Part shown: positions 1 through 64,000 of the stretch, one piece after another
Numbering within the stretch: position 1 is the first letter of the stretch
Layout: the number at the start of each line of letters is the position of its first letter
Notes under the pieces: generated by a model
What the model was told of the DNA's origin: nothing
The model's database searches: none
The model's input: the letters and a program-made list of their open reading frames with translations, nothing else
Assembly (NCBI RefSeq): GCF_029873635.1
Contig: NC_080422.1
Span: 18,780,049-18,844,048, forward strand
Length of the DNA: 64,000 nt
Direction: 5' to 3'
Source of the DNA: Malania oleifera
Taxonomy: Eukaryota; Streptophyta; Magnoliopsida; Santalales; Ximeniaceae
Made by a program: the position numbers and the translations under genes

Positions 1-11
1 GCAAAGAACAG

Positions 12-1160
12 GTGGTGTGCAAATTGCGAAAGAGTTTGTATGGCCTCAAGCAGGCACCGAGGCAGCGGTACAAGAAGTTTGATTCCTTCATGTTGGAGCA
101 CAGGTATAACAGGACCACATCTGACCATTGTGTTTTTATTAAGAGATTTTCTAGTAATGATTTCATTATTCTCATGCTTTATGTGGATGATATGCTAATA
201 GTTGGTTGTGATACTGAGAAGATAGAAAAGTTGAAGAAAGAACTAAGCAAATCCTTTGCAATGAAGGATTTAGGTCCAACAAAACAAATTCTTGGAATAA
301 AGATCTTTCGAGATGGGAAAAATAGAAAGTTGTGGTTGTCTCAAGAAAAGTATATTGAGAAGGTGTTGGAAAGATTTAACATGAACAAGGCAAAACCAGT
401 CAGTTGTCCACTTGCAGGACACTTCAAGCTTACTTCCAAGCAATATCCTACAAGTGAAAATGACAGAAGAAATGAAGAAAGTGCCTTACTCTTCAGCCGT
501 GGGTAGCTTGATGTACACCATGGTATGCACAAGACTTGATATTGCTCATGCAGTTGGAATAGTCAGTCGATTCCTTTCTAATCCTTGAAAAGAACATTGG
601 GAAGCCATCAAGTGAATTCTTAGGTATCTCAAAGGTACTTCTCATTTATGTTTATGTTTTGGTCATGACAAACCTATGTTGGAAGGTTACACAGATGCAG
701 ATATGGCTGGTGACGTTGACTCCAGAAAGTCTACTTCGAGATACCTGATGACATTTTCAGGGGGAGCAGTGTCATGGCAATCAAAGTTACAAAAATGTGT
801 TGCATTGTCCACTACTGAGGTAGAGTACATCGCCATCATTGAAGCAAGCAAAGAGCTTCTATGGATGAAAAAGTTCCTGGAGGAACTTGGCCTCAAGCAA
901 TTGAAGTATGTTCTCTACTGTGATAGTCAAAGTGTCATTCATCTTAGCAAGAATCCTAGTTTTCATTCAAAATCAAAGCATATTGATGTTCAATATCATT
1001 GGATTCGAGAAGTGTTAGAGTCAAAGCAGTTAAAGTATAGAGAAGATTCATAGTGATGACAATGCATCAGACATGATGACTAAAACAATGTCCAAATCAA
1101 AGCTTGAAGCTTGTAGAACCACGACAGGTTTGTTGGAACTCTCCGCATGAGTTGGGTGGG
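12..1160 (+). pseudogene. Copia pol fragment: reverse transcriptase and RNase H
   Basis: The frame opens inside reverse transcriptase with the Copia signature LYGLKQAPR near residue 9 and the catalytic YVDDML motif near residue 57. It is stopped at 504-506. RNase H resumes at 676-1053 with YTDADMAGD, the STTEVEY block and the YCDSQSV block, and its tail can be followed to about 1160 in another frame. The segment between 507 and 675 carries stops and a frameshift, so the polyprotein is dead although the catalytic residues are still visible. Upstream gag, protease and integrase lie off the window. Confidence 0.9.
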
Positions 1161-1168
1161 GGAGATTT

Positions 1169-1545
1169 GTTGGGCCCGCCTCATAAAAAAACAAAAAAAG
1201 AAAAAGAGGCAATGACTTGGTTGCCATTTGATAGTCAGACTTGGCTGCTGTTCGGTGCAACCATCTCCACCCACTCCTTTGAAAAAAAGGAGGAGAACTG
1301 ATGGTGATATTTTTGGAGGCGATTTGGGCTGCGATGATCTCTTCCTCGTCTCCTATAAAATGATTACTCCTCTTCCATTTTAGAGTGAAGGGTAAGACAC
1401 AACAAGTGTGAGTGTATACCCATATATATATATATAGTGAAGTTACTCCTCTCCCGTGGACGTAGGCTAAATTCGCCGAACCACGTAAATATTGTGTGTT
1501 TTTTGTGTATGTTATTTGATCTTGGGCGGGATTCGTATCCCAATA
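1169..1545 (+). repeat. 3' LTR of the Copia element
   Basis: It begins TGTTGGG directly after a purine-rich tract and ends CCCAATA, an imperfect inverted terminus. A TATA-like box lies at about 1352. A block at about 1452-1490 (GTGGACGTAGGC followed by GCCGAACCACGTAA) recurs near 43590-43620 in another Copia LTR, which supports the call. The partner LTR is outside the window. Confidence 0.75.
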
Positions 1546-1980
1546 GTGCATTTGGGCTGAATTAGTAGAATTGATTAGAGTACACTTCTTTTATTCCCTT
1601 GCCTACCTTCTTCCTAGTTCCTAGAGATGATATCGTTATTTTAATTTTCCAACTAGAAAAAATGATTTAGTGTGGTTGAAGACTTCAAAGATGGTTGTAG
1701 CCAAAGATTGTAGCTAAACTGCATTTGCTGAAATAAATGACTAGTGTATGCTGCACTTCCTCTCCCTCTCTCTCTCTCCATGCTTCCATGCCTGGTGCCT
1801 GCATGGATGGGGCTCAGCATTCAATGACATAAACTGTATTGGCATTTTATTGTTTTTCCAATTGAAATGTCTCGTATGAATTCCAACATACATACTTGTT
1901 ATGAATGTACTGAACAAATGAATATATGAAACTTCTGTCAGTCTATTGGATCAATACTTTTCTTATTTTATTCATTTTAG
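1546..1980 (+). other. Intron sequence upstream of the first visible ASI1-type exon
   Basis: No open frame or RNA gene is seen. It ends in a pyrimidine/AT-rich stretch and the acceptor TTTTAG at 1980. A CT-rich run lies at about 1760-1778. Confidence 0.6.
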
Positions 1981-2149
1981 GAAGCAATTTGTGGAAAATG
2001 CAATGTTATTTGTGCATCTAAGGATGAGAGAAATTCTCAAGAATCCAAAGTAGAACTGAGAATGGCTGACTTCATTTTTTATCGCACTTTTGATGTTGGG
2101 AGCTACACAATATCAGACAGATTTCCTGATAGAATAGCTGGAATCAAAG
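1981..2149 (+). CDS. ASI1: ASI1-type exon a: C-terminal part of the BAH domain
   Basis: It encodes 56 residues plus one base of the next codon. It includes [14 protein letters not shown] and [13 protein letters not shown], typical of the end of a BAH fold. Acceptor is TTTTAG at 1980, donor GTTAGT at 2150. Confidence 0.92.
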
Positions 2150-5100
2150 GTTAGTTGTTATTTGTTCTAATTTAAATTGTGTTAATTTTTGACGGACTAT
2201 CATGACTATACCCTACTTTTAGGTGGAAGATTATTGCTAAGATTATACATTCAATCCTGTTTTGATTGCTGACAATTTGTTGATAGCAGTTGTTTTCCTC
2301 ATAACGATCTTGACTGTTCAAAAGTTTACATGGTGCCTCCAGAAATGTTTAATGCATCTGCTTCTTATCCATTTGTTCTAGAATTAGTATAGCTGAATGC
2401 ATGAATTTATTGCTTTGCCTCGAAATTATGAAGTTGATCCAGATGGAAATTGGTCCACAGGGATCTTGCATACACAGAATTAATTGCATGAATTTCTTCA
2501 TTGCCTGAATCCAACTATCATCACCTTCTTCATAAGATAATGGATCATAATCTGCAAATAGAGCAGAACTCACAACACCTTCATTAGATAAATCATTATT
2601 ATTATCAATAATATAATTGTGCAATTGGGCTCGTAAGTGGTGTTGACATTGCAAACAACATGAATGCTAGAAAAGGCAAAATTGTAAAAATGATGTATCA
2701 ACAACCTAATACTCTCTGGCCTTTCCAGAGTTTACATAAAAATATTGCTAGAGGTTTTGATGGCGGTTTAACCAATCCCAAGTGCTTCCTCATCAAAAGT
2801 TGCATCTAGTTAACTATCACCTTCCCGATAATTGAACAGAATGTATTCCTTTGTTCATGACTGTATCCAATCTAAAATTCTAAATACATATTTTTGCCTT
2901 ATCATCCATCTTTTGAATTGCATCAAGCACATGGGCATAGGCAATGTATCCAAACACCATAATGCATTTGGAATTTGACATTTGGCTGTTCTAGGCGTCT
3001 TGCGGGTCTTGTCACAATTGTTTCTACTAGGACATATGTTTAAAACATAAATAACACACACGAGCAATGTCTTTTGGCTTCTAGACAATTTTTTTGAGTG
3101 CATCATGGATCTAAGCATATCCATTACTGTCCTACTCTTCCTATATGCCACTCCATTCCATTGTGAACTGTATCTAGCTGTCAATTGGATTTTAATACCA
3201 TTTTTCATTTTAAAAAATCATCATAATCAGTGTTCTTCTTGCCCCTATTGGTTCTCAAAATTTTAATTGATTTCCTACTTATGATGAATCAAGTTTCTTA
3301 TATTAAAATCTCTTAAATGCATCAGAGTATTCAGATTTGTTTTCCAAAAATGAACATGCGCCTTCCGAATGTAATCATCAATTTGAAAGCAACAAAATGC
3401 CTACAATCACTAGTGGGAGGAGCCTCCACTAAACACAAACCTGAGCGCATCAACTATAATGGTTTCTTGGCTCTTGGGAATTGACAATATCCTTTCTGCT
3501 TCTCTCCTGAAACACTAGACTCACAAACTTTCCTGGATAATCAATAAATTGGAATTCAGAAGTAATTTGTTTAAGGCAAGAATTTTAGAACACAAATTTA
3601 AGTGTCCAAGCACATGGCAGCAATCATGAGAAATAATTGACCTAAAATAAATTTTCACAATTAATATTATCGAATCATATGATAGATCAGCTTTATCCTA
3701 ATCAAGAGGCACTGATACCAGTTGTACCGGGGTTGTCCTTAAAAGGAGGCTTGATAGACATAAACACCAACTTGACCCAAAAGCTTAACCATTTGGTCTT
3801 GGACCATCCATGCATAATAAGCCATTCTTTCTTTACTCAATTTTCTAATGTCAGACAACTCTAACAACTGGAATTCCAACTACCTAGTTTACAAATTCAT
3901 GTGGTCCCACATTTTAGAACACAGTTCTGGTTATTATTCAATGCATTGAGAAGGTACTTGATGTTTTTTATGAATGTGTGTACTCTATTTAGTTTTTGTA
4001 CCACACCCTTTGGTTTGTTCAACTTGGGGTTCATGCAACACTACTGTATCCATACCCATGTTTTGTCATCTCTAATATAATTAATTCACACATTTTGAAA
4101 TCTCAAATTTAACATAATGTTTTCATTTGTACGAGCAGAAATAAGAATGTGGTTTTGTTGCATGCTGAATGGCCACCTTTTCGCAAACTAAATGACATGG
4201 TTCCATCTGGACCATTACACTGGATTTGGGAACTTGGAGCTCGAGTCTTGGATTTCGAATGGAAAAAATTTGGTCCAAAAAATTTAGTGGAATGATGATC
4301 ATTAGTTCCATTTGGACCTTTCGTAGGCTGGTAGCCTCTTGGTCCTTTGGCTTTTATGAGTAGAATTTCTCGACAATTGTTGTTACCAATATAGGATGCA
4401 TATTTATTGCTTTCCGCAGGATAAAATTTGTAAATTATTATAGATTTGTTTCTCTATTTCTATATTTTTGTTTCAGAAGCATATGTTATAAAATCCTTCG
4501 CGTTCTTAAGATCATCTTTCTTGCTTGTAAACATTATCTTAGAATAATTTTTATTTTTAATTATCTGTAATCATGCTGTCTAGTTGTTTTTACTGCTTTG
4601 CAGTGGAATATTATTTTAACAAGAAAAAAGATCAAAACTTTGGTGCTCAAACCAAATTCAATGAAAAGTTGAAGGAAAGAACTGCAAAGTCTATTTCACG
4701 TTTGAATTTTTACACGGAAGCAGCAGCAACAAATGCAATGAAAAGTGGCATGTCTAGCACAAGGAGCCCCTTGGTGAAAGGTCATTTAAAATGAAAACTA
4801 CTTTGAATAATCTGTTTACTTTCAATTGGTTAAATGTAATTATCTTGTCTCACGCATGCAGAGTCAAAGAACGCAGTGGCTAGTTTGGGTAAACAAGCAC
4901 ATTGTCCTGATGAGAATAGTGCATTGAAAGCTAAAACTTTTACTTTGAGGACTGGGACTGGGACTGGGACTGGCAGTCCAGTTGAAAAAAATATGAGATA
5001 TAAGGATTCATCACCTATGAGTGCACCTGAGAATCGACCACCAAAGAAAAGGAAGCTTCTAGATTCTATGTCACTAGAAATCCAGTCCAATGCTTTGTTA

Positions 5101-8100
5101 GATCCTGGAGAAGGCAGTGATCCCAAAACCTTATGGGTGCCAAAAAATGCTTCTAAGGAAGAACTGATCAAGGGACTTCCTGCTAGCCAGAACAGGGGAC
5201 TTTCTACAGGGTTTATTCATGGGAATGTCAGCAGGATTTCTAATCAAGCAGTTTCTCAAACTGAACAGAATAAGGTAATCAAAACTGGCAACCAACTGCT
5301 AGAAGTTACCAGAAGGCCAGAAGCTGTAAGTTTTGAATATTTAAGGGTTTTTTTTCTTTTCTTTGTTCCTCAAAATAATTAGTTAAACAGAATTTTAAGT
5401 ATATCTAGAAGTTAATAATTTAACTGGTTTCATAGAAAAGTTTGATATATTCTCTGCAGCTCTGATAATTATGGTATTTATTTTAATTTTGGAAATTCGA
5501 ATATGAGAATAGTTATGGTCTGAGGAACTCGTTCATGCACAAAAAATATGACTTTAAGTGAGTTTACCTTACGACTTCAGCAGCAATTTTAATGCCTTTT
5601 CTTTCTGTACTTGCAGGATAGAAAGAAATGGTTCAAGCCACCGGTGAGTTATTACTCTTTGATATTATCCTCCAATACTTTCAATTTTGTTGTTTGATTT
5701 ATTCTTCCAAGTGTATGATGGAATTCCATTTGGAATGGTACTACATTGAGATGGAAAATCATCATGAAATCGTCAAATGCTTGAGGACTAAATGTAGGTC
5801 AGGAAGATAGAATGAAATAGTGGAATGCAAAAAGAAACAAAATGTGAACAAGATGTAGTAGAGATCACATGCATGAAAGTTTGAATATTCTTTGTAAAAT
5901 CTTTTTTTGCATGTGGGGTTCATTTTGACATCTTACTAAATGAAATCATTCTGTACATTACATGTGAAATGGTCATAGGCTCATTTGTAATAGATTTCAG
6001 AATTTTTTCTATTTCTGATAGGTTTATTGTTAATTACAAAGGCGCCGACGAGGGCACTACTCATAGCAAGTGCATAAAGGCCATAAACCTAAGGAATAAA
6101 AGGATTCCATCCACCTATACAAAATATGAGTATGAACCACATATTCAAAAAATGAGATAAAAAAAAAAAAAAATTACTAATTAGTGTAGTAGTGGAAAAG
6201 TTTCATCCCTCAAAGGATCCTCTTTATTTTGTCTGTTTTTTTTAAGTGCTCGACACAAGAGACGAAGGAGTCATAAGTAGAAGTACCCACCCTAAGCCTC
6301 CCATAGTGCATTTTATTTTACTTGTTATAATCCATCATATAGTAAGGGTATATTTTTAACTTGAGATCAGCCAAGCCTATATTTTCTTAATGCTTGGACT
6401 CAACTTGATTAATTGTCAGTATTGAGCTCGACTTCAATCCCCTAGTTATTTATATACTCTGTAGCCATGAGCATAAATTAACAGGGTTCCAGAATTGCCC
6501 AGCCGGGTTGGCTCAAGTGGTAAGGGCAACTCGTGACTTTGGTGATCACAAGGTCATGGGTTCGATTCCCCTTTGAGAGTTTACCCCAGTGAAAACAAAA
6601 TGGAATTTCTGTATTTCTTGAATAATTTTGTACAGACCAATTTGCAATATTTATAATACAATCAGAAGATCTAAATATGGAAATAATCTCCTAAACAAAT
6701 CTCTCTCAATAATATACAATATATACTTCCCTAAATTACTCCAAGATATTCAAAGATACTCGGGATTTCTACCCTCCCCCTCAAGTTGGATCATATATAT
6801 TGATCATATCCAACTTGCAAATGAAATCATTAAAGCTTTGGCGGGCTAATCCTTTAGTAAAGATGTCTGCAGTTTGTTCCTTGGTAGGTACATAAGTCAA
6901 ACAGATGGTTCCTTCTTCAACCTTCTCTTTGATAAAATGTTGGTCCACTTCTGCATGCTTAGTCCTGTCATGTTGAACTGGATTGAGAGAGATACTGATG
7001 GCTGCTTTGTTGTCACAATAAAGTTTGATAGGGAATTTCACCAGGATTTGTAATTCTTCCAAAAGTTTCCATAACCACAGTCTTTCACATATCCCTTGTG
7101 CAACTGCCATGAATTTAGCTTCAGCACTGCTTCGAGCCACCACATTCTGTTTTTTACTCCTCCAAGTTACCAAATTTTCCCATACAAAGGTGCAATATCC
7201 GGTGGTAGACCTTCTATCTTCCACTGATCCTGCCTAATCCGCATCTATGAAAATTTTTACTTCCTTGCTTTCACATTTCTTGAAGAAGAGTCCTTTGCCC
7301 GGAGAACCCTTGAGGTACCTGAGGATCTTATACATAGCATCTAGGTGAGTCTTTTTCGGTGAATGCATGTGTTGACTTACCACACTTACCACAAATGCAA
7401 TGTCGGGCCTGGTATGCGATAGGTATATTAGTTTACCAACCAATCTCTGATACCTCTCATTTTCAACTGGTATTCCGCAGTCTTCGACCCTTTTTACTGC
7501 TTCAATCGGGGTTTCACTAGGTTTACATCCAAGTATGCCAGTTTCGGTTAGGAGATCAAGGATATACTTTCGCTGAGAGACATTGATACCCTTTTTTGAT
7601 CTAGCAACTTCCATTTGTCCAAGAAGTACCACATTTGTCCTAGGTCTTTAACTTCAAACTCAGCAGTTAGGACTTTCTGTAATCTTTCCATCTCCATTGT
7701 ACCATCTCTAGTTAGGATTATATCATCAACATACACTATAAGAATTGTTTTCTTATCACTTTCAGACTGTGGGAAGAACATAGTGTAATCTGATTGCCCT
7801 TGTCGATATCCTTGATTCTTTATCACTTTCGCAAATCTGTCAAACCATGCTCTGGGAGATTGCTTGAGTCCATACAAGGACTTCTTGAGTTTGCATACTC
7901 AGTTTTCTTCACCTTTCTTACTGAAACTTGGTGGTAGTGTCATGTAGACTTTTTCTTCTAACTCGCCATTTAGAAATGGATTCTTAATGTCGAGTTGCTG
8001 TAGTGGCCAATCTAAGTTAGCTGCCAAAGGCAGGAGGACCTAAACTGTATTCAATTTTGTCACTAGTGCAAATGTCTCTGTGTAGTAAATGCCATAGGTC

Positions 8101-11100
8101 TGTGTAAACCCTTTTGCAACGAGTTTGACTTTATATTTTTCAGCTGTTCCATCAGCTCTATATTTTACTGTGAAGACCCATTTACAACCAACTAGCTTCT
8201 TCCCTCTGGGAAAATTCATAGCATCCCAAGTTCCATTCTTTTCCAGAGCCCACATTTCCTCCATGACAATTTCCCTCCATTTAGGAATCTCTAAGGCTTC
8301 CTGGATATTCTTTAGAATTTTTATCCTGTCAAGGTTAGAAGTAAAAGCACGGTATTCTATAGACAGGCTTTTATAAGACATGTATTTTGACCAGGGATAT
8401 TGAGTACATGACCTTGTTTGTTTTTTGACTGCAATGGGTAAATTGATCTCATCAGGTACAGGCTTATCAAAAGGGAGCTCATGACACCATCTATTACCTG
8501 ATCGGGATTGGGCGTGGACTCATGGTTGCTCGGAGCTATCACTGGTTCCAACTCTCTTGGTGCCTCAGGTATGAGATTCTCCCTGTTCTTTGTGTTTGAC
8601 TTTCTTGAGTAAACAAGTATTTTTGTGTTTTGTTTTTCTGCATCTCCCCTCGAGGTTAAGTGATCTTTTGTACATGACAGGTCAAGAAATGATGCAATGG
8701 TAGACTCAGTGTATGGCATAGATTCATCAACAGGGAAATCCAAGAACCGATCTTCACTCCATTCCCCCCCTGAAGTGAGAGCTTTGGGAAGTAAGGAGTG
8801 GTTTTGAAGAACTGACATCAAGGCAAACAAACAATTTTTTTTGTGACATGATCATAACATTTGTAGCTTTTCTGAGTAGGAGAGTAACCAATAAAAACGC
8901 ACTTAATGGCACGAGGTTCCATTTTATCCCTATTGTGAACATGAACATGAACAAATGTAGTACATCCAAAGATTTTCAGAAAGAGATTGGAGTGGAGCTG
9001 AAAGTTGGGAAAACATTCTTTGGAATTTTTGGAGAGGGGTGGCAAAAGAAAGAACCCGACTAGGCATTCGATTAATGAGATATGTAGCCGATAAAATGGC
9101 ATCGCCCCAAAAATATTTTTTCATATTTGTAGTGAACATTAATGCCGGAGCTACTTCAAGAATATGCCTATTTTTGCGTTCGGCAATCTCATTTTGTTGA
9201 GGGGTATTCACACTGGAACTTTGATGAACAATTCCATTTTCTTGAAGATAATGTCCCAAGATATTATTGAAATATATACCATTATCAGTTCGTAAAATGT
9301 GAATGTGAGTTTGGAATTGTGTTTTAATCATGAAGTGAAAACTGGCAAAAATAGAACGAATTTCAGTTTTATCTTTTAACAAGTAAACCCAACAAATACG
9401 AGTATGATCATCAATTAAAGTAACAAATCATCTTGTGTGAGTGCGATTAAAAGGGCGTGAGGGCCCTTATAAATCACTGTGAATCATAGTAAATGGTTTG
9501 GATGGTTTGTATGTGGATTTTGGAAAGGAATTATGTTGGTGTTTTGCAAGTTCACAAATCTCACACTGAAATTCAGAAGACGTTTTATTTGAACAAATTG
9601 AAGGAAATAAACGTCTTAGATATTGAAATTTTGGATGACCCATCCTAAAGTGCCATAACAAAATTTCACTATCCCTAGAAATAGATGTAGAATAACAAAT
9701 AGCAGTTTCACATTGTTCACTCACATTTGCCTCCTCAAAGTAGTAGAGTCTCTTACACTCCTTAGCACTGCCAATCATCTTCCCTGATGATAGGTCCTGA
9801 AAAACACAATGAGAGGGAAGAAATTTAGCAAAACAATTGGAATTCTGAGTCAACTAGCTAATATATAGTAAGTTGTAGGATAAATTAGGAACATAAAGAA
9901 CGAACTCTAGTGTGATGGAGTCAGAGAGTCGGATATTCCCTTTGCCTGTGACAGACGAGAGTGATCCATTTGCAATTTTAACTTTCAAATTTCCAGCACA
10001 GGGTGAATATGATGAGAAAAGATGGTAAGGATCAGTAATGTGGTCAGAAGCACCAGAATCAATAATCCAAGGGGTTTTGGATCTAGAGGTTATACTCAAG
10101 GCTTGCAAAAAATTACCTCTTTGGGCTAAAGAATCCAAAGAAATATTTGTGGAAGACAAAGCTCCGTAATAACTAACTGAAATCCTCCAATAGAGTTTCA
10201 CGAGGTTCTCAGTTTGCGATTTGCCCTGTCTCTCGGTTTGCCCGTTAGTCTCCAAGTCTCTGTATTTTTGTCTCTCTAGCAATCTCACGAACAAACCAGA
10301 CAAGTCCTCAGCTTGTCTCCACTTCGTGTCCGACTGCGACAACTCAAGGCTCACTTTTTCATGCGTGCTTGGAGAGGGTTTTGGCATGGAAGGAATCATC
10401 CTTGATGATGATGACGTTGATGAAATTGAAGCTTTGCGACACAAGATCAGGCGGTCAGCAACATCAGTAAACAACTGTACATGATCAACCGAATTGCTTG
10501 TAACCTCAAAGAGAGCCAAGTGGAGGGAGGCAAAGAGAGAAGTGAAGCTCTCGGCGATGGCGACAGAGTCTCTCTCGACGGCTTCGAGAGCCTTAAGAAT
10601 CTCTGCCTGATTGAACGAGGGTTTCGGCTCACCGCCATCGATTTCGCTTCTTCTCGAGTGTCGGAAGAGTTCAGGCGAGATGTGGGCGGCGGCTGATCTA
10701 GGCCGAGTCCTAAAACTAGGGTTCCTGGGTTCGTCAAAGGATCCATGGAAGCTATCTTCTGCCCTTCTTCCACTTTCCCATCCCGGTTATCGACTGGCAA
10801 TGCGGCCAGGATGCTAGAGGTCTCCGCCTGCAGGATCCGCGTTGAAGTCGGTGATGCTCTTTATTTGTGCCGACGTCGCCAGTGCAGAAGATGTCGTCCT
10901 CGTCGAGCTCATTGCCATTGCCCCAACTGACTGCGGTTTTCGGTTGAGATAGAGAGCGGACGTTGAGGAATCGATCGGACGAAGGAGCTATGCTATTGAC
11001 GGTTCCTTCCGCCATTGTTAAGTAGGATTATAGAAACCCTAGCTCTGATACCATGAAAACAGAATGAAATTTCTGTATTTCTTGAATAATTTTGTACAGA

Positions 11101-14100
11101 CCAATTTACAATATTTATAATACAATCAGAAGATCTAAATATGGAAATAATCTCCTAAACAAATCTCTCTTAATAATATACAATATATACTTCCCTAAAT
11201 TACTCCAACATATTCAAAGATACTCAGGATTTCTACACCCGGTGAATTACCAGGGGTGCGTTAATGGGCAAGCGGCTTTTATCCTCGCGGGTTTGGTGTC
11301 GCACCATAGTATCCAAATTGACGCGATGGTGGCTGGAGTCCTCGAGTTTAAAAAAAAAAGGCTCCAAAATTTGCATCAAGCCCCTACCCTGCATGTGTGA
11401 CAGTGATCCTGATGGTGCATGGAGGTAAACAAACAATGAGAAAACCCATAGGGGAGGATAACAACATCCAACTTAGGACAGTTAAACGAATTAGAAGAGA
11501 AGGGTGAGCAACAAGAACAAGATGTCGGAGATAACTGGATATCATGTTAAGTCACTTATTAACTTAAAAGCTTAAGTTGTTAGATTATAGGCCAATGATG
11601 TACAACAAGCCTTACTATATAAAATATAATTGTAGAAATCCCTAGTATCTTGGAGGAATTTAGGAAGGTATTTATGTAGAGGATTGTATATTATTGAGAG
11701 AGATTCTTTTAGGAGATTGTTTCCATATTTAGAATTCCTGAGTGAATTATAAATATAGTGTATTGGCCTTGTACAAATTATTCAAGAAATATAGAAATTA
11801 TTCATTCTGATTTCATGGTATCAGAGCTAGGAGATTAAACCTAGCTATCAATGGCGGAAACCGCCGGCCAAAGTAGAGGTTCGATGACCTCTGAATCTCA
11901 TGAGGTCCTCAAGCAGAGTTCCCCAAGGTTCGAGTACTCCATGGATTCCTCTTTGTCACTAGCATCATCGCTGCATCTAGCCATCTTCGTCTTGATTGGT
12001 GCCTCCGCTAGAGCATCGCCAAGGCCCTCTTCGCCTTCTACTAGAAGTACATCGATGAGCAATCCAAAAAGGAGATCAATGACATCTTGGTCTGCTACGA
12101 CCGGACCCTCCTCGTTACCGATCCTCGGTGGTGTGAACCCAAGAAGTTCGGTGGTCGTAGTGCTCGCTCCAGGTTCCAGAAGTCCTACCGCTACAAGGCG
12201 CTGGAACCCGTCCTCCTACTTGGCCGCCACCACTTCAACGGCGTCGACATGCGCATCCGTGTCAAGGGCGAAGGCCACACCACCCGATCTACGCCATCCG
12301 CCTTCTACATTCACAAGCACAGCGTCGACCAGGTCCTCAACCGCCTCATTGACATCTGACGCAAGCTTCCTCCCGATAATGCTGACCGTCACTCTGCATT
12401 GTGTGGCCAAGAAGAAGAAGAGGAAGGACGAGAGCGATACGTTGACATCCACCTAGACTTTGACGTTTTTGGTTCTGACAGAGAAATTGGGATTGATGAG
12501 AAAATGTTGAGGCGATTGGCGGACCAGACCTCGTTTAGTTATTATAGAGCTTTGTCTTCCACAAATATTTCTTCGGGTTCTTTAGCCCAAATAGGTAATT
12601 TTTTGCAAGCCTTGAATATAACCTCTAGATCCAAAACTCCTTGGATTATTAAGTCTATTGCTTCTGACCACATGACTGATGCCTATCATCTTTTCTCATC
12701 ATATTCACCCTGTGCTGGAAATTTGAAAGTTAAAATTGCAAAAGAATCACTCTCGTCTGTCGCAGGCAAAGGGAATATCCGACTCTCTGACTCCATCACA
12801 CTAGTGTCCGTTCTTCATGTTCCTAATTTATATCTGCAACATCCATTAGCCAGTTAACTAAGAATTCCAAATGTTCTACTAAATTTCTTCTTTGTCATTA
12901 TGTTTTTCAGGACCTATCATCGGGGAAGACGATTGGTAGTGCTAAGGAGTGTGAGGGACTCTACTACTTTGAGGAAGCTAATGTGAGGGAACAATGTGAA
13001 ACTGCTATTTGTAATTCTGCATCTGTTTCTAGGGATACTGAAATTTTTTTATGCCATTTTAGGATGGGTTATCCAAATTTTCAATATTTATGACATTTAT
13101 TTTCTTCCATTTGTTCAAATAAAATGTCTTCTGAATTTCAGTGTGAGACTTGTGAACTTGCAAAACAACAACGTGATTCCTTTCCAAAGTCCACATACAA
13201 ACCATCCAGACCTTTTACTATGATTCACAGTGATTTATGAGGGCCCTTACGCTCTTTTAATCGTACACACATGAAATAGTTTGTTACTTTTATTGATGAT
13301 CATACTCGTATTTGTTGGGTCTACTTGTTGAAAGATAAAACTGAAGTCCGTTATATTTTTGTTAGTTTCCACTCCATGATTCAAACACAATTCCAAACTC
13401 ACATTCAAATTTTACGTACTGATAATGGTACAAAATATTTCAATAATATCTTGGGACATTATCTTCAAGAAAATGAAATTGTTCATCAACGTTCCTGTGT
13501 GGATACCTCTCAACAAAATGGGATTGCCGAACGCAAAAATAGGCATATTCTTGAAGTAACTCGAGCGTTGATGTTCACTACAAATATGAAAAAATATTTT
13601 TGAGGCGATGCCATTTTAATAGCTATGTATCTCATTAGTCGAATGCCTAGTTGGGTTCTTTCTTTTGCCACTCCTCTCCAGAAATTCGAAGAATGTTTTC
13701 CTAACTCTTGGCTCCACTCCAATCTCTCTCTAAAAATTTTTGGGTATACTGTATTTGTACATGTTAATGGTCATAATTGGGATTAAATGGAACCTCGTGC
13801 CATTAAGTGCGTTTTTATTGGTTACTCTCCTACTCAGAAAGGCTACAAATGTTATAATCCTGTCACAAAAAAATTGTTTGTTAGCCTTGATATCATGTTC
13901 TTTGAAACCACTCATTCAGAAAACCCTCTTTTCAGGGGGAGAAGTGGAGTGAAGATCAATTCTTTGATTTCTTTGTTATTGAATCTGTGTCATATACTGA
14001 GTCTCCCATTGCATCATTTCCTAAACTGTCATGTGCAAAAAATCACTTAAACTCAGGGGAAGATGCAGAAAAACAAGGAAATACTTGTTTACTCAAGAAA

Positions 14101-17100
14101 GCCAAAAAAAAAAAAAAAACAGTGAGAATCCCATACCTGAGGCACCAAGAGAGTTAGAACCGGTGATAGCTCTGAGCAACCATGAGTCCACGCCTAATCC
14201 CGATCAGGTAATAGATGGCCATAAGCTTCCGTCTGATAAGTTTGCACCTGATGACATCAATTTACCCATTGCAGTCAGCAAACAAACTAGGTCTTGTACT
14301 CTATATCCCTGGTCAAAATACATGTCTTATAAAACTCTGTCTACATAGTATCGTGCTTTTACCTCTAACCTTGATAGGATAAAAATTTCAAAGAATATCC
14401 AGGAAGTCCTGGAGATTCCTGAATGGAGGGAAGTAGTCATGGAGGAAATGTAGGCCTTGGAAAAAAATGGAACTTGGGACGTTATGAATTTTCCGAAAGG
14501 GAAGAAGCTAGTAGGCTGCAAATGGGTCTTCACAGTGAAATATAAAGCTAATGGGACAATTGAATAGTATAAAGCCTGACTTGTTGCAAAAGACTTTACA
14601 CAGATCTGTGGCATTGATTACACGAAGACATTTGCACCAGTGGCAAAATTGAATATAGTTCGGGTCCTCCTGTCCTTGGCAGCCAACTTAGATTGGCCAC
14701 TACAGCAACTCGACATTAAGAATGCATTTTTGAATGGCAAGTTAGAAGAAGAAGTCTGCATAATGATACCACTAGGTTTCAATAAGAAAGGTGAAGAAAA
14801 CAGAGTATGTAAACTGAAGAAATCCCTGTATGGCCTCAAGCAATCTCCCAGAGCTTGGTTTGATAGATTTGCAAAGGTGATAAAGAACCAAGGATATCGA
14901 CAAGGACAATCAGATCATACTATGTTCTTCCAACAGTCTAAAAGTGGAAAGAAAGCAATTCTGATTGTGTATGTTGATGATATAATCCTAACTGGAGATG
15001 ATACAGTGGAGATGGAAAGATTGAAGAAAGTCCTAGCTGCTGAGTTTGAAATTAAATACCTGGGACAAATGCGGTACTTCTTGAGAATGGAAATCGCTAG
15101 ATCAAAAAAGGGTATCAGTATCTCTCAGCGAAGTATATCCTTGATCTCCTAACAGAAACTGGCATGCTTGGATGCAAACCTAGTGGAACCCCAATTGAAG
15201 CAGTAAAGAGGGTTGAAGACTGCGGAATACCAGTTGAAAATGAGAGGTATCAGAGATTGGTTGGTAAACTAATATACCTATCACATACCATACCTGATAT
15301 TGCATTTGAGGTAAGTGCGGTAAGCCAACACATGCATTCACTGAAAAAGACTCATCTAGGTGCTGTGTACAAATTCCTTAGGTACCTCAAGGGATTTCTG
15401 GGCAAAGGACTCTTCTTCAAGAAATGTGAAAGCAAGAAAGTAGAAATTTTCACAGATGCAGATTGGGCAGGATCAGCAGAAGACAGAAGGTCTACCACCG
15501 GATATTGCACCTTTGTATGGGGAAATTTGGTGATTTGGAGGAGTAAAAAACAAAATGTAGTGGCTCGAAGTAGTGTTGAAGCCAAATTCAGGGCAGTTGC
15601 ACAAGGGATATGTGAAGGACTATGGTTACGGAAACTCTTGGAAGAATTATAGATCCCAGTGAAATTCTCTATCAAACTCTACTAGGACAACAAAGCAGCC
15701 ATCAGTATCTCTCTCAATCCAGTTCAACATGACAGGACTAAGCATGTAGAAGTGGATAGACACTTTATCAAAGAGAAGGTTGAAGAAAGAACCATCTGTA
15801 TGACTTATGTACCTACCAAGGAACAAACAGCAAACATCTTTACCAAAGGGTTGGCCAGATAGAGCTTTGATGATTTCATCTGCAAGTTGCATATGATCGA
15901 TATCTATGATCCAACTTAAAGGGAAGTGTAGAACTTCCAAGTATCTTGGAGGAATTTAGGAAGGTATTTATGTAGAGGATTGTATATTATTGAGAGAGAT
16001 TCTTTTAGGTGATTGTTTCCATATTTAGAATTCCCGAGTGTATTATAAATATTGTGTATTGGCCTTGTACAAATTATTCAAGAAATACACAAATTATTCA
16101 TTCTGATTTCAATAATAAAGTAGAAGAAGCTCACTTTGGTTTTCTTTTCCTTTTTGATGCAAAATGAAAGATTTCATTATAAAAGAAACAATGTACGTGA
16201 AGGAGAATAAAAATCCTCTTAAATAGAAACCCAAAAAAAAAAAGAGACAAAAATCAAACTAATAATTCCTGGCAAGTGACAATACTGCTGAAGATCTGAA
16301 GAACACATTCCTTTAAAACAAGAAACTGCAAAAGCCCAAAGAAAAGGCATATATTGCATAGTATTCTAGAGCAATGATGCCGCCATCTTCTTGCTTGTAA
16401 AGATAAGCTTGTTCCATTCCAAACAAATACCCCAAAAACCTGGCAAGTGGCAATACTGCTGAAGATCTGAAGAACACATTTCTTTAAAACAAGAAGCTGC
16501 AAAAGCCCATAGCAAAGACATATATTGCATACTATTCTAGAGCAATGATACACCAGCTTCTAGCTTGTAAATATAAGCTCGTTCCATTCCAACCAAATAC
16601 CCCCAAAACCAAAAAAACCCTACCAATCAAATTCCCCACAACAACACAAAAGCCATACGTCCCCACAAATCTGTGGCATCTTTACTTGTACCAAATTCTC
16701 CAAAGGAAATAGCCAAAAGATCTTCCTCCGACTCTAAACCAACCCAATTCTCACCAAATAATCTGAACAATGTATTTCATGCACTCCAATTTGTGCTTTG
16801 ACAGCTCTTCGTTCTTCTTCTAATAAAATCCTATATATTACCCATCAAAAATAAAATAAAATAGAATGAGAAAAGCTCTATTAGCCTTGGAAGCCTATCA
16901 AGTGGAGTATTATGGGGCTCAAACTTGAATATAGTTGAGCCCAACCAAGTTGTGGGACTAGTTCAGCTCTAGTGGCTGACAAGCTGGCTTGACTCTCACC
17001 CCATCAGAAACAAATTGAGATCTGAACCCACTTCTCTAGCGATCCTGTGGTGGATTAGGAGATGATGAACACACTTGGCATCTTCCTTACACATGTAGCA

Positions 17101-18369
17101 ACTGATCACCACTAAAGCAGCCTCTCTCAAGTAATTTTCCCTAAAGATGGCCTCCCAAATCACCGCCCAAGAAAAGATTGCATGTTTTTAGGGGGGCCCT
17201 GCTCAGCATAACTCCACTCCTCTTTTCCATGGGTAAGTATTCTGCTCCTTTTTCTTCAGTAATTGATAAAAGAATTTGACTGAGAAGGCTTTGTTTCTAT
17301 TTTTGCTCTGCAATTCATCTCATCTGCTTTTTAAGGGTTTAAAGAAGCATCATAAACTTTTGCGAAAAAAATCCTCCACCAGTTGAATTCTAAAATGCTC
17401 TGTGAAAAGCTTTACTCCAAACTGTCTGAATACCTGACAAAGTAAGCAAGGCAGCAAGCCAGGCATCTAGCCCTCTTTATCTAGTGTCTCCCAAAAAGCT
17501 CCAGATACACCTTTTTGAGAGGTACATTCCTACACCATACATCTAGCCTAAGCCTGATTCTATTCCATTTCGTTATCATAAAGTCCATAGAGTCATAACT
17601 TAAGATCTCTGATTTTCCAAATTCATTTACACCTCTCTTGTTGCAAGACCAATTACTCAAAATAGTTGCAATTCACATGAATAAAACTAGTACATAGGAC
17701 TTATATAGGCTTGCAACGCTTGGAGAATTGGAAAAGTAAATATAGAATCTGAAATAAACCAGAATACTACTTTCCTGAAAACTAGTATCTTATAATCATA
17801 AAGATGCTACCCAGTGAAAATAAACAAAAATATCATAGATTTAAAAATGAAAATTTATTTATTCACCTTTTTTTACCATGTTGTACTGTGCCAATCTTCT
17901 CGATTGGGGAAAAAAAATCACACAGCCTTGAGTTAAAACGGGCATACACTATACTAATTTAGGAAAGTAGAGCTCACATGAATCTTAGGCTCGTTTTTCT
18001 TACCTTCTGCAGCCTCCATCATGGTGACATGAGTATTCCTTGTGTAGTTGTTATATAACTGTATTTTTGAGATATAAGAAAGAGATGTACTTCAAGTTAC
18101 GTGCATTGGCTCAACACGTTAGAGATGATGACGTATGCACACTTGCGTTCCCCCAATTGGATGCTTGATGTTCTTTTGATGGAGATGAACAACAATGTTT
18201 GGAGACTTCGTTACCAATCACACATTGAGTAGCAATCTAATGAATATATTCACATGATCAAATAGCCTCAAGCTCCTCTTCAGTAACAGGTTGCTCCTAG
18301 TATCTAGAGTGCTGAACTCCAGTAATTCCAGCAAAGTTCATGTATCCACTGGTTCTGCATACAACCACT

Positions 18370-18416
<47 letters not shown>

Positions 18417-21400
18417 TTTTAAAAAAACCAACAATTCTAGTCCCAAATTTCTCATCTTTCTCAACCTCCTTGTCATCAATAATGTTGTTGCTGATATGGT
18501 TCACCCCTTTACGAGCTATTAATATTGTGGAAAAGCTTGTAGTATTATCGCCTTCTTTCAATCACTACCTGAATGACAGACATCATGTGGAAATCTTGAA
18601 ATTGTTTTATTGGTCAACCCATTCAGTTGAGACTCAAATCCTCTTCTCTTGCTTATTAGTTCTCAAGTTAAGTGCAATTCTCAGAATGGATTTGATTGTG
18701 ATCCTGCAGATTTATACAACAGTTGTACAGATCCTTTAAGAACGTCTCTGAATTAAATACCATATCTTGCTTTGATGGCAAATTTTGCTTTGTTACTCCT
18801 AAATGAATGTCCATCCTAGAAGTTGGGCCAATTGCAGACCGTATGAGAGCAAGCCAGCTAGAATGATGGTTGTCCATGACAGTGATAAGTGATGTTCCAG
18901 CTGGCCCATTTGTCTGCTCGTTTCCTGACCTGCTGTGCAATTAAATTTAAAAATGGATGATCAATTTGAATGCAAGATGTCAAGTCTCCGCATTACCTAA
19001 AAGCTTAAGCTTTTATGTAGCAGGCGAACAATTTTTACTTAGCCATTCAATGTTCCCCCTCTTGCGACTGCATCTGCATGTGAAGAGGCAAACAGATGAA
19101 CTTGAACAAGTGCACGAACACAAGTAGAACTGCACTATGATGGACATAAATGGGGGAAACCACATGTAACGAGACTTGAAACCAAGACCTCATGGAACAA
19201 TAGCTCTTACCATATTAATTTACCAATTTAACTTTAAAGCTTAAGCTGTTTCAATTTATACTAAGGTAGTGAACCCAATAAATTAATTAAGCTATAGACT
19301 CATTGTGGTCTGCCCCTTCCCTGGACCCCCATATGTGGGAGCGTCATGCGCTGGGCTGCCCTTTTTAATTGGGCATGAGACATGGATTTCCTGAATTAGC
19401 TGACAAAGTTCACTAAAATCCTCCATGCCATATGTTGTAACTCTAAAAAACTATTCATACATAGCCATAAAAGTTGTGACACTCCAGTTTCTTAATCGTT
19501 TGGGGCTTTTTTATATTAATTCAAAAATAATAATTATAATTCTTTGTGCTTTCTTTTAATTTGAATTTTAATAACTTGGAGCAGATTTTGACACTTGGTG
19601 AAGCTTAAATTTTTAACAAAATAGTGTAATAGTTCACTTTCTTTTAGCCATGATATTTATAAACTTTCTTTTTTCCAGCCTTGGGATGAAAGGATGCAGA
19701 ATGCCCAGAGACAAGGAACCCTTGTCTTACTAGAAAATCTTGATCCGTCCTCCACATCATCAGAAGTAGAGGTATGTATATAAAGGATGTGATAGATCGT
19801 AAAAGCATTAATTCTATTGTCCAGTTGAATATGCTTTGGGGTATTTGTTTATTTTTAATATTGATTCCATGAGTGCACTGTTCATACTAGTATGCTACTG
19901 TTTGATGAAAATTTTGGTTAAACTTGGGAAGTACCCAGATTTATAGTGAGAGTACCCTCTAGACCTTGTTCCAGAATATGTACTAATTAAGCTCTACTCT
20001 CTGCATTACTGCAGATGAGAGATAGAATTTCTTGTCGAAAATTCTAATCAATTTTCAATTTGTTCACAAATAACAATTTAGCTTAAGATGTCCAAATTAA
20101 AGTATAATTTGAACAAAGTTAACAACAGGGCATTATATACCTGTGATTCCTGAGTGCAGTAGGTCTTGTATCTTCTTGCAGACATTGAATGTCCTTGTGC
20201 CTTTATTCCTTCTTTTATTTTATTTTAAAAAAAAAAAAATTTTCATGGAAACACATGGAGTGGACTTCAATATTGTCAGTTGGGCTGTGTATCTTTGCAT
20301 TTGGTTTGTTTTTGACCTGTTTCCAAGTGGCTGAGCCTATCCTGAACTGAGAACAGAATGAAAACTATAAAAACCAAGTCTTGGTTGAATGGTTGGTTTG
20401 GCTATGTTTTGATTTTTAGTATTTTAATCTAATTTTCTAGATAAAATTTTTTAGTACTTTCTTTCCTGGCCCACTCACTGCTGGCCACCAAAAAATACTT
20501 TTTTGAAGTGATGTCAACCCAAAGAATTTGGCTAAAACAGACTGGGAAAAGGCCCATTGTGGCTATAGAACCCTGCCTAATTGTTATAGAATCTGCTTAT
20601 TGCACCAAAATATTTAGTTTAAAATAAATATTAATATTGATTATGATAAATCAAAAATTATGAGTTCTTGCCGAAGAGCCAAATAACAGGAAAAACAGAA
20701 AATATGCATGTATTTAATTACAAAAGTGCTGCCTCCTAATCCCTTCCGAGATTGGAAAGTGAGCAATCCTTAAAAAATTGTCTGAAAGGAGCATGTTATA
20801 TAGATTATTTGAACCATATATTATGCTGAATGGCTTGGTTCGGGATATGCAATTTATATCTTAATCTACTATGGGTAGATATTAGCTGCAAATTATGGAT
20901 AACCATGCAATTTGGTATAGTATCAAAATCCTTATTTGATCCTTCACTCTTTTTTTCCTTGTCAGGATATTGTTTCATGTGCTTTTAATGAGAAGGTTGT
21001 AGCAAGGGTGATAGAACGTACTACATTTTGTAGCCCACACTATGGTATGACATTTTACTATTGCTCTTCCTTCCATCATTCATCAAACTATTTTGTTGAC
21101 CAATTTATTTCTACAAATAGGCTATGACAACATTTAAATAGCTGGTCTGAGTTATTCTTTCCTTTGCTATCAGGACAAGCCTTTGCTATATTCAGATCAA
21201 AGGATAAAGCAGATTTGGCAATTTCAGAGTTAAAAAGGAGGTGCCTGATTCTAACGAGTGGAAGGTAAACTTATTTGCATTTCTAAAGGTCGTTTTCAAA
21301 TCATATTCCCTTGTGTTGGTCATTCTTGGCATTTAGTGCCTCTGCTATTTTATGTTCATGGTTTCTAAGCACATGAAATACTGGTGTCCAGTTTAATAAA

Positions 21401-22567
21401 TAAGTTGGAATGACCTTGGTAAAATTAACCCAGCAACTATCGAAAGAAATTATCTATAAACTGTCAATTGCCATGTCAAGCATTTAATCAGCAATCTATC
21501 TTGTATGTTCAATAATTTTTTAACCATTTTGTTATTTCAATCTTCTCATGATTTATCTTGAAATGACAAGAATAGTAATGCTTGCTTACGTATGTTGGAT
21601 TATTGAGTTGTCTTAGTCTATGTGCCTTGCTATCAGCATGGAGCCAAAATATCCTATGCTCTTTTAAGGCATTTAGAAGAGTAATTTAACTTCTGCATTT
21701 CAAAGAAATTGAGCTCAAAAGCTTTTGTTCTGCTGTAAGAGATCAGTTTACGTTTTATCAGTCCCCAGGTGGCTTGATGTGTTGATGTAGCAAAGAAACA
21801 AGTTAACTTGGCTTATGATCAAGCAAACTATTGACGGCATCTCAACAAAATGTTTTGGCACATTACTGATGCACTTATGTCACTTTGTTTGATTGTTAGA
21901 CCGGTCATTGGTAGCAGAGTAAGCCCTAGGGAGCCAACTAAACCAACTGCATATGCTGGCCATCTCATTATCAACAGATTCAAGCATCTAAAGCAGCGCG
22001 AAGAGATGGTTAGTAATAGTCTATACCTTGATTTGGATTTCTTTATTTTTATTTTTTTTTTGGGATCCATTGGAGGCTTGGGCCTAGGGTACACAACAAG
22101 AAGTAGCCCATCTTCTATCTTATATTCCTTCCCACTTCTCCATGGTTCCAACCCAGCACTTCAAACATGGAAGTCTGGTGGGCAACTTGATCCCACTTAG
22201 GTAAGATGATTGGAGCAATGCTTGCACATTGTTGCTTTATTCATTTTTGCTGCATAAACCAGAATGAAATACATGCATCTGATTATGAAATCTTCTCCAT
22301 TTTTGTACTTTCTTTTTTAAAGAGAAATGCAGTGTCAACATCACATTATGCGCAGCCCAATACCATTGAATACGAGATGGCTATGGATTGGCGTATTTTG
22401 CAAGAAAAGTCAGATATATGGTGGAACAAATTGCATGAGGTGCCCTTGATATAAGATCCATTCTTTTTGTTTATGCTTAGTTACTAACTTCGCGTGTGTG
22501 GGCTTCTTTGCAGCAACAAGCTAATGAGATAGAGGTTGTTAGGAGCCAGCGAAAAGATTTAATTTAG
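1981..22567 (+). CDS. ASI1: ASI1/IBM2-type BAH and RRM protein, 3' ten exons (5' end off window)
   Basis: Joining 1981-2149, 4604-4780, 4862-5325, 5617-5643, 19679-19771, 20966-21044, 21174-21264, 21900-22008, 22323-22439 and 22514-22567 gives 1380 nt, i.e. 459 codons plus TAG, with GT-AG borders and phases that all agree. Order of parts: the end of a BAH domain ([24 protein letters not shown]), a charged linker with the basic run PPKKRKL, the motif KKWFKPPPWDER, an RRM with RNP2-like LVLLENL and RNP1-like GQAFAIFR, and a tail with [18 protein letters not shown]. This order matches Arabidopsis ASI1 (IBM2/SG1), a nuclear RNA-binding protein that promotes distal polyadenylation across introns with heterochromatic transposons. 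The BAH N-terminus lies left of the window. The 14-kb intron falls between BAH and RRM. No inactivating change is seen. Family assignment is strong; expression is unknown. Confidence 0.93.
2150..4603 (+). other. ASI1-type intron, 2454 bp
   Basis: It runs from GTTAGT to TTGCAG and holds a reversed Copia remnant (2349-3560). The rest shows no gene. Confidence 0.85.
2349..3560 (-). pseudogene. Copia remnant: integrase and start of reverse transcriptase
   Basis: Read on the minus strand from about 3560 to 2350. The stretch at 3208-2855 shows decayed integrase-core signatures ([19 protein letters not shown]). The stretch at 2654-2349 shows the leader of Copia reverse transcriptase ([19 protein letters not shown]). 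Stops and frameshifts are frequent and no LTR was found, so this is an old fragment inside the intron, antisense to the host gene. Confidence 0.75.
4604..4780 (+). CDS. ASI1: ASI1-type exon b
   Basis: The split codon G|TG opens [11 protein letters not shown]. The exon runs through a lysine-rich linker to SPLVKG/E. Acceptor is TTGCAG at 4603 and donor GTCATT at 4781, a weak but GT donor. The next intron is only 81 bp. Confidence 0.88.
4862..5325 (+). CDS. ASI1: ASI1-type exon c: linker with nuclear-localisation run
   Basis: The largest exon. It encodes a low-complexity linker with a TGTGTGTG run from a GGGACT hexamer repeat (about 4948-4973) and the basic stretch RPPKKRKL, a likely monopartite nuclear-localisation signal. 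It ends [10 protein letters not shown]. Acceptor is ATGCAG at 4861, donor GTAAGT at 5326. Confidence 0.93.
5617..5643 (+). CDS. ASI1: ASI1-type 27-nt micro-exon
   Basis: Nine codons, DRKKWFKPP, between acceptor TTGCAG and donor GTGAGT. It continues in phase into PWDER at 19679, rebuilding the W-F-x-x-x-P-W block conserved in this family just before the RRM. Confidence 0.9.
6499..6589 (+). mobile_element. tRNA-derived SINE, 5' part (Au-SINE-like)
   Basis: A polymerase III A box (TGGCTCAAGTGG, about 6511-6522) and B box (GGTTCGATTCC) lie about 50 bp apart, as in tRNA-derived plant SINEs. The sequence breaks at 6589 where a Copia LTR begins and resumes at 11243. A degenerate target duplication of about 12 bp (6487-6498) matches 11362-11374. 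Confidence 0.78.
6590..6772 (-). repeat. 3' LTR of Copia 1
   Basis: About 183 bp, nearly identical to 11054-11237. On the minus strand a GAGGGGGAGG purine tract (about 6773-6785) precedes it. Confidence 0.92.
6781..10519 (-). pseudogene. Copia 1 polyprotein remnant: protease, integrase, RT, RNase H
   Basis: Read from 10519 leftward. Protease with intact DSGASDH lies within 10519-9854. The pre-integrase zinc region (HFRMGHP...CEICELAKH) is at 9853-9467. The integrase core with TDNG and [12 protein letters not shown] is at 9382-8930. The end of integrase and the linker are at 8969-8357, reverse transcriptase at 8381-7548 with LYVDD-type motif VYVDDII, and RNase H at 7632-6781 with YCDNKA and ADIFTKGL. 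The pieces lie in different frames with stops between them. It is closely similar by eye to the + strand copy at 12540-15870 (for example two mismatches in 33 bp near 7360). Confidence 0.9.
10400..11015 (-). other. GC-rich host-like segment at the gag position of Copia 1
   Basis: Between the primer site and protease, where Copia gag is expected, the sequence becomes clearly GC-richer. It reads on the minus strand from ATG at 11015 ([13 protein letters not shown]) and in another frame at about 10670-10450 as an amphipathic segment ([20 protein letters not shown]). Neither resembles Copia gag or a zinc knuckle. By analogy with the uS9 capture in Copia 2 it is probably a captured host exon or exons. 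I do not recognise the donor gene. Confidence 0.55.
11042..11053 (-). other. Primer binding site of Copia 1
   Basis: On the minus strand TGGTATCAGAGC lies directly after the 5' LTR, matching the 3' end of plant initiator Met tRNA. Confidence 0.9.
11054..11237 (-). repeat. 5' LTR of Copia 1
   Basis: 184 bp, TGTAGAAAT...TTTTCA on the minus strand. It pairs with 6590-6772 and is related to the LTRs at 11632-11815 and 15927-16111. Confidence 0.93.
11243..11359 (+). mobile_element. SINE, 3' part, with A-tail
   Basis: It continues the element broken at 6589 (TTACCAGGGGTGCGTTAATG region) and ends in an A-run at 11350-11359. The candidate target duplication copy follows at 11362-11374. Confidence 0.72.
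11360..11631 (+). other. Intron spacer between the two head-to-head Copias
   Basis: No gene or repeat recognised. Together with the SINE end it forms the short loop between the two 5' LTRs. Confidence 0.6.
11632..11815 (+). repeat. 5' LTR of Copia 2
   Basis: Starts TGTAGAAATCCC and ends TGATTTCA. It pairs with 15927-16111 with a handful of differences. Confidence 0.95.
11816..11831 (+). other. Primer binding site of Copia 2
   Basis: TGGTATCAGAGCTAGG directly follows the LTR, the standard plant Copia site matching initiator Met tRNA. Confidence 0.92.
12003..12295 (+). pseudogene. RPS16: Captured, permuted fragment of ribosomal protein uS9 (RPS16) inside Copia 2
   Basis: Two blocks of cytosolic 40S protein S16 (uS9) are fused in the wrong order. 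Block A (about 12003-12191) encodes the C-terminus: [41 protein letters not shown] and the terminal FQKSYR, with two in-frame TAG codons near its start. Block B (12192-about 12290) encodes an earlier part of the same protein, [20 protein letters not shown] then [10 protein letters not shown], after which the frame slips. The native stop is missing and the blocks join at CGC-TAC-AAG, a possible microhomology. No introns are seen. It sits between the primer site and protease, where gag should be. Recognition of uS9 is firm; the capture route is inferred. Confidence 0.9.
12296..12535 (+). other. Second non-Copia segment in the gag position of Copia 2
   Basis: It follows the uS9 blocks and is still GC-rich at first. 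In one frame it encodes a run of glutamates then [19 protein letters not shown] before merging with Copia protease sequence near 12540. It is not recognised as uS9 or gag and may come from a second captured gene. Confidence 0.4.
12540..15910 (+). pseudogene. Copia 2 polyprotein remnant: protease, integrase, RT, RNase H
   Basis: The protease region at 12540-12857 aligns with Copia 1, but the catalytic DSG reads KSI, so it is inactive. The pre-integrase zone is at about 12860-13240. The integrase core is at 13325-13603 ([16 protein letters not shown]) and continues with stops to about 13950. Reverse transcriptase is at 14390-15152 with VYVDDII intact. RNase H is at 15164-15880 with FTDADWAGS. 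At least ten stops or frameshifts are visible. Confidence 0.9.
15927..16111 (+). repeat. 3' LTR of Copia 2
   Basis: TGTAGAACT...GATTTCA, preceded by purine tract AAAGGGAAG. Being in sense, it could offer a polyadenylation site inside the ASI1-type intron (inference). Confidence 0.94.
16130..17600 (-). pseudogene. LINE fragment: zinc-binding region downstream of reverse transcriptase
   Basis: Read on the minus strand from about 17600 to 16900, interrupted frames resemble the plant LINE region after reverse transcriptase: [20 protein letters not shown], then [19 protein letters not shown] and VHHLL. The CxxC...H pattern is that of the zf-RVT segment. The lower part (16130-16880) has no clear coding similarity and contains the tandem duplication. 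Confidence 0.6.
16268..16609. repeat. Tandem duplication, two units of about 171 bp
   Basis: The segment starting CTGGCAAGTG at about 16269 repeats at about 16440 with roughly 90% identity by eye. The offset of the GGCAAG word is 171 bp. Confidence 0.9.
17601..19678 (+). other. Remainder of the giant intron
   Basis: AT-rich non-coding sequence ending in the acceptor TTCCAG. It includes an (AT)n run at 18372-18412. No host exon or recognisable transposon was found. Confidence 0.6.
18372..18412. repeat. (AT)n microsatellite
   Basis: About 20 uninterrupted AT dinucleotides. Confidence 0.97.
19679..19771 (+). CDS. ASI1: ASI1-type exon e: start of the RRM
   Basis: 31 codons, [14 protein letters not shown] then RNP2-like [17 protein letters not shown]. 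Acceptor TTCCAG at 19678 ends the giant intron; donor GTATGT at 19772. Confidence 0.94.
20966..21044 (+). CDS. ASI1: ASI1-type exon f: RRM middle
   Basis: Encodes [21 protein letters not shown] then CSPHY and one base of a glycine codon. Acceptor is TTGTCAG, donor GTATGA. Confidence 0.93.
21174..21264 (+). CDS. ASI1: ASI1-type exon g: RRM RNP1 strand
   Basis: The split glycine is completed, then [20 protein letters not shown] follows (RNP1-like GQAFAIFR). It ends in a split arginine before donor GTAAAC. Confidence 0.94.
21900..22008 (+). CDS. ASI1: ASI1-type exon h
   Basis: Completes the arginine and encodes [20 protein letters not shown] and [16 protein letters not shown]. Acceptor is TGTTAG, donor GTTAGT. 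Confidence 0.93.
22323..22439 (+). CDS. ASI1: ASI1-type exon i: conserved C-terminal block
   Basis: 39 codons with [20 protein letters not shown] then [19 protein letters not shown]. The acceptor is AAG at 22320-22322; the donor GTGCCC is weak. Confidence 0.9.
22514..22567 (+). CDS. ASI1: ASI1-type last coding exon
   Basis: [17 protein letters not shown] then TAG. The acceptor TTTGCAG closes a 74-bp intron. Confidence 0.9.
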   Translation, partial: QQANEIEVVRSQRKDLI

Positions 22568-23095
22568 CCAGTAGAGTTATACGTTGGAACAAAAACTATA
22601 TTTTGGTGAGCACGATTGAAAATTATTGAAAAGCCTCAAGGGCTGAGTTGATTCTCCTTTGGCTTTGTGTGTGTGTGTGTGTGTTATGCAGTTGTTTTTT
22701 GTTGTACCTTTCTCATGTGTTCTGAAATTCTATGAGTCAAGTAACACCGTTTTCATGCCTCAACAGGAACAGCTTTTTTGCTTTCGTGAAATGTACAAGG
22801 TAGTCGTGCAAGGGTTGTCCTCCTTTGGACAGTACACATGGCCTACCCATATTGAGGAAAGTATAGATGTCAGAAAGTAACAAGGAAATTAAATTTCGCT
22901 TTTGTTCTTTGTTCTTCGTTGTGTTTGTTTTGTTGGTGTAAATTTTCTTTTCTTTTTTCATTTTGATTTTCATTCATTTGGAATCAGATCATCTTTGGAG
23001 CTTCCTTTGGAAGGAAATGCCATTTTCTTTCTTGTACCTGCATCCCAGTTCCTCTTTTCACACTTTACAGTAGATTTCTAATAAAATTTTCCGTT
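22568..23095 (+). other. Probable 3' untranslated region of the ASI1-type gene
   Basis: Non-coding sequence with a (GT)n tract (about 22667-22683) and AATAAA-like signals near 23080 (TCTAATAAAATT). The exact end is not visible from sequence alone, and an additional untranslated intron is possible. Confidence 0.5.
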
Positions 23096-24185
23096 ATTTT
23101 TAACCAGTGCATGCTTCACATTTTTTTGCGATTGTGCAAGATTCGTCAGCTTGATAATGGGTGTTGGATTTCTCTGGCACACTCCATGGAGCTTTATCGG
23201 AGTTTCTCTTGGAAATATTGACAGATAATTCTTGTTAGCACTGAATCCGTCTCCCCAGTTGACTTGGTTTGACTGTAATTCAATAAATTCTTATGTTAGT
23301 AAGAGGCTGAAATGATTTGTTTGGTATGTTGGGTGGAATGGAACTGAATTCATCTTTGTTATGAAGGAAAAAAAAAAATAGTTCTAAGCTAATGCTTTCC
23401 AATATAGGAATTTTGCAAAATATATAAATTGGTCGGGGAAAAAAGAACTATGGAAAGAAAACATATAGGCACTAAGTATGAAATACATAGATCTAAAAGA
23501 TTCAATTTTTAGGGATTGTGGAAAACCATGCGATTGATGCAATTTATTTAGTTCCTAGATATTTGTAGGAACTCCCAACTATTTGTGAATCACTAATTTG
23601 TTAGATTGGCTTGAGACTTCATAGGCGTCTAGGGTTTTGATTTTTTGTTGTATTGTCTTTTGGGGGGCATTTGTTTTGTGGTATTTCTCTAGGTTCTAGA
23701 AAATGGAATTTAATTGTTTGTTTGTTTGAATATGTGCCTTTTTTGGTAAAAATCTGTTAAAATTTTGGTGGGGAAAGGAAAGGAAAAGTGTAAAATGAAA
23801 AAGAAATTTATTTTTTATTGTATTTTTTGAATATTAAATACTATTAAAAATAAAAATTTGTTCTAATATGGTTAAAAATTAAACAAAGTTAAATGTGAAT
23901 AGTGTGTAAAATTAAATTTTCGTCATGGATATGATTTTTTATTTTATTTTATTTTTTAAATTTCCTTGATAACCAAATATAAGAAATTAGATTCCTTCCA
24001 TGTTTTCGTTTCCTTTTCATCATATTTTCTAAGTTTTGAATGGGGTTTAAGTTTTATAGGAATTTTATTTCTAAGGAAATTTTGTGTTTTTTTTTTTTTT
24101 TTTTGTCAAATTACGCTCATTATTGTCTTTTGGACTATAGTGTCTTTATAATATAATATGATCATAGTCTATTACTATATTTAAA
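23096..24185. other. AT-rich intergenic DNA
   Basis: No coding or RNA signal; a long T-run lies at about 24087-24104. Confidence 0.6.
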
Positions 24186-24249
24186 TTAAGGGCAAAAAAT
24201 ACTTACCTTATCTAAGATTTCAAGGGGGAATGTAGAGGTCTTTGGTTGG

Positions 24250-24616
24250 GTGGACCTTAATATCAAGGAGTTAGAGAATCGAATGATAGACTTGGAGGAG
24301 CAGTTACAAAGGGGATATAATCAGGAGGTAGAGACAGACTTCTTAGTTATAAAATGTGAACTGGATTATTGGAAAAAAGGAGAGGAAACCTGTGTTGCTC
24401 AGCTTGTGAAGAAGCCATGGTTGGTGGAGGATGATCAAAATTCCAAGTTTTTTTCATGCAATTATTAATCAAAAAAGGAATTCTTCGATGATTAATTCTA
24501 TGGTCTTAGAGGATGGGATGGTTTTGACGTCCCCGGAGGAGATCCATGAAGGTGCGGTTAAGCATTTTCAAAATTTTCTCTCGAAACAGTCTAATAGGAT
24601 GAAAATGTGTTCTTAG
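24250..24616 (+). pseudogene. LINE ORF2 fragment upstream of reverse transcriptase
   Basis: Encodes KELENRMIDLEEQL and, after a frame change, the conserved DDQNSKFF / INSMVLEDGMVLTSPEEI block found just before reverse transcriptase in plant LINEs. Confidence 0.75.
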
Positions 24617-24689
24617 TCAAAGATCCATAAGAAATGGAGCTGAAGACATGGAGCTGAAGATAGTTCTAAATTTGTTGAAAATGATGTGA

Positions 24690-26880
24690 TCCTAAGAGGG
24701 GGTGAATTAGATTTTTTAAACTTTTTAGCTAATTTAAACATTTGCCCATTCACCACTGATCATATCACATTTGAAATTACAACGTGTATATAAAATGATT
24801 AAGTTATAAGTATGAACATATACGTGTAGCATATCTCATTTAAATAAAAGTGTGCATGCAAATAATTAGAACTATGAATAAGCAAGTATACACATGAAAA
24901 TTTAAAGTACAGTAATTAAATGAGATAGAAAGAGAGACACACGATATTTGTTATCAAGATTCGGTCAAACCAGACTACGTACCCGCCTTGGGTATACCCC
25001 CCCAAAGATTACATTAACCCTGCTCACTTAAACGGGCAGAGCAGAAGTCGTTACGACCTCTTCTTACGGGGCGAGGTAAACCCCAACTCAATTACAAGGC
25101 TAAGCCCAACTTATCTTCCTTACGGGGGCGGTGACTCCCCAGTTCAATTTTCAGGATGAACCCAATTGGTCTCACTTATGAGGTTGAGACTCTCCAGTTT
25201 AATTCCGGGTTGAACCAACCAATACAATAAATCATTTTTGTACATATTAAAACGCTTTTAAATATAAGCATGGATGTACACATTAAAAACTCAAATATAT
25301 GCACTTTCTTATGATATGAAATATGCTCAATAGAGAAATGATGTTTTCTCAAAACAATATTTTGAATCTTTGAGTAATGATGTGTATGATAAAATACTCA
25401 AAGATGTGACCCTAATAAAATTTTCTCCCAAAAATTATTTTTCAAAAAATAACAGTAGAACCTAGGGTTTGCTTTTCAAATAGTTTTTGCACAAATAATA
25501 TATATGAATATATGTAAATAATTAATATGTTTTCCAACAAAGATTTTTGCAAATAAAAATATTTGGAGAATATAGGATAGAAACTCGGAAAACATTTGTG
25601 CAATAAATGATTTTTCTCATGAATATTTATCAAAAGAAATAACCCGGAGAAATCAAAGCTATACTCTCAAAAATGATTTTCAAAAATAAATTTTTTGTGA
25701 GAGTAAACATGTAAAAATAAATGCCCAAAAATAAATATACTCTCTTTAAGAGTAATTTTGAAATGAAAGAGTGGAAGAGAGTTTGAGAGTTTTGCTTAAA
25801 AAATTTTGCCTCAAAAAAGAGATTTTTGCAATAAAAATAGGTTTGGGGAAACTTTGAATAGGAAAATTCAAACTAAATTTGAGAGAAAATTATGACTAAT
25901 CAAAGTTGTTAATCTGAGCAAATGAAGGGTTATTTATAAACTTTGGCCAAAATATGACCGTTGGGGACACAAAGAGAATTTTGGAAAATATTTAATTAGG
26001 TTTAATAAAAATTAACCCCTATTTAATCTCTGTAAAAATTGGTCAACCCGAGAGGTTTAGTTGACCATATTCAAGGTTCGATTGACCACTTTTATAAGTA
26101 CAGTCGATTGATGTAAATTTGAACTACTGATTTGGTCGACTGTATCAAGGTGATTTCGAACCCTTCGTAGGTTCGATCGACTAAGGTAAAAGGCTGGTTG
26201 ACCATTTTTGAGGTTCGATTGACCAAGGCTATTTTGAACTATGAGTTCGGTCGACTAAGTTGGTGAAAAAGTGAAATTCTCAAGGGACGGTCGACTAAGG
26301 AAGGTTAGTTCAAAATAGAGTCGGTCAACCAAGTAAGTCAAAATTTTGACTCAAGGCTAGTTCGGTCAACCGAACTGCTTTGAACTAAAAGGGTTCGGTC
26401 GACTGAGCAAGTCAAACTTTGGTTGACTCGGTCGACCAAGATGATTTGAACTAAAAGGGCTTAGTCGACCGAGACTTCTGAATTAAGCCTAAAAACCCAA
26501 CGTTGATCGACCTTTGCTCGACTGAATTTTGTTTTTGCCCCAAATATGACCCCTAAATTATTTCTAAACCTTTTATATGATTTTAGTCTTTTATGAAAAG
26601 GTTTCTATGAAGCGTGTTGGTCCTTAGGGTTTGTCTATGGTCATTCTAAGCATTTTATCCATATCATGTAGATGCATGCATTATTATAGACTAGAGATAT
26701 ACAAAAACTAAAATGCATATACAAATTAAAGCAGATGTCTTCTTCTTGTTCTTTTGCTCTTCTATTTCTTCATGGAATGCGTCGGACAATTTGTTCTCTA
26801 AATCCTTCGAGCTTCCATTTCTCTTTTACCTCATGTGTGTGCTGAATCATAAACTTATTCAAAAACATTAAATACACACA
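24690..26880. mobile_element. Non-coding repeat inserted in the LINE, with TCGAC clusters
   Basis: It interrupts the LINE between the pre-RT linker and the RT core. It starts near GTGATCCTAAGAGGGGGTG, contains a block with alternating GGGG/CCCC segments (24960-25210) and, at 26040-26530, many GGTCGAC-type words. No protein, clear LTR or terminal inverted repeat was identified, and the borders are approximate. The class is unknown, perhaps a non-autonomous LTR element. Confidence 0.55.
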
Positions 26881-26939
26881 TGAGATATGAGTGCTTTGTC
26901 AGTATCAACATAGGGATCTGACTCAAAAAGTCAATAAAA

Positions 26940-27366
26940 TTCTATCCCAAAAGATAGTAGTCCTAGACCTGATGGTTTTGGTTCAAGATTTTACAAATCT
27001 TGTTGGGATTTTGTTAAAGAGGATTTACTGGAAGTTGCCAAGGAATTTTTTAATGGAGCGCCTCTTCCTAGATTTTTCATGTCTTCGTATTTTGTTCTTA
27101 TCCCTAAGTGAAGGATCCAAGAAGTTTTGAAAAATTTAGACCAATTACCCTGTATTTTGTCGTGTACAATTTTTTTTTTTTCAAAAATTATTGTAGGTCA
27201 ATTGACGCGTTGCTTAAATAGAATTATCTCTCCTGAGTAAGGGGCTTTTCTCCTGAGTAGAAATATTTTTGAAAATATTACTCTAGTGTAGGAAATGGTT
27301 CACTCAATCAATAGAAAGAGTACATGGGGAAATGTAGTATTAAAAGTGGATATGGCAAAGGCTTAC
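26940..27366 (+). pseudogene. LINE reverse transcriptase, N-terminal part
   Basis: Shows the S-P-x-PDGFG...F motif and FYKSCWDFVKEDLL, then the shifted VLIP and FEKFRPI blocks, then AFLLSRNIF and VDMAKAY. It stops abruptly at 27366, where a solo LTR begins, and continues at 29868 with YDRVDW. Confidence 0.88.
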
Positions 27367-27866
27367 TGTAACGCTTTGGTTTTTTTTTTTTTTTTTAATC
27401 AAATACCTCTGATACCATAATTACCATAATTAATATAAGGTCAATCAAGTTAACCCGTACCCAGGGTGGGGTACCAGGGGTACACCTATCCATATTCAGT
27501 CTACACAGCAGAAACCATAACACATCTAAGTTCTAGGTACAATACCAGAGTACTACATTCTCCCAAAAATATACAGACCAACTCCCGAAAGTCATCAGAC
27601 CACCAAAGTCGAAACAAACATATATCCAATCCCAAAATAAAAACATACCCTGATTAATGAAAATCTACTCCTCTTCTATCATGGAGTTCGGTTCGCCTGA
27701 CGCCCCGAATTTCCTGAAATGTTTAAGATCTATGGGCTAAGACACCTATCAGTAAGTGGGAATAATATATTATTAGTGTGTGGCAATGAGTTTCAGCGTA
27801 TCTTATCATGTTTATAAAAATATTAATTTAACTGAGGAATCATAGGAATCTGTACTCATATCCACA

Positions 27867-27870
<4 letters not shown>

Positions 27871-27922
<52 letters not shown>
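27871..27922. repeat. (TA)n microsatellite
   Basis: Uninterrupted TA run inside the solo LTR. Confidence 0.97.
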
Positions 27923-27924
<2 letters not shown>

Positions 27925-29404
27925 ACCATACACTTTTGTCGAAAATATAATCATGCTCACTAAATATTTCTATATACAAAGTATCATATTTATCAAAGTA
28001 CAATCATATGAGTGTATCGCGTCTGTAATGAGGAGACCCATTCATATCATTGTCATGTAATAACCCCACATGGCTGGGTTATGCGACCCGAAGGCGGGAC
28101 TTAACCTTGGTTGGCCTGCCAGGGTAAGTCAAAATACCTCGATTGTAGTACGATTGACCCACCGTAGCCTGGTCCGGTCCGGAACCATGGACAGTCAACA
28201 TCTCTCCAAAAGCCCAATCAACTTCCAATACCTACACGCTCCTTGAGCTGTGTGGTTGCACTAATTCAATCTCTAGCAACGGTACCGCCCTCTCATATCA
28301 TTAATCAATCTGGTTCTCATTTTCATCACTCATTTTACATAAAAATCTATTTTCCTAAAAGATTTCATTTCTCATAAACATGTCCAAGCACATGAGTATT
28401 TATGTGTAACACATCTCGTCTGTAACTCATGACGCTTAAGCTCATGAGTTTCCATGTGTATATAACACATCTCGTCTGTAACTCATGGTTGCTCATCATA
28501 TCTATTAGTATAAAACTATCTGGACTGTGTATATCACATATGATCATATCATGTATGATAAAAACATGTTTGTATAAATCTCATTTCAACATATCTGTCT
28601 CAAACATATCAGTATATTACTCATATCATCATATCTGTTTATATGCCCACATAAACCCCATTCCTTCATATAAAATATTCACAAATTTATTTTCAGTAAT
28701 CAAAATTATTTCTCATGCCACACATATTTCCAATAATATTTAACCATATCATAATTATCCAGTAAAACATTGGATATTTCCAAAACTACCATTTCACATA
28801 TATATACCTGATAAGTTAGAAAATTCACATATATTATTTTCATATCATACTTTAATTTAATCCTTTAATTTTTAAAAACTTCTGACATAATTTAATTCCC
28901 TTACCTGACTTACTGAGAGGCCTTCTAAAATCCTTAATTCCACACCTGCGGCGTTCAAAGTTCAAAACCCTGAAATCACATTTCCCTAGTTCAATCAACT
29001 CAACTCCAAAATTACAATTATCTTAATATTTTTCTAGGCTCACACGCTCCCATTAACCGGTTAAATTCTAAAAACGAGGGTTCGATCCACTTTCCATATT
29101 CAAATTTAATTTATATCATATTTAAAAATAACAATATGATCAAATCCTCGCTATTTAATCTAATTCCAAAATATTCTCCAAAAATATGATATAATCAAAT
29201 ACTCCAATTGAATAATCACATATTATAATTTAACCTGTTGAATTTCTAAAATAATTGACTTAATTTGTACTCCCCACCTTAGCCTTGGAGTGATACCTAG
29301 GATCCTCAAATCAAAAATCTACTCCGACTAACATGATGAGAATCGAACTTAAGATCCTATGGTGGTGTCTGATCATCAATTTGGCTGGAGATTTGAGAGA
29401 AATT

Positions 29405-29407
<3 letters not shown>

Positions 29408-29446
<39 letters not shown>

Positions 29447-29573
29447 TTATCCCAAGAGTGGTGTCTACAATGTTCCTATGACAAATTCACTCTGGTTAAA
29501 ATGTCGGTGGCGGAGAATGGAACCCAGGAGTATTTTCCATTCTATGATCGACGCACGTTTGACCGAGGAAATC

Positions 29574-29614
<41 letters not shown>
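29408..29614. repeat. Two (GA)n tracts
   Basis: GA runs at 29408-29441 and about 29576-29614 near the right end of the solo LTR. Confidence 0.95.
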
Positions 29615-29617
<3 letters not shown>

Positions 29618-29728
29618 CAGAGAGCGTGAAGGGGGGGGGTCTCTGTTTCTTACAGATCAAAATTTCCTTTCAAATTACCAACAGGAAGCACCCCCCGATT
29701 TTATATATAATAACATTATTTATATTCT

Positions 29729-29764
<36 letters not shown>

Positions 29765-29867
29765 ACCATCATATTACTTGATTTAATTAATTCAATTTCA
29801 TAATGTTTAATTAATTAATTAATTATTAATCTTAATTAATTTTAAATTTTTTTTCCGGGTCACTGCA

Positions 29868-30928
29868 CTTATGATAGGGTTGATTGAGGATTTTTGATTT
29901 GGGTCTTGGAAGGTTTTGGTTTCTCTAGTCATGTGTGTAACTTAATATCAGAATGTGTTAAGACCCCATAGTTTTTGATCATGATGAATGGTGCATATAG
30001 GGGTTTCGTCAAGTCTCAACCAGGCCTTTGACAAGGCGATCCTCCATACCCTTATTCATTTATTTTAATGAAAGAAATTCTTTCTAAATTATTAAAAAGA
30101 AATTTTTAGGAAGGTAGGATTGAAAATTTTTATCTTCCGAGGGGAGCTCCTTTAATCTCTCATCTATAATATGCGGATGACTTGCTTGTTTTTGCTAACA
30201 GGGAAAGGAGATCCTTGAAGATGCTGTTGAAGATGTTGGATATGTATGAAAGTTGGTCTGGCCAGTTAATCAATAAGAAGAAATCAACTCTCTTTTTGTC
30301 CAACAAGATCAACATTTCCAGAAAAAGGGAGCTATTGTGATTGATGGGTTTTGTGGAAGGAAAATTTCCAAGAATGTACCTTGGGGCTCCTTTGAGTTCT
30401 AGTCGCCTTTTTGCTAGATTTCTTAATCCGTTGGTCTCAAAAATTCGAAATAAGGTGGCGACTTAGAAGATGAGGTTGCTGTCTCAAGGAGACCAACTCA
30501 TGCTTATTCGACATGTTTTATCTTGTGTGGAGACTCATACGCTAGCGGTTTTCTCAATTACTTTGGTGGTGATCAGAAATATTAATTCCACTCTCTCTTC
30601 TTTTCTTTGGGGAGAGAGAAATGGTAGGGCGAAAATGAAATGGTGTGCTTGGTCAAAGGTTTGTAAACCCCTAGATAAAGAAGGTGTTGACATTAGGGAC
30701 CTTAATGATGTTCTAAGATCCTTTAACATGAAGTTTTCTTGGAGATTGATGACGTTAGATAATCTTTGGACCCATTTTTTTGAGGCTAAATATGTTAAAT
30801 CAGGTCACATGGCTACAATCAATTATACTCCTACGAGCTCTCGTTTTTGGAAGTCAATTTTAAAGATTTTTCCAGAGGTCTATAAGAATGTTTATGTGAA
30901 GGTTAGAGAAAGAAAAACTTCTTTTTGA
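29868..30928 (+). pseudogene. LINE reverse transcriptase, catalytic part
   Basis: Continues the frame broken at 27366. The catalytic YADD lies at 30170-30181 in the context YADDLLVFA. It is followed by MLDMYESWSGQLINKKKS, the typical next block, and then the thumb region (30470-30928). Several stops are present. Confidence 0.88.
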
Positions 30929-31066
30929 TTTGATAAGTGGTTGAGCAATGGTCTTGTTGCGAAGTGTTCTCACATGATCCAACATCCTGAGTTTAAGATT
31001 CAAGATTGTTGGGAGTCGGAGAATTGGGATATTGATATGTTGAAATAATTCGTAGGGGTCCCCAAA

Positions 31067-31555
31067 ATGGAGGAGATTTTGTTGTCATCTATAAAGCTCA
31101 AATCGGGGCCTGATGTGTTTACTTGGAAGCCTTCCATTGATGGTAAATTTTCAACTGTCTCAGCTTGGGAGGTGATAAGAATTAAAAGGGAGCAATACTC
31201 GTGGATGGAGTGGGTTTGGCATAATCTTCTTCCTAAGAAAGTTTCGATGTGTATATGGAAAGTCATGTTCCATTGTCTTCCTGTAGATGAGAGAGTGTGG
31301 AAACTGAGAATTGATATGGTCTCATATTGCAACTGCTGCATAGATAAAAAGGAGGAATCCCTCAATCATGTTCTGAGTACGGGTTCCATCGCAAGTATGG
31401 TTTGGAAGAGAGTAGCTTCTGGCTTGGAAATTCTAAACTTTGATGATGAACCTTGGAGGGTGAAAATTAGTAGATGGTTTAGATGTTCCAAAAAATCAAC
31501 CCCAAAAGGTACGATCATCAGTTTGTTACCTTCTATAATTTCTTGGAGACTTTGA
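31067..31555 (+). pseudogene. LINE zinc-binding (zf-RVT) region
   Basis: Encodes DVFTWKPSIDGKFSTVSAWE and WVWHNLLPKKVSMCIWKV, then CNCCIDKKEESLNHVL, the CxxC...H pattern following plant LINE reverse transcriptase. Confidence 0.85.
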
Positions 31556-31739
31556 ATCGAACGTTGTAAAGTCTGTATGGAAGATAAGTACAAGTCGAGG
31601 AATGAATTTTGGTTATCGGTGAGGTTTTGGATGACTAAAATTGCAGAAAGCGTGAAGGGTTCTCTACCTTCTATTAATAAGAATTTATTGGACGAGTTTC
31701 AAGTGAAAACGATAACTCCGAAGGTTAGAATTCCTTGAA

Positions 31740-32173
31740 AAGTAGTCTAGGAAAAGCCTCTTGTAGGTTGGTTAAAACTAAATATTGATGGCTCTTGTAG
31801 AGGAAATTTGGGTTTTGGTGGTGGTGGTGGTATCATCCGCAACCATTCGGGTAATATTAAGGCTGCTTTCTCTGAAAAATTTGATTCTGGTACCAATAAT
31901 GGAGCAGAGTTGCAAATTTTTATTAGTGGTGTTCAACTATGTAATGAGTTGGGTTATCAGGATATTTGTATTGAAAGCGACTCGGAGTTAAGGTGGGATG
32001 GATCACATCTGGGATTTGCTCTTCCTGGTACTTATGGGACTTTTGGGAATTGTTTGAGAAGGAGTTTCAAGGTGTTCAATTCTTTAGAAAGCACCAATTT
32101 AGAGAAGGTAATCATGTGGCGAATTACTTGGCTCGTCAAGGCGAGGGAGGCAACACGAGGAGATATTTTGTAG
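31740..32173 (+). pseudogene. LINE RNase H domain
   Basis: Shows LNIDGSCRGN, GGGGGIIRNHSGN, NNGAELQI and CIESDSELR, matching the D-E-D pattern of the RNase H found at the C-terminus of plant LINEs. It breaks after about 31990 into another frame. Confidence 0.85.
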
Positions 32174-32477
32174 GTGATGTGTTGTCAAGTAAAATGAGGG
32201 TTCTAATTTGTATGGATAAGATGATTATTCCAAACTTTTGTTTTTAATTGGCATCATTTGGTTCTCCTATATTTTTCTTAAGTTTTTTTATTTTGTAGGT
32301 ATTTATCCTCAGTTTGTAGGTATGTTGATTTTGTTTGTGTTTGTTTTGTTTTGAATAATATGATCTTGTTTAGTTTGTTTTAGTTTGGTTTTTGGCTCGT
32401 GTTCTGTTAGGTTTGTTTTCATCTTGTTGCTTGGGATGGTTTTGCTAGTTTTTTTTTTTTTTCCTTGTGGCTTATTT

Positions 32478-32510
32478 GTAACTATGGTTTTCCTCTGCTA
32501 TAAGTGAGGG
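32478..32510 (+). repeat. 33-bp 3'-tail motif shared with two Gypsy elements
   Basis: Starts GTAACTATGG and ends CATAAGTGAGGG-like (here TATAAGTGAGGG). It matches 52112-52144 at 29 of 33 positions and the minus strand of 57422-57454 by eye. Confidence 0.8.
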
Positions 32511-32524
32511 CTATCAATAAATTT

Positions 32525-32775
32525 GGGTTTTCTAAGATTTCAAAAATCCTAAATACTTCTTCAAAGTTTTCAAAAATTTTAGTGAAGTTCCTTGAAGTTT
32601 GTCAAAAATATACAAACTTTTTCTTATATTTGTGAAAAGATAAGTCTTTTTAGTGGAGATTTGTATTTTTTTTTTTAACTAATATGAAGTGAGGTCTATT
32701 GTAATTTTGAAACTCTAAGAAAGATGAATGAGATTTTTAAAACCTTAGGTATAGTCGTTGTTTTCTTACCAAATC
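32525..32775. repeat. Foldback repeat copy 1
   Basis: The left half has TTTCAAAAAT and GTTTGTCAAAAA words; the right half has their reverse complements (GATTTTTAAAAC, GAGATTTGTA). It is the most decayed of three copies. Confidence 0.55.
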
Positions 32776-33305
32776 TTAAATTTTAGTTTTTTTGTCTAAA
32801 ATTTAAATTAGCATAAATATTAATTATTTTAATTAGAAAAGTATATAAATGATAATTAAATATATTAATCATAAAATTTTAATTCAAGTTTAATTAATTT
32901 TTAATTATGAAATAGTTAAAATTTTAACTTGAAAATATTAAAATGGCAATTAAAATATTAATTAACATAAATATTAGTTAATTAGAAATATTAAAAATGT
33001 TAATTAAAAATATTAATAAAAAATTTTATTAATTTTTTAATTCAACAATATTTAAAATGTCTATTAGAAGTGTTAAAATTTATGTGAACATTTTAATTGA
33101 TATTTTAAATTTATTATAAAAATGATATTATTTTTTTTATAAAAATTTAATATAATATTTAATATTTACACACTAAATTACCCTCAATTATATTTATTAA
33201 TAAGCATTGTAAATTTATAATTGTTAAAAATTTTAGGATATTAATTTAATTAAACACATATTCTTAGTATTTGAATTGAAAAATACAATTGGTCTTCATA
33301 TATTT
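32776..33305. other. Very AT-rich spacer
   Basis: Repeated TTAATTA-type words; no gene or defined repeat seen. Confidence 0.6.
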
Positions 33306-33640
33306 TTGTTTGTCAAGGGTATAATGCTGACCTCCCCTAGGTTTGGCAAAAAGACAGGGATCTCTGCTGAGGTTTCAAAAATCTAAAAGACCTCCCTTAA
33401 GGTTTCAAGAATTTTGAGAACCTCCCTTGGGATTTGTCAAAAAGACAAACTTCCCTTTCTACTTTGCAAAAATAATAGTCTTTTAAAAAGAGATTTGTAT
33501 CTTTTTGACAAATCTTAACGAAAGTTTGTGACATTTTTGAAACTTTAATAGAGATCAATGAGATTTTTGAAATTTCAGGAGAGCTTCCTGTCTTTTTACA
33601 AAATTACAAGAAAAAATGTCTTTTGCTCATCATCATTTTA
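33306..33640. repeat. Foldback repeat copy 2
   Basis: CCTCCCTT / GGTTTGTCAAAAAGACA words on the left are mirrored as reverse complements on the right (TCTTTTTGACAAATC, GAGATTTTTGAAA), centred near 33475. It can fold into one long imperfect hairpin. Confidence 0.7.
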
Positions 33641-33808
33641 TTAAAATATCTATTAGGATTCTTATGTTAAGCTCAACTTAACATGGGAATTCTATGTACA
33701 TTCTTACGAATCCTACAAAGCAAACCAAACAAAAATATTCTTATAAGACAAAGATCATATTCTCAAAAATAAAATTTTCAAAAATTTCATTGTATAAGAA
33801 TATTTTTT

Positions 33809-34140
33809 GGGGTAAAAGACACTAACTTCCCTTGATATTTGGCAAAAAGGCAATGACCTTCCTTGATGTTTCAAAATTTCAGAGACCACCCCTAAAATTT
33901 CAAGAATTCCAAGGACCTCTCTTGAGGTTTGTTAAAAACACACAAACCTCCCCTTATATTTTGCAAAAAGATAAATTTTTTGAAGGGATGTTTCTATTTT
34001 TTTGGCAAACCTCAATAGAGGTTGATGACATTTTTGAAACCTTAAGGGTGGTCAGTGGTATTTTTGAAACCTTGGAGAAGGTTTTTATTTTCTTGACAAA
34101 CCTTAGGGAAGGTGAGTGTAACTGTATGCCACTTGATGAT
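33809..34140. repeat. Foldback repeat copy 3
   Basis: Same layout as copy 2: GACCTCTCTTGAGGTTTG words on the left and TTGGCAAACCTCAATAGAGG on the right, centred near 33975. Ends GGTAAAAGACACTAAC and GTGAGTGTAAC. Confidence 0.7.
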
Positions 34141-34608
34141 TTCTAATTCTCTAATCTATTGAAAGAATACCAAAAATAAAATAGATCTCTTTAGTGAAGT
34201 GAAAAATTATGGCATTTGGTTTATCTCCTGAAAGAGTTTTATAGAATAAAAGTCACACAGTTAGATTTGATTTAGCAAAGAACTTCAAGGTTAACCAAAG
34301 ATATTATTCGTTAATGTTCGCTTGGAGTTTGAAAAGTGCTTTAAAAAAAATACAAAAAAAAATCACTTTTTTTATATTTGATTTTAAAAAAAAGTGATAA
34401 AGGAAATTGAAAACACACTAAATTAATGAATAAAATTTAATTTTACATATCACTAGTATTTAACTTTTTTTTTCTATTTTCAATTATATTAAAATTAATT
34501 TTTATTTGTAACATTATTTGATATAAAGAGAAAATACAAAAGAAAGTGTCTCTTCCTTATTTTCCTTTATTATTTTTAAGTAAAATATTTGATACAAATA
34601 AATCCTAA
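34141..34608. other. AT-rich intergenic DNA
   Basis: No gene signal. Confidence 0.6.
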
Positions 34609-34629
34609 TTGTTGACTAAAGATAAACGG

Positions 34630-34668
<39 letters not shown>

Positions 34669-34712
34669 TAGACAGAAACACCAAGTATAATTGTTGACTA
34701 AAGATGAACGGA

Positions 34713-34762
<50 letters not shown>

Positions 34763-34790
34763 TAGATAGTAACACCGAGTATAAGTGTAA
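34609..34790. repeat. Duplicated unit containing a (CT)n tract
   Basis: TTGTTGACTAAAGAT, a (CT)n run, then CCTTAGA...AACACC...AGTATAA occurs twice (from about 34609 and 34690). The copies differ mainly in CT length. Confidence 0.88.
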
Positions 34791-35180
34791 TGTATTTATG
34801 AACTTATATACGTATGTCTTACACACAAGACATTAGAAATCAAATTCATTTATCATAAATCATAATTTGCAATATACCAAGAAAGTAGCAAGCTAGCATC
34901 TCATTCTCTGCGTATAACATTGTTTAATATATATTCATTTGTTTGCAAAGTTTGAGATTGAGAATTTTAATTTAAAAGAATAAATTATCATTTAATTCTC
35001 GGAGTTTTACTAAATTGCTCAGTACTCTTCAAACCTAAACTTATGATATTTAACTCTCCGAGGTTATCACCAAAAAAAGATTATAATGCCACACCTAAAT
35101 ACAAACAAACAATTATCAATTTTCTTTACTTTGGTCGAGCTTCTCTGTGAATTAGTTGTTTTGCTCCTGCTAGCTCTAGC

Positions 35181-35434
35181 AAACCAAGAGTCTAACATGT
35201 GTGCGAGTCAACGAGTGAGTAAACTTGTAAGGCGTAAGGAAGCTAATTGACGAGATCCCCTTGTGGGTTGCCCCACTGACCGACCTTAATCTTCCTAAAA
35301 GGATTCGAGTGTGTGCATGCTTGTTGGGACCCGAAAGATGGTGAACTATGCCTAAACGAGACAAAGTCAGAGGTGACTCTAGTGGAGGCCCGCAGCGATA
35401 CTGTTTGTCTGACTTGAATATAGGGGCGAAAGAC
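35181..35434 (+). pseudogene. 25S nuclear rRNA fragment, transition-decayed
   Basis: Recognisable 25S words in order: AACCAAGAGTCT, ATGTGTGCGAGTCAACG, GTAAGGCGTAAGGAAGCT, GACCGACCTT, GACCCGAAAGATGGTGAACT, GTGGAGGCCCG, then ATAGGGGCGAAAGAC. Compared with the conserved plant 25S most differences are C-to-T or G-to-A. A deletion of about 13 bases lies before TTTGTCTGACTT. About 250 bp of a 3.4-kb gene remain, so it is not functional. The call comes from recognising conserved rRNA sequence. Confidence 0.88.
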
Positions 35435-36004
35435 ACGGTCCAACTAAGAGGGAAAACCCTACTAATTGTTGAACAAAATGTAATCATGCATTAGTCATGT
35501 GGTTTGATGAAAATTATATAAAAATTTGAAAAGGATTATAGAATAAGGGTGGCCCAAGCACTGTGTCGACTCCCAAAAGAAAAGGGCATATTACAATCTT
35601 TTTTTGCTAAATATCATTATTTAAGTTTCAATAAGTACTGCACAATATAATAAAAGCTTCTGGTATTAACTTTTTAATTTGCCCATTTTAAACCAGTAAG
35701 TCACATTCATTTTAATTTATAATATATACATATTTTATTTCTTTAATTCCGGCAGGGATTTCATTTAAAACCATAAATGAAAGGAAAGGAGGGGAAGAAG
35801 AATGCACTCATTTTTTACGCATTATGCAGAGATTCACATTTTCCCAAGCTGAAAAGCAAATCTGAATTAAGTAAAACAGGAACACGACCGTCTTTGTGAC
35901 AACATAGCAGAAGAAAGCAGCCTCCTCACATACATGGGACTACTTGACTAATTCTACGATTTGGAATACAAAAATAACTGAGACAGGAACTGTTTGTACG
36001 AGAC
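35435..36004 (-). other. Spacer and probable 3' UTR of the H2A.Z gene
   Basis: No frame. The stretch adjoining the stop codon (about 35790-36004) is presumably the 3' UTR on the minus strand; the end is not defined. Confidence 0.45.
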
Positions 36005-36301
36005 CTAATCCTTGGAGGACTTGTTGATGAGAGACTTGTGGATGTGAGGGATTACTCCACCACCGGCAATGGTCCCTTTGATGAGGGTGTCCAGCTCTTC
36101 ATCTCCCCGGATGGCAAGCTGCAAATGCCTCGGGGTTATACGCTTCACCTTCAGATCCTTGCTGGCATTCCCTGCCAGCTCCAGCACCTCAGCAGTAAGA
36201 TATTCCAAGATTGCTGCTGTATAAACTGCAGCTGTTGCTCCAACCCTTCCATTCGCAGAAACCCTGGTCTTCAGGAATCGGTGGACACGACCCACCGGGA
36301 A
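36005..36301 (-). CDS. H2A.Z: H2A.Z exon 2 (histone fold)
   Basis: Begins FPVGRVHR directly after acceptor CTGCAG (36302-36307). It covers the whole histone fold, the docking domain and the C-terminal KSSKD, then stop. Confidence 0.95.
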
Positions 36302-39300
36302 CTGCAGGAAATATGGATTATGCAACGAATTGGCTGCTCGTACCAATCCATATATAAGGCCAATTCATTTGACATGCTAGAGTTCAACAAATTACTTCAT
36401 TTTGGAGAAATACCAGAGTTTGTCACGTTTCGATGGGCTTGTATACCAAATCAAATGCATGTGTGGGCACAATACGTTCTCCCAAAGCATTTTATACATG
36501 CAATTTGCCATAAAGCGAATGCAGCAGAAAGCATGAAAATGGCAATTCACAAAGGCGGCTCTCTATAACCAGAAATACCAATAAAACTATACATAAAATA
36601 GTTTGAACAAGAAGACTCTCATTTACCTGCAGTTCAATAAAACATAAATGGCTCATAAAACTAATAGAATAGGATCTCCCTGTTGCAAAGGTAACATGGC
36701 AACCTTTCAAGTGGTGCAACCAAACCATCTCTGGAGGCAAAATTGGCAAAGCGGGTTAACAAGGATTGTCAGCAAATATATTCAGGACCCTTATCCAGAG
36801 AGAGAGAATCACGAACGGGTACAAGTTTATCAGTAATCATCGGTAAGGCTTGGACACATTCTGGGGCCAAAAATCTAAAAGATATTATTACTATTATTAA
36901 AAAACTAGCTTTTTATGAGCTATGAAAACATCACCCAAGAAGTTCCAAAACCCCAAGCATTTCCTGAACATCCCAATAGACGTTTTCTCCACCCATAGAA
37001 GCGATGTTTAGCACTCTAGTGTCCATGTTCACAATCACCAAAGCATTGAAACATTGTGACACCAAACCTTGTCCATCATAATTCTTAACACTAGCATTTG
37101 GGCACACACAATGCGATCATAATTTATCTCATTTTTTTCCCAAGATTAATTAATTCTTTATATTTTTATTTATTATTAAATTGTTCTATAACATCAGTAA
37201 TGTTTAGTCTCTAGTCCACTGTAAATTATTGTAAGTTGACATGCAAATATGGAGTACTTGTTTAGACTTGAAATTTAAAATCTGCAAAGGAATATCTTGA
37301 TATATTTTTAAAAAAGTAAAGGAAATTGTACCCCTATATGAGGTAAGGCAAGGTTGTGTATCACTTGCCACTTTGTAATTTAAGTTATGTAGACACAAAC
37401 TTCAAAAGATTCATCTTGACTCAGTAAATAAATTTGGGTATCAAATCAGCATGTGCAAGAGATCTTTGAAGGGTAATTTAGGAAAAAAAATATTAAGCAA
37501 AAATAGTTATCACTTGAACTTACATATTGTATCATGTAAGATCTTAGGCAAGGTTTTAGGTATCATTTACAACTTACAGATTCAAGTTATGCTGTGACAC
37601 AGTTCATATTATTCAAATTGACTAAGTCAATTAATCTTGGGTATCAAGTCAGCTTTGATGAGAGGTTACAATATAGTTTTGGCATGTTGACATGATTTCA
37701 CTCACAATATATTACAAATAATATTTGCATTTGAAATTTTTTTTTAATATTATACCATAGTCCTCAACAACCAACAATTCCAACATACAGCTTTTAAACA
37801 TCACTAATTCCTCCACTTTTACTTACAATCTTACTTACCATTCCACTAATTCCCTTAAAAGTTTAGCCTCTTCGGAGGATTTAAGAATTATGAAAAAAAA
37901 AATTCTACAAAAATCATTCTTTTTTCCTTTTTATTTGAAAGTCAAGCTACATGTCTGAACACAGAAAATTTTTGACCTAAACCCCTATACATTAGTCAAG
38001 GGTTAGATTTGTTCAAGATTTTGTTTAATTTGTTACTCATAATCAAAAGGCAAAGAGGACTCCATTCATTTATTGTAGGACTGCCTTTAATCCATTGCTA
38101 GTTGGAAATAGCAGGTTAACCCTCATATGATAATTTAATTTGCTGGGGTCACAATTCAGTATTGTATACAAGTATATAACATGATTTCAAAACACAAACA
38201 GGACCATTCAGCTGGACCAGGTTAGATTGGAATCGGTTGCTTGGCCAATTCAGGTTCAGTAATCAACTTGACCAACTCAGTGCAACCTAGCTAAATCGGC
38301 CTGACCCAGTCACAAAATCAATGAAGTCATTGAAGGTGTGAAGGCAGCAGAGCTTCAAAGCTGCACCTCCAACACAGAGAAGAGTAGCACAGTGCCACAT
38401 TTCAGCTTTAGTTAAATAAGGGATACATTCAAATGCTTATGTAGTTTACATTACAAGTGTTTTTATTTTGTAAAACATTAAATTACTGTGCACTTTAAAT
38501 TTAATATATTTTAAAAATATATATTTATATATGAAGTATTTTTTGGGAGGGGGGACACAATATAAAATAGTTATGTCAAGTGTCATGTTGATGTCACTTG
38601 TTTGACCATCAAGTTGACCCACTGATCCGATCAACCCCATAGCCTTACTAGGCAATTTACGGGTTTGGTTTGCCAACAGTTTGGCAAAGTTTAGGGGTCA
38701 TTTGGTATCATTGTCAAAAATTGTGAAAAAAAAAAAAAATTAAAAACCAAAACCCAGTAACATGTTTGATTAATATTTGTAAAGTTGAAACAAATTAAAA
38801 AATTACTTTAAAACATGCTCATTTCCATTTTAAATCAAATAATATTATAAACATATTATTGGAAATTTGAAACAATAAAAGTGCAAAATAATAAAAATTT
38901 AAAATGTTATAATTAAAATAAAAATTATTATAATTATTTTACATAATTCTTATATCTTCAAAATTCACCTTACCATAACGATCTTATTGTACCTAACAAT
39001 TGAAAAATAGTTTTAAAAAAACATTAATTACCTTTTATTATTTATTTTTTTTGAAATTTATGTATATTTTTATTTTAATTATATTTAGATTTGAGCATTT
39101 TCTTTTAATTTTAGTTAAAAAGTGAATATAAAATGAATGATTTAATTTCCAAAAAAAACCTGAATATTAAAATTTCAAGCAAAAGGTTGCCAAAAAAGCT
39201 AAAAACCGTAAAATCTGGTTTTCAAATTTTTTCCACAAACAGCTGAAAACGTGAAAAAAATTGAAAACCGACAACAAAAACAGAAAAATAGCAACATAAC

Positions 39301-40590
39301 ACACATTTTTATAATATGTTTCTTCACTGTACATAAACAAACAGAAAAAAAATTAAAAACCAAAACCCAGTAACATGTTTGATTAATATTTGTAAAGTTG
39401 AAACAAATTAAAAAATTACTTTAAAACATGCTCATTTCCATTTTAAATCAAATAATATTATAAACATATTATTGAAAATTTGAAACAATAAAAGTGCAAA
39501 ATAATAAACAAACAGAAAAAAAAAATAGTAATGATACCAAACAGGTTATTTTGAAGGAAATCAAATAATAATGGGAGGTGTCTTGCTTAATAGAGGATCT
39601 GCTGCTCAATAGATTTGTGAAGAACATTGTGATTGCAAATTGCAACCAATGTTGGTTGAGGTCCTAGCTTCTTCCAGTTGATTGGACATGGCATTGGATT
39701 AATAGTTAAAACGACTACTTTAAAAGATAATTTATGTTATGGCAAAACCAGCACTCAATTCTCATTAAAGTCTCATTCTTGCTAGCAAACATATTATCCC
39801 AAGAACCAACCATCCTGGCTCTTGCATATGTGCACAAGGTGATCATAAAGGTACTAATTAGCCAAGTAATTAAACGAGGATCACACTTAAAGCCCTTATT
39901 GTTTCCATTTGATTAGGGTTCAGCCCCATCAAAATCCCCTACCATTGCTTTAGAGTTCAGAAAATATCTTTTTAATCTGAGGAACAATACAGGTTTAACT
40001 TTTTTGCTTTCAAAATAAACAAGAGTTCTTCCAACATACCAATCAAAAGACACCCCAAGATACTTTTTTACCAGTTTATAAGTTAATTGCTTCAGAGAGG
40101 CCAAATCAGCCTTATACTTTCTTCGACCACCAAATTTACACCAAATGGAACCTAATACAAAATGCTTCTGAATTTATTCCCATTGTCGTTAGTGTAGTTT
40201 CAAAATATAAACACACGTCAAACTCACTCTCAAAAACTCAATTCAATCCTCATATAACGATCAACGAACACATAAGATCAATTTTTTTGGCAGTTTACAA
40301 ATTTACTTTCTTGCTTCAGAAAATCAATGCAATATTCGCTAAAACTCCTAAATTTCCAAACAAACGGCAGCTACTAAAAAAAAAAAGCTCTAAATTGGCA
40401 TCCTGGTCTAACATAGTTTGAAAACATACGACCACATCAACCTCAACTCTCAAAACCGCTATCAAATCATCATATCCCACTAAAATAAAACAACCTTAAA
40501 CAAAATGAGAATTCCCCATTAAACAGTTCAGATCTAAGCCATAATAAATCAAGGAAATCAATAACAACAAGATATTCTTACACAGTGAGC

Positions 40591-40621
<31 letters not shown>

Positions 40622-40735
40622 GACCTGGAGGCCGGCACGAGAGGAGCGAGAGACGGGCTTCTTCTTGTCCTTGTCTTTGCCGTTTAGGGCAGAGGACTTT
40701 CCCATTATCAGCCCTTTAGCTCCTTTGCCCGACAT
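36005..40735 (-). CDS. H2A.Z: Histone H2A.Z, two coding exons
   Basis: Exon 1 (40735-40625) encodes 37 residues, [20 protein letters not shown] to SSRAGLQ. Exon 2 (36301-36005) encodes 98 residues plus stop, from [11 protein letters not shown] to [10 protein letters not shown]. The total of 135 residues fits plant H2A.Z. Diagnostic features are the extended N-terminal tail, [20 protein letters not shown] and the H2A.Z docking region [20 protein letters not shown]. The protein replaces H2A in nucleosomes near promoters and in gene bodies and is deposited by SWR1. The intron runs from GTCCTC to CTGCAG (4323 bp), placed after GLQ as in Arabidopsis HTA9/HTA11. No inactivating change is seen. Start choice: the first ATG gives the standard MSGKG terminus. 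Confidence 0.95.
38695..39545. mobile_element. Non-autonomous TIR element (hAT-like?) with an internal duplication
   Basis: The left end has TTTGGTATCATT (about 38702) and the right end the reverse complement AATGATACCAAA (about 39531). A block of about 165 bp starting TAAAAACCAAAACCCAGTAAC (38741) recurs at 39354 almost unchanged, offset 613 bp. There is no protein. The class is inferred from the ends only. Confidence 0.6.
40583..40620. repeat. (GA)n tract beside the H2A.Z splice donor
   Basis: A GA-rich run on the + strand, i.e. CT-rich in the transcript, within 5-40 nt downstream of the exon 1 donor. Confidence 0.9.
40625..40735 (-). CDS. H2A.Z: H2A.Z exon 1 (N-terminal tail)
   Basis: Thirty-seven codons of lysine-rich tail ending SRSSRAGLQ. 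Donor is CAG|GTCCTC on the minus strand. Confidence 0.93.
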
Positions 40736-40755
40736 CTTTCCAAATCCTCAAAGAA

Positions 40756-40764
40756 CTAGGGTTT
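40756..40764 (-). promoter_or_regulatory. Telo-box-like motif in the H2A.Z leader
   Basis: AAACCCTAG on the minus strand, about 20 nt upstream of the start codon. Telo-boxes (AAACCCTA) are common near starts of plant ribosomal-protein and histone genes. Function here is inferred. Confidence 0.45.
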
Positions 40765-40829
40765 GCTAGAGGAGGAAGCAGAACAAGCAGAGAGAGCGTC
40801 GGGTAGAGAAATGCAGAGAGAAGAAGCTT

Positions 40830-41215
40830 AAGAAACGAATGACGGGAAAAGGGGGAGGTTCGAAGGACTTTAGAAGAAAGTCGCGAAGCGCCGGGTGTGG
40901 CTACATTGATATTACGAAACTACCCCCTGTTCCCGAGAAAATAACGACAACGCCAGTTTTGGTTTTGGAAATGTTAAGGGCTGTTTGGGAAGGTAAAGGG
41001 CGGTTTTTTTTTTTTTTTTTTTTTATTTATTATTTTTTGAACCAAAAAAAAAGTTTTTGAGCAAAATAAAATATCAAAATAGGACAATTTTATTATTATT
41101 ATTATAATGTAAAAGTATGCACAATTGCATTTTTAAAAAACGGTTTTAAAAATGAAAAAGCAAATATGTATCAAGGCGCAGAAATAGGCATAAGTGTGTA
41201 TATTTTGCCCATATT
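40830..41215. other. Probable H2A.Z promoter-side sequence
   Basis: Contains a long T-run at about 41005-41024. No clear TATA box can be assigned; no coding signal. Confidence 0.4.
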
Positions 41216-41219
41216 TTTA

Positions 41220-41800
41220 ATATCTTTAAAGTGAGTAAAATTCTAATGTCGAAAATATAGATTCAAAAAAATATGACAAACTAAAAATGTAACACTATGT
41301 CTGGAGAGTCTTGAATTTGGAATTGTATTAAATTTGGATAAGATAATACAAATTTATATTAAAATTTATCTAAGTTCATCAAAACTCAAATTCAAGGTAT
41401 AAAATTCATGCATCCAAACACAATGTAAAGGTTTTCAGGACCATCAATAAAGTTCAACACGGTTAGTACTTAATGCGATACTAGTCTTGTTAGTATTGAA
41501 AATATAGATTCAATAAAATGGCAAAATGAAAAAGAGAAGGTTTTAAGACCACGCGGTTAGCACTTAATGCAATGACCGTCTTATTAATATCGAAAATTTG
41601 AATTCAACAAAATTGCAAAATTAAAAAAAATGAAAAGGTTTTCAAAACCAATTAGTTTAAGTTTCACGCGGTTAGCACTTAATGCGCTGACAATTTTATC
41701 TTTTAAACGACCAAGCTGACTCAGCTCCCGCTCAATGCACTGACATGCTCCTTTAACTGACCAGGCTAATGCGACCAACACTTAATGCAGTCTTTAACTG
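41220..41800. repeat. Degenerate tandem repeats of about 95-115 bp
   Basis: The word CGGTTAG(C/T)ACTTAATGC recurs at about 41460, 41554 and 41670. The partner word TCGAAAAT...TTCAACAAAAT recurs between them, with further partial units on both sides. Confidence 0.75.
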
Positions 41801-43244
41801 GTCGATGCGTAAGCTACCTTTACACTTCCTTTTTTGACAAAAAATTAAATATTAGATTTGGCATTTTTTCAGAAATTTTAAGCCATCATTTTTCTTTGTG
41901 TTTTTATTAGTTTATTTGCATAAGAAAATTTGTTCACTATTTTCAAATTTTCCTTTTCAAATGATGCAAAAAACTTATTTGATGGGACAATTTAAAATTA
42001 ATTTTCAATAAGAATTGTCAAAAATTGGATATTTAAATAAAAAAAAATTATTTTATTTTAAAAAAAATAAAATTATCCCCTTACTAATTTGAAACAACCA
42101 AACATGACACTATTTTGAGTGTTCTTTATAATTTGTTAAGAAAAAAGAAACTAATTTTTAACTTTTAAAAGATTCAAATGCATAGCTTGTAAAAGTTCCA
42201 TAAAAAAGTTAAATATATAAGTCGTTAACACTTATCTTTTGTTTTTTATTGAAAAAAAAATATTTTTTCTTTTTCTTTTTTTTATTGTCTTGAACTCGAA
42301 ACTAAAACTCAATCACCCCTTTAAAACAATGAGAGTCCCAATGATAAAGTTACAGTCTAAAACTCAAAATTGTGAGGCAATAACAATTGTGATGTTGAGA
42401 AGACACAAGCAAAAATATTAATAGTAGAATTATAACACAAAACCTTAAATCATAGCAAAAAAGGAATTGTAAACTTGACACTATAAATGAATCAAATCAC
42501 TTAGAGTTACTCTATACTCATTCCAAAAAATTCATTTAAATTCGTTCATTAAGATAAGTAAATGAATGTCGAACTTGATTTTAAAACTTTAAAACTATAA
42601 ATGAGTTAACCTTGACAACTATAAATAAATCAAACTTCATTTCGAGGTTGATTAACCTTTATATAGATAGCTTGCAAGTTTACTTGCTTATAAATTCAAA
42701 TAGGTTGTTAACATATTCACAAGTTAAAACTCGTTAAGTTTATGAATTTGTTCATACAAAGACTCATATTTTTACTCATATTTTGCCTAATTAAAAGATT
42801 ATTTGTTTACAAAATTTCTGCGGGAGTCATTTTTAAATTGAAATTATTTTAGATATATTTTTTTAAAAAAGCATGTTCTCTCAAGTTATCACTAATAAAA
42901 AATAATTTTATTTATTTATTTAAAATCATTGGAAGATAATAAAACACAAATAAAAATAGTACACACACAACTGCAAATAAATAACTATTTTTTTTCTAAA
43001 TAATGAGCAATTTTTGGCTTATTGTTTGTTATTAGTGCCTACATATTTGAAAAGATTATATTAGACTTGTTTAGACTCATTTAATAAGTGATTCGAATAA
43101 GAACAATATTAAGTTTGGCTCGCTTAGTTGATATGCTTAGGTGGAACTCGATTTTAGAGCTCATTTATTAAATAGTCAAATTTGAAAATGTTAAGAATCT
43201 ACTTCTGATAATAGAATTCAAAACTTTCAATCTTGAATGCAAAC
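41801..43244. other. AT-rich intergenic DNA
   Basis: No gene found. A stretch at about 42480-43180 has repeated CTCGTT / CTTGTT words resembling dispersed plant repeats, but no element is defined. Confidence 0.55.
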
Positions 43245-43762
43245 TGTTGCGAAATGTGGCCACATACTGAGTGGAAAGTATACACAAAGGGAAAGCATGA
43301 AGAAAATCAAATAGCAGCAGAGGAAATCGTCGATGGAAAGACTCTAATCGTCGATGGTTTGGAGCAATATCTCTGAAAATTTACATTATGTCTGAAATCG
43401 TTAGTGCATATTTAAATTTTGAAAGGGGGACGTTAGTATAGTTGGGGTTTGGAGTGAATACCTCCAGGAACTATATTTAAATGTCATGTCAGATGTATTT
43501 GTAAAGGATGGTTGAGAGTATGGTTGAGAGGGTTCATGTATTGTTCATATAATTTGGACAAAGAGATAGTGAATCCTTCTCGTTTTCTCCTGTGGATGTA
43601 GGCATTGTCGAACCACGTAATTCCTTGTGTTGTTATTGCTTTTATATACTTACTGTGGTTGTGGATTCTTTTGTATATTCATCATTGATTACTGCATTGT
43701 GTGTTTGATCCTACATACAAATATATTTCACTTTGCAATTCCATTTTTTTTTTTTTACAACA
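43245..43762 (+). repeat. 5' LTR of the Copia at 43245
   Basis: 518 bp, TGTTG...CAACA. It contains GTGGATGTAGGC followed by GTCGAACCACGTAA (about 43592-43621), the block also seen in the LTR at 1169-1545. Confidence 0.82.
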
Positions 43763-43765
43763 AAT

Positions 43766-43777
43766 TGGTATCAAAGC
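43766..43777 (+). other. Primer binding site
   Basis: TGGTATCAAAGC, one base off the usual initiator-Met match TGGTATCAGAGC, just after the LTR. Confidence 0.85.
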
Positions 43778-43786
43778 ATTGTTGTA

Positions 43787-44580
43787 ATGGCCTCTGGATC
43801 TTCATCTATGAAATTTGACATTTTCAAGTTTGATGGAAACGAGAATTTCAGTTTGTGGCAGAGAAGGGTGAAAGATCTCTTAGTGCAGCAAAACATGGTG
43901 AATGCCTTATACGAAATTCAACCGAGAAGCATGGATGAAGCAACTTGGAATGAATTGGAAGCAAAGGCAGTATCAATCATTCGACTGTGTTTGGCTAATG
44001 ATGTGTTGTATCACGTCATGGACGAGGATTCTCCGATAGTAGTTTAGCATAAGGTGGAAAGCTGATATTTGTCTAAGTCTTTATCGAACAAACTATTTCT
44101 TAAGCAAAGGTTGTATTGGCTTAAGATGGTGGAGGGTTCATATTTGAACCAACATATCAACACATTCAATCAGATTGTGAGTGATTTGACTCGTGTCGAT
44201 GTGAAGTTCGAGGAGGAAATAAGGTGCTAATCCTATTGAATTCCCTACTAGCGTCTCACACGTATGAGAACTTGGTTATAACTCTTACATTGGGAAAAGA
44301 TAGCCTGAATTTGGATAAGGTGACAAGTACATTGCTCGATTTTCATCAAAGAAAAATGGTTAGCAATGAAATTTCACATGGTGAAGGGCTTGTGATGAAA
44401 AGTAACCAAGAAGGTGGAAGACGTAAGTCCTAGAGCAGATCTCAGTTATAGTCTGGGAAAAAGAAGGACATAAAGTGTTTTAGGTGCGGTAAAATTAGGC
44501 ATATAAGACCCAAATGTCTCAAGTGGAAGAAAGGGAATGCTGAAAACCAGTTGGGTTTGTCAAAATCTAAAAATGTAGTG
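43787..44580 (+). pseudogene. Copia gag with CCHC zinc knuckle
   Basis: Opens MASGSSSMKFDIFKFDGNEN, the typical Copia gag start, then LWQRRVKDLL. It is broken by stops after 44046. The zinc knuckle CFRCGKIRHIRPKC lies near 44480-44515 and keeps all four ligands. Confidence 0.88.
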
Positions 44581-44654
44581 GAATGAGACTCAGGAAATAG
44601 TGATGGTGATATGCTATGTGTTTTAATTGGTTCGGAGTGCCTCACAGATTATTC

Positions 44655-46269
44655 TTGAATCCTAGATACTAGATGCTCTTATCACATAACAGCAAATAGA
44701 AAATGGTTCAACACCTATAGGTCAGTTAATACTGGTTGTGTTTTCATGGAAAATGATATTTCATGCAAAATAATTGGTATTGGAAATGTCAAAATCAAAA
44801 TGTATGGTGGTGTTATGAGAACCTTATGTGATGTAAGGCATGTTCTGGATCTAAGGAAGAATGTAATTTCATTGGGCACTTTAGTTTTTAACGAATATAG
44901 TTACAAGTCTGAAAGTGGGGAAATGAAAGTATGTGAAGGTGATTTTATAGTGATGAAAGGACAAAAGGTAGCGGGAAATATCTATGCACTGTAGGGTATT
45001 ACAGTTGTAGATGGAGTTGCAACTGTAGAATCTGAGTCAAATGTTCTGTGGCATATGCGGTCGGGGCATATGGGCGACTACATGTATTCAAATGTTTGAG
45101 GATTGGTGAGGATAGCATCACGAGGCAAACATATGTTTTTTGTGGGTTTATCACGAAAGGTCTTGGTTTATCTCATGTGGCACAAGCTTGAAGTGTTTAC
45201 TAGGTTTAACTTCTGGTTGAGGTGGAGTACTAGACCAAGAGAGAGATCCTTAGGTCAGACATTGGGACTGAGTATGCTAGTTTTGTTCAAAGAGTTTTGT
45301 GAGTAGAGCAGGTTACATGCAAGGTTTGCGGGGAACTTCTTGGTGAAGTTAGTGAGTATGACACATTTCTCGTTTAATCGATCGCCAAAGGTATCACTAG
45401 ATGGGAGAGTTGTAGGTGAATTGTGAGCAAGTTTTTCTGTAGACTACTCGGGTTTGAGTGGATGTCCATAGGTGTATGTTTCTAGTGATGTTGGATCTAG
45501 GCCTGGTGTTATGTTCGGATAGTACATCTTTATGAGGTATAAGAAAGATGCGTTCAAACTAGGTGATCATGTAGCAAACAAAGGGGTGATCGGAAACATG
45601 ACTTCTGGTGAGAAAGCCATGGGGCAACGTACTCAGATAAAGGAAGAGAAACAAATGTTAGAAAATTGCAGCAGCAACAAACATGTAATTTAGGTGGAGT
45701 TAGATACTCAGGGTAGAAATACAGGGAGTTCTATTTCGGATCAACAGTATCATAGTATAAATGGGCATATGATGTAGGTGAAGCTACAAACTTAGGGCAG
45801 AGATGACATTATTCATATTGCAAGGAGTTTCAGCTTAGGATACCAGTAGAATTACAATGGGCCTGGGTGCACTATTAGACCACCACTCAGGTATAAATTT
45901 GGCATTCTAGTGTTTTGTGCATTCATTACTACTAGCAGCAGGGTTCCTACTATTTTTCAAGTTGCAACACACATTAAAGGGAAAAATAGATGGATAAATG
46001 TTATGGTGGAGGAAATGGAAGTATTGCATAAGAACCAGATGTGGAAGTTGGTGAGGCTTCCAATGAAGAAGAGGGTGATAGGATGCAAGGGAGTGATGTA
46101 TTCATTGTTTGTGAATAACATGTTATTGACTAGAAAGACTTTGACTGAGGCTAATCAGTTAGGAACTCTGTTGAAAGTTTTTGACACGATTGTTTTGGGT
46201 ACGACCAAGAAGGGTATTAGTTTGAAGATTCTTATGGACAGAACTACAGGGAGATTAGTATTACCTTAG
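44655..46269 (+). pseudogene. Copia protease and scattered pol remnants
   Basis: The protease region (44655-44994) has LDTRCSYH where the family has D-S/T-G, so a key glycine is replaced. After it, matches are patchy. At 45910-46269 the RT start (WINVMVEEMEVLHKNQMWKL, KKRVIGCKG) is fused to a distant RT segment (LFVNNMLLTRK), showing an internal deletion; the YVDD motif has become FVNN. Confidence 0.75.
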
Positions 46270-46311
46270 GGTGGCTTTGTGGATAGGGCTTCGGGGAGAT
46301 TGATGTTATCT

Positions 46312-46690
46312 CACGACAAAAAATGAGGTTATTAGTGAAGGATCAAAACCTTCACTATTAATCAAAAAATCGTCACTAATAGTATTAGTGACGGTTTTAT
46401 AAGTATTAGTGACGATTTTAAAATAGTCGCCATAACTTTCGCTAGTAATATTTATTAGTGACAGATTACTACAAGCGTCACTAATAATAGAGTAGTAGTG
46501 AAGGATTATTATCGTCACTAAAACCCTAATACCATCACTATAAATTAATCGGCTCGACTTAAATTTGTCACTAATAGTAGACTAATTGTGACGAATTTGG
46601 AAATCGTCACTAAAAGTTGAATATTAGTGAAGGTTTCAAAACCGTCATTAATAGTGGAGTATTAGTGACAAATAAAACCATGTTGTTTGG
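46312..46690. mobile_element. CACTA (En/Spm) transposon end with subterminal repeats
   Basis: Begins CACGACAAAAAAT, one base from a CACTACAAAAA-type terminus. It is followed by about a dozen ATTAGTGACG-type words in both orientations over 370 bp, the usual subterminal array of plant CACTA elements. The second terminus and a transposase were not found. Confidence 0.78.
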
Positions 46691-47465
46691 TATTATGGAG
46701 ATAACCCAAACTACAGTTCTTCTTCTTCTTCCACTGTCCCTGTCGAGGACCAATCTGAGAACCAAAAGATACTGGCCTCTTCTTCTATTCCTGTACCACC
46801 TCATCCCCCTAGAGGTCAACCTTGACTATGATGGCTTTATCCACCAGAATAGAAAACTCTCGAATTTGTAGCATCCCCACAAGCCTGCGGAGGTCCCTCC
46901 TCAGAGTCTTCTCATGCTCGTTTAAGATCAAATATGGCATGAAACAAGATAGCTCGATATATCTGGTAGCATATCTTTGCACCGTCAGGGTTCCCTGAGT
47001 CAAGCTCGAGAACTCATCAGCCTTCGCATCACGAGTGGAAGCCAGGAAGTATCTCTTGAAAAATACCTCCTTAAAGCGGCTCCAAGTCATACCAGATGGA
47101 CCAGCTCTCTACTTCTCAAGCAAACTCATAGTTGTCCACCATCTTTCCGCTTCCCCTGCCAGCTGAAAGGTAGAATAGAGAACCTTCTGCTGGTTAGTGC
47201 AGTGCAGAACTTCCAATATCTTCTCGATCTTCTACACCCAATTCTCTGCCACTATCAGATCGGATCCTCTTGTAGACGTCGGAGGGTGCATGTGGGTGAA
47301 CCTCTCTATAGTACAACCCGTAGCAGTAGAAGAATGCTCATATCTCCTAACACTCTGCCTGATCTCCCGCATAACCTGCCTCACCAAACCCCGAGGCACA
47401 GAAGGAGACCCATCACTCGCAGTCTCCTCGGAACTACAATCCAAGTTGTTATCCTTGGGTTCCAT
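46690..47465 (-). pseudogene. Gypsy gag (minus strand)
   Basis: Read from ATG at 47465 (MEPKDNNLDCSSEET) through a frame break to 47090-46809, which encodes TWSRFKEVFFKRYFLAST and LTVQRYATRYIELS, classic retrotransposon-gag blocks. Pol lies nowhere to the left; the CACTA end replaces it. Confidence 0.87.
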
Positions 47466-47793
47466 TTTTAAAATAAGATAGGAATCAGTTAGAATTCCTA
47501 TACCCTACATAGTTAACACAATCATTGAAAACTAATCATGTCAACTATAACTCTCACAGGTCTAGGTCTGTCCTACCACACCAACACGAAACCATCAATG
47601 ATTTACTGTGGTTTTACTGAAATCGTCATTCTAGGAAAAATACAAAATACAACCAATGAGTCCCCCTATAATAACAAAACAACCCTCGACCTACTCTACC
47701 CATTTCCTACATCCTATACTATGGTATGTAAACAAAGCTACACCTAACCAAGTCTACAAGACCTAACAACCTGGTTTTGCTATAATACCAAAA

Positions 47794-49047
47794 TGTCATG
47801 CCCCGAACCCGTGGATGGGTCCTAGGTGTGATTTTAGTAACCTAACATGTCTCTATATCATTTAAACATACATGATATTATACTGAATGAGGGTTTGACC
47901 CCGTGGGGTACACATAAACCCTATACACAATTACATACATGTCCATACACATTGAATACACAGTGAAAATGTTCTTTCTATACATACATCATACCATACC
48001 AGAGTCTATACATAAATGGAATATACGTTCCCAAAATACAATACATACTCTGAGTGTCCACAAAAACCCAATACTAACAACCCAATTACAAAACCCGTAC
48101 CTACACAGATACTAAACGTAGCTAACCGACACCCACGCTTCCGGACGCTAGGATGCTAGTTTCGGCTACCCGAAGGACCTGAAAAATATTTATATATTCA
48201 GGATGAGACACCTCTCAGTAAGGAAAAAAGCAAGTTATATCAGTGTGTGGCATACAAGTGTTGTTTCAGCATAAAACATAACATGATACAGTTCTAGTAT
48301 TTTCACAATTCAATTCCAGTACATACAATACCAAATATATGGTCAATGTTGTCACACTCAAGCACACGATACCCTACGATAACCGAAGCCTCACAACAAT
48401 ACCATTGCCAGTACGGTGTCTACTCACACCCATCGGTGACCAACCGAAACAAACTGGTGATATTTCACAACCTCAGATATAGAGCCAGACACTCTTGCCC
48501 ACGATAATTAGCCGAGACATGGCGTCAGCGTACAGTAATTAGCCGCCCTTAGCCTATTCAGCGTATGGTAATTAGCCCCCCCTAGCTGATTTAAAAAAGT
48601 TGGAACAATTTTGGAACTCATGTCCTTATACTCATCAGCATATGGTAATTAGTCACCCGTAGTTGTTTTACAAAATCTAGAACATTTTACATACAACAGT
48701 TCATTCCATACTTATTTGAGCATACACAAATTGTTTCGTTTTTAGTTCGAGAAATATAGTTTAATACAAATACAGGTATGATCATCTCAATACTACAGTT
48801 CTTAAGTATCAGTTCATTGGAGATGAAGTTCAAAAATAAAATAATAAAACAATATGTTACAATAAGAGGTATATAGCAAGTATTTCATTTCAAGCATGCA
48901 AGATTCAATAAAGGATTTTCACTCATCCTTTCAAAAACATTTTTAGTAAAATCATTTCTAATTTCATTTTTGAGAAAGGTTTAATAAAATTTTGGCAAAA
49001 TGCTGACTGTAATTTGAACAATTTCCCAAATAAATTTGACCTGAAAA

Positions 49048-49085
<38 letters not shown>
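47794..49085 (-). repeat. LTR (5' side) of the minus-strand Gypsy, interrupted
   Basis: Ends (minus strand) GGGGCATGACA at 47794, next to a decayed primer site (TTTTGGTATTATAGC). Its left two thirds is an inverted copy of 53100-54138. It is cut at the AT repeat 49050-49085 by the + strand Gypsy. It includes minisatellite-like units GGTAATTAGCC (48510-48660). Confidence 0.8.
49050..49085. repeat. (AT)n microsatellite used as insertion site
   Basis: The AT run ends at the start of the + strand Gypsy LTR and resumes at 54139. Confidence 0.9.
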
Positions 49086-49088
<3 letters not shown>

Positions 49089-49865
49089 AAGAACCCTACC
49101 CAAGATAAGTGTATTACATAAATGAGGAAAAGAGAAGGAAAGTTAAAAGGCAAAAATCTACAGGGCTCGTTGACGAGGCATCTTTGCTCGTCGACGAGGA
49201 GATGCCGAGAGATTTTGAGAAATCCTGAAATCTCAGGCTCATCGACGAGGCCACCTTGACATCGACGAACTTCCTTTTGTGGCTCATTGACGAGGCTAGC
49301 AGGGTCAAAGGCTTATAAATATCTTTTTCACTTGCTTAATGGTTAAGCAATCTAAAACTCTTTCTCGCTTTCTTTCTCTCTCTCTCTCTCTCTAGAACTC
49401 GAATCCTCTCTTTTTTTCTCTCTCTCTAGGATTTCAAGTCGTCAGTTTCTGGAATCTATGATTCGACGTTACCACATGGATCAGGAGGAGAATCTTTACG
49501 TTTATAGCAGATTAGAAATTCATTTCGACGATTTTCGGGTTTCGACCCAAAATCGAGGTAAGGATTTGATTTCAGTTTCGTTTCGGTATATATGTAGTAG
49601 TAAGAATTGTAGTGAAGTATAGTTCTTGGATGTTTAGGTTTGGGGACTCAGTTTGTAGTTTTGGAGCCGTAGAGTTCATATTTTGGTATTCAGGAAAAGG
49701 TAAGGGGATTCTATTTATATAAGTTATTTTTGAAATCGGGATCGGTAAACCTATAGTTTACGATCGTTTGTATGTTTTGGCTACTTATTTGGGAAAATCT
49801 ATGGCGTGAAAATGTGGGATTTTTAGGTTACAATTTTTGGGGAAATTGGGGGTTTCACGTATCAT
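49086..49865 (+). repeat. Truncated 5' LTR of the plus-strand Gypsy
   Basis: TGTAAGAACCC... matches 52286 onward for about 780 bp up to GGTTTCACGTATCAT, then the sequence switches to pol. Confidence 0.9.
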
Positions 49866-51990
49866 GAAATCGAAGAGCGTGCAGGATGTTTAGAGTTTCC
49901 TAGGATTAGATGGGTATTACTGGCAGTTCGTGGAGGGATTCTCTAGGTTATTTGGCCCTCTGACATGGTTGACAAGGAAGGGTGTGACTTTTGATTGGAA
50001 TGACAAGTGCGAGCAGAGTTTTTAGGAGTTGAAACACCAACTGGTCACTCCTCCTGTTTTAACCATCCCATCTAGGGATGGTGGTTTTGTGATTTACAGT
50101 GACGCATTGCTAAAGGGGTTGGGATGTGTGCTGATGTAACAGGGGATGGTAATTGCTTATGCTTCTCAGCAACTCAAGGAGTACAAGAAGAATTACCCCA
50201 CGCACGATCTGGAGTTGGCGGTAGTGGTATATGCGTTGAAGATCTGGAGACACTACTTGTACTATGAACATTGTGAGATCTTCACAGATCACAAGAGCCT
50301 CAAATACTTTTTCACACAGAAGGAATTGAACATGAGAAGGTGGTTATAACTAATCAAGGACTATGATTGCACGATTAGCTATCACTTGGGGAATGCTAAC
50401 GTGGTAGCTGATGCGTTAATTTGGAAGTCAGAGCACATGTCAGTATCTGTAGTGGTAGGTTAGCATCATATCAAACTAGATCTAAAGAGTCTTGGTATGG
50501 AGTTGGTGGATGGTAATCATCAAGCTTTCATTGCTAGCTTGGTGACCCAGCCGACATTATTTGAGAGGATTAAAGTCGCGCAGGCTAATGATGCAGAGTT
50601 AGTTGAGGCAGTAGAGAAAGTGCAATAAGGGTTGGCTGTAGATTTTAACATCTTTAAGGGAGGTGTGCTGAGTGTGGGACTAGATTGTGTGTTCCGAACG
50701 ATGAGGGGAAAAGGAGGATGATCCTGGAGGAGGTGCAACGTTCTTTGTATATGGTACATCTAGGTAGTATGAAGATGTATCGGGATTTGCGCGAGTCCTT
50801 CTGGTGGAGTGGCATAAAGAGGGAGATTGCTTGGTTTGTGAAACAATGTCTGACGTGTCAGTAGATAAAGATTGAACATTAGAGGTCGGTAGGGCCGTTG
50901 CAACCATTGAGTGTTCCAGAGTGGAAATGGGAGCATATTTCCATGGACTTTGTCATCAGGTTACCACTAGCACTACATGGGCAGAATGCCATGTGGATAA
51001 TTGTGGACAGGTTAACTAAATTTACTCACTTTGTACAAATGAAGGTTAGCTACTCTTTGAGTAGGGTAGCAGATTTGTACATGTAGGAGATAATCAGAAT
51101 GCATGGGGTAATAGTGTCCATTGTTTCAGATCGAGACTCGAGATTCACTTATTGATTCTAGAAGAGCTTACAGGATGCACTGGGGATGAAGCTTACTTTC
51201 AGTACATCGTTGTACCCCCAGAATGATGGATAGTCAGAGAGGATGATAAATATTTTGGAGGATATGTTACGGGCTTGTGTATTAGACTTTGGTGGTAGTT
51301 GGATCCAGTTTCTACCATTAGTGGAGTTTGCCTATAACAACAGCTTTCAGTCTAGTATCAGGATGACACCGTTCGAGCCATTGTATGATTAGAGGTGTCG
51401 GTCTCCTCTGTATTAGGATGAGTTCGGTGAACAATAGATATTGGGTCTCGAACTCGTACAACAAGCATCTGAGAAGGTCATATTGATTAGGGATATGATT
51501 AAATTAGCTCAAAGTCGGCAGAAGAGTTACACGGATGTTCACTATCGTGACTTGGAATTCGAGGTTAGGGGTAAGATATTTCTGAGGATCGCTCCGATAA
51601 AAAGAGTGATGAGGTTTGGGAAGAAGGGCAAGCTGAGCTTGAGGTATATCAAACCATTCAAAGTACTGGAACGAGTGGGTCTGGTGGCCTATAGGATTGC
51701 ACTACCCCTAGAGCTCTCAAGGATCCATGATGTGTTCCATGTATCCATGTTGAGGAGGTACATGTCAGATCCATCGCATGTGATTAGTTACGAATCTTTA
51801 GAGATTGGGGATGCTTTGGCATATAAGGAGATACCCATTCAGATTATGGATTGTAAAGTTCAGAAGTGCGTACCAAGGAGATACCGTTAGTGAAGGTATT
51901 GTGGAGAAATCATGCGATTGAGGAAGCTTTTTGGGAGTTAGAGACGGAAATACACCAGAAACATCCACAGTTGTTCTGAGTAGTAGCTTG
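49866..51990 (+). pseudogene. Gypsy pol remnant: end of RT, RNase H, integrase, C-terminal domain
   Basis: Starts in the RT connection (FLGLDGYYWQFVEGFSRLF) and continues with RNase H ([46 protein letters not shown]). The integrase zinc region and core lie at about 50690-51400 (SMDFVIRLP, QNAMWIIVDRLTK). The C-terminal block (51441-51890) has IHDVFHVSMLRRY. Gag, protease and most of RT are absent, and many stops are present. Confidence 0.9.
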
Positions 51991-52111
51991 GTAACATGAT
52001 CGGTATGGGTATATATGTATGTATGTAATATTCTGCTATTGTAGTAACGTTATATGGTTAGTCTCAGGGAGATTTTTGTAATATTGTGAGCTCCTGATAC
52101 AGTGTATGTAT

Positions 52112-52144
52112 GTAACCATGGTATTCCTTTGCCATAAGTGAGGG
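52112..52144 (+). repeat. 33-bp 3'-tail motif in the plus-strand Gypsy
   Basis: Starts GTAACCATGG and ends CATAAGTGAGGG, upstream of the polypurine tract. See 32478-32510 and 57422-57454. Confidence 0.85.
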
Positions 52145-52285
52145 TGTGTATGTATTTGGGACGGGGCTGCTATGTGGGTGACCACCGATTCTTTCTAAAG
52201 TCGAGTATACGTTTGGATTAGTAGTTGAGTTGGTAAAAGAGAGATTACAAATTTCAAGGATGAGATTTTTGTATGGAGGGGAGGT

Positions 52286-54138
52286 TGTAAGACCCCGACT
52301 CGAGATAAGTGTATTAAATAAATAAGGAAAAGAGAAGGAAAGTTAAAAGGAAAAAATCTGTAGGGGTTGTCAACAAGGCGTCTTTGCTCATTGACGAAGC
52401 CTCTTGTTTAGCTCTACGACGAGATTCAGTAGCTTGTCGACGAGGAGATGCCGAGAGATTTTGGAAAATCCTGAAATCTTAGGCTCGTCGACGAGGCCAC
52501 CTTGATGTCGATGAACTTCCTTTTGCGGCTCGTTGACAAGGACGCTGTCTCGTCAATAAGGCTGGCTGGGTTAAAGGCTTATAAATATATTTTTCACTTG
52601 CTTAATGGTTAAGAAAGCTAAATCTCTCTCTATATTTATCTCTCTCTCTCTCTCTCTAGGATTTCAAGTCGTCAGTTGCAGAATCTCCGATCCGATGTTA
52701 CCACGTGGATCAGGAGAAGAATCTTTACGTTTATAGTAGATCAGAAATTCGTTTCAAGGATTTTCGAGTTTTGACCCAAAACCAAGGTAAGGGTATGATT
52801 TCAGTTTTGTTTCGATATATATGTAGTAGTAAGAATTGTAGTGAAGCACAGTTTTTAGATGTTTAGGTTTTGGGGACTCGGTTCGTAGTTTTGGATCCGT
52901 AGAGTTCGTATTTTGGTATTCGGAAAAAGGGTAAGGGGATTCTATTTATATCAGCTATTTTTGAAATTGGAACCAATAAACCTATAGTTTATGATTGTAT
53001 GTATGTTTTGGCTACTTATTTGGGAAAATCTATTGGGTGAAAATGCAGGATTTTCGGGTTATAGTTTTTGGGAAAATTGGGGGTTTCAGGTATCATCTCT
53101 ACTTTGGTTGGAAAATCATATATTGTATAAAACTGTAGTATTGAGATGACCGTACTTATATTTGTATTAAACTGTATTTCTCGAACTGAAAACAATATGA
53201 TTTGTGTATGCTCAAATAAGTGTGGAATGAACTGATGTACGTAAAATGTTCCAAGTTTTGTAAAACAACTAGGGGCGGCTAATTACCATACGTTGATGAG
53301 TATAGGGACATGAGTTCCAATTTTTTTTTTTTACTTTTGTAAATTAGCTGGGGGCGGCTAATTACCATACGTTAAATCAGCAAGGGGCAGCTAATTACCG
53401 TACGCTGACGCCATGTCTCGGCTAATTACCATGGGCGAGAGTGTCTGACTCTATATCTGAGGGTGTGAAAATCACCAGTTTGTTCCGACTGGTCACTGAT
53501 GGGTGTGAGTGGACACCGTACTGGCAATGGTATCGCTGTGAGGCTTCAGTTATCTCAGGGTATTGTGTGCTTGAGTGTGACGACATTGACCATATATTTG
53601 GTATCATATGTACTGGAACTGAATTGTAAAAATACTAGAACTATATCGTGTTATGTTTTATGTTGAAATAACACTTGTATGCCACACACTGATATAACCT
53701 GCTTTCTTCCTTACTGAGAGGTGTCTCACCCCGAATATACAAATGTTTTTCAGGTCCTTTGGGTAGCCGAAACTAGCATCCTAGCGTCTGGAAGCATGGG
53801 TGTCTGTTAGCTACGTTTAGTACTTGTGTATGTATGGGTTTTGTAACCCGATTGTCAGTATTGGGTTTTTGTAGACACTCGAAGTATGTATTGTATTTTG
53901 GGAACGTATATTCCAATTATTTATAGACTCTGGTATATTATGATATATGTATAGAAAGAACATTTTTGTTCCGTATTTGATGTGTATGGACATGTATGTA
54001 ATTGTGTATAAGGTTTACGTGTACCCCACGGGGTCAGACCCTCATTTAGTATAGTATTATGTATGTTTAAATGGTATAGAGACAACTTAGGTTACTAAAA
54101 TCACACCTGGGACCCATCCGTGGGTTCGGGGCATGACA
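52286..54138 (+). repeat. 3' LTR of the plus-strand Gypsy, 1853 bp
   Basis: TGTAAGACCCC...GGGGCATGACA. It holds TCGTCGACGA-type words (52370-52560), a TATAAATAT box (about 52580) and a GGCGGCTAATTACC minisatellite (53270-53430). Confidence 0.92.
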
Positions 54139-54920
54139 TATATATATATATATAGAAAGGCATGCGAGAATCCTAGATTCACTACCAGCATGCAATATAC
54201 AAATCTGCATCAGCCGTGTAGATGACATTTATAGTACTAGTATCAACTCAATCCAGTATATTCATGGGATATTCAATGAGCACACAATAGTTCTGACTAG
54301 CATGCAATATAATAAGTTCTTAAGCATCAGTTCATTAGAGATGAATTTCAAAAATAAACAATAAACAATATGTTAGAATAAGAGGTATATAGCAAGTATT
54401 TCATTATAAGCATGCAACATTCTATAAAGGATTTTCACTCATCCTTTCAAAACCATTTTTAGCAAAATCATTTCTGATTTCATTTTTGAGAAATGTTTAA
54501 AAAAATTTCGGCAGCATGCCGACTGTAATTTGAACAAATTTTCAAAAAAATTTGATCTGAAAAGAAGTTTTATATATATAGTTGTGACTAGCATGCAATA
54601 TAATAAGCTCTTAAGCATCAGTTCATTAGAGAGGAAGTTCAAAAATAAAATAATAAAACAATATGTTAGAATAAGAGGTATATAACAAGTATTTCATTTC
54701 AAGCATGCAACATTCAATAAAGGATTTTCACTCATCCTTTCAAAAACATTTTTTAGCAAAATCATTCACTCATCCTTTCAATAATTTTTAGTATCATCTT
54801 TAATAATTTCTTTGGCTTGCTATACGCTATGACATATTTCGCTCTTCGTTTGTTAAGATTAAGGAAATGACCTCATATATAACTATTAGAACCAAATTCA
54901 TAACAATGAGAGATTCAAAC
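54139..54920 (-). repeat. LTR subsegment duplicated in tandem
   Basis: The block from ATGCAATATAATAAG(T/C)TCTTAAGCATCAG to CACTCATCCTTTC occurs at about 54300 and 54590, and is a copy of 48800-49040. The offset is about 291 bp. It probably belongs to the LTR interrupted at 49085. Confidence 0.75.
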
Positions 54921-55211
54921 CCTAAACTAGCGTGCCATGAATTTTATTTTATTTTGTTTTAGTGAACTCGATTTTCGATAAAATCTCAATCTCAAAAATA
55001 AAGAAGGCTTAAATTCATAGATTACAACAGTCAACAAAGATCCCAACATAAATTCCTTATTGTTCCTCATATGAAAATTCCATTTAAAGATTTGTGGTTT
55101 TCGCTCAATTGACAAACAATCCATATGATGACTATAATTAACTAGATAAGAAATCCTATTAAAGAAAAAGCAATTGTTGCAATGAGGATGAGGGTCAAAC
55201 ATTAAAAAGGT
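54921..55211. other. Unassigned sequence left of the large Gypsy
   Basis: A 91-codon open frame on the minus strand (55202-54927) shows no recognisable domain and is probably chance. Confidence 0.5.
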
Positions 55212-55759
55212 TGTAATGACCTGCCTAATTTATCATATAATTTTTTTCCACATAATAATAATAACCTGGTAAACCATAACCCACCTGAACCCAAGGGTGC
55301 CAGGGGTAACTTGAAATTCATCACCATTACCTAAGCAGCAAGAAACATGAAATTATATACAATCAAAATACCATTCAACCCAATACTACAACCGTCATAT
55401 AAATATACACATCTCAAAAATATCCAAAATAGTCCCAGGGTCACCACCCAAAATTCCGTCTGACCCTAGCAAGTACTTACCCTTTAGGTAAGGTAAGACT
55501 ATCAAACACTAGCGCTGCGGAGCTTTATCCGCTCTTCTATCTGGGGTCCCTAAAATGTTCATATAATTTGAGGTGAGACACCTTTTAGTAAGGGAAAATA
55601 AACTAATACCAGTGTGTGGCAACATGAGTATTTCCGTGTTATTCATATAATCGTACATAAACATACTTGGTACAATTATCTATGTCATATCTGGGAAAAA
55701 CATGTATATAATCATATCATGGTGGAACATACTGAATTTCCACAAACATATCTCATCTC

Positions 55760-55794
<35 letters not shown>

Positions 55795-57326
55795 GAAAAC
55801 ATCCTGCAAGGTTAGCTGGCTGGTGTCATGTCTTACCCCCACATGACTGGGTTATGCGGCCCGAAGGCGGGATCCGACAATGGCTGATCGACCACTGCTG
55901 AATCAAAAGTTAAAGTCTATAAGTACGGTGGGTCTGCCTCTACTGGTCCGTACACTAGCGGCGCCAACACTATAATAAACCACATCAACTGCCATTCTCC
56001 CGCTGCCCCGTACAGCTAGCGGTAGCACTAACATATCATGATCGTGATCATATAGCTACGGTACCGTGCTCGTGCAAGCCTAAACCAAGCCAACTAGGTT
56101 CTGATAACATATAACATATTTTCAAATTGTGATACATGGCTATTTCATAATAATAATTATCAAGTTAATATCATCATATCATTTCATAACAAAATATGAA
56201 AATCTTCGGCCCTTACGCCGGCATTTCGTATTTTATCAATCACGGCCCGTACGCCATATTACATACCAAATAAAATTCTCGGCCAGTACACCGTCATATC
56301 ATATAGAAGGCTTGGCCCGTACACCAGCATATCATATAAAAAAACTCTTAGCCCGTACGCCGGTATATCATAATAAAACCCTCGGTGCATACGCCGATAT
56401 ATCATAAAAAAACACTTGGCTTGTACGCCGGTATATCATAGTAAAACTTTGTATCATTTTAACATTTTCCCAAAAAACAGTAAATCATAATGAATTCTAC
56501 TCATACCACATAAAATGGGTATTACACATATTTAAAACATATAATCATTTACAGCAGTATTTTCCCAAACATAATGCTAATATATATTTATTTTCCTGAA
56601 ATTAAATGTTGTAAGATTATACATATATTTTCATGAAAACAACTAACTTAATTTATCCCCTTACCTGATTCTTGAAAAGCCCCTAAAATTTACCAGTCCT
56701 GCACCCGCAAGGTTCCCCGTTCAACACCTTAAAATCAACATCTCCTAGAACAAAACTTTAGTATTTTCTTGACTACTACAACTTTTACAATTACAGGAAA
56801 GTCAAATACTAAATAAAATGCCTTACCCTAAACTTGAAATGGAGTCCAAGCTAGCCCCACCGACGATCCACTCCAGTAAACTTGAAGAGAACTTCCTCAA
56901 GAGTGTCGTGGCAGCTTTAGATCATTGATCTGGTGAAGAACGAACCTAGAAACTTAGAGAGAAGGGTGGGAAACCGAAGAGGATAGAGAAAGCAAGTTTT
57001 GTGCGTGAATTTTCAGCTAAAAAAAAAATGAAGTTTAGGCTATTTTTACACTGGCCTTCGTCGACAAGCCACGTCTCTTCGTTGACGAGGTCAAGAAGTA
57101 AATTCGTCGACGAATACTTACCCTCGTCGACGAAATTCAGAACTGAGATATATCCTCTCAGTATTTTCTCATCGACGAGACAGGACCCTGTCGACGAGCC
57201 CCTCATGTGTGCTCATCGATGAATCTCTTGTGTTCGTCAACGAGACCCTGTTTAAATATTAAAATAAAATTTCCTTTCCCCCCTTCTTTCATTATTTAAA
57301 TACCATAATTTCTCCGAGTCATTACA
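55212..57326 (-). repeat. 3' LTR, 2115 bp
   Basis: On the + strand it runs TGTAATGACC...GAGTCATTACA. It contains an (AAT)n tract (about 55760-55792), a CCCGTACGCCGG minisatellite (56200-56440) and TCGTCGACGA words (57058-57240). Confidence 0.93.
56200..56440. repeat. LTR minisatellite, unit about 33-36 bp
   Basis: About seven units of the form GGCCCGTACGCCGG-TATATCATA with variable A-runs. The matching array in the other LTR is at about 63380-63610. Confidence 0.9.
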
Positions 57327-57421
57327 TTCTCCTCTCCTTATAAAATTTCGTCCTCGAAATTTGATATTCATATGATTCATCATCCTTTAAAGGCAAAACA
57401 ATCTACTTATTTTATTACTTA

Positions 57422-57454
57422 CCCTCACTTATGGCGAAAGAATACCGTGGTTAC
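57422..57454 (-). repeat. 33-bp 3'-tail motif in the minus-strand Gypsy
   Basis: On the minus strand it starts GTAACCACGG and ends CATAAGTGAGGG, between integrase and the polypurine tract. It has three differences from 52112-52144. Confidence 0.85.
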
Positions 57455-57625
57455 ATTCCAAGTCCTGGGAGATTACATATATAAAATAAAAATTCCCCCA
57501 AAACAAAAAGACTACTTACTAACTAAACTATTACATGTACCTGCAAAAGAAATACTCTATAATCACTTACACCTCCCTAGTTATGACTGAACTCCAAGGA
57601 ACAATTGCGGGTATTTCTGCCTTAT

Positions 57626-58907
57626 CTATTCCTCAAATTCCCAAGAAGTTTCTTCTATTGCGTGATTTCTCCACAAAACTTTTACCTGAGGAATCTTCTT
57701 ATTACGTAATTCCTGCTCCTTCCTGTCCAAAATATGTACTGGTACCTCCTCATAAACTAGTAAATTACTGAACTCTAATTCACTATAGCTGATTACATGA
57801 AAAGGATCTAGAATGTATTTCCTCAACATGGAAACATGGAATACGTCGTGTATCTTGGACAATACAGGTGGTAAAACTAACCTGTAGGCAACTGGCCCCA
57901 CTTTCTCTAGAACCTCAAATGGGCCTATGAACCTAGGGCTAAGTTTTCCTTTCCTCCAGAATCTCATAACCCCTTTTAACGAAAGTATCTTCAAAAACAC
58001 ATGGTCACTGATATGAAACTCTAACTTCCTAAGGCGGTTATCGGCGTAACTCTTCTATAGGCTTTGAGCTACACCGATTCTATCTCTAATGAGTTGAACC
58101 TTATCATACTCTTGCTGCACTAACTCTGGCCCCACAAATCGCCGCTCACCCACTTCATCCCAAAATAAAGGAGAATGACATCTCCTATAATAGAGTGCCT
58201 TAAATGGTGTCATGCCAATACTGGTATGATAACTATTATTATACGCAAACTCCACTAGTGGCAAAAACTGGGTCCAACTACCCCCAAAATCTAGCACACA
58301 TGCTCAAAGCATATCTTTTAATATCTGTATCGTCCTCTCAGTCTGCCTGTATGACTAAGGATGGAATGTCTTGCTAAAAGATAACTGAGACCCTAGAGCT
58401 TCTTGCAAGCTTCTCCAAAATCGTGACGTGAAACATGGGTCTCGATCTGACACTATAGACATTGGAATTTCATGAGAATGGACTATCTCTTGAATATAAA
58501 TCTCTCCCAAACGGTTAAGGGAGTAACTAATCTTGATAGGAAGAAAATGGGCAGTCTTAGTCAAACAGTCTACAATCACCCAAATAGCATTCTAACCATG
58601 CAACGCTGACGGCAGTCCTGATACAAAACCATAGATATATGATCCCATTTCCACTTTGGAATAGAAAGTGGCTACAACTAGCCCGCCGACCTTTGGTGCT
58701 CAGATTTTATCTGCTAGCACGTCAAACATTGTTCCACATACTCTCAATTTCTTTCTTTATACCACTCCACCAATAAGACTCTCTTAAATCCCTACACATC
58801 TTCGTACTTCCGGGATGAACTATATACAAAGATCTGTGAGCCTCCTTTAAGATAGTCTTCCTGATATCAACATCGATAGGAACACATAATCTGGAACGGA
58901 ACCACAA
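57626..58907 (-). pseudogene. Gypsy integrase with C-terminal chromo-like tail
   Basis: The zinc-binding region is at 58907-58722 (ILKEAHRSLYIVHPGSTKM). The catalytic core pieces are at 58579-58355 (IVDCLTKTAHF, DRDPCFTSRFW) and 58297-58055 (VEFAYNNSYHTSIGMTPF). The tail at 58000-57626 has IHDVFHVSMLRKY and PQVKVLWRNHAIEETSWE, the chromodomain-like end of plant chromoviruses. Several stops separate the parts. Confidence 0.92.
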
Positions 58908-58940
58908 AGTTCCGTCATCTGTAATATAGATCTCCTTTTC

Positions 58941-60257
58941 CTAACCATTCTGCACTCTAACTAATACCTCTGCTAATTTTGGATTGTCTTTCTGAGCAGC
59001 TTTAATCTTTTCCTGCAGAGTAGGCTGCACCATTAGATTGGCAATACATACTTGAGGATCACTCTCAACCAACTCTATGTTGAGTCTCTCCAGATCCATC
59101 ATAATCGGATACTGAATCTTCATAGCTGCCAACGCTGGTCCCACAAACTTCCTACTCAATGCATCAGCTACCACGTTTGCTTTCCCTGGGTGGTAATTGA
59201 TGGTACAATCGAAATCTTTAATAAGCTCCAACCACCTTCTCTACCTCATGTTTAGTTCCTTCTAGGTGAAAAAGTTCTTTAAACTCTTATGGTCAGAGAA
59301 AATTTCACATCGCTCGCCGTATAGGTAATGCCTCCAAATCTTCAATGCAAGTACCACTGCAACCAATTCAAGATCGTGGGTAGGGTAGTTCTTTTCATAT
59401 TCTTTCAACTTCCTTGAAGCATACACTACCACTTTACCATGCTACATCAGTACACAACCAAGTCCCTTCAAGGACGCATCACTGTAGATAACATATCCCT
59501 CACCCCCCCTTGACTGGATGATTAATACTGGTGCCGTGACAAGCCTCTGCTTTAATTCTTGAAAACTCCGCTCACAGCTGTCGTCCCATTCAAATCTGGT
59601 GTTCTTCTTGGTCAATCGTGTCAGAGGTCCCGATAGCACTGAGAATCCCTCAACGAAACGACGGTAATACCCAGCTAACCCTAAGAAACTTCTTATCGCT
59701 AGGACGTTCCTTGGTCTAACCCAATTTACTACCGCATCAATCTTACTAGGATCCACAGAAATTTCGTCCCTTGATATGACGTGCCCCAAAAACATAACCT
59801 TCTCGAATCAGAATTCACATTTTCTGAACTTGGAATATAACTTCTTTTCCCTGAGCGTTTGTAAAACCTGCCTCAAATGCGTCTCGTGCTCCTTATAATT
59901 CCTCGAATAGACCAGTACATCATCAATAAAAACAACAACAAATTGGTCCAAGTATTGGTGGAAGACTCTATTCATCAAGTCCTTAAATACTGTAGGAGCA
60001 TTCGTCAAACCAAATGGCATAACAAGAAATTCATAATGCCCATATTTGGTTCTGAAGGTCGTCTTCGATACATCTTCTACTTCCACTTTCACCTGATGAT
60101 AGCTTGATCTGAGGTCAATCTTAGAGTACACTCGTGTACCCTGGAGTTGGTCAAATAAATCATCCATATGAGGTAGAGGATACTTGTTCTTGATTGTCAC
60201 TTTATTAATATCCCTATAATCTATACACATCCTCATAGTCCCGTCTTTCTTCTTCAT
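58941..60257 (-). pseudogene. Gypsy reverse transcriptase and RNase H
   Basis: Reverse transcriptase (60257-59808) shows [41 protein letters not shown] and the catalytic [10 protein letters not shown]. RNase H (59795-59442 and 59420-58941) shows [16 protein letters not shown] and HPGKANVVADALSRK. A stop at about 59805 and others break the frame. Confidence 0.94.
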
Positions 60258-60326
60258 AAATAGAACTGGAACTCCTCATAGAGATACACTAGGTCGTATA
60301 AAATCCTTATCAAGCAAATCTTGCAA

Positions 60327-60990
60327 CTAATTCTTTAATTCTGCTAAATCTGCTAGCGCCTTTTGGTAAGGTGCTCTAGAGATCGGCGCTGTATTTGGAA
60401 GTAGATCAATAGCAAAATCTATCTCCCGATCAGGTGGCAAGCCTAGTAACTCATCTGGAAAAACATCCGTAAACTCCTTTACTACTAGCGTACTAGTGAG
60501 CTTCACTTCATTCCCTACCATTTCTTTCACAAATGCCACAAATCCCTGACAACCACTTAGGAGCAATCTCCTCGCTTGAATAGCTGAAACTAACTGGGGC
60601 AAAGATTGCACTCGCGATCCTATAAACTTGAATTCTGGTTTTCCCAAACGTCTGAATATTACTTCCTTTAAACGACAATCTATGCTGGCGTAATTGGTTG
60701 CCAACCAGTCCATACCGAATATTACATCGAACCCATGCATGTCTAGCACTATCAAATCGGCAGACAAAATTTCTCCTTAAATATTCATTAGAAAACCCCA
60801 GAATACCCCTACTACACCTCACTGCTGACCCGGTCGATGTAGTCACTAATAATTCAATATCTAACAGCTATGTTTCTGCCCTACACAATTTAATACACCC
60901 CATGGACACGAAAGAATGTGTGGCTTATGAATCAAACAATACAATAACTTTAAAAGAAAGCATGCTAGTCATACCTGTCACCACGTCGCC
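60327..60990 (-). pseudogene. Gypsy protease region
   Basis: Encodes DLIVLDMHGFDVIFGMDWLA and the linker VKEFTDVFPDELLGLPPDREIDF that precedes reverse transcriptase. The N-terminal part with the catalytic Asp lies at about 60990-60900 in a broken frame. Confidence 0.85.
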
Positions 60991-61039
60991 GGCTATCTCA
61001 GCATCACCCGACATTAGAGCAAAAACTCTAGCTAGAGCC

Positions 61040-62070
61040 ATATTCCTCTACTGGACTCCACGTGGTGCCTGATAGACTCCCTGGTACGGTCTAGGAGCAG
61101 AAGTGGCATCTGGTGGTGTAGGGCAATCTCGCACCAGATGTCCCTGTTTACCGTAGCTATAGCAAACATCTCTCCCTACTCGACACTCTTCCCAGTGTCT
61201 CCTCCCACAAGTCTAATAGACAAGAGGATTCTACACTGTTTGAACCTTACGATCCCCAATCTCCTACCTCCACCCTTTGCCATAGTTTCCTCTCCTCCAC
61301 TGACCTTGCCTAGGACCTTGCTGGTAGCCTAAAGATGCAAATCTCTTCTTTTGTCCCTGTTTCTCTGCATCCATACACTACCTAACCTCTACCAAGGTTG
61401 CTCTGTCGACTAACTCAACAAAATATTGTATCTTTAGTACCACCGCCTACTTGTATACGCCTCTCCTCATTCCTCTTTCAAACTGTCTTGTCTTCTTTAT
61501 CTCATCAGGAACAATATACGGAGCGAAGCGAGAGAGCACTATAAACCGCACCGCATACTACTGGACTGACAGTTGTCCCTACTTCAAACTCAGGAATTCT
61601 TCCACTTTAGCTTCCCTGACAGTAGTTGGAAAATATCTGTCAAAGAATAATTTTTTAAATCGGTCCTATGTAATCGCTATCAGCGTCGTCCTCTACTGCT
61701 CCAAAAGTCTTACAGCAATCCACCACCTCTCGACCTCCCTTGTCAGTTTATAGGTGGTGAAGAGGACCCTCTGTTCCTCCGTACACTGTAATACAGCCAA
61801 AACTTTCTCAATCTTTTGCATACAATTCTCGACGGTTGCAAATTCAACTCCTCCTGAAAATGTCGGAGGATTCATCTTAGTAAACTTCTTTATCATGCAC
61901 CCATGACCTGCATATGGACCTCCCTACTTTTTAAAGCTCCTAGTGATCTCAACCATAACCTGTTGAGCCACGCTGCATAGTACTGCATTAGAATTAGTCC
62001 CGCCTACACTCGAGGGCCCTGCTCCATCACTGCCGCTCGCATCGGCACTACCTCCTCCTGGATCCATCAT
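61040..62070 (-). pseudogene. Gypsy gag
   Basis: Starts MMDPGGGSADASG at 62070 (a second ATG follows at once). A stop comes about 50 codons in. The core KFTKMNPPTFSGG and VERWW is at 61896-61693. A zinc knuckle near 61150-61110 reads C-Y-S-Y-G-K-Q-G-H-L-V-R-D-C: the second cysteine of the usual CxxCxxxxHxxxxC has become tyrosine. Confidence 0.9.
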
Positions 62071-62356
62071 GAAAAACAATAAACATAACTTAGAAACCCT
62101 ATACTTATAATTTACATGCCTAACATAGTTCCTTATCTTAACTTCCTTAGCTCATTCCTAACTCCAGTTCTACATTCTAGGAACACAACCCGACAATAGT
62201 TTACTATGGATTTCCTGAAATTGTCACCCCAGGAAAAACATAGAAACCACCATGGAAGTCCTGCCTCTACACTGTACAACAAAACCTTAAATCATTTTCC
62301 TTTACTCTGATATCGTTTCTGCTACACTCTAAAGTCTACAAAACCTAACAATCTAA

Positions 62357-62368
62357 GCTCTGATACCA
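62357..62368 (-). other. Primer binding site of the large Gypsy
   Basis: TGGTATCAGAGC on the minus strand, three bases after the 5' LTR. Confidence 0.9.
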
Positions 62369-62371
62369 AAC

Positions 62372-62867
62372 TGTAACAACCTACCTAATTTATCATATAA
62401 TTTTTTTTCCACATAATAATAATAACCTGGTAAACCATAATCCACCTGGACCCAAGGGTACCAGGGGTAACCTGAAATTCATCACCATTACCTAAGCAGT
62501 AAGAAACGTGAAATCATATATAATCAAAATACCATTCAAACCAATACCAGATTTTACTACAACCATCATATAAACATACACATCTCAAATATATCCAAAA
62601 TAGTCTTAGGGTTGCCACCCAAAAATCCGTCTGACCCTAGCAAGTACTTACCCTTCAAGTAAGGTAAGACTATCGAACATTAGCACTGCGGAGCTTTATC
62701 CGCTCTTCTATCTGGGGCTCCTGAAATGTTCATATAATTTGAGGTGAGACACCTCTCAGTAAGGAAAAGTAAACTAATACCAGTATATGACAACATGAGT
62801 ATTTCCGTGTTATACATATAATCATACATAAACATACTTGGTACAATTATCTATGCCATATCTGGGA

Positions 62868-62910
<43 letters not shown>

Positions 62911-64000
62911 CATATCATGGTGGAACATACTAAATTTTCATAAACATATCTCATCTCATATAATAATAATAATAGAAAACATCCTCGAAGGTTAGCTGGT
63001 TGGTGCCATGTCTTAACCCCACATGACTGGGTTGTGCGGTCCGAAAGGCGGGATTCGACAATGGTTGGCCGGCCAATATCGAATCAAAAGCAAAAGTCTA
63101 TAAGTACGATGGGTCTGCCTCTACTGGTCCATACACTAGGAGCGCCAACACTATAATAAACCACATCGACTGTCATTCTCTTGCTACCCTATGCGGTTAA
63201 CGATAGCTCTAACATATCATGATCGTGATCATATAGTTATGGTACCATGCTCGTGTAAGTCTAAACCAAGCCAACCAGGTTCTGATAACATATAACATAT
63301 TTTCAAATTGTGATACATGGATATTTCATAATAATAATTGTCAAGTTAATATCATCATATCATTTCATAACATAATATGAAAATCTTCGGCCCTTATGCC
63401 GGCATTTCGTATTTTATCAATCACAGCCCATACGCCATATTACATACCAGATAAAATTCTTGGGTCATACGCCATCATATCATATAGAAGGCTTGACCCG
63501 TACGCCGACATATCATATAAGAAACTCTACGCCAGTATATCATAATAAAACCCTCGGCCCGTACACCGATATATCATATAAAACTCTCGGCCCGTACGCC
63601 GGTATATCATAGTAAAACTTTGTATCATTTTAACATTTTCCTAGAAAACAGTAAATCATAATGAATTCTATTCATGCCACACAAAATGGGTATTACACAT
63701 ATGTAAAACATATAATCATTTTCAGTAGTATTTTCCCAAACATAATGCTAATATATATTTATTTTCCTAAAATTAAATGTTGTAAGATTATACATATATT
63801 TTCTTGAAAACAACTTGCTTAGTTTATCCCCTTACCTGATTCCTGAAAAACTCCTAAAATATACCAGTCCTGCACTCGCAGAGTTCCCCATTCAATACCC
63901 TGAAATCAACATCTCCCAAAACAAAATTTCAGTATTTTCTTGACTACTACAACTTCTACAACTACAAAAAAGTCAAATATTGAATAAAATGTCTTACCCT
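62372..64000 (-). repeat. 5' LTR, cut by the window end
   Basis: Matches 55212 onward, including the CCCCACATGACTGGGTT block and the CCCGTACGCCGG minisatellite. It has a (TA)n run at about 62877-62908 that is absent from the other LTR. Confidence 0.93.

Follow-up and report, generated by a model that had tools for sequence, protein, structure and literature searches.

Genes with heterochromatic introns are known to be served, in Arabidopsis and rice, by a machinery of ASI1, AIPP1, and EDM2 that suppresses cryptic intronic polyadenylation. FPA, an RNA 3′-end factor, is autoregulated by its own intronic polyadenylation. Inverted-repeat siRNA loci are known in plants, PIF/Harbinger transposons can capture gene fragments, and plants normally silence young copies of abundant Copia families. 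Loss of OsIBM2 or IBM2 is reported to result in premature intronic polyadenylation at heterochromatic-intron genes (PMC7145194, PMC10241880), and ASI1 is said to be unique in Arabidopsis and to exist as a single copy in rice (PMC3880313, PMC7145194). For IBM1, mCHG enrichment at the heterochromatic intron is reported in 27 of 65 orthologues (PMC11265718).

Here, we describe a related gene in Malania oleifera, most exons of which lie in a stretch of 64,000 nucleotides (“the window”). In our gene model its spliced open reading frame is intact (577 aa, 11 coding exons), and all splice sites are GT-AG. NCBI protein P0002 is the same as the model except for 17 residues, which come from an alternative exon-4 donor, and the protein of NCBI isoform X2 spans both giant introns, joining exons 1, 2, 5, and 6 in frame. 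The parts of the gene, with positions counted in the window unless a contig is given, are:

C6:18758057-18758410, upstream of the window: exon 1, 354 nt (gene model)
1..1980, plus strand: 3′ end of intron 1 (gene model)
1981-2149, 4604-4780, 4862-5325, and 5617-5643, plus strand: exons 2-5, encoding the second part of the BAH domain and the linker (gene model, NCBI P0002)
5644..19678, plus strand: intron 5 (gene model)
19679-19771, 20966-21044, 21174-21264, 21900-22008, 22323-22439, and 22514-22567, plus strand: exons 6-11, encoding the RRM, C-terminal helix, and stop (gene model, AlphaFold2)

Intron 5 (14,035 bp, GT...AG, phase 0/0) lies between exon 5 (5617-5643) and exon 6 (19679-19771), exactly where an earlier note on this DNA had put it; its donor is GTGAGT, which by eye looks like a strong and not a weak 5′ splice site, and its acceptor is TTTCCAG. 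We rejected the idea that this is the outstanding intron of the gene: the end of exon 1 lies 21.6 kb before the start of the window, and the TE-bearing intron 1, which interrupts the BAH coding region, is longer at 23,619 bp (23.6 kb).

The BAH domain is recognized by Pfam at residues 47-141 (1.9e-12; 47.6 bits against a cut-off of 30.8), and its fold matches the rice ASI1 BAH structure 7xpj with a TM of 0.93 by target length (54% identity over 161 columns). Pfam RRM_1 gave 14.7 bits, which is under its cut-off of 20.7. The AlphaFold2 model, however, places elements in the RRM order b-a-b-b-a-b at residues 395-474 (b1 395-401, a1 407-418, b2 423-427, b3 438-443, a2 447-460, b4 469-474), with 10-residue means of 77 to 98; as a whole, the model has a pTM of 0.41, a mean pLDDT of 68.3, and a long disordered linker. 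A C-terminal RRM is thus predicted to be present. The 50 Foldseek rows shown are BAH-containing entries and so provide no test of the RRM. With the BAH before intron 5 (Pfam) and the RRM after it (AlphaFold2), the order BAH, TE intron, RRM that the earlier note had described holds.

What does not hold is orthology with Arabidopsis ASI1. The “ASI1-type gene” of the earlier note is a member of the BAH-RRM family, but Arabidopsis ASI1 (P0228) and a second Malania gene, on contig C3, group in a eudicot clade A (support 100), whereas the window gene falls in clade B (98); two trees without Arabidopsis gave the same C3/C6 split. On these trees the window gene belongs to clade B, sister to the ASI1 clade A, and is not the Arabidopsis ASI1 orthologue. 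Over the three trees (69, 67 [66 plus one PDB chain], and 42 hand-chosen sequences) the clade of the window gene had a support of 100, 99 (87 once Telopea P0139 was added), and 98, and clade A had 73, 96, and 100. Deep rooting is unstable, with Persea P0193 in clade B in the second tree (93) and in clade A in the third (89), and only the eudicot A/B split recurs. The protein searches gave 593, 266, and 513 matches, the best 120 of each being listed. Among the hand-chosen sequences clade B occurs across eudicots, several of which carry a second BAH-RRM gene from the sister clade despite the single-copy description of ASI1; in the literature searched, we found no functional tests of clade-B genes. 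An RRM match at 1e-3 was lacking in 8 of the 35 hand-picked clade-B proteins and in 2 of the 18 from clade A, but no frequency follows from this, as a BAH-only query in a search limited by length supplied many of them and some records are partial.

The clade-A copy on C3 is intact and, at 648 aa, identical to the NCBI entry “protein ANTI-SILENCING 1.” Given this canonical copy and the clade-B placement, we rejected the window gene as the ASI1 gene of Malania. Most exons of the two genes agree in length and phase, but at the position of intron 5 the C3 gene has an intron of only 981 bp, a 14-fold size difference between these two sister genes, and its largest intron is 5,016 bp. Comparing the C3 introns with the window locus alone revealed one 277-base match.

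The difference in size is largely the work of retrotransposons. The following elements were delimited in intron 5:

6484..6589, plus strand: SINE-like head (862 first-look candidates, 40 scored)
6590..11237, minus strand: Copia-1, antisense; LTRs 6590-6772 and 11054-11236, 97% alike; target-site duplication CCCAG/CCCGG
11631..16111, plus strand: Copia-2, sense; LTRs 11628-11815 and 15924-16111, 95% alike; target-site duplication ATAAT on both sides
6590..16111, no strand: inverted repeat; arms 6590-10176 and 12535-16111, complementary at 87.4% of 3,609 columns, with 2,358 nt of loop between them

The two Copias account for 9,129 of the 14,035 bp (65%), and Copia-2, whose LTR edges as given lie some 3 bases outside the TG start, contains RVT_2 at 14580-15152 (1.6e-56). 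Within the LTR pairs, 6 of 183 sites differ in Copia-1 and 10 of 188 in Copia-2 (divergence 0.034 and 0.055). Both insertions are young, and they supplied most of the length of intron 5. The family is abundant, with 1,833 first-look candidates, of which the 40 scored were all 89-100% alike. Of the Copia, SINE, and LINE content reported earlier, the Copia part is borne out by LTR pairs, target-site duplications, and RVT_2, and the SINE-like head is indeed a repeat, apparently separated from its tail (from 11238) by Copia-1, although both the split and the SINE label were assigned by eye. A LINE is unsupported: the one 1-kb stretch tested, 16630-17630, is single-copy except for its first 160 bases.

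Two elements were recognized in intron 1, both typed by eye from their open reading frames: one is Gypsy-like and has long direct repeats, the other is Copia-like, with a 3′ repeat at 1173-1543. The Malania genome is reported to consist of 82% repeats, with Copia at 29.5% (PMC6377399). As a control we took neighbouring exon pairs of kinesin (68) and myosin (43) heads, from 147 and 79 matches: introns of at least 14 kb occurred in 1 of 111 pairs and of at least 10 kb in 3 of 111, and the exons of one myosin set are spread over 87 kb. This control scored 122 of 228 and 65 of 99 candidates, dropped pairs more than 12 profile positions or 100 kb apart, and left short introns inside a single match uncounted.

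We give about an even chance to the following explanation: the window gene is a TE-swollen clade-B sister gene which, if its intron 5 is heterochromatic, depends on canonical ASI1. Transposons would have swelled the introns of an intact clade-B BAH plus RRM gene in a repeat-rich genome, and the Copias would be silenced in place, as is usual, intronic heterochromatin being our assumption. Pol II would then have to read through heterochromatin in intron 5, and production of full-length mRNA would hinge on ASI1, AIPP1, and EDM2. For ASI1 the natural source is the clade-A gene on C3, which has much shorter introns, so the most probable arrangement runs one way: canonical ASI1 would protect the TE-loaded sister gene, which would not switch itself. 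An RRM-less protein of 414 aa would result from failure in intron 5, as conceptual translation from exon 5 meets a stop after 17 codons of the intron; failure in intron 1 would yield a half-BAH of 144 aa. This makes the window gene a candidate client of a machinery to which its own family contributes, and the two genes together form a natural experiment on whether a TE-loaded paralogue is protected by canonical ASI1.

The autoregulation that the earlier note had built around the intron-terminated product fares less well than that product, for which the predicted reading frame exists. Such a loop would require the gene's own protein for read-through of intron 5, with RRM-less transcripts when it is low and full-length ones when there is enough. 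The encoded protein does belong to the right BAH-RRM family, intron 5 exactly separates the two domains, and human CstF-77 is described as showing feedback via its own intronic polyadenylation (PMC3708835); in addition, rice lines with a truncation downstream of the RRM are reported to be milder than those truncated in the BAH region (PMC7145194), and a product that contains the BAH may therefore retain part of its activity. Against this, the Arabidopsis allele predicted to lack the RRM, sg1-1, is reported to behave as a mutant (PMC3880313), the window gene belongs to clade B, and the larger TE intron 1 lies upstream and would have to be passed first. No RRM-less Malania protein was found among the 120 best of 266 matches, where 90% clustering could hide one. 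The youth of the Copia insertions, with only 981 bp at the same position on C3, makes a long-conserved autoregulatory design unlikely. The earlier note had itself named a second intact paralogue as a finding that would count against its idea, and structurally the C3 copy, with its shorter introns, is one. With an intact true-factor copy of this kind, self-control is just one of several possibilities, and another is likelier; strict autoregulation is possible, less likely than one-way dependence, and in our estimate improbable.

Should no regulation hold, the locus would still show clearly that a regulatory gene can tolerate giant TE introns. A neutral intron 5, spliced out normally and with transposons that have no regulatory effect, is a real but lesser possibility. 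The strong-looking donor, the GT-AG sites, isoform X2 spanning the intron, and the giant introns of other conserved genes all fit it. AATAAA motifs speak on both sides: over the whole intron there are 14 against about 12 expected from base composition, and the two Copias are at or below expectation (3 against 2.9 and 1 against 3.8), but toward the 3′ end of the intron 9 are found where 4.2 are expected. Young copies of abundant Copia families being normally silenced in plants also tells against neutrality. So does the IBM2 dependence that two species are reported to show for genes whose introns are heterochromatic (PMC7145194, PMC10241880).

Two further possible silencing routes, both open to test, arise from the inverted Copia pair and from an exon carried antisense by a DNA transposon. 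Judging by its arms, the pre-mRNA could fold into a 3.6-kb hairpin, 87% paired. Host transcription would then make a Copia stem from which Dicer produces siRNAs, methylating the intron and sister Copias in trans, and the window gene would feed the silencing of an element within its own intron. We consider this unlikely, though a divergent same-family pair of this length suits it. Between Copia-1 and Copia-2, C-to-T differences, summed in both directions, are commoner at CG (73/354) and CHG (91/552) than at CHH (312/2,611), as methylation would leave, a record covering the elements' whole history. Like these differences, CpG observed/expected (0.54 and 0.51 in the Copias, 0.37 in exons) is an indecisive proxy for methylation; in both analyses the Copia edges departed by up to 3 bases from those finally adopted. 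On the other side, the 12.6% mismatch would give imperfect double-stranded RNA, and chance can produce inverted pairs in a high-copy family.

The second route concerns exon 6, of which a PIF/Harbinger family shares the following segment:

19672..19931, plus strand: 3′ splice site, exon 6, and 160 nt of intron 6

In the copies tested, exon 6 is antisense to the transposon's own genes. The domain search covered two of seven copies: L030, with a PIF transposase (PF13359, 31.7 bits, cut-off 24.8) and a Myb-like second open reading frame (PF12776, 75.2 bits, cut-off 23.6), and L028 (PF13359, 16.4 bits, below the cut-off of 24.8). Inverted termini are visible by eye, and the 3-bp TWA target duplications are not clean. 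A double feedback may be imagined in which siRNAs from the transcript's own Copia hairpin keep intron 5 methylated, so that mRNA length reports the silencing state of the Copia family, while in parallel antisense RNA or siRNA from the PIF/Harbinger copies of exon 6 targets the RRM exon together with its 3′ splice site, an active transposon pushing the gene toward the RRM-less form; taken jointly, we regard this as very improbable.

Returning to one-way dependence on canonical ASI1 and to the known systems, the window gene shares the BAH-then-RRM architecture of ASI1/IBM2/SG1 (At5g11470) and OsIBM2, the partners of EDM2 and AIPP1, and its BAH is close to the rice structure. It differs in belonging to clade B, whereas Arabidopsis ASI1 and Malania C3 are in clade A, and in an RRM under the Pfam cut-off; any ASI1-like function is putative. 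As described for IBM1, an H3K9me2 sensor (PMC11265718), a TE- or repeat-rich intron in a chromatin-regulator gene could decide between short and full-length mRNA, but methylation of the IBM1 intron was measured and that of our intron is presumed, and the insertions here are young and absent at the sister gene's position. In the genes of the 3′-end factors CstF-77 and FPA, transcripts end prematurely within a large intron, which provides a working model for the loop of the earlier note; CstF-77, however, is described as having a weak 5′ splice site and conserved intron size (PMC3708835), unlike the GTGAGT donor and the 14-fold size gap between the two sister genes here. The inverted Copia pair resembles inverted-repeat siRNA loci in being a long inverted repeat within a transcribed unit, but its putative stem is built of two separate full Copia insertions. 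Finally, like PIF/Harbinger elements with captured fragments, the exon-6 family has DDE_Tnp_4 and Myb_DNA-bind_3 domains, inverted termini (by eye), and a host exon with flanking intron; its distinction is a cargo from an ASI1-like gene, antisense to the transposon genes in the copies tested.

The intron of interest has exactly the coordinates 5644-19678: exon 5 stops at 5643, the donor reads GTGAGT, and 19678 is the last base of the acceptor. The full gene reaches beyond the window (C6:18780049-18844048 of a 1.49-Gb plant genome) into upstream sequence, and is larger and odder than the earlier note described. It has an intact 577 aa ORF in 11 coding exons, and all of its introns are GT-AG. 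The end of exon 1 lies 21.6 kb upstream of the window. Intron 1 (23,619 bp) falls within the BAH coding region; judged by ORFs and direct repeats, its contents resemble one Gypsy and one Copia element. An ORF 13 kb downstream of the gene (36005-36364, minus strand) resembles histone H2A.Z, a chromatin gene.

The earlier note called this an ASI1-type gene, which is correct for the BAH-RRM family, though not in the sense of an orthologue of ASI1. Three trees of hand-picked sequences (n=69, 67, and 42) divide eudicots into clade A, which includes a Malania gene on contig C3, and clade B, which includes the window gene; Arabidopsis ASI1 is present in one of the trees and falls in clade A there. 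Support for clade A was 73, 96, and 100, respectively, and for clade B 100, 99, and 98 (87 in the 67-sequence tree with the Telopea protein P0139 counted in); the deeper rooting is unstable. In the trees of 67 and 42 sequences, cacao, Quercus lobata, Telopea, and Camellia sinensis each have at least one protein in both clades. Orthology of the window gene to ASI1 is ruled out by this placement together with the intact clade-A copy (C3:81000374-81013149, 648 aa, 10 coding exons), whose product is identical to NCBI “protein ANTI-SILENCING 1.” The C3 gene has 981 bp at the position of intron 5, and the longest of its introns measures 5,016 bp. Published accounts call ASI1 unique in Arabidopsis (PMC3880313) and its rice counterpart single-copy (PMC7145194); no paper on clade B was among those listed in our literature searches. 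Two clade-B ASI1-like proteins lack an RRM match: P0217, and P0152 from a poplar hybrid (327 aa, cluster of 35 member sequences), in which, by eye, BAH and linker pass straight into a tail resembling that of the last exon.

The BAH of the window gene scores above the Pfam cut-off; its RRM falls below (14.7 vs. 20.7 bits), whereas that of the C3 sister copy lies above (23.2 bits). An AlphaFold2 model of the NCBI protein P0002 (input alignment of 43 proteins, pTM 0.41) has a confident BAH, a disordered linker, and residues 395-474 in b-a-b-b-a-b order. The top Foldseek match was 7xpj, a structure of the BAH of rice ASI1 (E 2.5e-22, TM by target 0.93); the 50 matches listed all contain a BAH and are therefore uninformative for the RRM. 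Another PDB entry, 7XPK, is given as rice SUVH6 in a review table (PMC7617993); one of its chains matches the ASI1 BAH, and both proteins may be present.

The Copia content proposed for intron 5 was confirmed, with two elements covering 9,129 of 14,035 bp (65%).

Copia elements in intron 5
6590-11237, antisense: Copia-1, LTRs differ at 6/183 sites (K2P 0.034), TSD CCCAG/CCCGG
11631-16111, sense: Copia-2, LTRs differ at 10/188 sites (K2P 0.055), TSD ATAAT

At an assumed substitution rate of 1.3e-8, these K2P values give insertion ages of 1.3 and 2.1 million years, respectively. The head of the proposed SINE is indeed a repeat, identified as a SINE by eye only, and Copia-1 appears, also by eye, to have inserted into it. 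Genome-wide, the Copia family has 1,833 first-look candidates, the 40 scored being 89-100% alike. A third copy lies upstream of exon 1 (window coordinates -29053 to -25519), oriented as Copia-2 and 79% alike to Copia-1. Copia-2 also holds part of ribosomal protein S16/uS9, in rearranged form (12045-12359, best E 1.3e-36).

Absent from the earlier note is the inverted repeat that this pair forms. Their divergent orientation makes 6590-10176 complementary to 12535-16111 (87.4% over 3,609 columns, loop 2,358 nt). This is the candidate feature best able to produce silencing in cis, and it may also draw the splice sites closer together.

A second silencing route is conceivable through exon 6 (19679-19771). 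The segment 19672-19931, which starts 7 bases before this exon, takes in its 3' splice site, and reaches into intron 6, was found at seven other places, 72-89% alike.

Copies of the exon-6 segment (genome comparison)
C1:113173541, segment copy
C4:108908574, segment copy
C3:95842639, segment copy
C13:1886435, segment copy
C2:5506328, segment copy
C5:90829109, segment copy
C2:135627248, intron part only

Searching the genome with the window gene's protein gave 18 matches: 9 in the window gene, 4 in the C3 gene, and 5 at isolated exon-6-like places. All seven segment copies belong to one repeat family (five in one comparison, two in another), a PIF/Harbinger DNA transposon family. The domain test covered two of the copies. 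In L030, a PIF transposase and a Myb-like domain both score above cut-off; in L028, a transposase match scores below it. In both, the transposon domains are antisense to the captured exon. With the whole gene region as query, the shared segment starts at 19672 in four copies and at 19684 in a fifth; in all five it ends at 19928-19934. These common edges suggest a single capture that was later amplified. In the five copies, exact identity with the gene runs for at most 21 to 40 nt, and 55 of the 93 bases of exon 6 lie within an exact 21-mer of some copy. Antisense or siRNA action of the copies on the gene is conceivable.

How, then, should the self-regulation proposed in the earlier note be viewed? 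The feature is real, and the interpretation is right in part only. IBM2/ASI1 and EDM2 are described as likely suppressing proximal polyadenylation in heterochromatic TEs, with no significant change in CHG methylation of those TEs (PMC10241880), and osibm2 rice polyadenylates transcripts prematurely within introns (PMC7145194). If intron 5 is heterochromatic, the window gene would be a client of this pathway. Autoregulation is known for FPA. Since canonical ASI1 is present, a closed loop is less likely here than a one-way dependence of clade B on clade A. Sequence footprints, taken as a stand-in for methylation, point in both directions: CpG depletion is weaker in the Copias than in the gene's exons, and C-to-T differences between Copia-1 and Copia-2 are commoner at CG (73/354) and CHG (91/552) than at CHH (312/2,611). 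Young Copias are usually silenced.

Alternatively, the gene may just be spliced. P0002 (ANTI-SILENCING 1-like isoform X2, 560 aa) differs from our gene model only by 17 residues, lost through an alternative donor of exon 4, and the annotated isoform therefore connects exons over both giant introns. A pair of introns this size is in the tail of the genome's distribution, yet not outlandish: none of 68 measured introns in kinesin heads reaches 14 kb (longest 12.3 kb), the 43 from myosin heads include one of 24.4 kb, and two myosin exon sets extend over 44.6 and 87.2 kb. Failure in intron 1 is predicted to yield a half-BAH of 144 aa, and failure in intron 5 an RRM-less product of 414 aa, including 17 extra residues read past exon 5. 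The latter probably falls short of a full ASI1, given that an Arabidopsis allele with a predicted loss of the RRM behaves as a mutant (PMC3880313). It may still have a partial role: rice lines with the cut beyond the RRM are reported as milder than those cut in the BAH region (PMC7145194), and poplar P0152 has the layout described above.

The published Malania oleifera genome is given as 82% repeats and 29.5% Copia, with 24,064 genes (PMC6377399). The origin of the window gene's structure is ordinary, namely TE expansion, while its details are unusual; it is an example of a gene whose intron is loaded with TEs, from a sister clade of ASI1 that has been little studied.
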